From Verrucomicrobiota bacterium (GTDB lineage Bacteria; Verrucomicrobiota; Verrucomicrobiia; Opitutales; Opitutaceae): 64,000 nucleotides of DNA. Of this stretch, positions 1 through 64,000 are shown piece by piece (positions within the stretch are counted from its first letter, which is position 1; each line of letters starts with the position of its first letter). Where the stretch lies: the NCBI GenBank assembly GCA_018239845.1, contig JAFEGO010000069.1:1-64000 (forward strand). Direction: 5' to 3'. The notes beneath the pieces were generated by a model. The model was not told where the DNA came from, did not search any database, and was given only the letters and a program-made list of their open reading frames with translations. Both the position numbers and the translations under genes were made by a program.

Positions 1-40
1 AATTAATTAAGAATTTAATTAGGCTTAGATCGTTTAAATT

Positions 41-93
41 CACTGGGCCAAATTCCGCATAATGAGATTATTTTGCGGGGAAATTTCCCCAGT
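41..93. promoter_or_regulatory. Inverted repeat upstream of the NtrC-type regulator
   Basis: CACTGGG at 41-47 is the reverse complement of CCCAGTG at 87-93. Inside the right arm, 77-90 is a perfect 14-bp palindrome, GGGGAAATTTCCCC. The repeat sits in an A/T-rich stretch 59 bp before the regulator start, so it could be an autoregulatory operator or a leader hairpin. No promoter boxes are clear enough to place. Confidence 0.35.
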
Positions 94-151
94 GATTTCG
101 CCGGTGTGACATTTTTTCCCGATTGACCGTAAAGCCCTGTGGGGTGAACTG

Positions 152-1546
152 ATGGGTATGGTCCCGAGCGTATTGATCGTCGATGACGAGAAGCACACCC
201 GCGAGGGCCTGCAGCAGGCACTGGCGGAGACCTACGACGTGTCCGTGGCGGCCAACGCCGACGAGGCGTTCAACCTCATGGATGCGCAGCCGTTTGACGT
301 CATCCTGACCGACCTCCGCATGCCGGGCAAATCCGGTCTGAAGGTCATCGACAAGGCGCTCACGCTTTCCAACCGCCCGGCCGTGCTCATGATGACGGCC
401 TACGGCAACGTCGAGAGCGCCGTCGAGGCGATGAAGCGCGGCGCGGTGGATTTCCTCACGAAGCCCGTGAACATCGAGCGCCTCGAGGTGCTCATCCAGC
501 GCGCGCTGAAGACCAAGACCCTCGAGGTCGAGGTGAAGCAGCTGCACGAGCGGCTCGACGAGAAATTCAACTTCCATGAGATCATCGGCCACTCGGCGAA
601 GCTCCAAGCGGTGATCGAGCGCGTGAAGCTCGTGGCGCCTTCGCGCGCGACGATCCTCATCGAGGGCGAGTCGGGCACGGGCAAGGAACTCGTGGCGCAG
701 GCCGTCCATCAGGCGAGCCCGCGGGCCCGCGCGCCGTTTGTCGCCGTGCACTGCGCGGCGCTCTCGGAAAACCTGCTGGAGAGCGAACTCTTCGGCCACG
801 AGCGCGGGTCCTTCACCGGCGCCAACGAGCGGCGCATCGGCCGCTTCGAGTCGGCCGACCGTGGCACACTCTTCCTCGACGAGATCGGCGAGATCTCGCA
901 GTCCACGCAGGTGAAGCTCCTGCGCTTCCTCGAGACCAAGGCCATTGAGCGCGTCGGCGGCTCGAAGCCCATCGAGCTCGACGTGCGCCTCGTCGCCGCG
1001 ACCAACCGCAACCTCGAGCAGCAGGTGCGCGAGGGGAAGTTCCGCGAGGACCTGTTTTTCCGCCTCAACGTCGTGCGCATCACCATGCCGCCGCTCCGTG
1101 AGCGCGCGGAGGACGTCCCGTTGCTTCTGGCGCACTACCTGAAGATTTTCTCCGATGAGAACGGCGCACCGCCGCTCACGCTGGAGCCGGGCGCGCTGCG
1201 TACGCTCCAGTCTTACCCGTGGCCGGGCAACATCCGCGAGCTCCGCAATTTTTGCGAAAACGCCGTGGTGCTGCACCGTGGCGGCAGCCTCAGCGAGTAT
1301 GACCTCGATGCGCGCTACCGCGGTGGCGCGGCCGCTCCGTCCGCCGGCGCGGGGCAGGGGAGCGGCGCCTCCGCCGCGCCGGCGTCCGGCTCGCTCTCGG
1401 TGGAGGACAACGAAAAGCGGCTCCTGCGCGAGGCTCTGATCAAGTCGCGCGGCAACCGCACGAAGGCGGCGAAACTCATGGGCATCAGCCGCCGCACGCT
1501 GCACCGCAAGATCGCGGAGTGGCCCGAGCTGGACGTGACGGACTGA
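152..1546 (+). CDS. Sigma-54-dependent response regulator, NtrC family
   Basis: A two-component transcription activator of sigma-54 promoters with three domains. The receiver (about 1-120) has phospho-acceptor D54 in the ILTDLRMPG stretch, T82 and K104. The AAA+ ATPase (about 140-380) has Walker A GESGTGKE at about 172-179, the sigma-54 loop variant GSFTGA at 219-224 and Walker B LFLDEIG at about 240. A Fis-type helix-turn-helix lies at the C-terminus (GNRTKAAKLMGISRRTLHR). The length of 464 aa is normal for the family. The ATG at 152 is the first start before the receiver; no good Shine-Dalgarno is seen. The stop overlaps the next start (TGATG), so the two are probably cotranscribed. The neighbours suggest control of exopolysaccharide or surface genes, which is inference. 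No partner histidine kinase lies beside it. Confidence 0.93.
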   Translation: MGMVPSVLIVDDEKHTREGLQQALAETYDVSVAANADEAFNLMDAQPFDVILTDLRMPGKSGLKVIDKALTLSNRPAVLMMTAYGNVESAVEAMKRGAVDFLTKPVNIERLEVLIQRALKTKTLEVEVKQLHERLDEKFNFHEIIGHSAKLQAVIERVKLVAPSRATILIEGESGTGKELVAQAVHQASPRARAPFVAVHCAALSENLLESELFGHERGSFTGANERRIGRFESADRGTLFLDEIGEISQSTQVKLLRFLETKAIERVGGSKPIELDVRLVAATNRNLEQQVREGKFREDLFFRLNVVRITMPPLRERAEDVPLLLAHYLKIFSDENGAPPLTLEPGALRTLQSYPWPGNIRELRNFCENAVVLHRGGSLSEYDLDARYRGGAAAPSAGAGQGSGASAAPASGSLSVEDNEKRLLREALIKSRGNRTKAAKLMGISRRTLHRKIAEWPELDVTD

Positions 1547-3342
1547 TGAACCGCCCGCGCTCGTTCCAGGAGTTCATGCACTGGCTGGAGGTCGGTGCCG
1601 GCGCCCGCTGGCTCCGGCTCGCGGCGACGCTCCTCGCCGTGCTCTTGCTCTCGCTCATCGTGGCGTGGAAACAGTTTCATGGTGCGACCAGCGAGGCGAC
1701 GCTCGTGCAGGCCGACCTGGGGCGGCAGCTCGCCGGCGGGGCCGGGTTCACGACCCTCGTCAATTATCCGCAGACCATGGCGTTTCTGGAAAAACGCGGG
1801 CAGCGGTTCGATGCGCGGAAGCCTTACCCCGAGCTGTATCAGGCTCCGTTGTACGCGATGGTGATCGCGGGCGGGCTGCGGGTGCTACCCGAGGAATTTC
1901 GCGCCTCGCTATTCTCCTCGGCGCCCGTGCCGCCCGATGGCTACGGCGGTGATTATTTTTTGCTCGGGCTCAACCTCGTGCTGCTGTGGCTTGCGGCGTG
2001 GCTGACCTTTGACCTCGCGCGGCGGCTCTTCGACGGGCGGACGGCGTGGCTCGCGGCATTTGCGCTGCTGCTGTCGGTCGGGCTCTGGCGCCAGACCCTG
2101 GCGGTCAACGGCACTCCGCTGCTGATGGTGCACGCGCTGGCGGCATTCGGCTTTTGGGCGCGAGCGGAGCAGGCGATCGAGGACGGGCGGCGGCGCGCGG
2201 CCTTGGGCTGGCTCGCGGCGCTCGGCGCGGCGTGCGGACTGCTTTTTCTCACGGAGTATTCGGCGGGAGCGCTGGTTCTCGTGGCTCTGCTGTATGCGGG
2301 GTGGCGACTGGAAGGGGCGTCGCGCTGGCTTGCCGTCAGCCTGGTGGCCGCGGGTTTCGCCTTGGTGAGCGGGCCGTGGATCGCGCGCAACCTCGCGCTC
2401 ACCGGCAGCCCGGTGGCGCTGGCCGTGCAAAACGTGGCGCTCAAGGCCGGCGACCCCACGGCCGAGCCGGCGACGCAGCGCAACCTGCTCTCAGCCACGC
2501 TGCCCGAGATCGATCTCAACAAGCTCGGCAACAAGACGCTCACGAGCGTGCAGGAGGATGTGAAATCGCGCCTCTGGGCGGGCGGCGGCATGTGGCTCAC
2601 GGCGTTTTTCGTGGCGGGCTGGCTGTATGCGTTTCGCTCGGCGGTGGCGAACCGGCTTCGCTGGGTGTTCTCGGCGGCGCTGCTCGTGCTGCTGTTTGCC
2701 CAGGCGTTCTTCAACTCCGGCGAGAGCGACCGGCTGGCGGCGTTCTGGCTCGCGCCGCTGATCATCGTGTTCGGCGCGGGTTTCTTCTTCGTGCTCCTCC
2801 ACGGCAATGCGAAGCTCTCGGCCTGGCCGCGGGCCTGCGCCTGTGCGCTGCTGGTGTTGCAGGCCCTGCCGCTCCTGCACGATATGCTGGAGCCGCGCCG
2901 CCGACATTTCCAATATCCGCCATATTTCCCCGGCGTGTTCATAGGCATGCGCCTCGAATTGGAGCAGCGTGCTACCGATGGCCGTTACGGGCTTATGGCC
3001 GACGTACCGGCGGGTGCCGCATGGTATGGCAGCCAGCGCGCGTGGTCACAGCCCGTGAAGCTGCGCGATTTTTACGCGATCACGGTCGAGCAGCCGCTGG
3101 TTGAGCTGCTGCTGACGCCGCGGACGCTTGACCGGCCGTTTTTCTCGGAGCTTGCGGCGAAGTCCGTGGAGCCTGACGCCTTGGGCTCGGCGACGAACCG
3201 CTTTGGCGAATGGGGGCGGATCTACACCGGGCTGTTCAGCGGCGCCCTGCCGCCGGAGTTTCCGCTGCGCGCGCCGCGGAAACTCGACGAGAACCTCTAT
3301 GTGCTGCTCAACCCCGTGCTGCCAACCCGGCCGCAAAAGTAA
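1546..3342 (+). CDS. Multi-pass membrane protein, GT-C glycosyltransferase-like
   Basis: 598 aa, starting at the ATG that overlaps the previous stop by one base. About ten hydrophobic helices are visible, the first at about residues 24-44 and then a dense run from about 145 to 450. A C-terminal soluble tail of about 150 residues follows. The layout (one N-terminal helix, a periplasmic loop, a helical bundle, a soluble C-terminal part) resembles GT-C fold transferases of the PMT/ArnT type, which use lipid-linked sugars. I cannot find the diagnostic acidic pair in the first loop with confidence. Position between a regulator and an outer-membrane barrel/tyrosine kinase pair suggests envelope polysaccharide work. 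It could equally be an uncharacterised membrane protein without transferase activity. Confidence 0.6.
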   Translation: MNRPRSFQEFMHWLEVGAGARWLRLAATLLAVLLLSLIVAWKQFHGATSEATLVQADLGRQLAGGAGFTTLVNYPQTMAFLEKRGQRFDARKPYPELYQAPLYAMVIAGGLRVLPEEFRASLFSSAPVPPDGYGGDYFLLGLNLVLLWLAAWLTFDLARRLFDGRTAWLAAFALLLSVGLWRQTLAVNGTPLLMVHALAAFGFWARAEQAIEDGRRRAALGWLAALGAACGLLFLTEYSAGALVLVALLYAGWRLEGASRWLAVSLVAAGFALVSGPWIARNLALTGSPVALAVQNVALKAGDPTAEPATQRNLLSATLPEIDLNKLGNKTLTSVQEDVKSRLWAGGGMWLTAFFVAGWLYAFRSAVANRLRWVFSAALLVLLFAQAFFNSGESDRLAAFWLAPLIIVFGAGFFFVLLHGNAKLSAWPRACACALLVLQALPLLHDMLEPRRRHFQYPPYFPGVFIGMRLELEQRATDGRYGLMADVPAGAAWYGSQRAWSQPVKLRDFYAITVEQPLVELLLTPRTLDRPFFSELAAKSVEPDALGSATNRFGEWGRIYTGLFSGALPPEFPLRAPRKLDENLYVLLNPVLPTRPQK

Positions 3343-3402
3343 TTGCCTCATCCTGTGCCCCCGCCTAGGTGTTGTCCTGTCGTTTTACGCTGCACCCATC
3401 GA

Positions 3403-4578
3403 ATGAAACCAGCCCGCGCGCTCCTCCTTCTCGGTTTGATTTCACTGCCTTCGCTGCGCGCCGTTTACGCGCCCATCCCGGAACAGGAGCAGGGCAAGGA
3501 AGTGACCGTGACGGTCGCGGCCGGCGTGTCGCACGACAGCAACATCTTCGGCTCCCGCCACGGCGCCATTGCGAGCACCGTGTACGAGCTGTCGCCGAAG
3601 ATTTCCTTCAACGCCTCGCTGACCGACCAGACCTTCGCTTCGGCCTCGTACGATCTCACGGTGGACGAGTTTGAGAACCGCCCGGGCGACAAGACGCTCG
3701 ACAGCCATGATTTCAACGTGCGTCTCGCGCACGCCTTCAGCTCCGCGACCACGCTCGATCTCAACGACGAGTACCAGATCAACCGCAATCCCGAGTCCCT
3801 GCTCAACGGTGTGGCGGTCAACACCGACCAGTCCTTCAAGCGCAACGGCTTTGACGGCCGCTTCACCACCACGGTGACCGAGAAGGCCGGCGTCATTCTG
3901 AAATTCCGCTCGACCAATTACAGCTACGACGACGCGACCCTCGGGACCAGCCTCGACCGCACGGAAAATCTCTACGGCCTCTCCGGCACCTACGCGCTGC
4001 TGCCCGAGACCAAGCTCGTCGGCGAGTACCGCCACGAGGACATCAACTACCGCGTCACCGGCGCAGCCAAGGACAAGCAGACGGACTTCGCCATCGGCGG
4101 CTTCGACTACAACGTCGCCAAGCAGGTGACCGCCTCCGCCCGCCTCGGCTACACCTGGCGCAACCGCGACTCGCAGCCCAGCGCCACCGCGCCCTACGCG
4201 GAGCTCTCGGGCAAATATGACTTTGGCGAGCGCGCCTATGTCTCCGGCGGCTATTCCTACACCTTTGAGGAGACCTCCAACATCCTCCTCTACAACGACA
4301 CGAAGGTGAACCGCTTCTTCGTGAATGTGCAGCAGCCGCTGTCGGCCAACATCGTGGCCTCCGGCTCGGTGTCCTACGAGCCCGCGCAGCTCCAGCTCCG
4401 CGGCGGCGGCGGCTCCGTGGCGGAGACGACCACGCGCGTGGGCCTCGCGCTCACCTGGATCGTGGACAAGAATTTCTCGGTGGCCGCCACGTACGACCAC
4501 GACAACGTGCGCTCCGACGATCCGACGCGCGGGCAGATGCGCGACCGCTACGGCGTCAACGCCAGCTACATGTTCTGA
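3403..4578 (+). CDS. Outer-membrane beta-barrel protein
   Basis: 391 aa. The ATG at 3403 was chosen because it gives a clean signal peptide (MKPARALLLLGLISLPSLRA); the open frame reaches back to 3343 without one. The mature part is a run of alternating amphipathic strands rich in Tyr, Thr, Asp and Asn with no hydrophobic helices. It ends in an aromatic residue (SYMF), a common C-terminal signature of outer-membrane barrels. Repeated strands such as TASARLGYTW and AYVSGGYSYTF support a barrel of about 16-18 strands. Between a GT-C-like protein and a Wzc-type kinase it is a candidate polysaccharide export or anchoring barrel. No specific family is claimed. Confidence 0.75.
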   Translation: MKPARALLLLGLISLPSLRAVYAPIPEQEQGKEVTVTVAAGVSHDSNIFGSRHGAIASTVYELSPKISFNASLTDQTFASASYDLTVDEFENRPGDKTLDSHDFNVRLAHAFSSATTLDLNDEYQINRNPESLLNGVAVNTDQSFKRNGFDGRFTTTVTEKAGVILKFRSTNYSYDDATLGTSLDRTENLYGLSGTYALLPETKLVGEYRHEDINYRVTGAAKDKQTDFAIGGFDYNVAKQVTASARLGYTWRNRDSQPSATAPYAELSGKYDFGERAYVSGGYSYTFEETSNILLYNDTKVNRFFVNVQQPLSANIVASGSVSYEPAQLQLRGGGGSVAETTTRVGLALTWIVDKNFSVAATYDHDNVRSDDPTRGQMRDRYGVNASYMF

Positions 4579-4653
4579 CGCCGCCGACCCGGCTGCGGGC
4601 GGGCACAATGAGCTTGCCGCTCCCGGGGCCGCGCCGTTCGCTTCCGCCACTTC

Positions 4654-6825
4654 ATGGCCACCTCCACCGCCAGCAAGGACAGCGCGACCCTCGGTGAGTT
4701 TCTCCTGCTGCTGCGCCAGCGCCTGGCCCTGATCGTGGTCATCATGGCGCTGGTGATCGTGACGACGATTGCCGTCACGGCCTTCCTGCCGCGCTGGTAC
4801 CTCTCCACGACCAAGGTCCGGGTGGAAAAGCCCGAGGGCGAGGTAAAGCTCTTCCAGGCCCAGACCAACAGCTACTACGACCCGTACTTCCTGCAGGATC
4901 AGTTCAAGATCATGCAGTCGGAGAAGGTGCTCTATCCGGTCATCGCCAACCTCAGCCTCAACGCCCGGCTCGCGCCCCTGCTTGGGGCCACGGGTCCGCT
5001 GCCCACCGGCATCACCTACCGCTACCTCGTGGACAAGATGCTCCGCGTCGAGTCACAGCGCAGCTCCTCGCTCATCGACATCAACGTCTACGCGCAGGAT
5101 CCGCGGCTCGCCGCCGCCATCGCCAACGACATCGCGCGCGTTTACTCCGACGACCGCATCACGCTCGCCACGTCGGAGCAGCGCGAGGGCCTCGAGCACC
5201 TGCGGAAGGAACTTACGGCGCAGGAGGACGTTGTCACCCGCCAGCGCGACGCGGTCGAAAAGCTCCGCAAGGACCTCAACATCTCCGGCGTCGATCTCAA
5301 CGCCCGTTACAGCGACATGGAGATCGAGACCCTGCGCCAGATGCAAAATTCGCTGATCGCGCTCAGCGTCGATGCCATCGGCCGCAAGACCCGCTGGGAA
5401 CGCTTCCGCGGCATCCCGTTCGAGGAGCGCGTCAGCCTCGTCAACTCCGAGCTGATCCAGGATGGCAACATCCAGAACCTCCTGCAGGCCTACCTGCTCT
5501 CGGAGCAGACCGTCATAAAACTCCAGGCCCGCCTCGGCGCCGCGCACCCCGACCTCGTCTCCGCCGTCGAGAACCGGGCCAAGATCAAGGAGCAACTCGA
5601 TGCCCAGCTCCGCGGCTATGAAAGTGCGTTGGAGATCTCCTACAAGGAGGCCGAGGCCCGCGTCGCCGAACTCAAGCGCCAGCTCGGCCAGGCCAAGGTG
5701 GACCAGATTCTCTCCGCCCGCGACCGCATGCGCCCCTTCGAGGAGGCCGCGCAGAAGCTCGAAGACGAGACGCGCCTGCTGACAACCCTCAAGCTCACCC
5801 TGCGGCAGCGGGAGATCGATTTCCAGGTGCCGAAGCGCACCATCGAGATCCTCAACACCGCCGAGCCCGCCATTGCGCCGAGCCGCCCGAGCTTCGTGCT
5901 CAACACGATCTTCGCCGTCGTCTTCGGCGCGGTCTTCGCCGTCGGCGTGGCCGTGCTGCTGGAGTATTTCGACACGAGCTTCCGCAGCGTCGCCGACGTC
6001 GAGACCCGGCTGAAACTCCCCGTGCTCGGCGTGATCCCGTTTCACCGCGACGCCCCCGGGCCCGATGCGGATCCCGCGGAGCTGGAGCCCTACCGCGTGT
6101 TGCACACCAACCTCAACCTCGCGCTCAAGGCCGGGCAGCCCGCGAGCCTGGTGATTTTTTCCGCCGGCCCTGGCGAAGGCAAATCCACCACGTTGCACCA
6201 GCTCGCGCGCCTCATGGCGCTGGGTGGCGAGCGCGTCGTGTTGATCGATTCCGACCTGCGCCGACCCTCGCAGCACCGTCTCGCGGACCGTCCCAAGAGC
6301 CCCGGCCTCAGCGAGCTCCTGCTCGGGCAAAAGGATCTCAATGCGGTGACGCAGAAGGCGATCGCGCCCAACCTCGATTTCATCCCGAGCGGCGACGTCC
6401 CCGGTTTCACGCTCGGCCTGCTGCACCTCAACCGCCTGAAGGAGATCATCGCGGAGCTGCGCGGACGCTACGACAAGATCATCTTCGATTCGCCTCCGAT
6501 CATCGGCGTGAGCGATGCGAGCGTACTGGCGAGCGCGCTCGATGGCGCGGTGCTCCTGATCCAGTACCGCCGCAATCCGCAGAGCATGGTGCTGCGTGCG
6601 CAGCAGATCGTGACCTCGCTGCAAATCCCGCTCCTCGGCGTCGTGCTCAACCAAGTCCCGCCCAGCGCCGGGGGCGACTACGGCTACTACACGCACAACT
6701 ACGCGTACTACGGCGAGAGCGGCGGCAAGCGCCGCCGGAGCGCCAAGTCGCCCGCCACGCCCGCTGCCTCGGGCCAAACCGAGCGCCTCGTCCTCGACGA
6801 TCCGGGCCGCCCGGAAAAGAAGTAG
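4654..6825 (+). CDS. Wzc-type polysaccharide co-polymerase / tyrosine autokinase
   Basis: 723 aa, controlling chain length and export of a surface polysaccharide at the inner membrane. An N-terminal Wzz domain has a first membrane helix at about residues 27-48, a long coiled-coil periplasmic part (about 160-390) and a second helix at about 415-435. A cytoplasmic bacterial tyrosine kinase domain follows: Walker A SAGPGEGKST at about 504-513, Walker A' VVLIDSDLRRPS, and Walker B IIFDSPPIIG. The C-terminal tail has a tyrosine cluster (DYGYYTHNYAYYGE), the usual autophosphorylation site. Length and domain order match fused Wzc/BY-kinase proteins. The start at 4654 is the only sensible ATG; no Shine-Dalgarno is evident. 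The exopolysaccharide polymerase and flippase are not in view. Confidence 0.93.
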   Translation: MATSTASKDSATLGEFLLLLRQRLALIVVIMALVIVTTIAVTAFLPRWYLSTTKVRVEKPEGEVKLFQAQTNSYYDPYFLQDQFKIMQSEKVLYPVIANLSLNARLAPLLGATGPLPTGITYRYLVDKMLRVESQRSSSLIDINVYAQDPRLAAAIANDIARVYSDDRITLATSEQREGLEHLRKELTAQEDVVTRQRDAVEKLRKDLNISGVDLNARYSDMEIETLRQMQNSLIALSVDAIGRKTRWERFRGIPFEERVSLVNSELIQDGNIQNLLQAYLLSEQTVIKLQARLGAAHPDLVSAVENRAKIKEQLDAQLRGYESALEISYKEAEARVAELKRQLGQAKVDQILSARDRMRPFEEAAQKLEDETRLLTTLKLTLRQREIDFQVPKRTIEILNTAEPAIAPSRPSFVLNTIFAVVFGAVFAVGVAVLLEYFDTSFRSVADVETRLKLPVLGVIPFHRDAPGPDADPAELEPYRVLHTNLNLALKAGQPASLVIFSAGPGEGKSTTLHQLARLMALGGERVVLIDSDLRRPSQHRLADRPKSPGLSELLLGQKDLNAVTQKAIAPNLDFIPSGDVPGFTLGLLHLNRLKEIIAELRGRYDKIIFDSPPIIGVSDASVLASALDGAVLLIQYRRNPQSMVLRAQQIVTSLQIPLLGVVLNQVPPSAGGDYGYYTHNYAYYGESGGKRRRSAKSPATPAASGQTERLVLDDPGRPEKK

Positions 6826-6925
6826 CGTAGGCGCCCCGTCTGCAAAATACGAGGGCAGGCGAGGACATCCGTGCTACGGAGAAACCATTCTTTAACCCCT
6901 TCGTTGTTTTTCTGTTAAAAAGCTG

Positions 6926-6953
6926 TTGACGGATGCCGGTCGGAGCCTAGTTC
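6926..6953 (+). promoter_or_regulatory. Possible sigma-70-type promoter of tRNA-Gly
   Basis: TTGACG at 6926-6931 and TAGTTC at 6948-6953 are separated by 16 bp and end 14 bp before the tRNA. The -10 element is poor, so this is tentative. Confidence 0.35.
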
Positions 6954-6967
6954 TTACCCCCTCATTT

Positions 6968-7043
<76 letters not shown>

Positions 7044-7054
7044 TTTCCTACATT

Positions 7055-7086
7055 CCGCCCGGACCAAGCTCCGGGCGGGATTTTTT
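7055..7086 (+). terminator. Rho-independent terminator after tRNA-Gly
   Basis: CCGCCCGGA (7055-7063) pairs perfectly with TCCGGGCGG (7070-7078) across a 6-nt loop. It is followed by GA and six T. Confidence 0.9.
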
Positions 7087-7273
7087 ATACTGCTGTTTAA
7101 GCGTTGGTTGCGTGATTCAAGGTTTTCGGAAGTTACTGAGAGATTTCCCAGAAATCTGTCAGTTTGACCAAAATTTGCAGATTAAGTGACGCCCCCGCTG
7201 TGCACGTCCGGCCTCTTCAGAGGGAAAGGCGAAGAGTTTTCGACTCTTTGCTCGGATCGCGCTGAGGGCTGGA

Positions 7274-7594
7274 TTGCATTCTGGATATAGCTATCCGCTG
7301 AACGCATGGCTTAACGTTGACCGCGAACTCAAGCCCCGGTACGCCCACGTCATCATCGATTCCTGCCACTTCGGCGGTTCGCACCACGACATTCGCAACG
7401 TGCTGAACTATCCTCGCCTCGGCAATGAACGCAGTGATTGCGAAGCGATTGATCCCGCTTGGTGGGCCAGCCCATCCCGTGGAACGCCAGCGGGTTCGTT
7501 TGTATCGGTTACGAAGACGTCACCGAGTTACTCTTTAAACGGTAAACCTCGCGATGGTAAACATGCGCGGGGCGCTGACGATGGCGACATCACC
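7274..7594 (+). other. Open leader region before the first PEP-CTERM gene; possible relic
   Basis: The reading frame of the downstream surface protein stays open upstream to 7274, but these 107 codons precede a normal start and signal peptide, so they are not counted as part of that protein. The peptide contains HVIIDSCHFGGS, which resembles the Cys-box region of caspase-like (C14) peptidases and could be a gene relic. That resemblance is short and may be chance. The operator-like palindrome at 7529-7544 lies inside this stretch. The remainder of 7087-7273 shows nothing recognisable. Confidence 0.3.
7529..7544. promoter_or_regulatory. Operator-like palindrome (one mismatch) before the first PEP-CTERM gene
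   Basis: TACTCTTTAAACGGTA matches the perfect island palindrome at 19549 in 13 of 16 positions. It has the same 4-8-4 layout with one mismatch in the left arm. Its centre is 58 bp before the ATG at 7595. Confidence 0.5.
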
Positions 7595-10500
7595 ATGAAA
7601 AAGTTCACCTTGATTTCTGATCATAAGGCGGGGATGCAGCTGCATTCGTTGAGGGAGATCCTCGTTGGCGCGGTTGTCGTGTTTGCGCTGAACGCTACGG
7701 GTGCAGCCCAGACGCTTTTTTGGTCGGCGAATCTGGGCAGTCCTACGCCCACGGGGACTTGGGATACGTCGACGGCAAATTGGTCGGTTAATTCCGACGG
7801 ATCGAGCCCGCAGACCTGGGCCGGTGGAAGCGCCGCAACCTTCAGTGCCGGGGCGGGAGGCACCGGTACCTACACTGTCACCCTCAGCGGCACGCAGGCG
7901 GCGAGCGGGCTCACGGTGAAAAGCGGCGCGCTTACGCTGAGCGGCGGTACGCTTTCCTTGTCCTCCGGCTCTCCGATCAATGTTGCCGACGGATCGAGTT
8001 TGTCGATCGGTTCGGCCTTTTCCGCCGGCAGCGGCTTCAGTTTTGCGGGGAACACCACGGGCACGATGCAATTGTCGGGCTCGGGGAATGCGATCGGCGG
8101 CAACGTCGCGGTGAATTCCGGCACCCTGACGATCGGCGGCAGCGGCACTTACTCCGCCGGCACGGCTTTTTCCATCGCCAGCGGCGCCACCCTGCAGTTG
8201 TCGTCGCTTTACACGAACATCAACAGCACCGTGTACACCGGGACGGGCACCTTGAATGTCAACGGGGGCTGGTTGCTGGGCAACAACTCCATACTCGGTT
8301 CCTTCCAAGGGGCGATCAAGATCTCCGGGACCAACAATTACCTGTCATTTACTTCCAACTACGCCCCAAACAGCGCAGCGAGCGTCGACGTTGGTTCGGG
8401 TGCCAAACTGTATCTCCGCGAAACGACATCGCTTTCCGTCGGATCGAAGATCAGTGGCAGCGGCACCCTAATTCGGGATAACAACTCGGGAACGGTCACG
8501 CTGACGAACGCGAACAATTCGTTTACCGGCGCCCTCAGCATCTCCAGTGGCGGGAAAATCACCGTCGATGCCGCCGGTTCCATCGGTACGCCGGCTTTGG
8601 CGTTTGGCACTGGCGGTGGAACCGTGACTTTCAACAACGGCAGCCAGACGCTTACCAGCCTGTCTTCCAGCGTGACCGCAAGCGCGGTTGCCTTGTCCAA
8701 CAGCACCACGCTGACGCTCAACGAAGGGAGTTCCACCAATGACTCGTACTCCGGGGCCATCACCGGCGGCGGTAGCGTGATCAAGACCGGGGCCGGTTCG
8801 ATGAATCTCAAGGGAACGAACAGCTACACCGGCGGCACCACGGTGAATGCGGGCACATTGACCGTCTCCACCGGTGCCTCCTTGGGCACGGGGGCGCTCA
8901 CGGTCAATGCCGGCACGTTGAACTTGAGCAACGCGAGCCAAACGGTGGGCGCGCTCGGCGGCACGGGTGGTACGGTAAACTTGGGATCCGGCCATACGCT
9001 GACGACCAATGCCTCCACCTCCAGTTCATTCGCGGGTACGCTCGCCGGCTCCGGGAATTTTACCAAGGCCGGGGCCGGGACGCTGACCCTTACCGGCGCC
9101 AACACCTATACGGGCACGACTACGCTCGCGGGTGGCACCGTGGCGTTGGGCTCGAGCGGCGCACTGGGCGGATCCGGCAATCTCACTTTTACCGGCGGAG
9201 CGCTGCAATACAGTGCCGTCAACACCCAGGACTATGCATCGCGCATCGCCAATAGCACGGGCGCGATTTTTCTGGATACCAACGGGCAGGCGGTGACCCT
9301 GACCGGCAATCTGGGTTCGAGCAATACGGGCGGCTTGACCAAGACAGGTGCGGGCACCTTGACGCTGACCGGTGCCAACACCTACACGGGCACGACGACG
9401 CTCGCCGGCGGCACGGTGGCGTTGGGTTCGAGCGGCGCACTCGGCGGGTCGGGCAGCATCACGTTCACCGGCGGCGGGCTGCAGTACGGCGCGAACAACG
9501 CCAACGATTACTCGTCCCGCATGGTCAATAGCACGGCCGCGATTCTCCTGGATACCAACGGCCAGGCCGTGACGCTGGCCGACAACCTCGATTCGAGCAA
9601 CACGGGCGGCCTGACCAAGACGGGTGCGGGCACCTTGACGCTGGCCGGTGCCAACGCCTACACGGGCACGACGACGCTCGCCGGCGGCACGGTGGCGTTG
9701 GGCTCGAGCGGCGCGCTGGGCGGATCGGGCAACATCACGTTCACCGGCGGCGGGCTGCAGTACAGTGCCAACAATACAAACGATTATGCCTCGCGCATTG
9801 CCAACAGCACGGGCACCATCCTCCTGGACACCAACGGGCAGGCGGTGACGCTGACCGGCAACCTCGATTCGAGCAATACGGGCGGCTTGACCAAGACGGG
9901 TGCGGGCACGTTGACGCTGGCCGGTGCCAACGCCTACACAGGCACGACCACGCTCGCCAGCGGCACGGTGGCGTTGGGCTCGAGCGGCGCGCTGGGCGGA
10001 TCGGGCAACATCACGTTCACCGGCGGCGGTCTGAAGTACAGCGAGAACAATACGAACGATTATGCCTCGCGCATCGCCAACAGCACAGGTGCTATTATAC
10101 TGGATACCAATGGACAGGCGGTCAGGCTGGCCGGCAACCTGGGGTCGGGCAATACGGGTGGCTTGACCAAGACGGGTGCGGGCACCCTGACGCTGGCCGG
10201 TACCAACACCTACGGGGGCACGACCACGCTCGCCGGTGGCACGATGGTGTTGGATTCGAACGGTGCGCTGGGCGGATCGGGCAACATCACGTTCACGGGC
10301 GGCGGGCTGCAGTACGGCATGAACAACGCCAACGACTACGCGTCCCGCATCGCCAACAGCACGGGCGCCATCCTTCTGGACACCAACGGGCTTGCTGTGA
10401 CCTGGGCCGGCAACATCGACTCGAGCAACACGGGCGGCTTGACCAAGACGGGTGCTGGCACCTTGACGCTGGCCGGTGCCAACACCTACACCGGCACGAC

Positions 10501-11911
10501 GACACTCGCTGGTGGCATCCTGGCATTGGGCTCCAGTGGCGCACTGGGCGGATCCGGCAACATCACCTTCACGGGCGGCAGGCTGCAGTTCGGCGCGAAC
10601 AATACCAACGATTATGCGTCCCGCATCGCCAATAGCACGGACGCGATTTTCCTGGATACCAACGGCCAGACGGTGACCCTGGCCGGTAATCTTGATTCGA
10701 GCAATACGGGCGGTCTGAGAAAAACCGGGGCGGGAACTTTGGTCCTCACGGCGGCAAACACCTACAGAGGGACCACCACGCTCGCCGGCGGCACGTTAAC
10801 CGTTGATGGCAACGGGCAGCTCGGCGCCGGTGCGCTTGCGGTTAATGACGGTACGCTGAACCTCAACGGCACCGTCGCCTCCACAGTGGCAGGCTTGAGC
10901 GGCTCCGGTGGCGTGATCAACCTGGCATCGACGTCCGGCTTGGGCGTCCAGCAGAGCGGCGACAGTGTCTTTTCCGGCTCGTTTACCGGAGCGGGAGGCT
11001 TCACGAAAGACGGGACTGGCTCTCTGAGCCTCAACGGCGTCAACGATCAGACCGGCACGACCGTCCTTTCGGGTGGTCAGGTCATCGTCGCGGCCGGCGC
11101 GAAACTCGCGGCCGACACCAGCAATGTGGTCTTCGCCGGCGGTACCCTCACGCTCAACAACGACACCCAAACCCTCTCGGCCGTGTCCGGCAATTCGGGC
11201 ACGCTTCAGCTTGGCTCGAATCACATGCTTACGCTGCGGGGCGGAACCGGAGGCGGCATCGGTGCGGGTACATTCAATGGCACGATTGCGGGCGCGGGCG
11301 GCATAACGATAGACGCGGGCGGTGACACCGCCACGTGGGGCGGGTCCTCGAGCAATACCCGGACGGGCGTGACGCGCATCAATTCCGGCACCCTCGCACT
11401 CGCCAAAACCAATGGAGCCCTGGCGATCGGTGGCGGCGCCGTCGAGTTGTCGGGCGGTTCGATGAGGTTGGACGGCGATCAGCAAATTGCCCGGACTGCA
11501 TCACTCACCTTGGACGGCGGCACGTTCAACCTGAACGACCGGACGCAAACGTTTGCCACGGCTTTGCTGGTGAAAGGGGATAGTATTATCGACTTTGGCG
11601 CGAGTGGCTTGGGCGCACTCTCGTTTGCTTCGAGTTCCTCCAGCTTTTGGTCCGGCACCCTCACCTTGGTGAATTTCTCCGCGTCCAGCCACCTGAGCTT
11701 TGGCACCGACGCCTCCGGCCTTAACCAAGCCCAGCTCGCCTCTCTCCTCACCAGTGGGTATTCGGGCCGTTTCATGCTCGATTCGCATGGCAACCTGGCG
11801 CTGACCGCGGTGCCCGAGCCTGCGAGTTATGCCGCATTTATCGCGACCGCTGGATTGGCGGCCGCCTTCTGGCACCGCCGCCGTCGTTCCCCATTGGGCG
11901 GCCAAGCGTGA
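7595..11911 (+). CDS. Autotransporter-type beta-strand repeat protein with PEP-CTERM anchor
   Basis: 1438 aa, secreted and probably surface-displayed. The ATG at 7595 is followed by a long n-region and a hydrophobic segment ending in TGAAQT, a plausible signal peptide (an alternative ATG at 7634 shortens it). The body is a Gly/Thr/Ser/Asn-rich parallel beta-helix of autotransporter-associated repeats such as TKTGAGTLTLTGANTYTG. Six consecutive 92-residue units are near-identical. The C-terminus is a PEP-CTERM sorting signal: VPEPASYAAF, a hydrophobic helix, then HRRRRS. No outer-membrane translocator barrel is present, so sorting should depend on an exosortase elsewhere in the genome. The protein at 16233-19487 is a clear paralog, sharing for example SPTPTGTWD near the mature N-terminus. 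An adhesin or matrix-scaffold role is inferred. Confidence 0.9.
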   Translation: MKKFTLISDHKAGMQLHSLREILVGAVVVFALNATGAAQTLFWSANLGSPTPTGTWDTSTANWSVNSDGSSPQTWAGGSAATFSAGAGGTGTYTVTLSGTQAASGLTVKSGALTLSGGTLSLSSGSPINVADGSSLSIGSAFSAGSGFSFAGNTTGTMQLSGSGNAIGGNVAVNSGTLTIGGSGTYSAGTAFSIASGATLQLSSLYTNINSTVYTGTGTLNVNGGWLLGNNSILGSFQGAIKISGTNNYLSFTSNYAPNSAASVDVGSGAKLYLRETTSLSVGSKISGSGTLIRDNNSGTVTLTNANNSFTGALSISSGGKITVDAAGSIGTPALAFGTGGGTVTFNNGSQTLTSLSSSVTASAVALSNSTTLTLNEGSSTNDSYSGAITGGGSVIKTGAGSMNLKGTNSYTGGTTVNAGTLTVSTGASLGTGALTVNAGTLNLSNASQTVGALGGTGGTVNLGSGHTLTTNASTSSSFAGTLAGSGNFTKAGAGTLTLTGANTYTGTTTLAGGTVALGSSGALGGSGNLTFTGGALQYSAVNTQDYASRIANSTGAIFLDTNGQAVTLTGNLGSSNTGGLTKTGAGTLTLTGANTYTGTTTLAGGTVALGSSGALGGSGSITFTGGGLQYGANNANDYSSRMVNSTAAILLDTNGQAVTLADNLDSSNTGGLTKTGAGTLTLAGANAYTGTTTLAGGTVALGSSGALGGSGNITFTGGGLQYSANNTNDYASRIANSTGTILLDTNGQAVTLTGNLDSSNTGGLTKTGAGTLTLAGANAYTGTTTLASGTVALGSSGALGGSGNITFTGGGLKYSENNTNDYASRIANSTGAIILDTNGQAVRLAGNLGSGNTGGLTKTGAGTLTLAGTNTYGGTTTLAGGTMVLDSNGALGGSGNITFTGGGLQYGMNNANDYASRIANSTGAILLDTNGLAVTWAGNIDSSNTGGLTKTGAGTLTLAGANTYTGTTTLAGGILALGSSGALGGSGNITFTGGRLQFGANNTNDYASRIANSTDAIFLDTNGQTVTLAGNLDSSNTGGLRKTGAGTLVLTAANTYRGTTTLAGGTLTVDGNGQLGAGALAVNDGTLNLNGTVASTVAGLSGSGGVINLASTSGLGVQQSGDSVFSGSFTGAGGFTKDGTGSLSLNGVNDQTGTTVLSGGQVIVAAGAKLAADTSNVVFAGGTLTLNNDTQTLSAVSGNSGTLQLGSNHMLTLRGGTGGGIGAGTFNGTIAGAGGITIDAGGDTATWGGSSSNTRTGVTRINSGTLALAKTNGALAIGGGAVELSGGSMRLDGDQQIARTASLTLDGGTFNLNDRTQTFATALLVKGDSIIDFGASGLGALSFASSSSSFWSGTLTLVNFSASSHLSFGTDASGLNQAQLASLLTSGYSGRFMLDSHGNLALTAVPEPASYAAFIATAGLAAAFWHRRRRSPLGGQA
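9095..10750 (+). repeat. Six tandem 276-bp coding repeats
   Basis: Six consecutive 276-bp units start at 9095, 9371, 9647, 9923, 10199 and 10475, with a diverging seventh from 10751. Each encodes 92 residues running from GANTYTGTTTLAGG through GALGGSGNITFTGG and DYASRIANST to NTGGLTKTGAGTL. The period is a whole number of codons, so gain or loss of units keeps the frame. Near-identity at the DNA level points to recent expansion or homogenisation. Confidence 0.92.
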
Positions 11912-12338
11912 CGCGCGCCTGTGCTCCCTTTCCCGCCCGATCATGCGAGTCAGCTTCGACGATAACCACCGGGTATCGGGCATGGCTGCGCCACACGGTC
12001 GGCCCTCACGTCAGCGACTCAAGCGCCCTTATATAAAACCTGAATGGCCGATTCGGGACGCGGGTGTCACCGGCCCGCACAGCGTCAGGGATCTGTTTCT
12101 GGAGGCACCGAACCAGCGCGCCATCGGCTACTGATCCGGCAGCAGCAGGAATTCCTGCTGCTGCCGGAGCTCTGTATTTCCAAGGATCGGTATTTTGGCG
12201 GAATCGACCTTTTCCGCTTCCAACCGTTGATCGCAATACTTCGGGTCCGCTCGTTCACCTTCGACCTGCGTTAAAGGGTACATTGCGAATGGCCGCCCCG
12301 CCTGCGGCCCGGTCGGGTTGAGGGTGTCCGCTAGCCGC
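11912..12338. other. Intergenic region between convergent genes
   Basis: 427 bp without a supported gene, between the first PEP-CTERM gene and the hybrid kinase, which converge. It holds the 34-bp perfect palindrome at 12135-12168. Short open frames on both strands have no family features. Confidence 0.5.
12135..12168. repeat. 34-bp perfect palindrome
   Basis: Two 17-base arms meet without a loop: TCCGGCAGCAGCAGGAA followed immediately by its exact reverse complement. The CAGCAG/CTGCTG content gives an additional internal triplet repeat. It lies between convergent genes, but no T-run follows on either strand, so a standard terminator is unlikely. It may be a protein-binding or recombination site, or a rho-dependent pause hairpin. 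Confidence 0.85.
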
Positions 12339-15300
12339 TTACGGTCGATGGCGGGGAGTGGAATCGGGGGGATTGGCTGGCGCACTGCACCGCTGCACGA
12401 TTACCAGGCGGAGTTGGGCGATTTCGTCCGCCACCCTGCCCAATATTTGTTCCAGTTGGTCTTTGGGGCGTCCTTGGCCGACGGCGGTCTCCAGCATATC
12501 GAGAAGTTTTTCGAGTCCGCGTGCCTGCACCAACAGCCCGAGATTGTGCACCGCGTGCAGCCTGGCGGTGCTTTCGGGGGAGCCTTGGGCGACCGCGGTC
12601 TTCGCCGCCTCGAAGGCGGTTTCCAGATCGCGCAGAAATCTCGGCAGTACCTCGTCGGCCGGCCCGACCATGAGCAAGCGGCCGAATTCCGGTCCGGCCG
12701 ACTCGCTGTCAGGCTCGGTTTGATCCAGGCCGTCGCTTTTACCGGAGGGAGGAGGCGTCAAGTTCAGTTTGGCCAGGACGGTGCAGAGGCGGGTTTGACT
12801 CACGGGCTTGCTGATGAAGTCCGTCGCGCCGGCGGCGAGAATCTGTTTTCTCGATTCCGTGGTCGCAGAGGCGGATATCACAATGATCGGCGGACAGCTC
12901 TTGCCCAGCCGATCGCGCATTTGCTTCAGCGCTTCGCTGCCGGACATATCGGGCAGCGACCAGTCGGTAATGATCACGTCATAAGTCTCCTGCTCCAGCA
13001 AGGCGAACGACTCGGTGAAATTCGACGCCCAATCCACGTGGAAATCGAGTTCCCCCATGTAGTATCCAAGGACGAGCCGATTGTAGCGTTCATCCTCGAT
13101 CGCCAGCACTCGCAGGTTGGGCAGCAGGACGTTTTGGCGGGTCAAAGGGGCGTCGCTGCGCTGAAGCGGCACCCGAAACCAGAATGTCGTCTGTCCGTCG
13201 GCACTTTCCGCTCCCACGTCGCCGCCCATCAGCTTCATATATTGGCGGCACAGGCCCAGCCCGATGCCGGAGCCCTCGGCGCCGGTGTCCGCAGCCTGGC
13301 GGCCGCGCCCGAAAGGGAGAAAGCAGCGGTCCAGCTCTTCCGGCGTCAAGGTCGGCCCGGGGCTCGTGACCCGCACGGTTAAGTTTATTTTTTCCGGGCC
13401 CGGCGACTCGATGGAGAGCGAGATGTCCGCTCGCGCGGGCGATCCGTATTTGCGCGCATTCGACAGAAAATTACCGAGCACCAGCCGGATCTTGCCTTGA
13501 TCTCCGTGGCAGGAGTGGGCGTCGGGCACCGGGCTTACCAGGCGGAAGAGGCCTTCATCCCGGTCGAAACGACGACAGGTCGTCCGCACCAGTTCGACGA
13601 TTTCAAAGTCCTCCTCGTTGAGCGAGATCTTGCCTTCCTCGATGCGGGAGAGATCGAGCACTTCGTCCACGGTCGCACGGAGTTGTTCGGCACAGGCGCT
13701 CAGCGAGTCCGCCAGCAGATCGTCGCGTTTGTCCCTGGCCCTGGCTGCGACGATCCGCGCCACGCCGATCACTCCATTCATCGGATTGCGGATCTCGTGA
13801 TTCATCCGCGCAAGAAACTCGTCCTTGAACGCGTTGGCCTTGCGCAGCTGCTCGGTTCGCGAGTCCACGATTCGCGTCAACTCCAGGTTGCGTTGGTGCA
13901 GGATCCGGGTTCGCCACCGCAGCAGGCCGAAGAAACTGCCGGACACCGCAAGGGTCCCGAGCAAGGCGCCGGGCCAGCTCAGCCACCACGGCCGCGCCCG
14001 GTGAATGACGTGGCGGACCGCGCGTTCGAGTCCGGCGACCGAAGCCCGCACCTGAACATCGTTGTCCCCGTAACTCAGGCGCGGCAGCACCACCGTGGAG
14101 CCGGCCTCGACCGGCTCCCAAGGGCTGTCGCCGACCTTCAGGCTATAGGTGGGGCTTTGCCACGGCCACAACCGCGGCGCTGGCAAGGTAAGCCGGACCA
14201 AGCTTTGCCCGGCTGACAGACCGCTTTCGGGCAAAGCGCTGCCGTCCGCCTGCTTGAAATCCAGACGAATCTCGGGCTGGCGGATGAAACGCGGCTCCGA
14301 AAATCGCAGCACTTCGCCTTCGCAAATCGCGACCAGGTTGTCGTCCTGCACCCGGATCTCAATTGGCGTGGATGAACCGGGGATGTCGAGGGGTTCCATG
14401 ACTCCGGTTTTCGGGTCAAAACGTGCCGCCACGCGAAGTCCCTGGCGGGTGCGGCCAAGCACATAAAAATCGTTCCGCCAGTGGATCGCGCTCTGCAATG
14501 AGCTGAAGGGCAGGTTGCAGAGCAGCCGGCCGGTCTCATCATAAAAATCGCCGTTGCTGTCCATGACACTGAACTCACCGTCTTCGATGGTGGCCCAGCA
14601 GTAGCCGTGTCCGAAGGTCGAGAGGACCTCGCCGTCGGCATTGTAGCGAAAGACCCCGCTTCTGGTATAAACCAGAAAGCCCTTTGAATGTTTCAGCGGA
14701 ACGACGCAGTTAGGGGGAAACGGCGGCGAGACGTGGCGGATCCGTCCGTCGCGATCAAGTAGCAGCACATCGTTGAGTTCCGGCGGACCGAACCATTGCA
14801 CCATGGCGAGGCGGTCGGGCGATACTTCCGCCATGACCACCTGGCCCGTCTTCAGCTGGGGCAGGGGAAACTGCCGCTTGCCCCATGTGAGGTGGCCGGA
14901 TTCCGCGGTGACCAGTTCGCCGGACTTCAATTCCAACATGCCCAGAACCGCCGGGAGATTCAGGCCCGCGTCGGTTCCATCGAGAAAGAATTGTCCGTTG
15001 GTGGTTAGCAGTATGATCCCCCGGTGTGTATAAATAATATCATACGCCACGCCCGGAATCTTGGCGGCTTGCATATACCCGGGGTCAGGCAACAGGTAGA
15101 ATCCATGCTGCCCGCTGGCCAGGAGTCCATCCTCCGTGGGCTGCAGGTTTTGCAATACCTGATCGTCGGGTGGGCTCGGGAGCAGCCGTTGGGTCTTGTT
15201 TATCCTGGAATAGGCGATGACACCGGAGGAGGTTGGAAAATAGGAATAATTGCGCAGGACCGCCCCCCAGGATCCGGGTACCAAAGCGTCCCGCACCTGC

Positions 15301-16079
15301 CCCCAATCATGGGAGGATTTATCCGAAATCAGCGCTCCGGGCGGAAAAGCGGCGCTCTTCGGCCACGTTTTCGCCCCGTCGAAGAAGAAGCTGTCATTCG
15401 CGGCCGGTCCGCGCATGAGGCATGAATTTGCAAGCTCGACCGCACTTCTCGATTCAGCGGACTTCAGAAAAGTCGTGCCGTTCCATGTCCACACTCCCCC
15501 GAGATCCTGTTCAAAAGCGGAAATGGTGGTTCCGTAGCGCTGCAAGATCAGAGACGCCTTGGCCGGATGCTCGAACACCCGTCGCACGTGTCCGTCTTCT
15601 GTGATACAGCAGATCGATCCATTCGAACTCAGGAACGCCTGTGAGTCGTCCCCCAGGATGCTTCTCATATCCGCCTCGGTAGGAATCGGTATCCAGTCGC
15701 TTCCTCTCGCGAGCCAGCATCTTTTCGTGCTCGCTGCCAAAAGCCCGCCTTTAAAGGATGCCAGTTGTACGATTATTTCGGGAGGCGGGGAGCGCTTGCT
15801 CCAGCGGATGGCTCCTTGCTCATAGATTCCGGCAAAGGTGCGGGTGGCCCAGGCGCCATTTGGCAGCTGCGCCCAAGAGGTACGAGCCGCCCCGGCTTCG
15901 CTCGGCACGCCGTCGAGCTTGTAGAAACGCGGCGCATACTCCGCCCTGACGTTTCCGCGCCCCGGAACCAGGAAGAGCCCCGCTATCGTTAGGATGGTTG
16001 CGCGTGATATTTTCACGGAGTCTCTCACCGCGTTGTATACTCGTTTCCGGGAAGGCAGGGTCAAGTGTTTGGGGATCAT
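12339..16079 (-). CDS. Hybrid sensor histidine kinase with periplasmic propeller, Y_Y_Y domain, receiver and Hpt-like domain
   Basis: 1246 aa, a one-protein phosphorelay of the hybrid two-component type. A signal/anchor segment (about 25-45) precedes a large periplasmic part (about 50-600) with repeated beta-strand blades and a Y_Y_Y-like module (about 605-690). A membrane helix follows at about 695-718. HisKA has the acceptor H761 in ARMNHEIRNPMNG. The HATPase has N874 (GNFLSNARKYG) and the G box GSGIGLGL. The C-terminal receiver has the acceptor D1039 in VIITDWSLPD. The last about 100 residues look like an Hpt helix bundle, but the usual HxxKG is replaced by H1175-AV-H1178-N, so phosphotransfer through it is doubtful. 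No DNA-binding domain is present; the LuxR-type regulator at 20264-20935 is the obvious candidate partner. The ATG at 16079 gives the signal segment; no Shine-Dalgarno and no island palindrome precede it. Confidence 0.88.
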   Translation of the reverse strand: MIPKHLTLPSRKRVYNAVRDSVKISRATILTIAGLFLVPGRGNVRAEYAPRFYKLDGVPSEAGAARTSWAQLPNGAWATRTFAGIYEQGAIRWSKRSPPPEIIVQLASFKGGLLAASTKRCWLARGSDWIPIPTEADMRSILGDDSQAFLSSNGSICCITEDGHVRRVFEHPAKASLILQRYGTTISAFEQDLGGVWTWNGTTFLKSAESRSAVELANSCLMRGPAANDSFFFDGAKTWPKSAAFPPGALISDKSSHDWGQVRDALVPGSWGAVLRNYSYFPTSSGVIAYSRINKTQRLLPSPPDDQVLQNLQPTEDGLLASGQHGFYLLPDPGYMQAAKIPGVAYDIIYTHRGIILLTTNGQFFLDGTDAGLNLPAVLGMLELKSGELVTAESGHLTWGKRQFPLPQLKTGQVVMAEVSPDRLAMVQWFGPPELNDVLLLDRDGRIRHVSPPFPPNCVVPLKHSKGFLVYTRSGVFRYNADGEVLSTFGHGYCWATIEDGEFSVMDSNGDFYDETGRLLCNLPFSSLQSAIHWRNDFYVLGRTRQGLRVAARFDPKTGVMEPLDIPGSSTPIEIRVQDDNLVAICEGEVLRFSEPRFIRQPEIRLDFKQADGSALPESGLSAGQSLVRLTLPAPRLWPWQSPTYSLKVGDSPWEPVEAGSTVVLPRLSYGDNDVQVRASVAGLERAVRHVIHRARPWWLSWPGALLGTLAVSGSFFGLLRWRTRILHQRNLELTRIVDSRTEQLRKANAFKDEFLARMNHEIRNPMNGVIGVARIVAARARDKRDDLLADSLSACAEQLRATVDEVLDLSRIEEGKISLNEEDFEIVELVRTTCRRFDRDEGLFRLVSPVPDAHSCHGDQGKIRLVLGNFLSNARKYGSPARADISLSIESPGPEKINLTVRVTSPGPTLTPEELDRCFLPFGRGRQAADTGAEGSGIGLGLCRQYMKLMGGDVGAESADGQTTFWFRVPLQRSDAPLTRQNVLLPNLRVLAIEDERYNRLVLGYYMGELDFHVDWASNFTESFALLEQETYDVIITDWSLPDMSGSEALKQMRDRLGKSCPPIIVISASATTESRKQILAAGATDFISKPVSQTRLCTVLAKLNLTPPPSGKSDGLDQTEPDSESAGPEFGRLLMVGPADEVLPRFLRDLETAFEAAKTAVAQGSPESTARLHAVHNLGLLVQARGLEKLLDMLETAVGQGRPKDQLEQILGRVADEIAQLRLVIVQRCSAPANPPDSTPRHRP

Positions 16080-16232
16080 CGCTCATTGATACGAGAGGTT
16101 TGCGATAAGGAGGATGATGCGAGAACGAGCGTTTCGCTGCGGATGCCGAGAGTGTTTGCGGCGGAAAACATAGCGGCGATCCCGGCGAGCACGGTCCGGT
16201 CGCGGGCAATGCGATTCGGTGGCGGCCGTCAG

Positions 16233-19200
16233 TCAGGCAATCCGCTGCCGACGGCGACTCCAGAGCGCTGCGCCGGTGGCCGCGACACCGAACAACATGG
16301 CGTAGGTCGAGGGCTCAGGCACGGCGGTAAGAGTCAGATAGCCGTTGGCATCGAGTCCGAAACCGCGGGAAAACCCATTGATGGCGATCGAGGCGATCTG
16401 CGTGGCATTGAGCCCGGAGGCGTCCGTGCCAAACCGCAGCCGGCTGGAATCGCTGAAATTCACGAGCGTCAGCGTTCCGGACCAGAATGTGCCGGCACTG
16501 GAAGCGAACGAGAGGGCGCCGCCGCCGCCGGCACCGAAATCGATCACCGCATTTCCGTTGACGTGCAACGCGGTGCCGAACGCCTGCGTCATGTTGTTCA
16601 GCTCGAGCGTACCTCCGCCCAGCGTCAGGGTGGCGGCCCGGGCGATTTCCTGGCTGCCTTCGAACCGTAGCGTGCCACCTGCGAGCTCCACGTCTCCCCC
16701 GCCGATCGCAACGGCGCCGCCCGATTTGGCCAGGGCGAGCATGCCGGCATTGATCCGTGTGACACCGGAGTTCAGATTATCGGATGATCCGCCGAGCGTC
16801 ATCGTCGCACCGTCGGCAGCCAAGGTCATGCCGCCCCGGCCGGAGATCACGCCGCCGTATGTCCCGCCGCCTTGTAGGGTCAGCATATGGTTGGAACCCA
16901 GCTCAATCACGCCGGCGGACCCCGAAAGCGATGCGATCGTCTGGGCATTGTTTTCCAGCGTCAGATTACCGCCGCCCATCACCAATCCCGCAGTGCCGGC
17001 ACTCAGTTTGGCGTCGGCTCCCGAAACGATCAAATCTCCGGCGCTAACCACGGTGGTGCCGGTCTGCGCGTTCGAGCCGGTCAAAGTCAGCGTGCCGATA
17101 CCCAGCTTGGCAAGCCCACCGACGTTCGAGCCGGCGAGATTGCCGGCAAAGACCACGCTTTGGCCATTTGTATCCAATTTTATGGACGCGGAAGAATCGG
17201 CAATTCGCCCGGAGTAGTCATTGGTGTTGCCTGAATTGAATCGCAGCGTTCCTCCGGCAAACGTGATTTCCCCGGTGTTGCCGAGTGCGCTGCCCGAACC
17301 GACCGACAGAATTCCTTTCGCCAGGGTCGTGGTTCCGGTATAGGTGTTGGCTCCGGTCAGCTCGAGCGTGCCCGTGCCGGCCATTTGCAAACTGCCGGTG
17401 CCTTCGAGGATGCCGGCGAAGGTATCGATTGCGCCCGTCGTTGTGACCAGGGTATGGCCGGCGCCGAGGTTCACGGTGCCGCCGGTGCCGTTCAGCGATG
17501 CGACGGACTGGGTGGCATTGTTCAGGTTTACGACCCCGCTGTTGACGGTCAGCGCGCCGGTGCCGGCGGCACTGTTGGCGGAAACCGTCAGCATGCCGCC
17601 GGCCACCGTCGTGCTGCCCGTGTAGGTGTTGGCCCCGGATAAAATCAAGGTCCCGTTGCCCGACTTCAGCAGGTTGCCCTCGCCGGTGATCAGACCTGCG
17701 AAGGTTGCGGTCGCCGTCGTATTGTCGGTCAGCGTGGTGCCGGACTCTAGGTTCACCGCCCCGCCGCTGCCACTGAGCGAGGACACGGATTGGCTGCCGT
17801 TTTTGAAATTTAGCGTGCCTCCATTGACGGCGAGGCTGCCGCCGCCGAGCGCGCCGCCGGCGCCGACGGTCAAAGTGCCGTTGTTCACGACCGTATTGCC
17901 CGTGTAGGTGTTCGCGCCGGTAAGAGTGAGCGAACCGCTGCCGGACTTCGTCAGGTTGCCAGCCCCTTGGAGCACGCCGGCAAAGGTATCGGCTCCCACG
18001 GCATTATCAACGAGGGTGCTCCCGAGGCCCAGGGCGATGACACCACCGGTGCCGTTTAGCGCAGAGACCGACTGGCTCGCGGTGTTTAGGTTGAGAGTGC
18101 CGCCTTTCATGGTGAGAGGACCGCTTCCGACCGATGCGCCGGCCGATACGTTCACGACTCCCGAGTTCAGCGTCATGCCACCGCTGTAGTTGTTTAGACC
18201 CGTGAGGGACAAGGTACCGCTGCCGGCCTTCACCACTGCGCCACCACCGGCGATAACGCCCGCAAATGTGTCGTTCTGCCCGCTGGCTTCCGTCATGGTC
18301 AAGGTCGTCGCGTTCGACAAATTGACCGTCCCCGACGAGCCCGCGGTGTTGAGGCCGGTCAGCGTTTGGCTGGCATTGTTAAAATTTACGGTGCCCCCTC
18401 CCGTCCCGAATGCCACCGCAGCGCTGCCCAATGAGCCGCCGTTTGTGATCGTTAGGGTCCCGCCTGTGTTCAAACTCAATAGACCGGTGAAGGAGTTGTT
18501 CGGGTTCGTCAGCGTCACCAGCCCGCCTGCCACGTCGCGTACGAGCGTTCCGCTGCCCGTGATGGTCGAGCCAATTGAAGTCGTCGAGTTTTCACGGAGG
18601 TACAGCTTGGTGCCCGCACCGACGTCGAGGGTCGCCGAGCTGCTGGGCGCAAAGCCTTGGGTGTACGATAGGTAATTGTTGCTGCCGGAAATCTTGATGG
18701 TGCCGGCAAAGGAGCTGAGCGTGCCATTGTTACCCAGCAGCCAGCCCGTGTTGACATTCAAGGTTCCCGTACCCGTAAGGGTGGTGTTGTTGATGTTCGT
18801 GTAAACCGACGACATCTGCAGGGTGGCACCCGTAGCGACTGAGAGCGTCGTCCCCGAGGAAAACGCGCCGCTGCCGGCGAAGGTCAGGGTGCCGGAGTTT
18901 ACGGCTACGTTGCCGCCAATGGCGTTGCCCGAGCCTGTCAGCCGCATGCTTCCCGTATTGTTGCCGGCGAAGGTAAACCCGCTGGTGCCCCCTAAGGCCG
19001 ATCCGAAAACCAGGCTCGATCCATTCGCGATGTTTATGGCGGATCCACCCTGCAGAGCGACCGTTCCTCCGCTGAAGGTGAGGGCTCCCGTGTTCAAGGT
19101 GAGTCCACCCGCCGTTTGCGTGCCGCTTACCGCCACGGTGAATGTGCCGGTGCCGCCGCTGCCGGCGCTGAAGTACGCGGAGGCGCCGGTCAGCCAGGTC

Positions 19201-19487
19201 TGCATATTCGCGCCGCTTGAGTCCGTGGACCAGGCTGCCGTCGTTGCATCCCAGGTGCCGGTCGGTGTCGGACTATCCGGATTTGCCGCCCAGTAGACCG
19301 TTTGCGCCAAGGACACAGATTGCATGGCGAGCAGGCAAAACCCGGCACATAGGGCGAATCGCTGCGCCTGGGGAAGGCGGCTGCCCCGCCACGATGGCTG
19401 CGAGCGGCCGTTTCCAAGCCGGAGCGAGCCGAAGGCTCCCCGCATGTGTTCAAGCGAAAATTTTACCGTGCGAACCAGGGGTTTCAT
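16233..19487 (-). CDS. Autotransporter-type beta-strand repeat protein with PEP-CTERM anchor (paralog)
   Basis: 1084 aa, secreted and probably surface-exposed. The start at 19487 (MKPLVRTVKF) is favoured over 19502 because an AGGAG sits 9 bases before it. A long n-region and a hydrophobic stretch ending SVSLAQT form the signal. The mature N-terminus (YWAANPDSPTPTGTWDAT) aligns closely with the protein at 7595-11911. The body is the same beta-helix repeat type with more divergent, irregular units such as LTLTGANTYTGNTVV. It ends in the PEP-CTERM signal VPEPSTYAMLF, a hydrophobic helix and RRRQRIA. An exosortase elsewhere is required for processing. The perfect palindrome at 19549-19564 lies 62-77 bp upstream, pointing to shared control with the paralog. 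Confidence 0.9.
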   Translation of the reverse strand: MKPLVRTVKFSLEHMRGAFGSLRLGNGRSQPSWRGSRLPQAQRFALCAGFCLLAMQSVSLAQTVYWAANPDSPTPTGTWDATTAAWSTDSSGANMQTWLTGASAYFSAGSGGTGTFTVAVSGTQTAGGLTLNTGALTFSGGTVALQGGSAINIANGSSLVFGSALGGTSGFTFAGNNTGSMRLTGSGNAIGGNVAVNSGTLTFAGSGAFSSGTTLSVATGATLQMSSVYTNINNTTLTGTGTLNVNTGWLLGNNGTLSSFAGTIKISGSNNYLSYTQGFAPSSSATLDVGAGTKLYLRENSTTSIGSTITGSGTLVRDVAGGLVTLTNPNNSFTGLLSLNTGGTLTITNGGSLGSAAVAFGTGGGTVNFNNASQTLTGLNTAGSSGTVNLSNATTLTMTEASGQNDTFAGVIAGGGAVVKAGSGTLSLTGLNNYSGGMTLNSGVVNVSAGASVGSGPLTMKGGTLNLNTASQSVSALNGTGGVIALGLGSTLVDNAVGADTFAGVLQGAGNLTKSGSGSLTLTGANTYTGNTVVNNGTLTVGAGGALGGGSLAVNGGTLNFKNGSQSVSSLSGSGGAVNLESGTTLTDNTTATATFAGLITGEGNLLKSGNGTLILSGANTYTGSTTVAGGMLTVSANSAAGTGALTVNSGVVNLNNATQSVASLNGTGGTVNLGAGHTLVTTTGAIDTFAGILEGTGSLQMAGTGTLELTGANTYTGTTTLAKGILSVGSGSALGNTGEITFAGGTLRFNSGNTNDYSGRIADSSASIKLDTNGQSVVFAGNLAGSNVGGLAKLGIGTLTLTGSNAQTGTTVVSAGDLIVSGADAKLSAGTAGLVMGGGNLTLENNAQTIASLSGSAGVIELGSNHMLTLQGGGTYGGVISGRGGMTLAADGATMTLGGSSDNLNSGVTRINAGMLALAKSGGAVAIGGGDVELAGGTLRFEGSQEIARAATLTLGGGTLELNNMTQAFGTALHVNGNAVIDFGAGGGGALSFASSAGTFWSGTLTLVNFSDSSRLRFGTDASGLNATQIASIAINGFSRGFGLDANGYLTLTAVPEPSTYAMLFGVAATGAALWSRRRQRIA

Positions 19488-19548
19488 AATTGGTCTCCTC
19501 ATGACGGCGCAGCCTCCTCTGAACGCCCGGTATTTCGAGACCTTAGCT

Positions 19549-19564
19549 TACCTTTTAAAAGGTA
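19549..19564. promoter_or_regulatory. Operator-like palindrome TACC-N8-GGTA (perfect)
   Basis: TACCTTTTAAAAGGTA is a perfect 16-bp palindrome centred about 69 bp before the start of the second PEP-CTERM gene (minus strand). It is the best-conserved copy of the island motif and lies in the divergent region before 19781-20248. Confidence 0.65.
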
Positions 19565-19724
19565 ATCAGGAGTGTGTCTCCTTGCACTTAATCAGGGGTC
19601 TCGTGCCAGCCGCCAAGCCGCGCCGCAGGGGGGAGATCCACTGTCGTCCGGTAGCCGGCGACGGGAAGCCCCTCACCTCCGGTGCCCGTAACCGGCCGGG
19701 CACAAAACGAACAGGGGTCGGGAT

Positions 19725-19740
19725 TACCTTTGCTCGGGTA
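19725..19740. promoter_or_regulatory. Operator-like palindrome TACC-N8-GGTA
   Basis: TACCTTTGCTCGGGTA has both arms intact and is centred about 48 bp before the ATG at 19781, upstream of the receiver-like gene. Together with 19549-19564 it gives the divergent intergenic region one site per gene. Confidence 0.6.
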
Positions 19741-19780
19741 ATCGGGACGCTTAGCGACCCGCGCGTTCCCCATCAAAGTG

Positions 19781-20248
19781 ATGCATCATTTGGAACGAAT
19801 GGTCACCCAATCTTCATCGACTCAACCTCAGCCTTTTTCGGGGACATTCGCGTCCAGTGGAGAGGACCGGGCCGGCAGAATCCTGATCTGCGAGGCTGTC
19901 CGCTCGGAACGCGCCCGTATTCGCCGCGCCTTGGTCCGGCTGGGCCTGCCGATCGACTGTTGCGCGACGGCACCATCGATCATGAGCGCGCTGTACGGCC
20001 GTCCGGATGACTATCGGGTGATTATCCTATCCCAGCCCCTGGCCGGACTGGGGCCCTTGGAAACGGCTCGGTTGCTTAAAAACAAATCATCAAGAAGGTT
20101 TATCGTCGTGCTATTGAGGGCACATGCCGAGGAGCCGGAATTTTCTTATATCGAGGCCGGGGCTCGCATTATACTGCGAAGTCCGGTCGATCTCTCCGTC
20201 CTCCGGAATGCCATCACCGCCTATCTTTCCGCCCGCTTTCCGATGTGA
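19781..20248 (+). CDS. Receiver-like protein without phospho-acceptor Asp
   Basis: 155 aa from the ATG at 19781 (GTG at 19778 and ATG at 19799 are alternatives). After a Ser/Thr-rich N-terminus of about 30 residues it reads as a CheY-like fold: GRILICEAVRSERARIRRAL, then VIILSQPLAGLGP, then IVVLLRAHAEE, then GARIILRSPVDL. In a normal receiver the strand-3 residue is Asp; here it is S84. The strand-5 Lys is R133, and the strand-1 acidic pair is reduced to E38. It probably acts as a phosphorylation-independent adaptor or decoy, if functional. A palindrome lies upstream. No output domain is present. Confidence 0.65.
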   Translation: MHHLERMVTQSSSTQPQPFSGTFASSGEDRAGRILICEAVRSERARIRRALVRLGLPIDCCATAPSIMSALYGRPDDYRVIILSQPLAGLGPLETARLLKNKSSRRFIVVLLRAHAEEPEFSYIEAGARIILRSPVDLSVLRNAITAYLSARFPM

Positions 20249-20263
20249 AAGCACCTGATGGTG

Positions 20264-20935
20264 CTAGCCTTTGAACGGCGAGCGCTTGGATCCGGCTTGC
20301 AGCACTTTGGAATCAACGAAGCCCCGGGTAACGGCATAGCTCATGAGCTCTGCGGCGGTATGCAATTCCAGCCGGGACATGATGTTCCGGCGATGGGCTT
20401 GGATGGTCCCGGAACTCAGCCCCAGCAGGGCGGCGGTTTCCTTGTTGCTCAAGCCGGCGCCGATCAATTTCAACACGTCCTGTTCCCGTTCCGAAAGCAG
20501 TATGTTGTAAAAATCCGGGCGCGCCCGCATCCGGGTGCGCATTTGGACGACCGTTTCACTATAAAACCGGCCGCCGGCCGCGACGGTCTCCACGGCGGCG
20601 GTGAGAACTTCGAAGGAATCGCTCTTGTGCACAAACCCCTTGAGTTCAGCCCGAAAGGCCTGGGTGACCAAAAACTCCTCGCTCACATCGGTGACCCAGA
20701 TGAGCGCGAGCGTGGGACGCAGCGTGCTCAGTTGCTTCACCAGGCCGAAGGCGGTTTCCGTTCCGAGCCTGATGTCAATGAGTGCGACATCCGCCTCCAC
20801 CTGGTGGAGTTCGGCCAGGACTGATGCCGCATCCACGAACGTTTTCACGACCGAAAACCCGGGCCGCGTATTCAGCATCGCCGCGAGGCTGTCGCCAATC
20901 AAACGCTGGTCCTCCACAATAATTATACGGATCAT
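20264..20935 (-). CDS. LuxR/NarL-type response regulator
   Basis: 223 aa. The N-terminal receiver (1-120) has the acidic pair E8-D9, acceptor D54 (ALIDIRLG), T82 and K104. A C-terminal LuxR helix-turn-helix lies at about 145-205 (LSEREQDVLKLIGAGLSNKETAALLGLSSGTIQAH, given in parts: LSEREQDVLK then SNKETAALLGLSSG). All residues for phosphorylation-controlled DNA binding are present, unlike its neighbour at 19781. It is the only DNA-binding protein in the island. It is therefore the first candidate to bind the TACC-N8-GGTA palindromes, since dimeric LuxR-type regulators usually recognise sites of this size. It converges with 19781-20248, with a 15-bp gap. Confidence 0.9.
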   Translation of the reverse strand: MIRIIIVEDQRLIGDSLAAMLNTRPGFSVVKTFVDAASVLAELHQVEADVALIDIRLGTETAFGLVKQLSTLRPTLALIWVTDVSEEFLVTQAFRAELKGFVHKSDSFEVLTAAVETVAAGGRFYSETVVQMRTRMRARPDFYNILLSEREQDVLKLIGAGLSNKETAALLGLSSGTIQAHRRNIMSRLELHTAAELMSYAVTRGFVDSKVLQAGSKRSPFKG

Positions 20936-21103
20936 GGTTCGAAATGCGAAGCGGTTGGATTTCTGCGGACGAAAGCGCGGTCAATGCGGCGATGCGAGCA
21001 AGACTTTCTCCGGCCCATTCCATCGCCCGCACGCACGGAAGCGGAGTGTCAACAATGGTACCTGAGGGTCGGGTCACGCCCCGGCCCGGGGCTCGATGTG
21101 CGG

Positions 21104-22675
21104 CTAAATTATGGCTGTCGATTTCCCCGTCGTTTTGCCAGCCGGCGTTCCGGTTGGATTGCCGGTCGCCTTCGGGTAGGCGACAGCCCCGGGATAGAGA
21201 CGTTCGGCGACGGCGGCGACTTCGCGGGCTGCGTCGGTCTTGCCATACCGATCAAGCGCCTGCACCACGAACTGGTAACCGGCCGCTTGAAGCAACCCAC
21301 GCTGGCGGTCGATGGCTCGCGCCAGCCGGTTGGCCCGCGTGTCGCTCTGTTCGCCGCAGGACATGACCAGCTCGACGAGCAAGTCTGCGCCGGGATCGCG
21401 GTTGGCCGCATCGGCATTGCTCTGGCGGTAGTGCTCCACGCAGGTCGTGGCCTGCGTGAGCAGGTTGTGACGGAAGAAAAACTCGGCCATTTGGGCCCAC
21501 AGCGGCGCCGGATCAAGGCCTGCCGCCTGCGTGTCGTCGATCGTTTGCGCGACCAGCTTCCACTCCCCGGCGCCCAGGGCCACCGCACCCCAGGATTTTA
21601 GCGCCGTCGGATTTTTGCCGAAATGGGCCAGGAATTCCCGCTGCAGGGATTTCATCCTGTCCGTCCGTCCGAGCTGCAGGTTGCCCCTCAGCTCCAGCAG
21701 GTAAGCTGCCGGATTTTCCGGATCCGCTTTCTTGGCCTCCGCGATGAGCTCGTCCATTTTGGCGGGGCGCTGTGTTTCGCGAGCGAGTTCGATGCCCAGC
21801 AGGAGGTGATCCGGGGTGGTGCGCCACTTGTCCGGCGCTGTTTCCCAGGTCGTCCACGCCGCGTCGGTCTGGCCCGTGCGCGTGGATACGGCAATGCTCA
21901 GCTCCCCGGCCTCCGTCTCCGACTTCGGCTTTTCTGAGCTCAACCGCTTGCCGGCCGCATCGAAATCCTGCGCTTCGATCAAGAGTGATATGGGCAGTGT
22001 TGTGCCGAGATAGTACCTGCCCGCTTCGTCCAGCCGGCTGCTGTGCTGAAGAAGCGTGCGCGCCCGGGTCATTCGCTGTTCCCAGCCCGTCTTTTGGGCC
22101 AGGCGGGAAAAAATGGCGCTTAGCAACGGCCGTCCCACCGGGGGATAATTCAGGCCCTGCTCCAAAAGGGCCAGCGCTTGTTCGGGACGTTCGATCTCGT
22201 AGAGATCAGCGAGAGCCAGCCTGGCTTCCGTAAGGGAGGGCTCTTTCGCCAGGCCTGATTGCAAGTAGTACACCGCATCTTCCGGGTGCTTCTCGTGCAG
22301 CTCGGCGAGGCCATGGGCGATCATGGACTGTCCTTGGACCGCGCGGAAGTCCCGCCAGGCAACAGGTGCCAGGACAACGTGGGTAAAGGTGATTTTATTA
22401 TAAGGTTGCTGCTTGAAATATTGGGCCACGGCGACGGCGGTGCCCAGGTAACCTACGATCGTGAGCGCAGCAAGGGCGACACCGAGGCGCTTCCAATAGA
22501 TATCGATCCACCACTTTGTTTCGCACGCGACGCTCTTCTCGATACCCACGCTGCCCAAAAGCCAAAGGCGGGCGTCGGTCGGTGGCCGGTCCCGTTTCCA
22601 CTGCTTGAAGGATTTGATTCGAATTTTCATTTTTAGGGCGGTTGAGGCTAGTTTTCCACTTTTCGCACGGGTCAT
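21104..22675 (-). CDS. TPR-containing membrane-anchored protein
   Basis: 523 aa from the ATG at 22675 (MTRAKSGKLAS). The frame is open back to 22738, but the operator-like palindrome at 22716-22731 would then fall inside the gene, so the later start is preferred; ATG 22630 is also possible. After a basic cytoplasmic segment there is one membrane helix (LGVALAALTIVGYLGTAVAV). Helical repeats of TPR type follow, for example HEKHPEDAVYYLQSGLAKEP and EARLALADLYEIERPEQALA. The repeats should face the periplasm. The C-terminus is a low-complexity Lys/Thr/Gly tail. TPR proteins often scaffold export or assembly complexes; a link to surface display of the PEP-CTERM proteins is inference from position only. 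Confidence 0.7.
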   Translation of the reverse strand: MTRAKSGKLASTALKMKIRIKSFKQWKRDRPPTDARLWLLGSVGIEKSVACETKWWIDIYWKRLGVALAALTIVGYLGTAVAVAQYFKQQPYNKITFTHVVLAPVAWRDFRAVQGQSMIAHGLAELHEKHPEDAVYYLQSGLAKEPSLTEARLALADLYEIERPEQALALLEQGLNYPPVGRPLLSAIFSRLAQKTGWEQRMTRARTLLQHSSRLDEAGRYYLGTTLPISLLIEAQDFDAAGKRLSSEKPKSETEAGELSIAVSTRTGQTDAAWTTWETAPDKWRTTPDHLLLGIELARETQRPAKMDELIAEAKKADPENPAAYLLELRGNLQLGRTDRMKSLQREFLAHFGKNPTALKSWGAVALGAGEWKLVAQTIDDTQAAGLDPAPLWAQMAEFFFRHNLLTQATTCVEHYRQSNADAANRDPGADLLVELVMSCGEQSDTRANRLARAIDRQRGLLQAAGYQFVVQALDRYGKTDAAREVAAVAERLYPGAVAYPKATGNPTGTPAGKTTGKSTAII

Positions 22676-22715
22676 TTCAGTGAGTGACTCCCGGATGCGA
22701 TTCAACCGGCGCGTA

Positions 22716-22731
22716 TACCTTTTATAGGGTA
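22716..22731. promoter_or_regulatory. Operator-like palindrome TACC-N8-GGTA
   Basis: TACCTTTTATAGGGTA matches the perfect copy at 19549 in 14 of 16 positions with both arms intact. It is centred about 48 bp before the chosen start of the TPR gene on the minus strand. Confidence 0.6.
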
Positions 22732-22968
22732 TTTCCATTGTAGTTCACCGGCTCGCCTGGATGACTCCCTCCGCTTGTTTGGCAAAGGCAAATGCGATAG
22801 AATGGACTGCTCATTAATCATTTATAATAAATGAATTAACTTAAAAATGGATGATGATCAGGCCGTCCGTTGCCCACCGCTGGTTCCAGCAGGTTGCCAT
22901 TACATGGCGCGACCGTTGGCTGCGGTTTGGGTCTGCCGGTTACTGATCTGCACCACCGTGCGATTTGC

Positions 22969-22984
22969 TACCTTAGGAATGGTA
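22969..22984. promoter_or_regulatory. Operator-like palindrome TACC-N8-GGTA
   Basis: TACCTTAGGAATGGTA has both arms intact and is centred about 53 bp before the ATG at 23030. The rest of the divergent region 22739-22968 is A/T-rich, with an imperfect inverted repeat around 22811-22838, and carries no gene. Confidence 0.6.
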
Positions 22985-23003
22985 TACGGCAGGCTCCATT
23001 TTT

Positions 23004-23029
23004 GACCCCAAGCTGTGCTTGTTGGGGTC
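23004..23029 (+). promoter_or_regulatory. Hairpin abutting a start codon
   Basis: GACCCCAA (23004-23011) and TTGGGGTC (23022-23029) form an 8-bp perfect stem with a 10-nt loop that ends directly before the ATG at 23030. The only purine-rich ribosome-binding candidate (GGGG) is inside the stem, so the hairpin could limit translation. Confidence 0.5.
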
Positions 23030-23806
23030 ATGAACTCCACCTGCCTTTCACCTTCGACCCTGGTCCCGCGCAGCCCTGAGCGTAATCTCTATGATTTGCT
23101 CGACGGACGTTTTTTCCGCGAAATGCGTTCGTTTCTCACTCCGATCATCGGCTACGCGAGCCTGCTGCAGGCCGAGCCTCAATACGCGGTGAATGATGGT
23201 GAAATGCATCAGATCGCGGATACGCTCGCCGCTTCGGGCGGCCGGCTCCTCAGCCTGATTCAGAGTATCGAACAATGGGATGCGCTTGAGAAGATAGCGG
23301 AAGGAACCTCGCCGGCGCCGGCCGTGGCCATCACACTCTGCGGCTCCGCGGTCTTGCAGGCTCAGCTGAAATCAATCGCCCGTCGATTTGACCGCGGTGA
23401 CGATTTGCACCTGCGCGTGGGCCCGGTTTGCTGCCGCAGCATCGGCGACCGTTGGCTCGGCATCGTGACCGAGCATCTCGTGGTCAATGCGTTCAAATTC
23501 ACCCGCCCGGGGACCAAAATCTACGTGGCGAACAGTCAGGATCATGACCGCTATGTGTTTTCCGTCACTGATGAAGGTCCGGGCATGACGGCTGAGCAAA
23601 TTTCCCAGATCGCCGCTTTCCGCCAATTCGACCGCAGCAAATACGAGCAGCAGGGCTTGGGCCTGGGACTCCGCATGGCACAGGTGTTTGCCCACTGCTC
23701 CGGTGGCACGCTGGTTGTCAGTCCCGCGGAATATGGGAGCGGGACGCACGTCACCCTTACACTGCCCGGCGTCCCCGCCGCCGATCTTCTGACGGTAGAT
23801 CGATAG
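23030..23806 (+). CDS. Histidine-kinase-like protein lacking the acceptor His
   Basis: 258 aa from ATG 23030 (the frame also has a GTG at 23015). It resembles a kinase core: a dimerisation helix (REMRSFLTPIIGYASLLQAE) followed by an ATPase domain with the N box N153 (EHLVVNAFKFT), the DEGPGM box at 181-186 and GLGLGL at 209-214. In the H box the motif HELRTPL is replaced by R30-EMRSFL, so the usual phospho-acceptor is missing, although ATP-binding residues are intact. No sensor domain or membrane helix is seen. It may act as a phosphatase, an ATP-dependent switch or a dimerisation partner for the hybrid kinase. A palindrome and a start-codon hairpin precede it. Confidence 0.75.
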   Translation: MNSTCLSPSTLVPRSPERNLYDLLDGRFFREMRSFLTPIIGYASLLQAEPQYAVNDGEMHQIADTLAASGGRLLSLIQSIEQWDALEKIAEGTSPAPAVAITLCGSAVLQAQLKSIARRFDRGDDLHLRVGPVCCRSIGDRWLGIVTEHLVVNAFKFTRPGTKIYVANSQDHDRYVFSVTDEGPGMTAEQISQIAAFRQFDRSKYEQQGLGLGLRMAQVFAHCSGGTLVVSPAEYGSGTHVTLTLPGVPAADLLTVDR

Positions 23807-24039
23807 AAATGAAGCTGCACGAGCATTGGGCAAACCGGTGCATCGCACCTTGGCGGTGTGGCCGGACTCGTTGAGTGATGCGTTCGCTAACGACGCGACC
23901 AGGCAAACATAGTGTGCGGCGTTCATTCGCCGCAACCGCCTCACCGGACTTCCCGGTCAAATCCCGGAAGTGGTCATGGCCATTCGGGAATATCTGACTC
24001 CCATGCTACGCGCTGAATCTAGCACGAGGCACAGCAGCA

Positions 24040-24290
24040 CTAAATCAGATCCGGAAATTTGCGGATCGCTTTTCGTTCAGTCTCATCATCGACGCGGGCG
24101 TGGTTGCGATTGACGAATTCGGATTCGTGCCGATGATGTCGCCAACCACCGATTCTGGCATCGCAGCTTTCTTCAGCCACGATGCGGTGTTATGCCGCAG
24201 ATTATGGAAAGGCGGCTCGCTGACAGTGGACTTCACCGCATGCCCGCGCCCGTTGTTTTGTATTTGGGCCGGGCATCGATGAGATTGGCC
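24040..24290 (-). pseudogene. Tyrosine-recombinase (integrase) C-terminal remnant
   Basis: Read on the minus strand, the peptide STVSEPPFHNLRHNTASWL matches the conserved PFHDLRHT-type box of phage integrases, followed by KKAAMPESVVGDIIG. The frame then shifts: a second frame gives NRNHARVDDETERKAIRKF and a stop at 24040-24042, which resembles the SRNYTHIDDETKRKA-type C-terminus. The expected catalytic Tyr is His in this reading. The catalytic core upstream is not recognisable. Position beside the right attachment repeat makes it the relic of the island's own integrase. The surroundings 23807-24039 hold no gene that I can see. Confidence 0.75.
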
Positions 24291-24352
24291 TTCACGAGAA
24301 CACGCAACTGGGATCTGCGCGATTTTCTCAAAACGATCAGAGCGTTGCGCTT

Positions 24353-24616
24353 TTATGGGTGAATCGACCTGATGGAAGATTGTGACCGCACCAGCGCTAT
24401 CACGCCTTTACGGAGACCGGATCCGAGACTCAGCCAGCCCCGTAAAATCTCGTCAATGGCTTCGCTCCAATCGCCTAAATCTTGATGCGAAATCACGCTA
24501 TTTGGGCCGGATGACGCCCCCGCTGACTTCTGGGCTTTTGCAGTTTCGTAAAGATGATCGAGATAAGCATCTTGCAGAATTCGATGCAGCAGTTCGAGTC
24601 TCTTCGCCCGCTCCAT
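24353..24616 (-). other. Open frame starting inside the duplicated tRNA end
   Basis: An 87-codon open frame begins MERAKRLEL, where these residues are simply the reverse-strand reading of the tRNA-Gly 3' end. It continues through a Lys/Glu-containing helical stretch (HRILQDAYLDHLYETAKAQK) to a stop at 24353. Genes of tRNA-targeting elements sometimes start in the att site, so a small island gene is possible, but no family is recognised and it may be non-coding. Confidence 0.25.
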
Positions 24617-24618
24617 TT
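24591..24618 (+). repeat. Right attachment repeat (partial tRNA-Gly copy)
   Basis: A 28-bp exact direct copy of 7019-7046, containing the T-arm 3' half, acceptor 3' strand and CCA of tRNA-Gly but no other part of the tRNA. It marks the right end of the island. Confidence 0.85.
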
Positions 24619-24619
24619 T

Positions 24620-24647
24620 AGAACCCTCCGGTAATACGGGGGGTTCT
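24620..24647 (+). terminator. Hairpin after the right attachment repeat
   Basis: AGAACCC (24620-24626) pairs with GGGTTCT (24641-24647), extended inward by TCC/GGG across an 8-nt loop. It sits where the native tRNA-Gly terminator would lie before integration, but no T-run follows. Confidence 0.4.
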
Positions 24648-24651
24648 GCAT

Positions 24652-24927
24652 TTACGGAGCTGACGGCGAGGAGTGGCACGGGAGTCCTTGGAGGAGGTAT
24701 TGTAGACTTATTGCACCGGGAATAGTGCAATGAGTGCCTACCTCCTCCAAGGACTCCCTCCAGTCAAGGAGGGAGTCGGCGGGGTCAGGAGCGCCGGAGG
24801 GCCGAGAGGACCTTGGGTGTTCCATCGCGCCAGCGAGGACGTGCTTCAGGACGAGCCAGAAGACACCCGCGGCTCCCGCGAGGAAACCGAGGGTGAAGAA
24901 GCCGGCGTAGCTTGCGAGGTAGCGCAT
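24652..24927 (-). CDS. Small single-pass membrane protein, possibly phage-derived
   Basis: 91 aa starting MRYLASYAGFFTLGFLAGAA, with one clear membrane helix at about residues 8-30 and a short polar tail rich in Pro and Ser. Its ATG overlaps the stop of the phosphoesterase relic upstream (TAATG), the tight spacing typical of phage genes. The last third of the frame runs through the hairpin cluster at 24681-24776, so the C-terminus may be an artefact of insertion. Function unknown. Confidence 0.4.
   Translation of the reverse strand: MRYLASYAGFFTLGFLAGAAGVFWLVLKHVLAGAMEHPRSSRPSGAPDPADSLLDWRESLEEVGTHCTIPGAISLQYLLQGLPCHSSPSAP
24681..24776. repeat. Nested and mutually exclusive hairpins
   Basis: Arms 24681-24699 and 24739-24757 are a perfect 19-bp inverted repeat (left arm GGAGTCCTTGGAGGAGGTA). 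Inside the loop a second perfect stem, TTGCAC (24711-24716) with GTGCAA (24725-24730), can form. Overlapping the right arm, ACTCCCTCC (24753-24761) pairs perfectly with GGAGGGAGT (24768-24776). The long stem and the right-hand stem share 24753-24757 and cannot both form. This resembles attenuator logic, or the structured end of a mobile repeat. Confidence 0.8.
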
Positions 24928-25130
24928 TAGGTTGCTTGCGGTGTTAGCCTTACGGAACGGAAGTGCAGAGTGGTTGCCCCACAGCACACCGTCATCTTGG
25001 GGAAGGCCGCATACCAGCGGCGCAGGTTCTTCACCGCCTGCTCCATCTCCGTGAAGAGGGCCTCACCTTTGGCGTCCTTCTCGTGGTAGGAGTGCGCGTG
25101 GTTGTCCACCTTGTCGCCGATATGGCGCGG
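24927..25130 (-). pseudogene. Phage-type metallophosphoesterase relic
   Basis: The minus strand reads GDKVDNHAHSYHEKDAKGEA and later KNLRRWYAAFPKMTV. After a frame change near 24984 it reads WGNHSALPFRKANTAS. From memory of the family, this order (GDxxDNHAxSYHEKD, WYxxFPKAxV, GNHD) is that of small phage calcineurin-like phosphoesterases. The metal-ligand motif GNHD is GNHS here, and everything after it is missing. It is frameshifted and truncated and joins an aldehyde dehydrogenase relic at about 25130. Confidence 0.5.
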
Positions 25131-25134
25131 TTTG

Positions 25135-25282
25135 TTGCTGTGGCGCCGAGCCGGGGGATCCTGCCCACCTCGCGGTGGGCCGAGGGGTTGATGACCGGCA
25201 GGGTGCGCCCGTCGTCGGCGGAGACCCACTCGCCGCCGACGCTCGCCTTTTCAATTAGAAGGCGGGGAGCGCCGAGGAGCAT
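25135..25282 (-). pseudogene. Aldehyde dehydrogenase N-terminal relic
   Basis: About 50 codons read IEKASVGGEWVSADDGRT then PVINPSAHREVGRIP and GATATNRAI. This is the conserved N-terminal pattern of NAD(P)-dependent aldehyde dehydrogenases (GGEW, SGRT, NPATGExIG, GAxDTxxAI). No cofactor or catalytic region follows; the frame runs into the phosphoesterase relic. It probably belonged to the adjacent sugar-catabolic region before truncation. Confidence 0.6.
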
Positions 25283-25297
25283 GGTGAGGGATCGGTT

Positions 25298-25979
25298 TTA
25301 AATGCAGCGACCGCCATCGACTTCCATGCAGACGCCGGTGACGAAATTCGAGGCCGGATCGGCGAGGAAGACCGCGGCGTTGCCCACATCGCTCGGTTGG
25401 CAGAGACGGCCGAGTGGGATGGAGCCGAGAAACCGGGCGCGATTTTCCTTGGTGTCAGCCGCCCCCCATGAGGGTGGTGAGCAAGGGCGTGTCGGCGATC
25501 GCGGGGTTGATCGCATTGGCGCGGATATTGTCAGGCGCGAGCTCGACGGCCATCGACTTGGTGATCTGGGTGATCGTTTGCCGGCGAAAGACGGGCACGC
25601 ATTCTTTGGCCGAGTGGTAAATACTCTTCACGTTTACCGCGTAGAGCCGGTCGAAGAATTCCTCGGTGACATCGAGCATCGGCTGGTTGGGATGGCTTAT
25701 GCCCGCGTTGTTGATCAACACATCGATCCGCCCGTGATGTTCGAACGCGGCCTTGACGAGATCGCGCATGTCGGCGGTCTTCGCGACATCCACCCGCACC
25801 GGGAGTGCGTCGTGGCCATCCGCCGCCAGGGCCGAGGCCACGCGTTGCGCGGCCTCGAGATTCAGATCGGCGACGATGCCGCGTGCGCCCTCGCGGGTGA
25901 AGGCGTGCGTGGGCCATGCTTTCGCCACAACCGGAACCGCCGCCGGCGGCGAGATTTTGCAGGCGGCCGGGGCATTCAT
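25298..25979 (-). pseudogene. SDR-family oxidoreductase, internally deleted and frameshifted
   Basis: The minus strand encodes a short-chain dehydrogenase in two frames. The first reads AFTREGARGIVADLN, VDVAKTADMRDLVKAAF, DVLINNAGISHPN and KSMAVELAPDNIRANAIN. The second, after a frame change near 25455-25465, reads ENRARFLGSIPLGRLC, PSDVGNAAVFLADP and GVCMEVDGGRCI before the stop. The N-terminal TGxxxGIG cofactor motif is scrambled (PPAAVPVVAKAWPTHAF). The stretch between PVFRRQ and TKSMAVEL, where the catalytic Ser and YxxxK belong, is missing. With both cofactor and active sites lost, this is a dead gene. The sequence type resembles glucose-1-dehydrogenase-like SDRs. Confidence 0.82.
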
Positions 25980-25993
25980 GAGAGGAATGGGGA

Positions 25994-27208
25994 TTACTCG
26001 ACGTTGATCGTGAGTTTGCCGGTGCGATATTGCTCCTCCCAGACCTTGAGGCAGTCCGCCGTGTATTGCTCGAGGGAGCGGCTTTCGCCCACGTGGTTCA
26101 GCAGCACGGGCAGCCAGCGGTTGCCGAAGCGCACGTGCTGCGTCTCGTCCGCGATGTCGTAGCGCACGAATTGCTCGCTCAGCCTGTCGCCGGTTTTCTG
26201 ATGCGCCTCGACGCGGCGGTGACGGTAGGGGAAGGCATGCACCTCGTTGCCCATCGTCAGCATGCAGTATTGCATGACCGGCGGGAACTGGCAGCGCCAC
26301 TTCAGGATGTGCAGGTACTGCGGGGACTGGAACGGATCGGCCCCGTGCCGCCGCATCCACTCGTAGCCCATGAGCGCGTGGCGGATCTCGTCGTAGAGGT
26401 GGCGGGCGGCGTCGAACTGAAACTCCCAGGGCATGCCCTTGATGTGATACATGACCAGCGCGACCGTCTCCGCCGCCAGCACCTCGGTCGAGTAGCGCTC
26501 AAATTCCTCGGTCGTGTGTGCGTCATGGTCCGCCTCGTCCGGCATGGCTTCGAGGTCAGCGCCGAGGCTCGTGAAACGTTCATCACGGCGTGCCTCGCGC
26601 GGGGCTTGGAATTCGACGCGTACGGCTGAAGGCGCCGGCGCCGGTCCAGGCGGGGCCGAGCCGTCCACGCCACCGGTGGCGGCGAGAAGCTCGCGCACGT
26701 AGCTCTCCCATGCGCGGGCGGCGGGCGTAATACGCCCGGCCGCGGTAGCCTCGGAAAAAATGGGCCGGAGGCGGTCCTGCTCGGCGCAAAGATCAAACAG
26801 GATGTGCTGGATGGCGCGGACGCTCGGCAGATCGCTGTTCGGAAAAGTGGTGGACTCGTGGCTTTTCAAAGCGGCGATAAGGCTCGGCGCGACCACGCGG
26901 TAGTACCCCAAGGCGAGCGCATATTCGTCCGGGGCATGGATGAGTTCCTCCATCAGGTGGACGAGCGCTTCGTCGGCGGGCGGCTGGAAAGCGGGCGACT
27001 GGATCTCGCGCAGGCGGAGGTACAGGGCGTTCACATGCAAGGAGTTTTCCCAGATGGTGCGGCCCATTTCGCATTTCAGCTCGAAGCGCGCGACGCGCGG
27101 CAGCCAGCCGGCGAAGAGGCGCATGGACTCGTGCAGGACGTAACGATAGCGGTTGAGCAGGCGGCGGTTGGCGTCGATGTCGATCGGGTCGGGCAAGGTG
27201 GATTTCAT
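25994..27208 (-). CDS. Ferritin-like di-iron carboxylate protein of unknown function
   Basis: 404 aa, entirely helical in appearance with no signal peptide. Two ExxH-type metal motifs typical of ferritin-like four-helix bundles are visible: EIRHALMGYEW in the middle and DETQHVRFGNRW near the C-terminus. Further helix acids occur in AAETVALVMYHIKG. A Pro/Ala-rich linker (about 180-205) separates an N-terminal helical domain from the metal-binding domain. Known ferritin-like proteins with such motifs store iron, detoxify peroxide or hydroxylate substrates; which applies cannot be read here. It is divergent from an AraC-type regulator across a 114-bp gap containing a palindrome. The start at 27208 gives MKSTLPDPID. 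Confidence 0.7.
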   Translation of the reverse strand: MKSTLPDPIDIDANRRLLNRYRYVLHESMRLFAGWLPRVARFELKCEMGRTIWENSLHVNALYLRLREIQSPAFQPPADEALVHLMEELIHAPDEYALALGYYRVVAPSLIAALKSHESTTFPNSDLPSVRAIQHILFDLCAEQDRLRPIFSEATAAGRITPAARAWESYVRELLAATGGVDGSAPPGPAPAPSAVRVEFQAPREARRDERFTSLGADLEAMPDEADHDAHTTEEFERYSTEVLAAETVALVMYHIKGMPWEFQFDAARHLYDEIRHALMGYEWMRRHGADPFQSPQYLHILKWRCQFPPVMQYCMLTMGNEVHAFPYRHRRVEAHQKTGDRLSEQFVRYDIADETQHVRFGNRWLPVLLNHVGESRSLEQYTADCLKVWEEQYRTGKLTINVE

Positions 27209-27274
27209 GGCGAGTGAGGAAATTAAATTAACGCTTCTGGATGAGAGTCTGCCGCATATTCATAGGTAAGCAGA

Positions 27275-27294
27275 GTATTATGAATTGATAATAC
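27275..27294. promoter_or_regulatory. Palindrome in the divergent promoter region
   Basis: GTATTATGAATTGATAATAC has 7-bp perfect arms around a 6-bp spacer. It lies 29 bp before the AraC-type regulator start and 67 bp before the ferritin-like gene. It is a candidate operator or -10 region for one or both. Confidence 0.45.
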
Positions 27295-27322
27295 CGATTA
27301 TTGGCTGATAAATTGGTGCATC

Positions 27323-28099
27323 GTGAAACTGCGTATCAATGGGATCGGCACCTATGGCCCCGGGCGGCGCATCGGCCCGGCCTGCTGGCCCCATCATGAT
27401 CTGATCGTGGTGACCGAAGGCAGCATGGTCCTTCGATGCGGGCGCCAGCCGCTGACGCTTCTGGCCCACGATGCGATCTTGATTCCGCCCGGGACCTCCT
27501 TTGCGGGCGCATCAGGCGAGGGCGGCGGCACGATCTGGGTGCAGCACTTCTCGGCGCAAGGAGGAGATATGCCGACGGCGCTTCGGCGGCGCCGTCCGAT
27601 GGTCTTGCGCGGCGCCGCTGGCAGCGAGGTCGGACGGGCGCTGCTGCGCCGCCTGCATGCCTTGCGCGAGCGCAACGCCCGCGAGGCCCTGCTGTTACGC
27701 CACGTCCTGTTCCGCGCGCTGCTGCTGGAACTGGCGCAAGCCCCGGCCGGCCAACGTCCAGCAAGACCGGAAGCGCAACGCCTGCAGCAGGCCATCGATT
27801 GGGCCGAGGCCAATCCCGGGGAGGCGCGTAACCTCAGTGTAGTGGCCCGTCAGGCGGATATCTCGGAAAGCCATTTTCGCGCGCTCTTCGCCCGACTGAG
27901 AGGCCAGCCGGCCGGCGCTTGGTTGCGCGAGCGGCGGATGGCCGAGGCGCGCTGGTTGCTGACCTCGACGCGTCTGACGTTGAAGGAAGTCGCGGCCAAG
28001 CTTGGCTATGGCGATGTGGTGAGCTTCACCCGCGCATTCGGCCAGCATCAAGGGACGCCGCCCGGCCGGTTTAGAAGGACCGGTCCCCAGATGGTTTAA
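27323..28099 (+). CDS. AraC-family transcriptional regulator
   Basis: 258 aa from a GTG start (27323). The N-terminal part is a cupin-type ligand-binding domain (HHDLIVVTEGSMVLRCG, then HDAILIPPG). The C-terminal about 100 residues hold the two helix-turn-helices of AraC/XylS regulators: LSVVARQADISESHFRALFA and LKEVAAKLGYGDVVSFTRAF. It probably senses a sugar or related ligand and acts on the divergent ferritin-like gene or the downstream operon. Its stop overlaps the stop of the convergent isomerase-like gene by 3 bases (TTAA core at 28096-28099). Confidence 0.9.
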   Translation: MKLRINGIGTYGPGRRIGPACWPHHDLIVVTEGSMVLRCGRQPLTLLAHDAILIPPGTSFAGASGEGGGTIWVQHFSAQGGDMPTALRRRRPMVLRGAAGSEVGRALLRRLHALRERNAREALLLRHVLFRALLLELAQAPAGQRPARPEAQRLQQAIDWAEANPGEARNLSVVARQADISESHFRALFARLRGQPAGAWLRERRMAEARWLLTSTRLTLKEVAAKLGYGDVVSFTRAFGQHQGTPPGRFRRTGPQMV

Positions 28100-28932
28100 C
28101 GGGTGGACCATAGGGTGCGCAGGTCGCGGGCGAGCACGAGCGTGTCGCGCCAGGTATCGCCGTGGGTGCTCAAGCCGTAGGTCGGCGCGCGGTGGCCGAA
28201 TTCCGGGACGACGATCAGGGGCTCGTTCCGCCGGCGCGAGCGCAAGTGTTGCAGCAGTGGAGCGGCAAACTGATCTCGCCAAGCGAGGTACTCGGGCGTG
28301 CGACGGCCGCGGGTGTTGAGCACGGGCAACTGGGCGTGGTGGGCATTCGACGGACGGAGGTGCAACTGGCGGGCATGGGCCAGGATGAAGGGCTGCCGCT
28401 GCAAGGTCGGCCAGGTTGCCTCGGTCGCAAGGTGGCGGACGAGGGCGAAGTGGGAATAGTCGATGCAGATCGGCAGCGCTTCGTCGAAGATTTTCCGATA
28501 CGCCTTCTGCAGGGCCTGCACTTGCTCGGGGCGTTCGGTGAAGGTGGCGCGGTGCGTTTCGATGGCGACGGGCAGGGCGAAGGCGTGGGAGGCGGCGCGG
28601 ATGGAGCGGGCGAGCCGGAGCGCCGTCGCCAAGGTGGTCAGCGGCTGGCCGATCTGAACATTGACCGCGCTGGCGCCGAGTCGCTGGGATTCGGAAAAAA
28701 GGGCCGTCACCGCTGCGGGGGTACTGACGCTGCCGACGGCGAGATACCGCAGGGCACCGCGCTCGGCGAGGGCGGGAATGGGCGGAGACATGACGCCGTC
28801 GAAACCGGCGTCGCGGATGGCGGCGAATTTCCGCGGCCAGCTCCACTCGCGGGCGAGGGTGGGGTATTGGCGGAGCGACCAGAGCGTGGCGAAAAGCCAA
28901 AGCGGTTTCACGGTGGGTAGCTTGGGGCTCAT
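28096..28932 (-). CDS. Sugar phosphate isomerase/epimerase-like TIM-barrel protein
   Basis: 278 aa, last gene of the eight-gene minus-strand operon. The sequence has the order of xylose-isomerase-like TIM barrels: KFAAIRDAGFDGVMSP near the N-terminus, RLGASAVNVQIG, FALPVAIETHRATFTE with the metal-ligand Glu, PICIDYSHFALV with Asp and His, and a C-terminal IVVPEFGH with another Glu. These positions match the divalent metal site of the family. No signal peptide is present, so it is cytosolic. Its ATG overlaps the previous stop (ATGA), indicating translational coupling. The substrate, probably a keto-sugar or inosose-like compound, is not evident. Confidence 0.8.
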   Translation of the reverse strand: MSPKLPTVKPLWLFATLWSLRQYPTLAREWSWPRKFAAIRDAGFDGVMSPPIPALAERGALRYLAVGSVSTPAAVTALFSESQRLGASAVNVQIGQPLTTLATALRLARSIRAASHAFALPVAIETHRATFTERPEQVQALQKAYRKIFDEALPICIDYSHFALVRHLATEATWPTLQRQPFILAHARQLHLRPSNAHHAQLPVLNTRGRRTPEYLAWRDQFAAPLLQHLRSRRRNEPLIVVPEFGHRAPTYGLSTHGDTWRDTLVLARDLRTLWSTR

Positions 28933-30623
28933 GACGTTGCGTGACGGGATATTTTGACCGCGAGTTCCAAGCCGATCAGGCGCAACGGCTGCGCGCCGCA
29001 ATTGTGCACGGCGATCTCGTTCCAGCCGTCGCGCAACGCGGTGACCGATGGGCGGAAATTCCACGCAGCGTGCTCGGGTACGTGCCGTCGGTAGGGGCCG
29101 CAGGCAAAGAGCAGGTCGCGGGCGGGCCGGCGGGAAAAAACGGGCCCGCCTCCGTTGACGCTGACGCCGAGCGAGCGGGCGGAGGCGGGCTTGGCGGCGA
29201 TCACCTGAACGATGAGTTGGAGCCGGGTGCGCGGCGGCTCGGCGCACATCGGCAACCGGAAGGTGCGGCTCTGACCGGCGGGGATTTTCGCGGGCAACGC
29301 CATCGGCGCGTCCCACCATTCGTGGTTGTGGCCCGACGCGGTATTGAAGGCATAGTGCTTCTCGGTTCCGCGCAGCGCGCCTAGGTCGGCGAGGCCGCGC
29401 AGGGCGCGGTAATCGGCGCGCTGACCGGGCACCCGTACCTGATCGGTGACGAAGAAGTTGAACTGCTCGAGACCATCAACGCCCAGCACGAGTTTGCCGG
29501 CGGCGTTGCCGCGCAGCAGGGGGGCACTGGCGGGCAAATAGCGTGTGCCGCGCACGGCGGCTCGCGCCGGGCCGGCGGTCGCATCGGTGATGGCGCTGTC
29601 GCCGGCGAGTTGGAGCTTCTGGTAGGCGGGGGGAGTGGTGAGCGCGGGGGCGATCGCCGGGAGCCAGTTCGGGGCACCTTCCATCCCGCCGTAGACCCGT
29701 ACGTCCGGACCTAACTCGCGGCGCAGGGCGTCGAGCGGCATTGACCATGGCGTCTGCCAGTAATTACTGAAGGTGACGAAGTCGATGAGACCGCGCTGCG
29801 CGAGGGCGGGTACGTCGAGGCCGATGCTGCGCAGGTAGCCAAAATTGCCGGGGACGCGCAGCCCGAGGGGATAAGATTTGCGCTGCGCCCGGGTGAGCGT
29901 GCGCAGGTCGGCGATCCACGCGGTGATCGCATCGGTATCGCGCTGGCTGGCGGGGGCCTCGACGCACAGGGGATGGCGAAGCCAGTCGAGCTCCAGCCCC
30001 GCGTAATCGTAGTCCTCCACGCCCTCGCGGATCATCTCAAACATGTAATCGCGGACGGGTGCGCACGCGTAGTTCAAGCCCACCCACGCAGGATCGGCCT
30101 TGCGCCGCGCGCCCGGCGGGCGGCCGGACAGGCGGTAGCGGGCCTCGCGGAAAAGCCGGCAGTTGACCGGGCTGTTGGGCGCCCCGGAAAAATGCGTGGC
30201 ATTCATCCGGTAGCTCAGCCACGGCGTCAGCCGGTGCGCCCGACAGGCCCGCGCGCACTCGGCGAGCCAGTCGACGCCGGACTCGCTCAGATCGAGGCAG
30301 TGGTCGAAGAGTTCGGTCATCACGTCGATGTATTGCCCGACCATCGCGCGCGGGAGGGCCGCATTGGCGGAAGCGATCCGGGCGATGAAGCGGCGGTCAC
30401 CGCGTCGGTAGCCGGTGAACACATTTTCCTGTTTCGGCGAGGGATACCACGCTACCTGGGTGTTGGGATTGACGAGGAGCGTATCGATGCCGCTGGCGGC
30501 AATCTGGCCCACGTAGCAGTGAATCGCGGCGGCCCGATAAGGTCCGCCCTCGGGCTGCCACAGCTCGGGATTGTAGAAGAGGAAATTGCAGTCGCCGTTG
30601 AAGAGGTGGCGGGGAAATTTCAT
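28929..30623 (-). CDS. Glycosidase-like TIM-barrel protein with C-terminal beta domain
   Basis: 564 aa from the ATG at 30623 that overlaps the upstream stop (ATGA). The N-terminal about 380 residues look like a glycoside-hydrolase-type TIM barrel: GIDTLLVNPNTQVAWYPS, ACRAHRLTPWLSYRMNATH, YDYAGLELDWLRHPLC, GLRVPGNFGYLRSIG and RVYGGMEGAPNW. The acidic positions E and D in AGLELDWLR are plausible catalytic or binding residues. The C-terminal about 150 residues are beta-rich and may be a sugar-binding module. No signal peptide is visible, so it may act on imported oligosaccharides. I do not recognise a numbered GH family. Confidence 0.65.
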   Translation of the reverse strand: MKFPRHLFNGDCNFLFYNPELWQPEGGPYRAAAIHCYVGQIAASGIDTLLVNPNTQVAWYPSPKQENVFTGYRRGDRRFIARIASANAALPRAMVGQYIDVMTELFDHCLDLSESGVDWLAECARACRAHRLTPWLSYRMNATHFSGAPNSPVNCRLFREARYRLSGRPPGARRKADPAWVGLNYACAPVRDYMFEMIREGVEDYDYAGLELDWLRHPLCVEAPASQRDTDAITAWIADLRTLTRAQRKSYPLGLRVPGNFGYLRSIGLDVPALAQRGLIDFVTFSNYWQTPWSMPLDALRRELGPDVRVYGGMEGAPNWLPAIAPALTTPPAYQKLQLAGDSAITDATAGPARAAVRGTRYLPASAPLLRGNAAGKLVLGVDGLEQFNFFVTDQVRVPGQRADYRALRGLADLGALRGTEKHYAFNTASGHNHEWWDAPMALPAKIPAGQSRTFRLPMCAEPPRTRLQLIVQVIAAKPASARSLGVSVNGGGPVFSRRPARDLLFACGPYRRHVPEHAAWNFRPSVTALRDGWNEIAVHNCGAQPLRLIGLELAVKISRHATS

Positions 30624-31249
30624 GACGGGCTGAGCACAAGATCCATCCACGCATCGGGCCGATGAAAAGCGAGCTCCCGCAACGGGGCGGTGGAAGAGCA
30701 AACCGGCTCCGCCGCACCGATGTAATCGTACCGACAGACGGCGGTGCGAAACGGCTGGTCAGCCTTCAGCTCCGTCAGGCCCAGAACAGCGGAGGGGATG
30801 GCGAGCGAGCCGGACCAACCCTCTGCGGTCACGGTAGTGGTGCTCTCCAAGGATGCCTCGGGTCCCAGTAAAAACGTCTCGAAGGGTTGCTCTCCGGCGC
30901 GAAAGGCCGCGAGGCCGTGCGGCGGCCAGTGCAGTTGCAGGCGCTGGTTCTCCGGGGTGACGTGAAATTCCCAATATTCGCGACAGCCGGTGATCTGGAG
31001 GAATACTTCCGCGATGTCGCCGAGTTCCCACGTGCGCTCATTCAGGCGCCGCGCGCGATTGCCCGTCGGTCGGCCGTGAAAACGAAACTGGAAATTCAAG
31101 GCGTCCGCCGTCCAATTGACCCGGGCTTCCCCGGGCCGAAATCCCGGCTCGGTTCCATTGTCCCGCCAAGTCTGGCGGAGCGGCACGCAAGCGGATTCCG
31201 CCGGGGCCGGCCGGGCGAGCCACGCGGAGGGAGCAGCCGGTGGTCGCAT
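30620..31249 (-). CDS. CBM9-like carbohydrate-binding protein
   Basis: 209 aa from the ATG at 31249, 10 bp after the SDR stop. The pattern (VNWTADALNFQFRFHG, ELGDIAEVFLQITG, YWEFHVTPENQ, GWSGSLAIPSAVLG and a C-terminal FHRPDAWMDL) is that of family-9 carbohydrate-binding-like domains. These bind the reducing ends of sugars through aromatic residues; several Trp are present. No signal peptide is visible, which is unusual for this fold. It is coupled by ATGA overlap to the glycosidase-like gene and may guide its substrate. Confidence 0.75.
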   Translation of the reverse strand: MRPPAAPSAWLARPAPAESACVPLRQTWRDNGTEPGFRPGEARVNWTADALNFQFRFHGRPTGNRARRLNERTWELGDIAEVFLQITGCREYWEFHVTPENQRLQLHWPPHGLAAFRAGEQPFETFLLGPEASLESTTTVTAEGWSGSLAIPSAVLGLTELKADQPFRTAVCRYDYIGAAEPVCSSTAPLRELAFHRPDAWMDLVLSPS

Positions 31250-31259
31250 GGTTGGCCGG

Positions 31260-32048
31260 CTACTTGGCGGTGTAGCCGCCGTCGACCGGCAGGTTGACGC
31301 CTGTAACGTAGGTCGCGGCATCGCTGAGCAAAAAGATCACCGCGCCGCTGATCTCACGGGCATCGCCCATGCGGCCGAGCATGGTCATCTTATTGTACCG
31401 GCCGAGGAAAGGCTCGGGCTGGGGCTTGCCGGGATTGAAGATGCCGCCGGGGGAGACGACGTTGACCCGGACCTTGCGCGGCCCGTAGACCGAGGCGTAG
31501 TGGCGGGTGAGGTTGATCATGCCGCCCTTGTGGAAGTAGTAGTCCGGCACAGTCCCCATCGTGGTCCCTTCGTAAACCGGTGGGTTGCTGCCCACCATGC
31601 CCATGATCGAGGAGATATTCACGATGCTGCCGCCGGTGGGCTGCGCCGCCATGGCATTGGCAAACGCCCGCAACGTGATGAACAGGCCGGTGGCATTGAC
31701 CTGCATGGAGGCGACCCAGTTCGCGACATCGTCCTGCTCGTTGCGCATGGTGCGGCTGACGGCGTTGAAGACAATACCGTCGACACGGCCATGGCGGGCG
31801 AGGACGCGGTCGCGCAGGGCGTGCACGGACGGCTCGTTGGTGATGTCGACCTCGTCGATTTCGACGGTGCGGCCGGCGGCGCGCTCGCTGTCGGAGAGAT
31901 CGGCGAGGGCCGTGCGGTTGCGCGACGCCACGACCAACGCTGCTCCGGCGGCGGCGATATCCCGGACGAGGGCACGGCCGAGCAAGCCGGTGCCGCCGAA
32001 CTGGATGATGACCTTGCCTTGGAGGGAAAACGGAGAGGAATCAGCCAT
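31260..32048 (-). CDS. SDR-family oxidoreductase
   Basis: 262 aa NAD(P)-dependent short-chain dehydrogenase, cytosolic. The cofactor loop is GGTGLLG near residue 18. The NNAG motif is varied to FNAVS at about 92. Catalytic Ser lies in SIVNISSIMG, followed by YYFHK (Y-x3-K) at about 190. The C-terminus VTGVNLPVDGGY is typical. The larger insertion GTTMGTVPDYY before the catalytic Tyr resembles SDRs acting on sugars or sugar acids. It sits directly after a HisD-like dehydrogenase in the operon (18-bp gap). It is intact, unlike the SDR relic at 25298-25979. Confidence 0.9.
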   Translation of the reverse strand: MADSSPFSLQGKVIIQFGGTGLLGRALVRDIAAAGAALVVASRNRTALADLSDSERAAGRTVEIDEVDITNEPSVHALRDRVLARHGRVDGIVFNAVSRTMRNEQDDVANWVASMQVNATGLFITLRAFANAMAAQPTGGSIVNISSIMGMVGSNPPVYEGTTMGTVPDYYFHKGGMINLTRHYASVYGPRKVRVNVVSPGGIFNPGKPQPEPFLGRYNKMTMLGRMGDAREISGAVIFLLSDAATYVTGVNLPVDGGYTAK

Positions 32049-32066
32049 AAGGAGAAGGGAAATAAG

Positions 32067-33335
32067 TCAGGTCGCGTAGCGATCGACGCGCACCCGCGCG
32101 GTGATGGCGTGCGCTTGCATGCGCTCGACGTCGCACTGCCGGGCGGTGACGGCGCCGACTTCACGGCTGGCGGCGCGGGTCATGCGCTGGTAGGTCACGG
32201 TTTTGAGGAATTTTCCGACCCAGACGCCACCCGTGTAGCGGGCGGAGCGGCTGGTGGGCAGAATGTGGTTGGTGCCGATGCTCTTGTCGCCGTAAGCGAC
32301 CGTGGTCTCCTCGCCGATAAAAAGCGAACCGTAGTTTTGCAGCCGCTCGAAGTAGAAATCCACATCGGAGACGTGCAACTCGAGGTGCTCCGGTGCGTAG
32401 TCTTCGGAGAGGGCGATGGCCTCCTCGCGGCTCTCGGCGACGTAGAGCTTGCCGTGACTCTGCCAGGACTGCGCGGCGATCTCGCGCGTGGGCAGCACGT
32501 TCAGCTGGCGCTCGACTTCCTGCAACGTGGCGCGGGCGAAGGTTTCGCTCAGGCAGATGCAGATCTGGCCGCTGGCCGGATCGTGCTCGGCCTGCCCCAG
32601 CAGATCGCAGGCGACCAGCGCGGGGTCGGCGGAGTCATCCGCGATGATGCCGATCTCCGTCGGGCCCGCGAGCAGGTCGATGCCACACTGGCCGAAGAGC
32701 TGGCGCTTGGCCTCGGCGACGAATTTATTGCCGGCGCCACAGAGGATGTCTGCCGGCTCGACCACGCCCATGCCGAAGGCCATGAGGGCCATCGCGGGGA
32801 CACCACCGATCACGAAGATGCGATCGGCGCCCGCGGCGCTCATGGCATTGATCGTGGCCGGGTAGTAGCCCGAGCCTTGCACAGGAGGCGTGCAGGCCAC
32901 GACGGTCTTCACCCCGGCCACCTTGGCGGGGATGATGCTCATCTGGGCGGAGCCAAACATCGGATAGCGACCGCCGGGCACGTAGCTGCCGACCGTTTTC
33001 ACCGGGATGTGCTTGTGGCCCAGCCAGACGCCGGGCCGGGTCTCCACTTCCAAGGGATGGATCGTCGCCAGCTGGGCGCGGGCGAAGTTGCGGACATTGC
33101 CCTGACAATACGCCGTGTCGCGGATCAATTCGTCGGAGCATTTGGAAACGGCCTCGTCGATCTGGGCGGGCGTCAGCTCGAAGGACGCGGGATCCCATTG
33201 GTCGAATTTGCGGCTGAGGTCGCGCACGGCGGCGAGACCGCGCTGGCGGAGATCGGCCAGCATCGTGGCGACGTAGCTGGCGGTATCGGGATCGGTTTCG
33301 AACAGGCGGTGACCGCCCTCTTTGACAATCTTCAT
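32067..33335 (-). CDS. Histidinol-dehydrogenase-family NAD-dependent dehydrogenase (catabolic type)
   Basis: 422 aa. HisD-family landmarks are present: VGSYVPGGRYPMFGSAQM, VEPADILCGAGNKFVAEAKR, DLLAGPTEIGIIADD, the zinc-site QAEHDP, and DYAPEHLELHV with the catalytic Glu-His. The oxidation is of a primary or secondary alcohol to acid or ketone with NAD and zinc. No histidine biosynthesis genes are nearby and the operon is sugar-catabolic. It therefore probably belongs to the non-biosynthetic branch that includes sulfopropanediol dehydrogenase-like enzymes, here acting on a sugar alcohol or deoxy sugar acid (inference). Confidence 0.87.
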   Translation of the reverse strand: MKIVKEGGHRLFETDPDTASYVATMLADLRQRGLAAVRDLSRKFDQWDPASFELTPAQIDEAVSKCSDELIRDTAYCQGNVRNFARAQLATIHPLEVETRPGVWLGHKHIPVKTVGSYVPGGRYPMFGSAQMSIIPAKVAGVKTVVACTPPVQGSGYYPATINAMSAAGADRIFVIGGVPAMALMAFGMGVVEPADILCGAGNKFVAEAKRQLFGQCGIDLLAGPTEIGIIADDSADPALVACDLLGQAEHDPASGQICICLSETFARATLQEVERQLNVLPTREIAAQSWQSHGKLYVAESREEAIALSEDYAPEHLELHVSDVDFYFERLQNYGSLFIGEETTVAYGDKSIGTNHILPTSRSARYTGGVWVGKFLKTVTYQRMTRAASREVGAVTARQCDVERMQAHAITARVRVDRYAT

Positions 33336-33410
33336 GGTAGACGGATAGCCCGGTCCGCTGACGAGGGGGCGGAAAAATTCAATGGTGTCGCGGACGCAGG
33401 CTGGGGCCGG

Positions 33411-34232
33411 TCACGCGTACGGCGAGCGCGCCGGCGGTTGCAGCGCGGGAGGCAGGGCGGAGGCCTGGGTGCGCACGAGATCGAGGCGCTGCTTCACGTA
33501 GCCTGAGATACCGACCACGTCGGCACCGATGCCGATGAGCCGGTAGCCCTCCTCGACGAGCTGGCCGAGTGGTGCGATGAGGCCGGCCGTCATGGCGAAC
33601 TTGCCATGGCGGAGGGCCGCCGCCGCCACTCGCTTGCGCGCCGCCACGACCTCGGGGAGATCGAGCTGACCGGCCTTGCCGAGGCGGTGGCTGAAGTCGC
33701 CCGGGCCGAAGAGCAGGCCGTCGAAGCCCGGGACCGAGGCGATCTCCTCCACGTTTTCCAGCGCCTCGGGGGACTCGATCTGCAGGATGACGAGCCGCTC
33801 GGTGTTGGAATGGCAGATATAGTCAGCCATCGGCACGAGGCAGAACTGGCCGTCGGTGTTGCCGCCGTCGAGGGCTCGCCGGCCGACGGGATGGAAGCGC
33901 ACCCAGTCCACGATCTGGCGGGCCTCGTCGCGGCTGGCCACGTGGGGTACGATGATCCCGGTGGCATCGGCCTCGAAGGGGCGGATGTAGTCGCTGTAGC
34001 TGCCGCGGCCGACGCGTACCAGAGTGTCAATATTATGAATTCGAGCGGCGCGTATCTGGTTCTCCAGCCCAATCCAATCGTTGGGCACGTGCTCGTTGCA
34101 GAGCCACACGGCATCGGCCCCGCTGAGCGCGGCGATCTCCGTGACCCGGGGGTCGGAAAGGTTGATCTTGAGGATGGTGGGCAGCTGCTTTTCGCGCAGC
34201 AGTTGGAGGATCCGGCTAGGACGTTGTTTCAT
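33411..34232 (-). CDS. HpcH/HpaI-type aldolase (2-keto-3-deoxy acid aldolase-like)
   Basis: 273 aa. Class II pyruvate aldolase features are visible: GADAVWLCNEHVPNDW, DTLVRVG with the substrate Arg, ATGIIVPHVASRDEARQ, ILQIESPEALENVEEI with metal-ligand Glu, and GLLFGPGDFS with metal-ligand Asp. Relatives cleave 2-keto-3-deoxy sugar acids such as 2-keto-3-deoxy-L-rhamnonate to pyruvate plus an aldehyde. The ATG at 34232 lies 17 bp inside the preceding oxidoreductase gene; the longer frame to 34280 adds only low-complexity residues. It is a likely final step of the proposed sugar-acid route. Confidence 0.88.
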   Translation of the reverse strand: MKQRPSRILQLLREKQLPTILKINLSDPRVTEIAALSGADAVWLCNEHVPNDWIGLENQIRAARIHNIDTLVRVGRGSYSDYIRPFEADATGIIVPHVASRDEARQIVDWVRFHPVGRRALDGGNTDGQFCLVPMADYICHSNTERLVILQIESPEALENVEEIASVPGFDGLLFGPGDFSHRLGKAGQLDLPEVVAARKRVAAAALRHGKFAMTAGLIAPLGQLVEEGYRLIGIGADVVGISGYVKQRLDLVRTQASALPPALQPPARSPYA

Positions 34233-35196
34233 AAGATAGTTCGGAGAGGATTTCGCTGAGGTCGACCCGCTGGCAGCCACTCTCGCGGCTACGGATGCCG
34301 GCGATGATCACGGCCATCATCTCGACGGTGTGGGCGAAAGGGTAGGGGTGGCGGCGGGTGCGGACGTAGTTGATGAAGGCCAGCAGCTGGTTGCGGAAGG
34401 CGTTGAACGTGTCGGTAAAGCGGATCTGCGCGAGGCCCTTGGTGCCGCACAGCTGGACGGCGCCGAAGCTGCCGCCGCCGTCGTAGATGATCGGCAGGCT
34501 CACCTGCACTCCCGAGCGATGAAGCAGGTGGGCGACCTCTAGGCCAGGCTGGCTTTCCAAGCGGACCGAGACAAAGCCCGGCCCGAGCAGGACGAAGGCG
34601 GGCTCAAGCACGTGGATGCCGTAGCGCTCCCACGTCTTGGCGGTGGTGAGCGAGAGCCAGCGCAACTCGCCCATCGAGGGCAGGTCGGCGGCAAGCTTGC
34701 CAAGCTCTGGCGCATAGCGCATGCCGCTTGAGGAAAGCAGCGGCGCGCCGCCGCGTTCCCAGGCGATGAAGGTTTTTAATTCGTCCATGGTCGTGGCCAT
34801 GGGCTTGTCGATAAAGACCGGCAGGCCGGCCTCGACAAACGGCCGGGCGCGGCGGACGTGATCGGCGCCGTCGTCGGTGGAGACCAGCACGGCATCCACT
34901 TCGCCGATGACATCCTCTGGCCGCGCGACGACATGGGGAATAAGCGAGGCAGCGGCGACAGCGGGGGCCTCCGTTGGATTGTCGGTCCACACGTGCGTGA
35001 CGTTTACGCCGGGAATGCGTACGTTGGCGGATGGCTGGGCTCCGAGGTAGCCCGGAATGGCCGGGTAGGGGCAGGACGCCATGGCCTCGCGATTGTAGCC
35101 ATTAATGATGGCGGACCACGAATAGGGATGGCCGTTGCCGGGGATCATCCCGAGCACGGCCAGCCGCAGCGGTTGGTCGGAAGATGGCTTAGTCAT
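34216..35196 (-). CDS. Gfo/Idh/MocA-family oxidoreductase (second)
   Basis: 326 aa. The N-terminal Rossmann part begins LRLAVLGMIPGNGHPYS, an unusual variant of the GxGxxG loop. DAVLVSTDDGADH and the lysine motif GLPVFIDKPMATT follow; the EKP/DKP Lys is the usual cofactor/substrate lysine of the family. The C-terminal domain is alpha/beta (SVRLESQPGLEVAH, GGGSFGAVQLCGTKG). NAD(P)-dependent sugar or cyclitol oxidoreduction is expected. Its start lies 8 bp inside the upstream gene and its stop 17 bp inside the aldolase gene, so the set is tightly coupled. Confidence 0.87.
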   Translation of the reverse strand: MTKPSSDQPLRLAVLGMIPGNGHPYSWSAIINGYNREAMASCPYPAIPGYLGAQPSANVRIPGVNVTHVWTDNPTEAPAVAAASLIPHVVARPEDVIGEVDAVLVSTDDGADHVRRARPFVEAGLPVFIDKPMATTMDELKTFIAWERGGAPLLSSSGMRYAPELGKLAADLPSMGELRWLSLTTAKTWERYGIHVLEPAFVLLGPGFVSVRLESQPGLEVAHLLHRSGVQVSLPIIYDGGGSFGAVQLCGTKGLAQIRFTDTFNAFRNQLLAFINYVRTRRHPYPFAHTVEMMAVIIAGIRSRESGCQRVDLSEILSELSYETTS

Positions 35197-36193
35197 GAAT
35201 GTCGGCGCAGAGAACGCGCCGGCCGGAATCGGCCGAGGCGAGGGCGGCCAGGTTGAAGCGCAGCGTGCTGAGGCCGGCTTCGAGCGAGCATAGCCGCGAG
35301 GGCCCGCCCTGCATCAGGTCGAGGAAGGCATCCGCCTGGAGCACGAAGGGCTCGTCGCGTTGGAGCGGGGCGACGTCATGCCACTGCCACTTATCCTGGC
35401 CGGCTGCATACGTGCCCCAGCGCGCATTGTGCACCTCGATCTTCACGCTGCCGCCGGCGGCGTTGAACTGGTAGGTCGTCTCGTTCGGCGCCTGGAACTG
35501 GTTGAGGGAGAAATTCGCCAGCGCTGCGCCGTGCCGCGTGGAAACATGCACCGTGTCCTCCACCTCGACATTCGGGAGCACTTGGTGGGCGCAGTCGCAC
35601 AACACACTGTCGACCGGGCCCAGCACGCTCTCCACCCAGTTCACCGAGTGGGTGAGGGCATCCTGAATCGCGCCGCCGCCGGCCTTGCGGTCGCGGTAAT
35701 AGGTATTCGCATACGCCGGCCGGAAGACATGGAACGGCTGCCCGGTGGTCACGGTGACCTGCTTCACGGGCCCTAACGATTGCGCCGCGAGGAATTCGCG
35801 CGCGGCGCGGAGGATGGGATAGAGGTGGAGGGTATATGCGACGGAGGCGGTTCGGCCCGAGCGGTCCCGCGCGGTCAGCAAGCCGTCGATCCCGCGCAGC
35901 GACTGCGAGAGCGGTTTCTCGATGAGGACGTGCGAGCCGGCGTCGAGCGCCGCCGTGGCGATTTCGACGTGCGTCGGGGCCGGCGTGCAGATCACGACGC
36001 CGTCGAAGCGGCGCGCGAGGGACTGTCTCCAGTCATTGAGCACCTCCACGGCGTAGGTTTCGGCGATCTTGGCGGCGAGAGCGGGATTGGACTCGCAGGC
36101 CGTCACCCGGGCGCGCGAGGTCTGGAGGAAGCACCGCAGGTGGCGCTCACCGATGCTGCCGCAGCCGATGACAAGGATGGTGGTAAGGGACAT
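35189..36193 (-). CDS. Gfo/Idh/MocA-family oxidoreductase (first)
   Basis: 334 aa, first gene of the minus-strand operon. The Rossmann loop is TTILVIGCGSIGERHLRCF (GxGxxG). DGVVICTPAPTHVEIA and SHVLIEKPLSQS (EKP lysine) follow. The C-terminal domain carries GGGAIQDALTHSVNW, where D and H are the usual catalytic residues. NAD(P)-dependent sugar dehydrogenase or epimerase activity is expected. The ATG at 36193 was chosen because the upstream extension of the frame overlaps the divergent regulator. The operator-like site at 36273-36284 lies 80 bp upstream. Confidence 0.9.
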   Translation of the reverse strand: MSLTTILVIGCGSIGERHLRCFLQTSRARVTACESNPALAAKIAETYAVEVLNDWRQSLARRFDGVVICTPAPTHVEIATAALDAGSHVLIEKPLSQSLRGIDGLLTARDRSGRTASVAYTLHLYPILRAAREFLAAQSLGPVKQVTVTTGQPFHVFRPAYANTYYRDRKAGGGAIQDALTHSVNWVESVLGPVDSVLCDCAHQVLPNVEVEDTVHVSTRHGAALANFSLNQFQAPNETTYQFNAAGGSVKIEVHNARWGTYAAGQDKWQWHDVAPLQRDEPFVLQADAFLDLMQGGPSRLCSLEAGLSTLRFNLAALASADSGRRVLCADIHD

Positions 36194-36272
36194 GGGACGA
36201 TCAGGACGACACGGGGATTTGGAATGGCCTTCCGCCAAAAAAGCAGCTAGCCTCCGGAAAAACCCTCGTTGT

Positions 36273-36284
36273 ATACACACGTAT
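36273..36284. promoter_or_regulatory. GntR operator candidate ATAC-N4-GTAT
   Basis: ATACACACGTAT lies between the divergent oxidoreductase operon and the GntR regulator, ending 9 bp before the regulator ATG. The same ATAC-N4-GTAT pattern recurs at 37122 and 57934. FadR-type GntR regulators commonly bind GTAT/ATAC half-sites, so autoregulation and control of the operon are likely. Confidence 0.65.
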
Positions 36285-36293
36285 TTTCTTTGC

Positions 36294-37037
36294 ATGAAAA
36301 AAGTCAATTCAGATGTCGCATATGAATTCATCCGGAAAAAGATCCTCAGCGGCGGCTTCCCGCCGGGATACCCTTTGATGACGGAGGCGCTGTCGGCCCT
36401 GACGAAGGTGAGCCGCACGCCCGTGCGCGAGGCGCTGCATCGACTGAAGGCGGAGGGGCTGGTGACCATCCGCGCCCGCCTCGGAGCGAGCGTGAAGAAA
36501 ATGGATCTGAAGGAATTTCGCGAGACCTGCGACCTGCGCCTGGCGCTGGAAAGCCATGCGGCGGGGCTGGCGGCGCTGAACCACAGCTCGGCCGACCTGC
36601 GGGAAATCAAGTTCGCGCTCGATGGGATGCGCACCACAACGGGCCAGATCCTTGCGGCAAAGAACGAGGCCCCTTACATCGACGAACTGCTGCAGCAAGA
36701 CGTGCGCTTCCACATCGCGATCATGACGGCGGCGAAGAACGACCTGATCAAGGGCGAGATACTGCGGCTCCACCTCGTGAACCGCGTATCGGTGAGACCG
36801 AGCCAAGGAGCGCAGCCCTTCGCCACCAAGGGTGAAAGCGACGCAAACCGGCGCAAGGTGCTGGCGAGCCACGAAGAGATTTATGAAGGCATCGCCAAGG
36901 GCAACGCGGCGGTGGCCAAGCTGGCGATGGAAAAGCACATCCAGGACATCATCGACAAGAGTGTCCCGGCGTTCCATGCGGCAAGCGAGGACAGTCCCCG
37001 CGGGCTGACCGAGGAAGAGATGGCCTATACGAGCTGA
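36294..37037 (+). CDS. GntR-family regulator, FadR subfamily with FCD domain
   Basis: 247 aa from ATG 36294. The N-terminal winged helix shows VAYEFIRKKILSGGFPPG and the recognition region LTKVSRTPVREALHRLKAEG. The C-terminal FCD helical domain carries metal/ligand-type residues: CDLRLALESHAAG, DVRFHIAIMTAAKN, SHEEIYEGIAKGN and AKLAMEKHIQDI. Ligands of the subfamily are organic or sugar acids (gluconate, galacturonate, lactate and similar). The divergent position, the ATAC-N4-GTAT site beside its own start and copies at two other promoters make it the local repressor or activator of the sugar locus. The frame extends back to 36069, but that part has no homology features. Confidence 0.92.
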   Translation: MKKVNSDVAYEFIRKKILSGGFPPGYPLMTEALSALTKVSRTPVREALHRLKAEGLVTIRARLGASVKKMDLKEFRETCDLRLALESHAAGLAALNHSSADLREIKFALDGMRTTTGQILAAKNEAPYIDELLQQDVRFHIAIMTAAKNDLIKGEILRLHLVNRVSVRPSQGAQPFATKGESDANRRKVLASHEEIYEGIAKGNAAVAKLAMEKHIQDIIDKSVPAFHAASEDSPRGLTEEEMAYTS

Positions 37038-37100
37038 AGCGGCGGCGACAATCGGCGCGCCGGGGTATTTTGGGCATGATAGCTGCTTGAAACATTGCTG

Positions 37101-37133
37101 TTGACACAGGAACACCTAAACATACACATGTAT
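37101..37133 (+). promoter_or_regulatory. Promoter with overlapping GntR operator candidate (TonB receptor)
   Basis: TTGACA at 37101-37106 is a consensus -35 box. The ATAC-N4-GTAT copy (ATACACATGTAT, 37122-37133) covers the -10 zone, with TACACA at 37123 giving a 16-bp spacer. Binding there would block RNA polymerase, consistent with repression lifted by a ligand. The start codon is 27 bp further on. Confidence 0.6.
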
Positions 37134-37160
37134 ACAAAATTCACATCCAGACCCCACCCC

Positions 37161-39407
37161 ATGAAAAACCACACCCGGTCCGCCCTTACCAAGCGGGTCC
37201 TTGTCTGTATCGCGGCTTTTGCCGCTGTTGCCCAGATGCCAGCTCAAACCACGCCGCCAAAGACCAGTGATGACGACAAGAAGGCATCCACCGAGGAGGT
37301 GGTGAAGCTGAGTCCATTCACTGTCTCCGACAAAGCCGACAATGGCTACCATTCCGAAGACACCCTCATCGGCAGTCGCACGGCGAAGAGCCTGCTCGCG
37401 ACATCCGACGCGATCTCGATCATCAACAAGCAGGTGATCACGGATCTTAATGCGGTGGATGTGCACCAGCTGATTCAGGTCGGCGTTGCCGGCGTGACTC
37501 AGAACCAAACCATCAATGACGACTTCAATATCCGCGGCTTCCGCTCGCTGTACTCGCTGCGCGACGGCATTACGAAGGTCGCGTACAAGCGAAACCCGCT
37601 GTTCGACGTCGAGCGCGTCGAGGTGATCAAGGGTCCGGCAGCTATGTTGCTTGGCAACAACAGCTTTCTTGGCGGCACGGTGAATTTCGTGACGCGCGGG
37701 CCTTCTCATATCGAAGGCGGCGACGCGCAGGTGACCGTGGGCAAGCATGACTATGTCCGCTTGGCAGCTAACAACACCGGGCCGCTCGTCGACTCGTCCG
37801 ACCTGAAGGTGGATTACAGGGTAACGGTCGGCCTTACCTCAGGTGACAAAGACAAGGAGATCGAGCAGGAGGACAACAAATTCATCGGTGGCGCGCTGGG
37901 TTTCCATTTCGGGCCCAACACGAGCTTTAATTTCCGGGCGTACTACTACAAGGACGACGGGTATTTCTACTGGGACGATGTGCTTGATTACAATTCCACC
38001 GTCGGTGGTACGCTCGCGAATCCGACTTGGGCGAAACTGAACCAGTATTCGACCAAGAGTTTCTCGCCGGGTCAGGGCAAGAACGCCTTCTGGAAGAATC
38101 AGGATATTTTCATCAACGGCGAGTTTCTGACCAGGCTCTCGGAAAATGGAAACCTCCGGCTCGATTACGTCTTTAGTAAGGACATCGATCGCCGTCGCCA
38201 TGTGCGCGGCATCACCATGAGCTCGGACAATGTGACCCTGCAGCGCCAGGACATTCCCGTTGCCATCGACGCCTATACGCATGATTTTCAGGCGGATTAT
38301 CTCCACCACTTGGAGCTGCCCGCCGGGATCAAGCTGGATTCGACCTTGGGTGCGGATGCCATCATCTCATACACGGCAACGCGCCAGTCCGTTAATGTCA
38401 TGCCGAACCTCAATATTGCGGCACCCGACTGGAGCATCGACGACGCCTATTTTGCCGCGGCCCATCCGGGCGCTGGCATTGCGATTACGTCGACTACGCC
38501 CGGCGGCACCGCGAATATGTCGCGCGCAGAGAGCAACTCATATTTCTTCCAGGAGAATCTCTCGTTTTGGGATGAACGCATCAGCCTGATCGGTGGCGTG
38601 CGCTGGTTCGAGCCGGACGGCTACGGCACGAACTATCTGACGAATGTCACGACCCCGCGTTCGACCAAGACGTTCAAGACGCACAAATACGGTGCGATCA
38701 TCCGTCCGATCCCGTCGATTTCCTTCTACTGGACCGATGTGCAGACGATCTTCCCGCAGACCGGATTTGCGGACCTCCACACGGCCAACGACAATCTCGA
38801 CCCGCTTCAGGACCAAGAGGGCAAGATGAAGGAGGCCGGCTTCAAGGTTGAGCGCAAATTTAACGATAAAATCTCCATCTACGGCTCCGTCGCTTGGTAC
38901 GACATGGCGCAGACGCACGTGGTCATCAACAGCCTCCTGCCGGACGGCACGTCCGGGCGCATCCAATCCGCCCAGGACAGCGCCAAGGGTTTGGAGTACG
39001 AACTCGGCGGCGGCTATAAACTGTACAGCGGCGAATTCAACTGGATCGCCACCTTTGCCGATGGTCAGTCTCACACGGCGGCGAATCCGAATATCGGCGC
39101 GCAGGACTTCGTGCCCCAGAAGTACAGCTTCATGGGCCGTTATGGCTGGACGAGCGGTCCGCTCAAGGGTCTGACGCTGGGCGGCACGTACTTCGATCAA
39201 TCGCGGAAGCGTGAGTCGACCTTCTGGATCGATTTCCCCGCGACCTACAACGCGTTTGCCCGCTATGTCTTCAACAAGCACTGGAGCGCGCAGCTGAATC
39301 TCAATAACATTACCGACAAGCGCTACATCGTGGCGATCGCCGCCACTGGCTTGGTGCAGACCGAGCCTGGTTTCGACGGAAAGTTCTCGGCCACCTACAA
39401 GTGGTAA
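37161..39407 (+). CDS. TonB-dependent outer-membrane receptor
   Basis: 748 aa from ATG 37161 (an in-frame ATG at 37128 lies inside the operator and is less likely). A signal peptide ends near AVAQMPAQT. A short N-terminal segment EEVVKLSPFTVSDKADNGY precedes the plug domain (NIRGFRSLYSLRDG, DVERVEVIKGPAAMLLGN, GGTVNFVTRGPS). The remainder is a 22-strand-type barrel ending in an aromatic residue (FSATYKW). It imports a ligand across the outer membrane using TonB/ExbBD energy encoded elsewhere. The first position in a glycan locus suggests oligosaccharide uptake rather than siderophore uptake. A strong terminator follows directly. Confidence 0.94.
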   Translation: MKNHTRSALTKRVLVCIAAFAAVAQMPAQTTPPKTSDDDKKASTEEVVKLSPFTVSDKADNGYHSEDTLIGSRTAKSLLATSDAISIINKQVITDLNAVDVHQLIQVGVAGVTQNQTINDDFNIRGFRSLYSLRDGITKVAYKRNPLFDVERVEVIKGPAAMLLGNNSFLGGTVNFVTRGPSHIEGGDAQVTVGKHDYVRLAANNTGPLVDSSDLKVDYRVTVGLTSGDKDKEIEQEDNKFIGGALGFHFGPNTSFNFRAYYYKDDGYFYWDDVLDYNSTVGGTLANPTWAKLNQYSTKSFSPGQGKNAFWKNQDIFINGEFLTRLSENGNLRLDYVFSKDIDRRRHVRGITMSSDNVTLQRQDIPVAIDAYTHDFQADYLHHLELPAGIKLDSTLGADAIISYTATRQSVNVMPNLNIAAPDWSIDDAYFAAAHPGAGIAITSTTPGGTANMSRAESNSYFFQENLSFWDERISLIGGVRWFEPDGYGTNYLTNVTTPRSTKTFKTHKYGAIIRPIPSISFYWTDVQTIFPQTGFADLHTANDNLDPLQDQEGKMKEAGFKVERKFNDKISIYGSVAWYDMAQTHVVINSLLPDGTSGRIQSAQDSAKGLEYELGGGYKLYSGEFNWIATFADGQSHTAANPNIGAQDFVPQKYSFMGRYGWTSGPLKGLTLGGTYFDQSRKRESTFWIDFPATYNAFARYVFNKHWSAQLNLNNITDKRYIVAIAATGLVQTEPGFDGKFSATYKW

Positions 39408-39414
39408 GCCTCGC

Positions 39415-39449
39415 GGGGTCGGCGGTTGCCCGCCGACCCCGATTTTTTT
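39415..39449 (+). terminator. Rho-independent terminator after the TonB receptor
   Basis: GGGGTCGGCGG (39415-39425) pairs perfectly with CCGCCGACCCC (39430-39440) across a 4-nt loop, followed by GA and seven T. It separates the receptor from the secreted-protein run, perhaps as a partial terminator. Confidence 0.93.
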
Positions 39450-39530
39450 GCGCCCGCGCTTGTGGCGGGCGCTCTTCCTTTGGCATTTCCTCATTCGCCG
39501 ACCGCGAAGGAGATCCCCCTATTGTCCCCT

Positions 39531-41117
39531 ATGAAGACCCGATTGAATCTCACGGCTTGTCTCGTGGCCTTGCTGATGGCCGCTGGCGTGCGGGCGGCGG
39601 AGCCCGTGGCGGCACGCTCCATCGCCGATGCGCGCCAATTGCTGCTCGACACGAGTCTGATCGAAAGCTACTCTGGCAAGGCGCAACCGCGTCTTGGTAT
39701 GGTCATTCCCCGCGAGGTGGCTTTCCGCTCCGATCAACCATGGGAAGGGGATGCCTTCGCCATTAGTTCCATCTACCAGATCGACGGGGTCTACCACATG
39801 TTGTATCGGGGAAGGAATACGTCGGTCACGACAGAGGGAGCGGATGACAGTTATCTCTGTCTCGCGACGAGCAAGGACGGGATTACCTGGGAAAAGCCGG
39901 CGCTCGGCCTCGTTGAGTTCCAAGGGTCGAAGGCCAACAACATCGTGGCCTACGAAAACGGCCACTCCGTGCCGATGTGCTTTACGTTTTACGATCCGCG
40001 GCTCGGTGTGCCGCCTAACGAGCGAGTGAAGGCGATCGACATGCGCGATGGCGACCGCCGGGCAGGGCAGGAGGGGAAGGGTCTACGCGCGCAGGTGCTG
40101 GGTTCGGCGGATGGCCGCGTCTGGCGCGAGCTGCCGGTCCACGCCGATCTCAAGAGCGACGTGGTCAATGCCTTCGATGGCGGCAGCGTGAGCTGGTCTG
40201 AGGAGGAGCAGCAGTTTGTGGGCTATTTCCGCTGGTGGGATACGCAGCCCAAGGCAAATCCCCGGCTGCTCTACGATTGGATGATCGGCCGGCCCGGGGT
40301 CCGCACCGTGTTTCGCTCGGTCTCCAAGGATCTCACGTCCTGGAGTCAACCCCAGCCGATCACCTACGGGGATACGCCGCGTGAGCATATCTATGAGGCC
40401 TGCGCCTTTCATTATGACCGGGCCCCGGGGCTCTACGTGATCTTGGGTGCGCGCTTCAATCCCGGCCGTCGCGCGTTGTCGCTCGAGGAGGAGCGCGCCT
40501 TGGATATCACGCGGCTCAAGGGCAACAAGAACGCCCCTACCTACACTTTTGCCAGCGATGCCAACGACATTGTCCTGCTCTCTACCAAACCGGGCAGCAC
40601 GGAATTCGCCCGGCCGTTCATGGAGGCCTTTGTCCGCCCGGGGACGGATCTCGGCAACTGGGGCTCGCGTTCCAACTACCCGAGCCTGAGCGGCGGACTG
40701 ATTTCCACCGGGCCGGCGGAGATCTCATTCTATATCACGCGCAACCACCTGCAGAAGACGAACCACATCCAGCGCATGTCCCTGCGCACGGACGGCTTTG
40801 TGTCAATCAACGCCCCCTATGCTGGCGGCGACGCGGTGACGGTACCGGTCACATTTACAGGCGATCATCTCGAACTCAATTTTTCCACCAGCGGCGCGGG
40901 TGAGGTCCGGGTCGAGCTGCAGGATGCGGCTGGCAAGCCACTCCCGGGGTTTTCCTTGGAGGACTGCGATGTCCTGATCGGCGATCGCATCGCCGGGGTC
41001 GTGAGCTGGCATGGCCAGCAGTCCTTGGCTCGCTACATTGGCAAGGCTGTCCGCCTGCGGTTCGTGTTGGTGGACGCCGACGTCTACGCCTTCCAGTTTC
41101 CCTCTCCGGGTCGTTGA
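39531..41117 (+). CDS. Secreted beta-propeller protein, GH32/43-like, paralog 1 of 7
   Basis: 528 aa from ATG 39531; a TTG at 39522 is an alternative and would have better spacing (8 bp) to the AAGGAGA at 39507-39513. A signal peptide (MKTRLNLTACLVALLMAAGV) ends at RAAEP. The propeller part carries the family block SKDGITWEKPALGLVEFQG followed by SKANNIV, and MEAFVRPGTDLGNW. The C-terminal about 90 residues form a beta-sandwich-like module: RTDGFVSINAPYAGG, LELNFSTSGAGEVRVELQD, PLPGFSLEDC, AVRLRFVLVDADVYAF. The fold resembles five-bladed glycoside hydrolase propellers, but catalytic residues are not assigned. It is probably a periplasmic or secreted glycan-binding or -cleaving protein. Confidence 0.75.
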   Translation: MKTRLNLTACLVALLMAAGVRAAEPVAARSIADARQLLLDTSLIESYSGKAQPRLGMVIPREVAFRSDQPWEGDAFAISSIYQIDGVYHMLYRGRNTSVTTEGADDSYLCLATSKDGITWEKPALGLVEFQGSKANNIVAYENGHSVPMCFTFYDPRLGVPPNERVKAIDMRDGDRRAGQEGKGLRAQVLGSADGRVWRELPVHADLKSDVVNAFDGGSVSWSEEEQQFVGYFRWWDTQPKANPRLLYDWMIGRPGVRTVFRSVSKDLTSWSQPQPITYGDTPREHIYEACAFHYDRAPGLYVILGARFNPGRRALSLEEERALDITRLKGNKNAPTYTFASDANDIVLLSTKPGSTEFARPFMEAFVRPGTDLGNWGSRSNYPSLSGGLISTGPAEISFYITRNHLQKTNHIQRMSLRTDGFVSINAPYAGGDAVTVPVTFTGDHLELNFSTSGAGEVRVELQDAAGKPLPGFSLEDCDVLIGDRIAGVVSWHGQQSLARYIGKAVRLRFVLVDADVYAFQFPSPGR

Positions 41118-41213
41118 GAATTCCGCACCATGACAGACGAGGCTCATGCGACATTTTCTCTCCGTCGCTGGCGCCCGGAGGCGACTGCCTGATCAGATTT
41201 CACCTGTTTACCC

Positions 41214-42731
41214 ATGAAACCGCTCTTCCTTCGTGTCCTTTTCCTTCTGCTCGCCGGTGCGAGTGCGTTCGCAGTCGAGCCGCTGAGGTTCGGCAACAGG
41301 CTTGAGCCTTTCATCGATCACTACCTCATCGACCGGCTCGACGGTGCCAGCCTCACGCTGCACCACCCGCATTACGAGGGGATTGCCGTGCCGTTCAACG
41401 ATCCTTGGGATCGAGATGCCTCGGGTTATCCCACGATCATCCAAGACAACGGGCTGTATCGCCTTTACTACCGCGGCGGCCCGCGGGATGCGACGGCCGG
41501 CAAATCGGAGGGCTCGACCTCGTATTTCTGCTACGCCGAGAGCCACGATGGCATCACGTGGGTGAAGCCCAAGCTCGGCCTCGTCGAGTTCGCTGGATCC
41601 AAGGAGAACAACATCCTGCTAGCCCCGTCGCCGAGCAATGACCCTTGGACGCAGAGCATCAGCCCGTTCCTCGACACGCGGCCCGGCGTGCCCGTCACCG
41701 AGCGTTACAAGGCCATCGGCGGCCAGTGGCCGCAGGGGCTCTACGTGCTCGTCTCGCCCGACGGCCTGCATTGGAAGAAGTGGCGCGACCAGCCGGTATT
41801 CAAGGGTGGCGCCTTCGATTCGCAGAATGTCGCCTTTTGGTCCGAGACCGAACGGTGCTACGTGCTCTACTTCCGCGTCTTCACCGGCTGGACCGACTAC
41901 ACCACGGACAAGTTCACGGTCGAGGGCTTCCGTACGATCGCCCGCACCACCTCGTCCGACTTGGTCAATTGGTCGGCTCCCAAGCGTATGAGCTTCGGCG
42001 ACACGCCACTAGAGCAACTTTACACCAATCACACCCGGCCCTATTTTCGCGCACCGCACATTTATCTTTCGACGCCGATGCGCCTTGTGCCGGGTCACCG
42101 TTTCCTCACCGAGGCGGAGATGGACGCGCAGCAGCTCGGCAAAGGCTTCCGCGGCATCACCGGCCACGGCCACGACATTCCCAACCAAGTTTCCGACACG
42201 GTGCTTATGACCAGTCGCGGCGGCACGCGCTATGACCGCACCTTCATGGAGGCATTCGTCCGGCCGGGCCTCGACAAGGGCAACTGGGTCTCGCGCAATG
42301 GCGTACCGGCCACCGGTCTAATTCAAACCGGCAAAAACGAGATGTCGCTCTACGTCGGTCAGAACTACGTGCAGCCCACCGCGCATCTCGGGCGCTATTC
42401 GCTGCGGCTGGACGGTTTCGCCTCGGTCAGTGCGCCTTATGCGGGTGGAGAGATGTTGACCAAACCTTTTACGGTCGAAGGCGCGCGTCTCACATTAAAC
42501 TACTCGACCTCCGCGGCGGGCAGTCTGCGCGTCGAGGTGCAGACGGCTGAAGGCGAGCCCATCCCGGGCTACACCTTGGAGGAATGTCCGGTCATCGTCG
42601 GCGACACGATCGAGCGCACGGTCTCGTGGGCCACGACCTCTGATTTGACGCCGCTGCGCGGGCGGGCTGTCCGGCTTAGATTCGTGCTCAAAGATGCCGA
42701 TCTCTTTGCTCTCCGTCTTCCGGCCCAATGA
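41214..42731 (+). CDS. Secreted beta-propeller protein, GH32/43-like, paralog 2 of 7
   Basis: 505 aa with a signal peptide (MKPLFLRVLFLLLAGASAFA). The mature start RLEPFIDHYLIDRLDGASL is shared with paralogs at 51689 and 53422. The block SHDGITWVKPKLGLVEFAG plus SKENNIL and the later MEAFVRPGLDKGNW match the family. The C-terminal module is complete: RLDGFASVSAPYAGG, LTLNYSTSAAGSLRVEVQ, PIPGYTLEECPVIVGD, AVRLRFVLKDADLFAL. It shares the propeller-plus-sandwich layout but is clearly diverged, so the copies are not a recent exact duplication. Confidence 0.75.
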   Translation: MKPLFLRVLFLLLAGASAFAVEPLRFGNRLEPFIDHYLIDRLDGASLTLHHPHYEGIAVPFNDPWDRDASGYPTIIQDNGLYRLYYRGGPRDATAGKSEGSTSYFCYAESHDGITWVKPKLGLVEFAGSKENNILLAPSPSNDPWTQSISPFLDTRPGVPVTERYKAIGGQWPQGLYVLVSPDGLHWKKWRDQPVFKGGAFDSQNVAFWSETERCYVLYFRVFTGWTDYTTDKFTVEGFRTIARTTSSDLVNWSAPKRMSFGDTPLEQLYTNHTRPYFRAPHIYLSTPMRLVPGHRFLTEAEMDAQQLGKGFRGITGHGHDIPNQVSDTVLMTSRGGTRYDRTFMEAFVRPGLDKGNWVSRNGVPATGLIQTGKNEMSLYVGQNYVQPTAHLGRYSLRLDGFASVSAPYAGGEMLTKPFTVEGARLTLNYSTSAAGSLRVEVQTAEGEPIPGYTLEECPVIVGDTIERTVSWATTSDLTPLRGRAVRLRFVLKDADLFALRLPAQ

Positions 42732-42768
42732 AGCTGGGGCCATCTCTCTGTTCGTCGGATTACCTCTT

Positions 42769-43806
42769 ATGGCTCTCACATCCATGCCCAACCAGCCGGC
42801 CAAAGGCTGGAAAACCCTCGCGCCCTTGCCCGATCCCATCGGCTATGCCGGTATGGTCGCCGGCGTGCTCGATGGCCGGCTTGTCGTCACCGGCGGCACG
42901 CAATGGAGCCATCCGCTTTGGCTCAAAGGTACGCGCAAGTTCAACGACGAGATATTCGTTCTCGATTCAATCGAAGGCTCATGGTGCCGCGCCCGCGCGC
43001 ATCTGACTGAGCCCTGTGGCCACTTCGCGACGGCCACGACGGCCGATGCGATCTACTTCGCCGGCGGGACCGACCCCAAGGGCTGCCGTACCGCCGTATA
43101 TGAACTGCGGGCCGCAGGAGATGATTACGTGTTTCGCCGTTTGCCAGACCTGCCTAAGCCGACCGGCTATGCCGCCGGGGCGATTGCGAGCGGGCGCTTC
43201 TTTGTCCTCGGTGGTGTGGCCGATCCCGCCTCGACCTCTCCGAGCCGCGAAGTGTGGTCGCTCGATTTGAAAAAGCCGGATGCGGGCTGGACGCGCGAGA
43301 CCGACCTGCCCGGTCTCGGTCTGCTCGTGTCGTCCGGGGGATCGGACGGAGACTCACTTTTCGTCTTTGGCGGCATGACTTTCGTCGAAGGTAAACCCGT
43401 GCCCTCGACCACGGCTTATCGCATGGACCAACCGGGCGGCTCATGGGAGCGACTGCCGGATATCCCCGAGCCGCGGGTCGGCATCAACTCCCCCTGCCCG
43501 GTGCTCGCGGATGGCGCGATCTGGCTGGTCGGCGGCTATGCCACCGTCTGGCCCGGTGCCCAGCGCGACCACCCGGGTTTCGCGGCCGAGACCTTCCGCT
43601 ATCAACCGTCCACTCGCACGTGGTCGCACGGCCCGTCGCTGCCGAATGTCGGCGCGGGGGACCGCGATGCTCCGGGTGACGCCGGTCCGGTGCCGCCGAT
43701 CGGCGCGCCCGTCGTCGTTTGGAAAAATCATGTGATCGTGATCGGAGGCGAGGTGCGCATCTCGACGCGCACGCCCGCGGTCATCGCCTGGCCTTTGACG
43801 CCATGA
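42769..43806 (+). CDS. Kelch-repeat beta-propeller protein (NanM-like)
   Basis: 345 aa from ATG 42769 (42784 also possible; the frame is open to 42694 inside the previous gene). Kelch-type blades with a Gly pair and distant Trp/Tyr recur: RLVVTGGTQW, AIYFAGGTDPKG, RFFVLGGVADP, SLFVFGGMTF, AIWLVGGYATVW and HVIVIGGEV. That gives six blades, as in sialic-acid mutarotase NanM. No signal peptide is seen with this start. With a sialidase-like gene immediately downstream (overlap ATGA) and a NanA-type aldolase further on, a sugar mutarotase/epimerase role is plausible. Many Kelch proteins only mediate binding. Confidence 0.75.
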   Translation: MALTSMPNQPAKGWKTLAPLPDPIGYAGMVAGVLDGRLVVTGGTQWSHPLWLKGTRKFNDEIFVLDSIEGSWCRARAHLTEPCGHFATATTADAIYFAGGTDPKGCRTAVYELRAAGDDYVFRRLPDLPKPTGYAAGAIASGRFFVLGGVADPASTSPSREVWSLDLKKPDAGWTRETDLPGLGLLVSSGGSDGDSLFVFGGMTFVEGKPVPSTTAYRMDQPGGSWERLPDIPEPRVGINSPCPVLADGAIWLVGGYATVWPGAQRDHPGFAAETFRYQPSTRTWSHGPSLPNVGAGDRDAPGDAGPVPPIGAPVVVWKNHVIVIGGEVRISTRTPAVIAWPLTP

Positions 43807-44966
43807 AGTCCAGCGCCGCTCTCTTGTTGCTGTTGCTGCTCGCTCCGTTGAGCGGGCTCGCCGCGACCTCTGGGCTGCGTAAGATCAAGGACGTTGTCGT
43901 TTACTCTGCCCCCACGTTTCACTGTGCCTTCCCCTCGGCCGTGAGATTGTCGGATGGAGAACTGCTGGTCGCCTTCCGGCGCGCGCCCAACCGCCAGCTC
44001 TTCGGCGAGGCGACCAACTATCATGTCGATCCCAACAGCTATCTCGTCGCCGTGCGCTCGCGGGACGGCGGTGAGACGTGGACGGCCCAGCCCGAGTTGA
44101 TCCATGCCGACGCCTTCGGCGGCTCGCAGGATCCCTGCCTGCTGCAATTGCGCGACGGCACGCTCCTGTGTACAGGCTACGGCTGGACCTTTGTCCGCCC
44201 CGACGGCCTGGCGCGGCTGAAGCAGCCGATCCTGCAGAACGGCCTGGGCGCGGTTTTCAACGGCGGTTACTGGCTGCGCTCGACGGACGGCGGAAAAAAT
44301 TGGAGAGGTCCGTTTTATCCCCCGCATATCCCGCCGGAGCTGGCCAACGGGCCGACCGGACAGCCGGTGCCCGCTTACAATCGCGGGGCATTGGCCGAGG
44401 GGCATGATGGCCGCCTGTTCTGGGCCGTCGCCGCGCACGACCGGCTCGCGCCGGAGCCGGGCACCTCAGTGCATCTGCTCGTTTCCGACGACCGGGGCGC
44501 CTCCTGGAGCTACGCGTGTCAAATAGCTAAGGATACGTACGTGCAGTTCAATGAGACTTCGCTCTATGAAACGCCGCGCGGGGATCTGATCGCATTTTTA
44601 CGCACAGAAAATAACAAGGACGAGGCCTGCATCGCTCGCTCGACGGATGGGGGCAAGACCTTCCAGCCATGGCAGGGGATGGGTTTTCAAGGATATCCCT
44701 TGCACGCCCTGCGATTGCCGGACAACCGTGTGTTGCTGACCTATGGCTATCGCCATCCGCCGATGGGGATCCGGGCCCGGGTGCTCAATGCCGAGTGTAC
44801 TGATTTCGCCACAGCGCCGGAGTTCGTGTTGCGCGACGACGGAGTGAGTTCCGACCTCGGTTACCCTTGGTCGGTGCTGGTCGATGACAAGCACGTCTTC
44901 GTCGCCTACTATTTCAACACCGGCGACGTGCCCCATATCGCGGGCACGCTGCTGGCCATCCCCTGA
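43803..44966 (+). CDS. Sialidase-superfamily (BNR/Asp-box) secreted protein
   Basis: 387 aa with a signal peptide (MKSSAALLLLLLLAPLSGLA). Asp-box motifs S-x-D-x-G-x-x-W are clear: SRDGGETW, STDGGKNW, SDDRGASW and STDGGKTF, marking a six-bladed sialidase-type propeller. An early Arg in LLVAFRRAPN could be the substrate-carboxylate arginine. Exo-sialidase activity is not certain because many members are other glycosidases or non-enzymatic. It overlaps the Kelch gene by 4 bp. Confidence 0.82.
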   Translation: MKSSAALLLLLLLAPLSGLAATSGLRKIKDVVVYSAPTFHCAFPSAVRLSDGELLVAFRRAPNRQLFGEATNYHVDPNSYLVAVRSRDGGETWTAQPELIHADAFGGSQDPCLLQLRDGTLLCTGYGWTFVRPDGLARLKQPILQNGLGAVFNGGYWLRSTDGGKNWRGPFYPPHIPPELANGPTGQPVPAYNRGALAEGHDGRLFWAVAAHDRLAPEPGTSVHLLVSDDRGASWSYACQIAKDTYVQFNETSLYETPRGDLIAFLRTENNKDEACIARSTDGGKTFQPWQGMGFQGYPLHALRLPDNRVLLTYGYRHPPMGIRARVLNAECTDFATAPEFVLRDDGVSSDLGYPWSVLVDDKHVFVAYYFNTGDVPHIAGTLLAIP

Positions 44967-44975
44967 TTCTTCCTC

Positions 44976-46190
44976 GTGAAAATCACCGACGTTCGCACCA
45001 CTTTGCTCACCGGGCCGTGCACCAATGACCCGTTTCTTCGTGAAGCCCGTAAGCGCCGCAGCGCGGCCTTCATCGAAGTCTTCACCGACGGCCCGCATAC
45101 GGGCCTCGGCGAGACCTACGCCGGCTACTTTTGTCCGGAGGCCGTGCCAGCCATTGTCGATCTCTTCAAGCCGGTGCTCCTTGGCCAGAACGTTGACGAT
45201 ATCCCGGAGCTCTGGCGCCGGATGTATCGCTGTTACAATTTCTGGTGCCGCGTCGGGCTTGGCACGATCGTCATGAACGGCCTCGAGGCGGCACTCTGGG
45301 ACCTCAAGGGCAAGATCCTCGGCCAGCCCGCCCACGCGCTGCTCGGTGGCGCAAAGCACGCCCGGTTGCCCGCCTACGCCACCGGCGGGCCGAGCAATTA
45401 CCCGAAGGACAAGCTCGCCAAGAAAATGGACCACTATTTCTCGCTTGGTTTCCGCGGGCTCAAGGTGGGGGCGGGCAGCTACACGGCAGGCGGGGGTTGG
45501 CACATGCCGATGGAGCCGCGCGCGGCGGCGGACTTCGAGGCCGACAAGGTGTCGTTCATGCGCCAGCACGCCGGCTCGGACGCCTGGATCATGCTTGATG
45601 CCCACATGGGTAACAACCCCGTGGATGCATGGAAACTGGAGACGGCGGTGGCGGTGGCGAAAGCGCTCGAGCCTTTCAATCTGTTCTTCCTCGAAGAAGC
45701 CCTGCCATACACCGATCCTTGGGGCTATGCCGAGCTTTGCCGGGCGACCTCGACTCCCATTGCGGGCGGCGAGTGCCTGACCGCCGCCTACGAATGGCGG
45801 GTGTTCACCGATCAGGATTCTTTCGACATCGGCCAGCCCGACGCCTCGTTCACCGGCGGGCTCCATGAATTTGGCGTCGTCGCCGGGATGATGGCCGCGC
45901 GGGGCCGCAAAGTGGCGACCCATGCGTGGGGTGCGGGCGGCTCACTGATGCAGAATGTCCATGCCGGCTTCGCCGCCGCCAACACCTGCATCTTGGAAAT
46001 CGCGCCGGACTATGCCGGCCTCCACAGCGAGGTCATCGATGGCGGGCTTGTCATTCGCGATGGCTACGTGCTGCCGCCGGATCGGCCCGGTCTGGGTATC
46101 GTACTGACGGAGGAGACGAGGCGTCGCTATCCCTTCCAACCCGGCAGCGGCGAGTTCAACAGCGTGCCCGGCCACATCTTGCGCGATTGA
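44976..46190 (+). CDS. Mandelate racemase/muconate lactonizing enzyme family, sugar-acid dehydratase-like
   Basis: 404 aa from a GTG start at 44976. It has the enolase-superfamily layout: an N-terminal capping domain, then a barrel with Mg ligands D208 (IMLDAHMG), E240/E241 (FFLEEALP) and E266 (IAGGECLT), a basic residue K163 (GFRGLKVGAG) and catalytic H316 (VATHAWGAGG). The arrangement with a HAWG-type histidine fits acid-sugar dehydratases (fuconate, rhamnonate, galactarate and similar), which turn aldonic acids into 2-keto-3-deoxy acids. It is cytosolic, and the following 2-hydroxyacid dehydrogenase starts 1 bp after its stop. Confidence 0.9.
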   Translation: MKITDVRTTLLTGPCTNDPFLREARKRRSAAFIEVFTDGPHTGLGETYAGYFCPEAVPAIVDLFKPVLLGQNVDDIPELWRRMYRCYNFWCRVGLGTIVMNGLEAALWDLKGKILGQPAHALLGGAKHARLPAYATGGPSNYPKDKLAKKMDHYFSLGFRGLKVGAGSYTAGGGWHMPMEPRAAADFEADKVSFMRQHAGSDAWIMLDAHMGNNPVDAWKLETAVAVAKALEPFNLFFLEEALPYTDPWGYAELCRATSTPIAGGECLTAAYEWRVFTDQDSFDIGQPDASFTGGLHEFGVVAGMMAARGRKVATHAWGAGGSLMQNVHAGFAAANTCILEIAPDYAGLHSEVIDGGLVIRDGYVLPPDRPGLGIVLTEETRRRYPFQPGSGEFNSVPGHILRD

Positions 46191-46191
46191 C

Positions 46192-47205
46192 ATGAAAATC
46201 CTGATCGATCTCGCCCCGTATCCGGCCGGTCTCGCGGCCTTGCAGCGTCTGAGCGGCGTGGAAGTCGAGTGCGTGGAGACCCCCGCGGTGCAGGCGCGCC
46301 CGTTGCCGGTGGCCACGCTCCGCGACGTCGAGGTACTGTTCTGCACCATTCCGCCTTCGAATCATGCGGAAATGACGGCGCTGCGCTGGATTCAGATTGC
46401 GTCTGCTGGTTACGTCCAACTGTTCGGGCTCGACCTACCGCAGCGCGGTATTGCCGCCACCAATGCGCTTGGCTGCTTCGATGTGCCGATCGCGGAATGG
46501 AATCTGGCGATGATGGTGAATTTGCTGCGCGATTTCCGGCAGATGATCCGTAACCAGGATGGCGCGATCTGGGACCGATCCGCGCGATTCCAGCGGGAGC
46601 TGCGCGGCCTCACGGTCGGCATCTGGGGCTACGGTGGCATCGGGCGCGAGACCGCGCGTCTGGCCCGGGCGTTCGGCATGCGCGTGCACGTGTTAACCCG
46701 CACGGGGAAAATCCCGCTGCGCGAGGAGACTTACTGCGTGCCGGGTACCGGTGATCCAGACGGATCGTGTGCGGACCGCGTCTTCGGACCGGAGGAGGAA
46801 AAGGCATTTCTCGGCGGTCTGGATTTCCTCGTGCTCGCGATGCCTCTCACGCCACGGACGGAAGGGCTGCTGGGCGAGGCGCAACTGCGGGCGCTGCCTC
46901 CGCACTCGTTCCTGTTGAATCCGGCGCGCGGACCGATCCTCCAACAAGCGGCCCTGCTGCGGGCCCTGGGCGAAAAGTGGATCGCCGGTGCCGCGCTTGA
47001 CACCCACTACCACTACCCGATGCCACCGGAGCATCCGTTGTGGCGGTTTCCCAACGTGATCTTCACCCCGCATATCTCGGGCTCGAGCCTGAGCCCGCGT
47101 TTCGAGGCCCGGCTCTGGGACATCTTCGTGCAGAACGTCGACCGTCACCAGCGCGGCGCACGTCTCCTCAACCTCCTCACGCCGGCCCAGCTGAATGGCA
47201 ACTGA
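46192..47205 (+). CDS. D-isomer-specific 2-hydroxyacid dehydrogenase
   Basis: 337 aa. NAD-binding loop GIWGYGGIGRETARLAR at about 145-160. Catalytic Arg lies in LLNPARGPIL and catalytic His in FTPHISGSS. The acidic partner usually found in the DVFxxEPLP segment appears as DTHYHYPMPPEHPLW. It interconverts 2-keto and 2-hydroxy acids with NAD(P)H. Next to the dehydratase, its substrate may be a 2-keto sugar acid or a breakdown product such as glyoxylate, lactaldehyde-derived acid or pyruvate. A nearly absent intergenic gap indicates one transcript. Confidence 0.9.
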   Translation: MKILIDLAPYPAGLAALQRLSGVEVECVETPAVQARPLPVATLRDVEVLFCTIPPSNHAEMTALRWIQIASAGYVQLFGLDLPQRGIAATNALGCFDVPIAEWNLAMMVNLLRDFRQMIRNQDGAIWDRSARFQRELRGLTVGIWGYGGIGRETARLARAFGMRVHVLTRTGKIPLREETYCVPGTGDPDGSCADRVFGPEEEKAFLGGLDFLVLAMPLTPRTEGLLGEAQLRALPPHSFLLNPARGPILQQAALLRALGEKWIAGAALDTHYHYPMPPEHPLWRFPNVIFTPHISGSSLSPRFEARLWDIFVQNVDRHQRGARLLNLLTPAQLNGN

Positions 47206-47219
47206 TCCCTTTGCTTCCC

Positions 47220-50129
47220 ATGAAATCGTCTTCCGTCTGCCTTGCATTTCTCCTCCACGCCAGTCTCGCCTGCGCCGATCCCGGCCCCGTCATCCACCAG
47301 GGCCCGGCCGAACTCCGGCGCGGCACCCTCGGCGACGCGGGCGCCAACACCTATGTCTCCATCCAGGGCGGTTTCCAGACCATCCACCGCTGGGATCTGA
47401 ACCGTGACGGCGAAATCGACCTCGTCTTCAGCCAAGACCATGACGCCGATTACGCCCCCGATGCTATGATCTACTGGAGCGACGCCGACGGCCCGCACTC
47501 CCTCCAGCCGGAACTGCCGGAGCTTCGCTCACCGTATACGCTGCTCAAGTACACCCAGGAGGCGCTCAAGCACGTCACCTGGCTGCCGAGCTTCGGTGGC
47601 GGGCGCTGTGTGATCGCGGACCTGAACAACGACGGCTACCCCGACATCATTTCCGGCAACATGATGCACAACTTCCGCCAGGACATGCCGGCCTACATCT
47701 ACTGGGGCAGCGCGACCGGGTTCCACGAGTCGGAGCGCACCATTTTGCCCGCGTTCATCGCCAGTGGCATTGCGGTCGGCGACTTCAACGAGGACGGACT
47801 GCCGGACATCGTGCTGGCGAATCAGGGCTTTGAGCGCGGTTTCGACGCCCGCTTCGGCGAGATGGAGAATTATCGCGCATCGTTCATCTACTGGGGCGAT
47901 GCCACCGGTTTTGACGTGGCGCACCGTTTGTCCATCCCGACCATTTCCGCCGCCGACGTCGCCGCCGGCGATTTCAACGGCGACGGTCACCTCGATCTCG
48001 CGTTCGTGAATGATTTCCACGACGAACAGTCCGTCTACATCTACTGGGGCGATGGCACGGGCAAATTCAGCGATGGTGCCCGGCAGGTTCTGAAACCAGC
48101 TGGAGGCCCAGGTCTGGAACTGCACACCGCGACCGCCGCTGACGTCGACCACGACGGCATCACCGATCTCGTCATCGGGAGCAGCACTCGCGTCTTTATC
48201 TACCGCGGCACCAAGGGCGGGCTCCTCTCCTCCGTAGCTGTGGCGGAGCTACCCGCCGACAACTGCAACGCGGTCGAGGTGGCGGACCTGAATGGCGACG
48301 GCCGGCCCGACCTCGTCGTGGCCAATGCCGGCACGGAGCCGGCCCAGCCGAAGTCGTACATCTATTGGGGCGGCCCCGATGGCTTCAAGGCGGACCGCGC
48401 CACGGCGCTGACGACGCACGGCGCGATGGCAGTGAAAGCGGGCGACCTCAACCACGACGGTTTTCCGGATATCCTGTTTGGCAATGTCAGCAACCGGCGC
48501 GGCGATCCGGCCCAGATATTCTGGGGCAGTGCTCATGGCTATTCGGATCTCCGGCGTCGCGACCTGCAGGCATTTAGTGCGAATGGCGTCGGGATCGCCG
48601 ACCTCAATCACGATGGCAACCCCGACGTGCTGCTGCTCAACCATATTTCCAGTCAGGGCGAGACCGCCATGCCGACCTCGATTTATTGGGGCAATTCCGA
48701 GCACCTGTACTCGGTCAACGACGCGACGCACCTCTTTCCCGGTGGTTACATGATGCACAGCGTGGCCGACCTCGACGATGACGGTTGGCCTGATCTCATC
48801 GTCGTTTCGGCCGGTCATCCATGGATTTGGTGGGGTGGGCCGGACGGGTATTCGGTCGACCGGCGCACCGAACTGCCGATCACGAAACTGCCCGGCTCGG
48901 ACGGGATCTTCGGAGTCAATGTCGCCGATCTCGACGGTGACGGCTGGCTCGACGTCGTCTGCAGCGGCCGCGCGCCCAAGGGCCCGGGTCCGCAGGTCTT
49001 CATCGCCTACGGTGGGCCGGGCCGTTTCCAGGCCGCACGCACGGAGGCTTTCCGGGTCACGGGCGGTGTAGACACGGCCGGCTCGAGCGAAGTGACCATC
49101 GCTGATCTTAACCAAGACGGGAAACTCGATCTCATCATCCCGCTGTTGGACATCGGCAAGCTGGAGATCCGCTGGGGTGGGTCGGGCAGCTACGCCAACG
49201 CCCGCATGACCACGCTCGATACCAACGGCGCGAGCCAGGCGGTGGTGGCCGATCTCGACGGCGATGGTCATCTCGATCTCGTCGCGACCAGCGGCTTGGT
49301 GGGCCGGCGCCAGCCGGGGCAGACGGTGGTCGGTGGCTCCGGGCTCAAGGGCGGCACGCGCAACAGCCGCGCCATCATCTTCTGGGGCAACGCCGCGTGG
49401 GACGGCAGCGAGCGGACCGAACTTGAATGCTACCAATGTCTCGATGTCACAATCGCAGATTTGAACCGCGACGGTCACCTCGACTTGGCGTTCTCCAGTT
49501 ACCTGTCGGATACGACCCGCGAGTTGCCGGCCATGATCTACTGGGGTGATGGGACCCGTCACTACACCGAGCGCCGTCGCACCTTCCTCGACGCGGCCTC
49601 GTCCGCGAGCATGGATGCGATCGATCTCAACCACGACGGCTGGCTCGATCTCGTGGTCACCAACCACCAGAAGAATTTCAGCCACAGCATCGGCACTTAC
49701 ATCTACTGGGGTGGGCCGGAAGGTTACTCGAACGCGCGGCGGACGGAGGTGCCGAGCATCGGCTCCCACCTCGATACCATGGTCGATGCCGGCAATATCC
49801 GCGACCGGAAATATGAGTGGGATATGGTCTCGATCCCGGTCGAGGCTCCCTCGGGCGCGCGCTTTGACCGGCTTCGCTGGCAGGCGGAGACGCTCTGTGG
49901 CACGGGGGTGAAGTTCCAGGTGCGTACCGCCTCCTCCGCCGCCGGTCTCGCGCAAGCGAAGTGGAGCGGCCCGAAAGGCGCCGGTTCGTTCTATACTGTC
50001 TCGGATACTGCGCTGGCCGGGGTGCCCGCGGGTGACAGCTGGCTCCAGTATCGCGCCGTGCTCACGTCGCCCGACGGCGCCAATTCCACCCGGCTCACTG
50101 GCGTCGACCTGGTTTGCGCTCGTCCTTGA
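47220..50129 (+). CDS. Secreted FG-GAP/VCBS repeat beta-propeller protein
   Basis: 969 aa from ATG 47220, with a signal peptide (MKSSSVCLAFLLHASLACA). At least fourteen calcium-loop motifs of the D-x-N/D-x-D-G type are visible (DLNRDGEIDL, DLNNDGYPDI, DFNEDGLPDI, DLDGDGWLDV and others). They are spaced about 55-70 residues and often followed by YIYWG or similar. That is enough for two seven-bladed propellers. Such repeats occur in integrin-like and polysaccharide-lyase-associated proteins, where they bind Ca2+ and glycans or other surfaces. The C-terminal about 100 residues are a separate beta domain. The role here is probably glycan binding at the cell surface. Confidence 0.88.
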   Translation: MKSSSVCLAFLLHASLACADPGPVIHQGPAELRRGTLGDAGANTYVSIQGGFQTIHRWDLNRDGEIDLVFSQDHDADYAPDAMIYWSDADGPHSLQPELPELRSPYTLLKYTQEALKHVTWLPSFGGGRCVIADLNNDGYPDIISGNMMHNFRQDMPAYIYWGSATGFHESERTILPAFIASGIAVGDFNEDGLPDIVLANQGFERGFDARFGEMENYRASFIYWGDATGFDVAHRLSIPTISAADVAAGDFNGDGHLDLAFVNDFHDEQSVYIYWGDGTGKFSDGARQVLKPAGGPGLELHTATAADVDHDGITDLVIGSSTRVFIYRGTKGGLLSSVAVAELPADNCNAVEVADLNGDGRPDLVVANAGTEPAQPKSYIYWGGPDGFKADRATALTTHGAMAVKAGDLNHDGFPDILFGNVSNRRGDPAQIFWGSAHGYSDLRRRDLQAFSANGVGIADLNHDGNPDVLLLNHISSQGETAMPTSIYWGNSEHLYSVNDATHLFPGGYMMHSVADLDDDGWPDLIVVSAGHPWIWWGGPDGYSVDRRTELPITKLPGSDGIFGVNVADLDGDGWLDVVCSGRAPKGPGPQVFIAYGGPGRFQAARTEAFRVTGGVDTAGSSEVTIADLNQDGKLDLIIPLLDIGKLEIRWGGSGSYANARMTTLDTNGASQAVVADLDGDGHLDLVATSGLVGRRQPGQTVVGGSGLKGGTRNSRAIIFWGNAAWDGSERTELECYQCLDVTIADLNRDGHLDLAFSSYLSDTTRELPAMIYWGDGTRHYTERRRTFLDAASSASMDAIDLNHDGWLDLVVTNHQKNFSHSIGTYIYWGGPEGYSNARRTEVPSIGSHLDTMVDAGNIRDRKYEWDMVSIPVEAPSGARFDRLRWQAETLCGTGVKFQVRTASSAAGLAQAKWSGPKGAGSFYTVSDTALAGVPAGDSWLQYRAVLTSPDGANSTRLTGVDLVCARP

Positions 50130-50132
50130 GGC

Positions 50133-51680
50133 ATGGCCATGAACTTCCGTTCCGCGCTTTCGCTCTCATGGTTACGCCGCGGCCTGGTGCTGGCGGGTCT
50201 GACCTTGGCGGTCTGCGCGGTGGCGGACGAGACGCTGTTGCTGGTCGACGACCACGACGTCCTTTATCGCTCCGGCACCAGGCGCACGCTGCACCCGGCG
50301 GTGCGGCGGGCCGAGCCGGTCATCCGCCAGGATCGGCCATGGGAAAAAACCGTATCCTACAACAGCGTCTACCGCAACCCGCGTACTGGGAAATACCAGC
50401 TCTGGTACCAGGCGCTCACCTCGGTCAATCCCGAGGCCTCGGGCGTGGCTTATGCAGAATCAGACGACGGCATCACGTGGCGCAAGCCCGGGCTCGGGCT
50501 GTACAAGTTCGAGGGGCGGGACACCAATTTTGTCGTCCCTCCGGCCGAAGGGCATTACGGCGCCTCCGTACTGGCCGATCCCAAGGATCCCGATCCGGCG
50601 CGGCGCTACAAGCTGGCGTGTTTCCGGGCCCGGGAAGTGGCGGGGCGCAAGGTCATGGGCCTCGCCGTCGGCTTCTCGCCCGATGGGCTGCACTGGCGGA
50701 TGCATCCGGCCTTCCCGCTGTTGCAGGGCGCCTATGGTCATCGCTCCGACCCTCCGCTCAAGGGCGATGCCGCTTATGCGGACGGCGTGCCTCGCTCGGT
50801 GAGCGATGTGATCAACATCGTCTATGATGAACCTCGCGGCGTATATGCCCTCTACGCGAAGACCTGGCTCGATACGCCGGATGGGCAGACCTTTTGGAAA
50901 CGGGCGATCGTCCGTACGGAGAGCCGCGATTTCATTTCTTGGTCCACACCCGTGCTCGTGATCCAGCCCGACGAGTTCGACGGTACTGGCGTGGAGTATT
51001 TCCCGCCGACCCACCGGGTCGATCCGACGCGGCGCGGCGTCCAGTTGCACGGCGGGCCGGTTTTTCTCCACGAAGGAGTTTGCTTTTCGCTCCTGCAGAA
51101 GATGGACGGCGAGATCACCGGCGCCATGCCGAGCGAACTCGCGGTCAGCCGCGATGGTTTCAATTGGAGCCGACCTTTTCGCAGCACGGACTTCATCGGT
51201 CTCGACCCCGATCCCAAGCATTTCGACTCCGGCTGCCTGTGGACCAACGAGACCCCGGTGGTGCTCGCAGATGAGATCCGTTTTTACTACGGAGCTTATT
51301 GTGGCCGCTGGAATGAGGGGATCGAGATGCTGCGCCCGCCTTCCGGGATCGGCATCGCGGTCCTGCCGCGCGACCGTTTCGCCGGCCTTTCGCCCATTGG
51401 GGAGGTGGGGCAGGTCACCCTGCGGCCGCGTTCGCTGGCCGGTTGCACCGGTCTCACCATGAATGCCGCTGTGCAGGGCGAGGTGCGGATCGAGATCCTT
51501 GATGCCCAAGGGTACCGCATCCCTGGTTTCACGCGGGACGATGCGGTGCCGATCCACGGAGACTCGCTGCGCCATGCGGTGGCTTGGAAAACGCGGACCC
51601 TGAGCGATCTCCCGCCTGGTCTCTATTCGCTCCGCGTACACCTGAGCCACGCGGAAATATTCGCACTCACTCTCCACTGA
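50133..51680 (+). CDS. Secreted beta-propeller protein, GH32/43-like, paralog 3 of 7
   Basis: 515 aa with a signal region (LRRGLVLAGLTLAVCAVA). The family block appears as SDDGITWRKPGLGLYKFEG but continues RDTNFVV instead of SKxNNI, so this is a diverged member. Its C-terminal part has GIGIAVLPRDRFAGL and GEVRIEILDAQGYRIPGF, which groups it with the paralog at 60155 (LAVLPRDRWGAL) rather than with the RTDGF type. It starts 3 bp after the FG-GAP gene. Confidence 0.73.
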   Translation: MAMNFRSALSLSWLRRGLVLAGLTLAVCAVADETLLLVDDHDVLYRSGTRRTLHPAVRRAEPVIRQDRPWEKTVSYNSVYRNPRTGKYQLWYQALTSVNPEASGVAYAESDDGITWRKPGLGLYKFEGRDTNFVVPPAEGHYGASVLADPKDPDPARRYKLACFRAREVAGRKVMGLAVGFSPDGLHWRMHPAFPLLQGAYGHRSDPPLKGDAAYADGVPRSVSDVINIVYDEPRGVYALYAKTWLDTPDGQTFWKRAIVRTESRDFISWSTPVLVIQPDEFDGTGVEYFPPTHRVDPTRRGVQLHGGPVFLHEGVCFSLLQKMDGEITGAMPSELAVSRDGFNWSRPFRSTDFIGLDPDPKHFDSGCLWTNETPVVLADEIRFYYGAYCGRWNEGIEMLRPPSGIGIAVLPRDRFAGLSPIGEVGQVTLRPRSLAGCTGLTMNAAVQGEVRIEILDAQGYRIPGFTRDDAVPIHGDSLRHAVAWKTRTLSDLPPGLYSLRVHLSHAEIFALTLH

Positions 51681-51688
51681 TCCGTCTT

Positions 51689-53293
51689 ATGCACCCATCG
51701 ACCACCGACTCCATCATTCGGCGCTTCCGTCGCCTGCAGGTCGCCATTCTGAAAGGGCTGTGTCTGTTCGCCGTTCTGCTCACGGCCTCAGCGGCCGAGC
51801 ACCCGACTCCCGCGCCTGTCGTCAACCTCGGATCGCAGCTCCAGCTGTTCTTCGACGATTACCTGATCGACCAGATGTCCGGCGTGCGCCTCCAGCTGAA
51901 TCATCCCCAGTCCGCCGGTATCGCAATCATGTTCGACAAACCTTGGGAGGGCAACGTCAGCTGGCCGCAGAGCGTATTTAAGGATGGCGATATTTACCGC
52001 ATGTATTACATCGCCCGTAGTGCGCCGGACTATTTCCGCCAGTCGGGCCTGAAGCCGGGGGAGGTCGTTATTCCGGCGCACCCCGACTTCATGTGCTATG
52101 CCGAAAGCAAGGACGGCATCACCTGGGTGAAGCCCTCACTGGGACTCGTGGAGTTCAATGGCTCGAAGGATAATAACATTATCGCCGACAACAAAAAGGA
52201 GCGCCTCGGCCTAATCTTCCTCGACACCAATCCCGCGGCGCCGGCGAGCGAGCGTTACAAGGCGGTCAGCTCGACGGGCATTGGGAAAAACTGGCCGGCC
52301 AACCTCAAGCAGGAGCCGCAGTCCATGATCCTGTGGGCGTCATCCGACGGCCTGCACTGGAAGAAGTGGACGGATGCGCCGCTGTTTCGCTCGAATCTCC
52401 CCAATGTCTTCGATGGCCAGACCGTGCTGTTCTGGTCCTCTGAGGAACAACAGTACGTCTATTACTTCCGCTTCATGAGCCAGGATATCCGCACGGTCGC
52501 CCGCGCGACGTCGAAGGATCTCCTCCATTGGAGCGAGGTCGAGCCGCTCGCCTTTGGCGACGCACGCATGGAGCACCTCTACACCAATTCGGCGACGCCT
52601 TACTTCCGCGCCCCGCAGCTCACCCTCGGCTTCCCCAAGCGCTACGTGCCGCTCCGCAAACGGCACGACGACGAGCGCATCCCCGGCATCTCGGAGGCGG
52701 CGTTCATGATCACCCGCGACGGCCACAACTGGAAGTTGTTCGGCGAGCCGTTCATCCCGCCCGGCCGCGACGATCGCAACTGGATCCACCGCACGACCGC
52801 CACCTCGGTTGGCATCATCCCGACCGCGGACGACGAGATTTCATTATATGTGGAGCGAAACTACACGGCCCCGAGTAACCGTATCGAGCGGTTCGTGATC
52901 CGGACAGACGGGTTCACCTCCATCAACGCCGACTCCAAGGGCGGTGAGTTCGTGACCAAGCCACTGAGCTTCACGGGTGATAACCTGGTTCTCAATTACG
53001 CCACCTCGGCGAGCGGGAGCATCCAGGTGGAGGTGCAGGATGCCGATGGCCGTCCGCTGCCCGGTTTCGAACTGGAGAAGTCGATTCCGCTGTGGGGCGA
53101 TGAGATCAACGGGGTCGTCCGCTGGGAGCGTCCGGACAAGACCTGGACCGATCCGTTGAACTTGAGCGGACTCGCGCAGAAACCCATCCGCCTGCGCTTC
53201 GTGATGCGGAACGCGGATATCTATTCCCTCTGCTTTCGGCCGGCTGCGCAGGCTGTCCGGCAAGCCGACCAGACTACCAACCCCAAGCCATGA
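51689..53293 (+). CDS. Secreted beta-propeller protein, GH32/43-like, paralog 4 of 7
   Basis: 534 aa from ATG 51689, with a long n-region and signal (ILKGLCLFAVLLTASAAE). The mature part begins LGSQLQLFFDDYLIDQMSG. The family block is SKDGITWVKPSLGLVEFNG with SKDNNII, and the later block IPPGRDDRNWIHR. The C-terminal module RTDGFTSINADSKGG, LVLNYATSASGSIQVEVQD, PLPGFELEKSIPLWGD and PIRLRFVMRNADIYSL is complete. It is closest to paralogs 2 and 5. Confidence 0.75.
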   Translation: MHPSTTDSIIRRFRRLQVAILKGLCLFAVLLTASAAEHPTPAPVVNLGSQLQLFFDDYLIDQMSGVRLQLNHPQSAGIAIMFDKPWEGNVSWPQSVFKDGDIYRMYYIARSAPDYFRQSGLKPGEVVIPAHPDFMCYAESKDGITWVKPSLGLVEFNGSKDNNIIADNKKERLGLIFLDTNPAAPASERYKAVSSTGIGKNWPANLKQEPQSMILWASSDGLHWKKWTDAPLFRSNLPNVFDGQTVLFWSSEEQQYVYYFRFMSQDIRTVARATSKDLLHWSEVEPLAFGDARMEHLYTNSATPYFRAPQLTLGFPKRYVPLRKRHDDERIPGISEAAFMITRDGHNWKLFGEPFIPPGRDDRNWIHRTTATSVGIIPTADDEISLYVERNYTAPSNRIERFVIRTDGFTSINADSKGGEFVTKPLSFTGDNLVLNYATSASGSIQVEVQDADGRPLPGFELEKSIPLWGDEINGVVRWERPDKTWTDPLNLSGLAQKPIRLRFVMRNADIYSLCFRPAAQAVRQADQTTNPKP

Positions 53294-53421
53294 GCACCCT
53301 CCGCGCTGTCTCATGCTGGTGGGACTGGCCCTGCTGGCTTCTGCCACCACGGAGGCGCTGCGCCCGATCGGCTCCAACCGGCAAATTTCACTGCGCCCTG
53401 ATCCGGGCGATTTCCAACCTT

Positions 53422-54975
53422 ATGAAAATCCATGCCAATGCCTGCTTGTCTCAAGTCCGCTGGCTCATCGTCGGCGGGCTGGGCCTTTTCACCGGCGCGC
53501 TCGCCGCAGCCGATCCCTCCGTCGCCAAGGCCGTGGAAATCGGCTCCCGGCTCGAGCCCATGGTCGACGAGTTTTTGGTCGATCGCCGTGACGGTGTCGA
53601 ACTGCGCCTGCAAACCCCGCACTCGGAGGGCATCGTCTTTACCTTCGACCAGCCTTGGGAAGGTGGTACGAGCGGCTACACCACGGTGTTTAAGGATGGC
53701 GACCGCTACCGCATGTACTATCGCGGCAGCGCCGACCTGACCTACAGCATCAAGGCCACGGTGACGCCCGACGAAAAAGCCGTGCCCACGCACAGCCAGT
53801 TCGCCTGCTACGCGGAGAGCACCGATGGGATTCATTGGACCCGGCCGAAGCTCGGGCTCTTCGAATTCAACGGCTCGAAGGACAACAACATCGTGTGGGT
53901 CGAGCGGGGATCGCACAATTTTTCACCGTTCAAGGATGACAATCCCGCCGCGCCCGCCGATCAGCGCTACAAGGCGGTCGCGAGCAGCAACAACGACAAT
54001 GACAAGCGCAAGCCGATCCTCATCGCGTTCGTCTCGGCCGACGGCGTGCATTGGCGCAAGCTGCGCGACGAGCCCATCATCACCGACGGAGCCTTCGACT
54101 CGCTGAACCGCGTCTTCTGGGACGCGCCGCGGCAGGAGTACGTCGCCATCTACCGCGATTTCATCCACGGCGTGCGCTCGATCAAGTTCGCCCATTCGAA
54201 AGATTTTGTCACTTGGACGCCCGGCGAATGGGCCGATTTCGGCGACGCCCCGGAGGAAAATCTCTACACCAACGCCGCGGCCCCCTACGCGCGCGCGCCG
54301 CAGCTTTTCTTTGCCCTGCCGCGCCGGTTTCTGCCGTGGAAAACCTATTTTCCCGAAATGGCGGCCAGCAGCCCGGGCACCTCGGATGTCGTGTTCATGA
54401 GCTCGCGCGACGGGGTGCGCTGGCATCGCTTCGAGGAGGCCTTTCTCCGGCCCGGTCTGCACGAGCGCAACTGGGCCCACCGGGCCAACACGCCTGCGGC
54501 CGGCTTGCTGTCCACCGGGCCGGAGGAGATTTCGTTCTACGTGGAGCGTGATTACACCTTTCCGACCAACCGGCTCGAACGGTTCACCGTTCGCCCCGAT
54601 GGTTTCGTGGCGATGCACGCCGGGTATCCCGGCGGCGAATTCACCACCAAGCCGCTCATCTTCACCGGATCGAGCCTCGTGCTCAACTACTCGACCTCCG
54701 CCAGCGGCAGCATCCGCATCGAGATCCAGGACGCCGCGGGCCACCCGCTGCCCGGTTTCTCGCTGGAGGAGTCGCCGTTGATCTTCGGCGACAAGATCGC
54801 CGAGGCGGTCGACTGGAGGCATGCGCAGGGGCGCACCGACCATTCCCCGCTTAAGCATCTGGCGGGAAAGCCCGTGCGGCTCCGCTTTGTCATGCGGGAT
54901 GCAGACCTCTTCGCATTGCAGTTCAAGACTGAGCCGGTGCCGCCTCCCGCCGCCAAGAAAGCCCCATTGAAATGA
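53422..54975 (+). CDS. Secreted beta-propeller protein, GH32/43-like, paralog 5 of 7
   Basis: 517 aa from ATG 53422, chosen because a signal peptide follows (VRWLIVGGLGLFTGALAAAD). The open frame upstream to 53290 has none. The mature start is IGSRLEPMVDEFLVDRRDG. The family block is STDGIHWTRPKLGLFEFNG with SKDNNIV, then EEAFLRPGLHERNWAHR. The C-terminal module has RPDGFVAMHAGYPGG, LVLNYSTSASGSIRIEIQD and PLPGFSLEESPLIFGD. A short alternative frame from 53313 begins with a signal-like peptide (MLVGLALLASATTEALRP) and may be a leftover of another duplicate. Confidence 0.75.
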   Translation: MKIHANACLSQVRWLIVGGLGLFTGALAAADPSVAKAVEIGSRLEPMVDEFLVDRRDGVELRLQTPHSEGIVFTFDQPWEGGTSGYTTVFKDGDRYRMYYRGSADLTYSIKATVTPDEKAVPTHSQFACYAESTDGIHWTRPKLGLFEFNGSKDNNIVWVERGSHNFSPFKDDNPAAPADQRYKAVASSNNDNDKRKPILIAFVSADGVHWRKLRDEPIITDGAFDSLNRVFWDAPRQEYVAIYRDFIHGVRSIKFAHSKDFVTWTPGEWADFGDAPEENLYTNAAAPYARAPQLFFALPRRFLPWKTYFPEMAASSPGTSDVVFMSSRDGVRWHRFEEAFLRPGLHERNWAHRANTPAAGLLSTGPEEISFYVERDYTFPTNRLERFTVRPDGFVAMHAGYPGGEFTTKPLIFTGSSLVLNYSTSASGSIRIEIQDAAGHPLPGFSLEESPLIFGDKIAEAVDWRHAQGRTDHSPLKHLAGKPVRLRFVMRDADLFALQFKTEPVPPPAAKKAPLK

Positions 54976-55808
54976 AACCGTTGATCGTGATCTGCGCTTT
55001 GATCGCGCAGCTCTTGCCGGGGATCGTCCGGGGCGACACGCCCTACGCGGTGAAGGTGCCGGCAACGGGTGAGGTGGTCCACTGCACGGCCTATCCGCCG
55101 CAGCTAGCTCCCGGGGCCAAGGCGGGACTGGTGATTCATCTGTATGGTCACGGCGGCTCCAACATTGTCTTCAACGCTGGGCGGCCGCCTTTCGACGTGA
55201 TCCGCCGGCGGATCACGGAACGCGGTTACTGGCTGATCGTCCCGGATCTGGGGCCGCGTCATTGGATGAGCGACGACGCAGTGGACCGGCTGGACGCGGT
55301 GATCAAAGAGTGGACACAAAAAGAGGACATCGATCCGGCCCGGGTGCACCTGCTCGGCAGCAGCATGGGGGCGAGTAGCAGCCTTCTCTACGTCATGCGC
55401 CGGCCGGGAAAAATCAGATCCGTCGCGGCGATCTTTCCCGTGACCGATCAGGTGCGCTTTTTCACCGATGCGCCGAACTACCGTGAATCCGTGGGGCCGG
55501 CCCATCACGTGACGGACGCCAACCGAGAGGCGGTGTTGCGCGCGATTTCGCCGCTCTATCACGCCGAGGCCTTTCAGCAGACTCCGGTTTTTCTCGTGCA
55601 CGGAGCCAAGGACACGGTCGTGAACGTGGCGCACAGCCGCGAGTTCGCCGCCGCTCTGCAGAAGCAAGGTTCTCCCGTGATCTATCGCGAATCGCCCGAG
55701 GAGGGCCACCACGATGAAATCGTCGTGTCTTTTCAGGAGGAAATCGCCGACTTCCTGACCAAAGCCGATGCCAACTCGGGGCCGGCGAGGGCAGGGTGGA
55801 GCCGGTGA
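54972..55808 (+). CDS. Secreted alpha/beta hydrolase
   Basis: 278 aa with a signal peptide (MKPLIVICALIAQLLPGIVRG). It has the alpha/beta hydrolase order of nucleophile, acid and His: HLLGSSMGASSSLL (GxSxG, Ser in GSSMG), VFLVHGAKDTVV (Asp) and SPEEGHHDEI (His). The oxyanion region HLYGHGGS is upstream. Carbohydrate esterase or peptidase-like activity is possible; removal of acetyl or other ester groups from the glycan would fit the locus. It overlaps the previous stop by 4 bp (ATGA). Confidence 0.82.
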   Translation: MKPLIVICALIAQLLPGIVRGDTPYAVKVPATGEVVHCTAYPPQLAPGAKAGLVIHLYGHGGSNIVFNAGRPPFDVIRRRITERGYWLIVPDLGPRHWMSDDAVDRLDAVIKEWTQKEDIDPARVHLLGSSMGASSSLLYVMRRPGKIRSVAAIFPVTDQVRFFTDAPNYRESVGPAHHVTDANREAVLRAISPLYHAEAFQQTPVFLVHGAKDTVVNVAHSREFAAALQKQGSPVIYRESPEEGHHDEIVVSFQEEIADFLTKADANSGPARAGWSR

Positions 55809-56725
55809 CTTTTGCGGGGATTTCCGATCCGCCGCTCATGCGCGTGGCCGGATGGCCCAAGCCCTCCACGGAGATCATTCTCGGCATGACCCTGACCAGC
55901 GATGTGGCCGTGGACTCGCAGGGATTCGTCTATGTCGCCCGACGTTGTGCGCAACCGCTGCTCCGACTGAAGCCCGACGGCAGCCTCGATCGCGTTGATC
56001 GGTGAAGATGTTTTAAGACCAGCATCTTCACCGACTATGACCACGGTCCGCCCACGCCGCTTGGGGTGAAATACTGGCTGCACGGGCTATGCGTGGATGC
56101 GTGGGACAACGTCTGGATCACAGACGTGGGCCGGCATCTGGTTTTCAAGTTCAGTCGGGAAGGTGCGCTGCTGATGACGATGGGCGTCGATCGCGTTTCC
56201 GGTGCCGACGGCCGGCACTTCAACCAACCGACCCACGTGGAGGTGTCCGCCAAGGGTGACATTTTCGTGACCGACGGTTACGGCAATTCCCGCATTGCCG
56301 CGGACGGCCGGTTCATCTCGTCTTGGGGAATCCGGGGCAAGGGCCCGGGGAAGTTCCACACGCCACACACGCTGGTATTTGATCGTGAGGGCCGTCTTTA
56401 TGTAAGCGACCGCGACAACGACCGTATTCAAGTCTACGATCGAGAAGGCGAGCTGCAGGAAGTCTGGCCCCACCTTCACTCGCTTGATGCCCTCGCGTTC
56501 GGTCCTGATGGGTTGTTTTATGGCGCCGCTGGTCTCGACGGCGCCCTCGTCCGGCTCGACCGTCACGGCCGGCTGCTCAACGTCTGGCGGAAGCCCGCGG
56601 GCCTGCCGTATTCCCATGGTATTTGTTTGGACCGGGCTGGATACATCTATGTGGCGGTATCGGGGCAGGATCTCTGGAAGTTTGAGCCCGCTCCGCCGGT
56701 TGCCTCGGCCGGCAAACGCGGTTGA
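55796..56725 (+). pseudogene. NHL-repeat propeller protein with two compensating frameshifts
   Basis: The frame from GTG 55796 encodes TSDVAVDSQGFVYVARR and LRLKPDGSLDR, then hits TGA at 56002-56004. The same frame resumes as TSIFTDYDHGPPTPLG and continues through NHL blades (HGLCVDAWDNVWITDVG, PTHVEVSAKGDIFVTDGYG, PHTLVFDREGRLYVSDRDND) to 56725. Between them, the intermediate frame reads IGEDVL, so one extra base near 56000 and one missing base near 56014 explain the break and restore the frame. This is either a damaged gene or two assembly errors in T-runs. The start overlaps the hydrolase gene by 13 bp. An intact product would be a six-bladed NHL propeller with no obvious signal peptide. 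Confidence 0.72.
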
Positions 56726-57867
56726 GCGTTTCTTTCCAACGATTCCGGCCGCGCGAGCTTCAGCAGTCGTGTGGTGTTTCCGCCCATGAGCTTGGCTCGG
56801 TCCTCAGCGGACAGGAACAAATCACAGTAGCGCTCGATGTAGTCGCGCGATTGCCGATAGGTACAATAACGATTTTGGAACGGCATGTCCGACCCCCAGA
56901 GGAGTCGGTCGGAGCCGAGCTGCACGAGCATCTGTTCCAGGACCGGCCGGCATGCCGGATAGGGGTAGTCAAGCAGGTCGCCGACCCGATATGGGAAACC
57001 CACTTCGAGACAGGTATTTGTATCTTTGAGCGGTGACCACATGTCCTCCGGCAGGTTAAACGTTTCGCCTGTCAGGAAATCCCGCCACGGATAACCGTGG
57101 GTGATGCTGCTTTGCAGGGTGGGATGGAGGTCGAGCAGTTTGCGCAGTTCCCACAGCTCGTCGATGAAGCCCCGCCGCGGGTCGGCTGCACCGGGGCGCG
57201 AGCCCAATGTGAAAAACACCGGTACCCCAAGCTGCGCGACAGCTTGCCAGAAAGGCCGCCAGGAAGCATCGTTGAAACTCCGTGAAGCCGTGCGCTGATA
57301 AGCGTAGGCCGGGATGATCTTCAACGCGTGCAGCCGGTGCGTCTGGATGGCGTCGATGGCCTGCCGGATCGCTTGTTCCGGGTGCTCAGGAATGAGCCAT
57401 TCGTCGATCGGCGCCATCGCACCAAGCCGGTCGGGAAACGCAGCCACGCAGGCGGCCAGGTACGCCGTGTCCCGGGTGAGCGTGGCATCGGCGTGGATCA
57501 GGCCCCAATCCACCCCCGCGTGATCCATCTCCGCGACCATCGCGCCGGCGGAGAACTCGATGACATTGGGCGGGAGCTGTTGCTTGGTGTAATCTTCTCC
57601 ATCGATGGTCCAAATCAGACGATTGCAGTTGCGATCGACCCGGAAGTGGCGGTTTCCCGCCAGTCGCAGCGGAGAATCGAGGCAGGGATCGAGCAGTTGG
57701 TGGGAGTCGCCCGGGGCCCGGTCGCGCACGCGGAACGCGGGCTGGTGATGCAGCGCATACTGCCGCTGCCAGTAGGCCATGTGCTCGGCACCCGAGGCAT
57801 GGCCGGCCGGCGTATCCGGTGGGGTGAAACAATAGACATGGCTGTCGATCACAGGCGGGCGGATCAT
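56647..57867 (-). CDS. Amidohydrolase-2-family metal-dependent hydrolase
   Basis: 406 aa from ATG 57867 (MIRPPVIDSHVYCF). The N-terminal DSHVYCF is the DxHxH-type metal motif with the second His changed. HADATLTRDTAYLAACVAAFP and APIDEWLIPEHPEQ follow. HALKIIPAYAYQR and SSITHGYPWRDF supply further ligands, and GSDRLLWGSDMPFQNRY carries the catalytic Asp. Relatives are lactonases and decarboxylases (fuconolactonase, ACMSD and similar). It is transcribed divergently from the second amidohydrolase across the operator at 57934. Its last 79 bp overlap the end of the NHL gene on the other strand. Confidence 0.83.
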   Translation of the reverse strand: MIRPPVIDSHVYCFTPPDTPAGHASGAEHMAYWQRQYALHHQPAFRVRDRAPGDSHQLLDPCLDSPLRLAGNRHFRVDRNCNRLIWTIDGEDYTKQQLPPNVIEFSAGAMVAEMDHAGVDWGLIHADATLTRDTAYLAACVAAFPDRLGAMAPIDEWLIPEHPEQAIRQAIDAIQTHRLHALKIIPAYAYQRTASRSFNDASWRPFWQAVAQLGVPVFFTLGSRPGAADPRRGFIDELWELRKLLDLHPTLQSSITHGYPWRDFLTGETFNLPEDMWSPLKDTNTCLEVGFPYRVGDLLDYPYPACRPVLEQMLVQLGSDRLLWGSDMPFQNRYCTYRQSRDYIERYCDLFLSAEDRAKLMGGNTTRLLKLARPESLERNAQPRLPAEATGGAGSNFQRSCPDTAT

Positions 57868-57915
57868 CTTGGGATGCGGCGGTTGACCTGGCGGCGAAAC
57901 AACGGGGAAGAAGAC

Positions 57916-57945
57916 TTGACAGAATTTCAATACATACAGTTGTAT
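57916..57945 (+). promoter_or_regulatory. Promoter with GntR operator candidate (amidohydrolase operon)
   Basis: TTGACA at 57916-57921 is a consensus -35, followed 12 bp later by ATACAGTTGTAT (57934-57945), the third ATAC-N4-GTAT copy. TTGTAT at 57940-57945 could serve as -10 with an 18-bp spacer. The arrangement mirrors the TonB promoter at 37101-37133. The region is also upstream of the minus-strand amidohydrolase (start 57867). Confidence 0.6.
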
Positions 57946-58051
57946 ACTTTAGTAAACAAAAAATAAAACCGGGCATTGTTTCTGCTATTCCCCCGCGCGG
58001 CGCTCCGGTTGCCGCTAAGCCCGACCACCCAGGAAGCACCACCCGCGCCGC

Positions 58052-58888
58052 ATGAATTTCAGCGACATTCCCGCCATCGACAGCCACGCCCACATCGGCC
58101 GCTACCTGCACGACGATCCGCTGATCTCCCGCTTTTCAAGCGGCGAGGCCGGGGTCGTGGCCCGGCGGGCCCGGGCCTGCGGCGTGCAATGGACGATTGC
58201 CTCGCCGCTGGCGGGGCTATTGCCACGCGGGCGACTCACGCAGGACGCCTTTGCCGCCAACCAAGCCGCATTCACCGAAGTCCCAAAGGTGCCGGGCTTG
58301 TTGCAGTACGTAATTGTGAATCCCCTGCAACCGAGCACCTATGCCCAAGCGCGTGAGATGCTGAAGGCTCCCTGGTGCGTAGGCATCAAGGTCCACCCCG
58401 AGGAGCATGCGTACCGCATAGCGGACCACGGCGAGGAGCTTTTCACTTTTTTCGAAGAGACTGGCGCGGCGGTAATGACCCATAGCGGTTGTCCAAACAG
58501 CCTCCCGGCCGACTTCGTGCCGTTCGCCGACCGCCATTCCGGTGCCCGCGTGATGCTGGCTCACCTAGGCAACGGCAGCGGTGGGGGCGGACGCGTCGAC
58601 CTCCAGGTGCGGGCCGTGCAGGCCGCGAAGCATGGCAACCTCTGGGTCGACACTTCGAGTGCCCGCAGCATTTTGCCCGGCCTCATCGAATGGGGCGTGC
58701 AGGAACTCGGTGCGGAGCGCGTGCTGTTCGGCAGCGATACTCCGCTTTACGACGTGGCGATGCACCGCACGCGCATTGAAATGGCGGATATTCCGGACGC
58801 GGCCAAGCGCCTGATCCTGCGCGACAACGCCGTGAATTTCTTCCGGCTCGCCGGCTTGCCCGTAGCCGGCTTCGCCTCGGTGCAGTGA
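58052..58888 (+). CDS. Amidohydrolase-2-family hydrolase (lactonase-like)
   Basis: 278 aa. Metal motif DSHAHIGRY (DxHxH) at the N-terminus, GIKVHPEEHAY, then HSGCPN, then AHLGNG, then VLFGSDTPLYD with the catalytic Asp. The spacing is typical of amidohydrolase-2 TIM barrels. No signal peptide is present. With the DapA/NanA-type aldolase 32 bp downstream, a lactonase producing an aldonic acid is likely, by analogy with fuconolactonase. A decarboxylase is the main alternative. Confidence 0.87.
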   Translation: MNFSDIPAIDSHAHIGRYLHDDPLISRFSSGEAGVVARRARACGVQWTIASPLAGLLPRGRLTQDAFAANQAAFTEVPKVPGLLQYVIVNPLQPSTYAQAREMLKAPWCVGIKVHPEEHAYRIADHGEELFTFFEETGAAVMTHSGCPNSLPADFVPFADRHSGARVMLAHLGNGSGGGGRVDLQVRAVQAAKHGNLWVDTSSARSILPGLIEWGVQELGAERVLFGSDTPLYDVAMHRTRIEMADIPDAAKRLILRDNAVNFFRLAGLPVAGFASVQ

Positions 58889-58920
58889 TCACCCTCTGCA
58901 TCACATCATCATTCAACGCC

Positions 58921-59901
58921 ATGCCTGCCTCCGGGAAACCTGCCAAGATTCCTCGCTTAACTCGTCGGACGCTGCAAGGCGTCTGGTGCGCCCTCATCGT
59001 GCCCTGGACCGACCGTGACGAGGTCGACCTCCGGCGTCTCACCCAGGAGGTGCGCGGCTATGCCGGTACGGGCATTCACGGCGTCTATACCGGAGGAACC
59101 ACCGGTGAATTCTACGCGCAGGACGATGCGACATTTGCGAAGATCACCGAGACGGTCGTCCGGGAGGCCCACGCCCTCGGCCTGCCGGTGCAGATCGGCG
59201 CCTCGGCGTTGAGCACACGCACCACGATCCAGCGCATCCGCGTGGCTAGGCGGGCCGGGGCCGACGCGGTGCAGCTCGCGCTGCCGTTTTGGCTCGAGCT
59301 CAAGGATGATGAGGTGGAGCGCTACGTGGCCGAGGTCATCGCCGCCTCCGGGAAGACCCCGGTGGTTCTCTATCTCACCGGCCGTTCGAAGCGGAAGATC
59401 AGCCCCGAGCTGCTCGGCCGGCTGGCGGCCCGGCATCCGACCTTCATCGGCACCAAGGACACCGGTGCCGACGTCCCCACGGTCCAAGCCATCCTCAAGG
59501 CTGCGCCCGACCTCGCGATCTTCGGCGGCGAGGATTTTTACGATCGTCTCCCTGCGGGTGGGCGCGGCGGCTACTGCTCGATCACGGGTTTCAACGCCCG
59601 CAAGGTGGTCGAGCTTTACACGCTGTGCGCCGAGGGCCGGCTGGCTGAGGCCAAGCCCCTCGCAGACGCTTTCCGTCGCTATCTTTACGAGGCGCTGGTT
59701 GACCCGCTGGTCAAGGAGGCTGGCCTCTGGGATTCAGCGGTCGACCGCATCCAGCGCGTCGCGGGCGGCGGCGTGGTCGGGGTGCGCTGCCAGTCACCCT
59801 ACCGCAGCGGCACCGAGCAGCACGTGAAGCAGGTCATCGCGTGGGTCCGAAAAAACACCCCCGAGCTGTTGCCGCCGCACCTCGCGAAGGCCGTTAAATA
59901 G
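58921..59901 (+). CDS. DapA/NanA-family aldolase or dehydratase
   Basis: 326 aa from ATG 58921. Class I pyruvate aldolase landmarks: GGTTGE at about 58-63 (pyruvate carboxylate loop), Y151 in VVLYLTGRS and Schiff-base K179 in FIGTKDTG. These are complete, so enzymatic activity is expected. No lysine-biosynthesis genes are nearby. With amidohydrolases, an enolase-type dehydratase and sialidase/Kelch proteins in the locus, it probably cleaves or dehydrates a 2-keto-3-deoxy sugar acid or sialic-acid-like compound. Confidence 0.9.
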   Translation: MPASGKPAKIPRLTRRTLQGVWCALIVPWTDRDEVDLRRLTQEVRGYAGTGIHGVYTGGTTGEFYAQDDATFAKITETVVREAHALGLPVQIGASALSTRTTIQRIRVARRAGADAVQLALPFWLELKDDEVERYVAEVIAASGKTPVVLYLTGRSKRKISPELLGRLAARHPTFIGTKDTGADVPTVQAILKAAPDLAIFGGEDFYDRLPAGGRGGYCSITGFNARKVVELYTLCAEGRLAEAKPLADAFRRYLYEALVDPLVKEAGLWDSAVDRIQRVAGGGVVGVRCQSPYRSGTEQHVKQVIAWVRKNTPELLPPHLAKAVK

Positions 59902-59934
59902 CTCAACCGGTTCTCGTCCTCAATGAGCATCCAT

Positions 59935-59967
59935 CCTCCGGTGCCAAACCAGCAGAAAGACCGGAGG
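59935..59967 (+). terminator. Stem-loop in the gap after the aldolase gene
   Basis: CCTCCGGT (59935-59942) and ACCGGAGG (59960-59967) form an 8-bp stem with a 17-nt loop. No T-run follows, so it is a weak terminator or processing element. The rest of 59902-60154 shows no gene. Confidence 0.35.
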
Positions 59968-60154
59968 CGCTGTCTCGTCGTGTCCGGGCGCATCAGCCTC
60001 GGCTTGGGTACTTACGCGGGGAAAAAATCGCCCTTCATAGGTGTGGCCAGCCCGGGCCCCTATGCCTCCAGCTGATGAGTGGCGATCGTCCCACGCCACA
60101 CCGCTTCGTGCCTTGCCTACTTCTCCCTGAATCACCGCAACTTCGCAACTATCG

Positions 60155-61807
60155 ATGATCCCGCCCGCATTTCGCCGCTTTGTCCTGCTGGCCGGCCTCG
60201 TCGCCTCCGTGGCGACCGCTTTCGCCGCCGACCGCACCTTCCATTTTCCTGCCACTGGGGTTCGGGCCGGCGGACGCGTGCTGCTGCTGGCCATCGACGA
60301 CCAGTCGCTGTCGTTGCGCGAAAATCTGGTCGAGTACCTTTCCAAGCCCTCGGTCCGTAAGGAGCCGGTGCTCTCCCCGGATAAGGACGATTTTACGGCA
60401 CCCGATCAGGTGGCGTCCCATTTCTATGGCGCGGTCCTGCAGGACAACGGGAAGTTCCGTATGTGGTACTACGCCGTCGGGATGAAAGAGCCGGGCGACG
60501 CGCGGCATCCGGACGTGAAGAAACTGACGCAGGGCCCGGTGTGCTATGCCGAGAGCAACGACGGCATTCATTGGATCAAACCCGTGCTCGGGCAGTTGGA
60601 ATTTCATGGCAGCAAAAAGAACAACGCGATCGCGCTGCCCGATGCCCTCATCGAGGGCGTACATGTGATCAAGGACGCGGATGATCCCAATCCCCAGCGC
60701 CGCTACAAGATGGTCTACAATCCGCACAACGGGACGACGTGGGTCATACGTACCGCCACGAGCGCGGATGGCATCCACTGGCAGGCGGCCCCGACCTTCG
60801 GGATCGACCGGTTTCTCGAGACCTCTTCGTTTTACAAATTCAACGGCTTGTTTGTGACGAGCGGCCAGCGCCTGCTTTTCAGCGAGGGCGGCCACAAGGG
60901 CGGGCGGCAGAGCCACACGGTGGTTTCGCCGGACTTTGATCACTGGCTGCCGGGTGATGTCACTTCGTTCGCGCTGGCCGAGCCGCAAAATCCGGCTGAC
61001 CGCGGACAGACGCAGCCCTACGATCAGGTGCATCTTGGGGTGGGAGCGGCGAGTTTCGGTAACGTGTGTGTGGGACTCTACGGACTCTGGCGCAACCAAC
61101 CGGGTGACGAGAGCGATCAAAAGCGTTGGGGCTGGTTCGGCTACGGCAAGATATCTTGCGACTTCGGTCTGGTCGTCAGCAACGACGGGCTGCATTTCCG
61201 CGAGCCGGTCAAGGGCCACGTGTATCTTTCACAGCATGATGCCCCGGCGACGCCGGTGCCGGGCAAAAATTATCCGACGATCCTGACCCAGTCGGGCAAT
61301 GGCATCCTCAACGTCGGCGACGAGACGCGCATATACTTCGGCCGCTGGCTCAATGCAGAGTACGGCAAGGGCTACCATGGCGAGGTCGGCCTGGCTGTGC
61401 TGCCGCGCGACCGCTGGGGCGCGTTGGGACTTTATCCCGCTTCGGCGAACAACGGCGCGGGCTTCGGCGGAAAGCCGCGCACTTCGAGCGGCGAAATCCC
61501 GGATCACGGCTCCGTCTGGTCTGCGCCCGTGCGTTTGCCGGATCAAGGATGCAAGGTTTTCCTCAACGCCGATCACGCGGCCCTGATGGACGTCGAGATT
61601 GCGGACGAGCGCTTCAACCCGTTGCCCGGCTATTCTGGCGCCAAGGCCGGTCGCACGAGTGCGGCGGATGGTCTCGATTGTCCCGTCGTGTGGCCTGCCG
61701 ATTTCGCCGCCCTCGCCGGGAATACAATCCGTTTTAAAATCAATCTTCACCGTGGCGCCGACGGCGCCGAGCCGCGCCTCTTTGCGGTGACACTCCAAGC
61801 CAACTGA
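60155..61807 (+). CDS. Secreted beta-propeller protein, GH32/43-like, paralog 6 of 7
   Basis: 550 aa with a signal peptide (FVLLAGLVASVATAFAAD). The family block is SNDGIHWIKPVLGQLEFHG with SKKNNAI. The blade QDNGKFRMWYYAVGMKEPG corresponds to FKDGDRYRMYYRG in other copies. The C-terminal part has GLAVLPRDRWGALGL, as in the copy at 50133, and FNPLPGYSGAKAG in place of PLPGFSLE. It is the longest copy. It may be expressed from the amidohydrolase promoter after read-through of a 253-bp gap. Confidence 0.73.
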   Translation: MIPPAFRRFVLLAGLVASVATAFAADRTFHFPATGVRAGGRVLLLAIDDQSLSLRENLVEYLSKPSVRKEPVLSPDKDDFTAPDQVASHFYGAVLQDNGKFRMWYYAVGMKEPGDARHPDVKKLTQGPVCYAESNDGIHWIKPVLGQLEFHGSKKNNAIALPDALIEGVHVIKDADDPNPQRRYKMVYNPHNGTTWVIRTATSADGIHWQAAPTFGIDRFLETSSFYKFNGLFVTSGQRLLFSEGGHKGGRQSHTVVSPDFDHWLPGDVTSFALAEPQNPADRGQTQPYDQVHLGVGAASFGNVCVGLYGLWRNQPGDESDQKRWGWFGYGKISCDFGLVVSNDGLHFREPVKGHVYLSQHDAPATPVPGKNYPTILTQSGNGILNVGDETRIYFGRWLNAEYGKGYHGEVGLAVLPRDRWGALGLYPASANNGAGFGGKPRTSSGEIPDHGSVWSAPVRLPDQGCKVFLNADHAALMDVEIADERFNPLPGYSGAKAGRTSAADGLDCPVVWPADFAALAGNTIRFKINLHRGADGAEPRLFAVTLQAN

Positions 61808-61816
61808 CGCCTCGCC

Positions 61817-63154
61817 ATGCAACGCATCCTCATCGACTGCTTCTTCCACATGCCGCCGGGCCACCGGCTGAGTCGGAACATCGTCACCGGGGGTTACCGG
61901 ACGAATTACGGGCGCTATTCGCCGCAGGACACTTACCATCCCAACGGCGCTTCGATGCTCCATTCGGATCTGCAGGCCGATTTCGACGTGCAGTGCCTGC
62001 TCCAGCCTTTCAGCGAGATGACTCTCGCCGAAGCGGACATCCTGCTGATGCCCAATCCTGATTATCCGATCTACGAAGGCACTTCACCGTATCGCCTCGA
62101 CGCTCCCGACATCGAGGCGCTTGGGAATTTCCTCCAGCGCGGCGGCAGTGTCATCCTCATGATCAACTCGTTTCTCTCCCGCAGCGATTTCTGGGAGGAG
62201 AATTTCGACTTTGAGCGTGTCTCCGTGCTGCTTCGCCGTTTCGGAGTGAAGTGGGATCCCGACTTCATGTCCGACGACGCCCGTATCCTGCCGGCGCGAC
62301 ACGGCCGCCTCGTCGTGGGTTACGGCCAAGGGGGCAGGGTGCTGGGCGCTAAGTTGCCCGCCGGAGCCAACCCGCTGCTGACGTTCGAGGGCGATGTCTT
62401 CGGCTTCGTCGTGGCCCACGGCCGGGGCCGGCTGGCCGTCGTGGGCGATGCGGGCTTGGTCAGCAATGGGCTCTATCACTTCCCGGGCTTCGACAATGCC
62501 GCTTTTCTCCAGAAGCTTTTTCGCGATCTCTCGCCGGCGTGGAGCCGGCGTCCGGCGCGGGCGTTCGAGAGTTTTTCATTTGGCCACGTCAGCTGCGCCA
62601 CGTCTGAACACGGGATCAACGAAGCCCTTTTCCGCGGACTCCGTCCGCGGGGCCGTTTCGAGATCGACCATCATTACCGCCACCTGACCCACGAGGAGAA
62701 GGCGAAGACCGTTTCTGCCCGAGAGGCTTCCGCTTTGCTACCGGTACCGCTCGGTACGCTTGGAGGACGTCGGAAGGTGAAGGCGGAGTTTTCATTCGTG
62801 AATATCTGCGACGCTCGCTCCACCGCGCCCGTGGCGCTCGATCTCACCGTATCGGCCCGGCGCTCAGAGATCGGCACCGACTTCCTCATCGCGGGCAACC
62901 GGACCAGCGACAAAGTCGACTGGCCGGATATTGGCGCCGATCCCGCACTGTTCGAGCCCATCGGCCGGCTGGAGCGCGTCTCCACCGTCGTGCAGATTCA
63001 TGCCGGCACGCACCCGGACGGCTCGTTGCGGTACTGCACCTTCAAGCAGGGCCAGATCCTGTACGCCCGCAATGCGCGTAATCCGCATTACGGTTTCGAC
63101 ATCTTGCTCGCCAGCCGGAGCCACGTCCTTTCACCCAGCGCCCGCTCATCGTGA
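61817..63154 (+). CDS. Uncharacterised protein with glutamine-amidotransferase-like N-terminal domain
   Basis: 445 aa, no signal peptide. The N-terminal about 240 residues alternate beta and alpha in the manner of class I GATase-like or ThuA-like folds: AEADILLMPNPDYPIYE, LGNFLQRGGSVILMINSF, GRLAVVGDAGLVSNGLYHF. No cysteine nucleophile is seen, so it is not a working amidotransferase. The C-terminal half is beta-rich (GRRKVKAEFSFVNIC, RLERVSTVVQIHAG). Proteins of this kind in glycan loci are often sugar-binding. Function unknown. Its stop overlaps the next GTG. Confidence 0.55.
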   Translation: MQRILIDCFFHMPPGHRLSRNIVTGGYRTNYGRYSPQDTYHPNGASMLHSDLQADFDVQCLLQPFSEMTLAEADILLMPNPDYPIYEGTSPYRLDAPDIEALGNFLQRGGSVILMINSFLSRSDFWEENFDFERVSVLLRRFGVKWDPDFMSDDARILPARHGRLVVGYGQGGRVLGAKLPAGANPLLTFEGDVFGFVVAHGRGRLAVVGDAGLVSNGLYHFPGFDNAAFLQKLFRDLSPAWSRRPARAFESFSFGHVSCATSEHGINEALFRGLRPRGRFEIDHHYRHLTHEEKAKTVSAREASALLPVPLGTLGGRRKVKAEFSFVNICDARSTAPVALDLTVSARRSEIGTDFLIAGNRTSDKVDWPDIGADPALFEPIGRLERVSTVVQIHAGTHPDGSLRYCTFKQGQILYARNARNPHYGFDILLASRSHVLSPSARSS

Positions 63155-64000
63155 AACACACTGCGCTCCATTGCTCACTGGTCTTCGCGTTCGCCCTTGG
63201 CGCATGTGCGGCGGGATTTGCCCAAGCCACCAAGGTCGAGGTGGAACTCGGTTTCGACGCCCTGACCCTGGCTCCCGGCGAGCGGCAGCTCTTCCTCGAC
63301 GATTTTATCCTTGGCGATCTCAACGGCGTGACGCGCGTCATCCATCAGCCAAAAAAATACGAGGGCAATCCCATCATCCGCGCCGATCTCCCGACCGACG
63401 GCCAGGCGATCCAGATTCGCGATGCGCCGAGCTGGGACGACCGCGAGCAGGTCTGGAAACTCTGGTACATGCGCTTCGGCGACGACGGCAATGGGGCCGG
63501 GGGCTCCGGTTTTGCGCGATCAAAAGATGGTCTCCATTGGGAAAAGCCCGACCTCGGCTTGGTTGAGGTTCACGGCAGCAAGCACAACAATATCGTCACC
63601 GTGCAGGGCGACCCCAAGGCCTTCACCCAGCACATCCTGATCGATCCCGCCGCTCCGCCAGCCCGGCGCTACAAATGCCTGATCGGCGAACGTGGACGCC
63701 AGCCGGCCGTGTCGGCCGACGGCTTCACCTTCTCCAAGCTCGATGTGCCGATGATCCCGAGCCAGGACGAGTCACACTGCAATTGGGATCCGGTGCGGCG
63801 CGAATACCTCCTGACCGTCAAGCACACCGGCCCCTTCGGCCGCTCCGTCTACCTGAGCCTCAGTTCGGACTTCGAGCACTGGACGGAGCCCGAGCTGATC
63901 TACCATGCCGACGCCCTCGACCAGCAACTCGGCGAGGACTACATCCGCGCAGTAGAGACCAATCCGCGGCTCTGGCGGCCGACGGTGAATCATACAGACG
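63151..64000 (+). CDS. Secreted beta-propeller protein, GH32/43-like, paralog 7 of 7 (cut by window end)
   Basis: The frame from GTG 63151 is open to the window end (283 codons seen). It begins with a signal peptide (TALHCSLVFAFALGACAAG) followed by LAPGERQLFLDDFILGDLNG. The block SKDGLHWEKPDLGLVEVHG with SKHNNIV identifies it as a member of the local family. The GTG overlaps the previous TGA (GTGA), so it is translationally coupled. The C-terminal module lies outside the window. Confidence 0.75.
   Translation, partial: MKHTALHCSLVFAFALGACAAGFAQATKVEVELGFDALTLAPGERQLFLDDFILGDLNGVTRVIHQPKKYEGNPIIRADLPTDGQAIQIRDAPSWDDREQVWKLWYMRFGDDGNGAGGSGFARSKDGLHWEKPDLGLVEVHGSKHNNIVTVQGDPKAFTQHILIDPAAPPARRYKCLIGERGRQPAVSADGFTFSKLDVPMIPSQDESHCNWDPVRREYLLTVKHTGPFGRSVYLSLSSDFEHWTEPELIYHADALDQQLGEDYIRAVETNPRLWRPTVNHTD

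Follow-up and report, generated by a model that had tools for sequence, protein, structure and literature searches.

A tRNA-Gly-bounded island in an Opitutaceae bacterium carries a predicted NarL-type two-component regulon with 7-2-7 operators

The window, the whole 64-kb stretch of DNA analyzed here from a 4.23 Mb genome in 123 contigs, contains an island of 17.6 kb adjoining a tRNA-Gly(GCC) gene (6968-7043, ARAGORN). A direct repeat search identified exact 28-bp repeats of the 3' end of the tRNA-Gly gene and its flank at both borders of the island, as in tRNA-borne integrative elements. In place of the intact integrase of such elements there was a remnant close to the right border.

7019..7046, plus strand: left attachment repeat at the 3' end of tRNA-Gly(GCC), exact 28-bp match to 24591-24618
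24591..24618, plus strand: right attachment repeat, exact 28-bp match to the left repeat
24045..24236, minus strand: tyrosine integrase remnant of 63 aa (Pfam PF00589, E 0.0035, under the cut-off)

The G+C content of the island (approximately 58-65%) was lower in most of the segments compared than that of the flanks (approximately 65-68%). The element is a real island, bounded by exact tRNA repeats. Because the integrase is reduced to 63 aa, the element is probably no longer able to move on its own. An earlier note on this DNA had proposed a regulon that travels with the element, for which no confirmation was obtained: no second island turned up, and the integrase was only a remnant. The tRNA-Gly gene of G232, a genome of the same genus, was in an unrelated context, and no empty site was readable. 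A PEP-CTERM protein followed by a transposase likewise adjoins the tRNA-Gly gene in a genome of this genus (L284:8273-9685).

Besides two beta-strand-repeat PEP-CTERM proteins, the island encodes a NarL/FixJ-type regulator and a hybrid kinase, together with one receiver-like, one TPR, and one His-less kinase-like protein. Predicted targets of the regulator are marked as such.

7595..11911, plus strand: predicted target, 1438-aa beta-strand-repeat protein with PATR repeats and a C-terminal PEP-CTERM-like signal
12339..16079, minus strand: hybrid sensor kinase, proposed partner of the regulator (HisKA, HATPase, receiver, Hpt-like tail)
16233..19502, minus strand: predicted target, beta-strand-repeat PEP-CTERM protein of 1089 aa with its start at 19487 or 19502 (PATR, PEP-CTERM above the cut-off)
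19778..20248, plus strand: predicted target, receiver-like protein without output domain (weak matches to receiver-bearing frames)
20264..20935, minus strand: NarL/FixJ-type response regulator, proposed binder (Pfam Response_reg and GerE)
21104..22738, minus strand: predicted target, TPR membrane protein, start possibly 22675 (Pfam TPR)
23015..23806, plus strand: predicted target, kinase-like protein with HATPase and HisKA matches, start possibly 23030 (Pfam)

The regulator at 20264 matched PF00072 and PF00196 above the cut-offs, the receiver and GerE domains of the NarL/FixJ (LuxR-type) class, and its phosphorylation pocket was intact (E8/D9, D54, T82, K104); NarL, FixJ, and VraR were among its solved relatives. 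The N-terminal sensor part of the hybrid kinase comprises about 700 aa. The first surface protein had a PEP-CTERM score of 18.8 bits, under the cut-off of 20.7. The receiver-like protein has a serine in place of the receiver aspartate and no Pfam or NCBIfam match, and its low-confidence structure model consisted of alternating strands and helices. Its orthologs were rejected as island markers because only weak receiver-domain matches were obtained, and relatives of the TPR protein in Opitutales (24-28%) were rejected as anchors because their neighborhoods were without the palindrome described next. The kinase-like protein at 23015-23806 lacks the histidine in its HisKA match, in which the H-box reads MRSFLTP.

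Perfect copies of a palindrome, TACC-N8-GGTA, had been noticed at 19549, 19725, 22716, and 22969, together with a one-mismatch copy at 7529, and all five positions were confirmed. They are given here with their scores and ranks from a matrix built from 11 sites of nine foreign loci, that is, loci of other genomes, with the island sequence excluded.

7529..7544, plus strand: candidate operator TACTCTTTAAACGGTA, one arm mismatch, before the first PEP-CTERM protein (matrix 14.5, rank 3)
19549..19564, unstranded: candidate operator TACCTTTTAAAAGGTA with perfect arms, upstream of the second PEP-CTERM protein (matrix 27.3, rank 1)
19725..19740, plus strand: candidate operator TACCTTTGCTCGGGTA, weaker, before the receiver-like protein (matrix 8.0, rank 4)
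22716..22731, minus strand: candidate operator TACCTTTTATAGGGTA, before the TPR protein (matrix 23.5, rank 2)
22969..22984, plus strand: candidate operator TACCTTAGGAATGGTA, weaker, before the His-less kinase-like protein (matrix 7.6, rank 5)

As had also been claimed for the island, there was no further perfect copy: the window held exactly four, and shuffles gave 0.11 (largest 1). Places with at most one mismatch numbered 14 in the window, the perfect ones counted and 7529 among them, versus 6.6 expected; since such places are not rare, it is the inner bases, and not the arms alone, that mark 7529 as a candidate site. Distances read off the sequence with the likely start codons agreed with the 45-70 bp given previously, the site centers lying 58 bp before 7595 (site 7529), 69 bp before 19487 or 54 bp before 19502 (19549), 45 bp before 19778 (19725), 48 bp before 22675 (22716), and 53 bp before 23030 (22969). 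The first ATG of the TPR gene (22738) would place site 22716 over the first codons. Visual inspection revealed no -10 element at a constant distance from the five sites.

Twenty perfect copies of TACC-N8-GGTA were found in the whole genome, and four of the 20 were in the island, for which the probability is about 1e-6 if copies are evenly spread. The genome-wide search suggested in the earlier note therefore turned up 16 perfect copies elsewhere, but the island set was distinct by its inner bases: the copies outside the island differ there, and the left arm TACCTT occurred outside the island in a single perfect place genome-wide, which was intragenic. When up to three mismatches to TACCTTTTAAAAGGTA were allowed, the genome contained five matches, namely 19549, 22716, 7529, and two outside the island, one terminator-like and one inside a gene.

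The same palindrome was found in other genomes of the order. In G028 and G003, from families f3 and f4, it lies beside the regulator gene of relatives of the island regulator, and in G003 it also precedes a hybrid kinase with the architecture of the island kinase, divergent from a YcaO-domain gene. The divergent kinase/YcaO arrangement with an intervening palindrome was also present in G028 and on contig C113 of the island's own genome (TACCGGAAATCCGGTA). This module, made up of a short YcaO-domain protein (PF02624), a divergent large hybrid kinase, and a NarL-type regulator on the far side, is widespread in Opitutales (L176:4086-9777 on C113, and L179-L239), and YcaO relatives of the module also occur in Bacteriovoracaceae/Bdellovibrionales. 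No description of the module was found in open-licence papers.

A YcaO alignment search identified 61 loci, mostly from Opitutaceae, and the 58 with usable starts were analyzed. Twelve of the 58 contained a total of 15 perfect TACC-N8-GGTA palindromes within 600 bp upstream of YcaO, versus 4 in the remaining 870 kb (Poisson approximately 1e-24, with loci treated as independent despite their kinship). These palindromes were located at -257 to -345, adjoining the kinase start. Nine foreign loci carried TACCTTTTAAAAGGTA or close variants between kinase and YcaO, and site 19549 was identical to operators at the kinase/YcaO promoters of other genomes. Five foreign sites fit TACCTTTNNAAAGGTA; this pattern had 3 matches in 273 Opitutales genomes, one of which was 19549. 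The TACCTTTTAAAAGGTA-module genomes held more such sites, some of them before genes for a large secreted protein, a membrane sensor kinase, and a degenerate receiver-like protein, and the operator thus serves a regulon in those genomes too. No PEP-CTERM targets were seen near the sites in genomes with the same operator.

These comparisons bear on whether the palindromes are protein-binding sites at all. As inverted repeats in intergenic DNA, they might also be hairpins at the RNA level or remnants of repeats belonging to the element, but loopless arms of 4-8 bp form poor hairpins, the flanks of the five island copies are unrelated to one another, and the same sequence stands at kinase promoters in the otherwise different DNA of nine genomes, making such an origin extremely improbable. 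The palindromes are instead best read as operators. E. coli NarL prefers inverted heptamers two bases apart (7-2-7), and it was assayed on and co-crystallized with an engineered 7-2-7 site, TACCCCTAAAGGGGTA (PMC4549865). That engineered site itself fits TACC-N8-GGTA. By its sequence, then, the palindrome is the 16-bp 7-2-7 frame of NarL-type regulators and not a new kind of operator.

The foreign-site matrix ranked the five island sites 1-5 in the 64-kb window, with the next place at 5.2. Because the best score in shuffled 64-kb windows averaged 8.66 and reached a maximum of 15.8, 19549 and 22716 exceed chance singly and 7529 nearly does; for 19725 and 22969, arm sequence and position are all that adds weight. 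By matrix score, 7529, 19549, and 22716 are accordingly graded as strong candidates and the other two as weaker ones. The regulon may have fewer than five genes, with 19725 and 22969 as chance arm matches; this is a less favored but serious reading. Scores of 8.0 and 7.6 are close to the chance maxima in the shuffles and to those in other host DNA, where about four places in 196 kb scored at least 7.6, or about one per 50 kb, and the right arms of both sites deviate from the consensus. Both sites nevertheless keep all eight arm bases and TACCTT, a start codon follows each at 45-53 bp, and within the window they take ranks 4 and 5. All five members of the originally reported set were thus confirmed in place, two of them weak by the foreign matrix, and the five-site reading is retained below.

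The LuxR-type regulator at 20264, proposed earlier as the binder, is supported as the best candidate by the operators of related genomes, by kinship, and by the foreign matrix. In the phylogenetic tree, the nine foreign TACCTTTTAAAAGGTA-module regulators formed one clade (100/100), and a wider clade (99/93) included the island regulator, whose branch was long (1.46). Its nearest neighbors in the tree (L227/EW11 and relatives) had no recognizable TACC operator, and none was found at the nearest regulators in G172/EW11. The TACCTTTTAAAAGGTA-module kinases were among the closest relatives of the island kinase, at up to 37-40% over the kinase part, and both island proteins were among the closest to their counterparts in the same nine foreign loci. 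The island shares with the module an operator of the TACC-N8-GGTA class, a hybrid kinase, and a NarL-type regulator; it has no divergent YcaO gene, the only YcaO gene of this family in the genome being on C113. As judged from these comparisons, the island pair is a divergent YcaO-less relative of the chromosomal Opitutales module, with the operator of that module retained.

The host genome contains seven copies of TACCGGAWWTCCGGTA, one of them a base off, among its perfect palindromes outside the island, several of them before genes (L171:4206, L173:4338, L142:8562, L174:5448, L175:4977, and L176:5211); two precede paralogous secreted-protein pairs and one a LuxR-type regulator. These copies are likely a second, host regulon of the C113 regulator. 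A host regulator, for example this NarL-type paralog, might also bind the island sites, so that the island plugs into a host regulon: other LuxR-type regulators number more than a dozen in the host, and the palindrome of its chromosomal YcaO/kinase/regulator module has the same TACC/GGTA arms. That module operator is TACCGGAAATCCGGTA, however, which differs in its inner bases and goes with a different class of recognition helix, and the host genome outside the island yielded no promoter site of the TACCTTTTAAAAGGTA class, which makes control by a host regulator improbable.

The five palindromes are therefore put forward, with considerable confidence, as predicted 7-2-7 operators of the island's own regulator at 20264-20935, which would make up an island-borne two-component regulon. 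The large N-terminal part of the hybrid kinase at 12339-16079 would detect an extracytoplasmic signal, and phosphate would reach Asp54 of the regulator by way of the kinase receiver and Hpt-like tail, a course suggested by domain order and by relatives. Dimers of the phosphorylated regulator, with a subunit on each TACCNNN arm, would bind at five promoters, placing the two surface beta-strand-repeat (PEP-CTERM) proteins and the receiver-like, TPR, and His-less kinase-like proteins under joint control. Site 19549 would also exert feedback on the kinase, probably by read-through, the kinase gene lying 153 bp downstream of the second PEP-CTERM gene; control of the kinase by this site is probable because the foreign operators lie at kinase starts. 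We infer binding, phosphotransfer, and co-regulation. The genes originally listed for the circuit are kept, and the hybrid kinase, missing from that list, is added. NarL acts as an activator at sites near -40 to -49 and as a repressor where its sites cover the start (PMC4549865); island sites centered 45-70 bp before start codons fit either, and activation appears slightly likelier than repression.

The way of working is known and the predicted circuit would be new. The earlier description of a self-contained, undescribed regulon stands in that the sites are confined to the island, but the operator follows the NarL frame and also serves the chromosomal kinase/regulator/YcaO module in relatives. 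The operators of E. coli NarL/NarP (narG -89 engineered site, napF, yeaR, and frdA; PMC4549865) share the 16-bp inverted heptamers, the TACC outer arms, a REC and GerE regulator, and promoter-proximal sites; the inner bases are TTT/AAA in the island and CCT/AGG in E. coli, and the island differs in having one site per gene, another kinase, other targets, another host phylum, and an island location. Compared with the Opitutales module, with which it shares operator class, hybrid-kinase architecture, and regulator clade, the island has no YcaO gene, surface-protein targets, another gene order, and single sites. PEP-CTERM genes are known to be under RpoN control (PMC9850573), and the PrsK/PrsR system that acts with RpoN on them (TIGR02915/TIGR02916) shares a nearby TPR gene and two-component control, which is predicted for the island. 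PrsR is of another type, acting with sigma-54, whereas the island regulator is NarL-type; the PrsR model was absent among the 25 matches listed for the 20264 regulator, and the 23015 protein scored 42 bits against the PrsK model, for which the cut-off is 300. Open-licence papers gave no record of PEP-CTERM genes controlled by a NarL-type regulator. A mobile-type island would here combine a sensor and a switch with their operators and targets in a single insulated unit, in a phylum with few known regulons. Owing to the foreign-matrix result, the pairing of regulator and sites can be put directly to the test, and the module family offers a way to predict targets of apparently undescribed YcaO-linked kinases.

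The operators upstream of YcaO fell into several classes: TACCTTTTAAAAGGTA with its variants at nine loci, TACCGGAAATCCGGTA at three loci and host C113, CACCT-N6-AGGTG at six loci (L188, L189, L194, L201, L209, and L215; not all perfect), and TACCTAGATCTAGGTA. TACCTTT operators, the island included, go with a (T/A/S)HRRN or THKRN recognition helix, TACCGG(A) operators with KHRFN/KHRLT, and TACCTRA operators with THRKN. The CACCT class goes with SRRRD, not HRRN; here the outer base pair changed together with a helix residue. The link between helix and operator is a correlation drawn from a small number of independent changes. Such paralogous NarL-type regulators are natural material for the recognition code of a common fold. 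It is an evenly balanced possibility that the Opitutales kinase/NarL-type pairs kept the 7-2-7 frame while the bases track the helix and insulate the copies, and that the island exported one pair with its targets; if so, the island would be a portable private circuit for surface proteins.

A degenerate receiver-like protein also follows a TACCTTTTAAAAGGTA site in G277 (L272:5424-5945); it could not be aligned with that of the island, and both are without an output domain. Site geometry differs among the loci. Some foreign sites overlap the first kinase codons, unlike those of the island; at L262, L263, and L270 this overlap with the first kinase codons (MHYLLKG...) lies near position 6000 and makes the operator itself coding sequence. 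The second site at 22-bp spacing, found in several of the nine TACCTTTTAAAAGGTA loci, is absent from the island. At L200:9682-9742 and L264:5987-6046 there are three palindromes in a row at exact 22-bp steps, and this spacing of two helical turns suggests cooperative binding.
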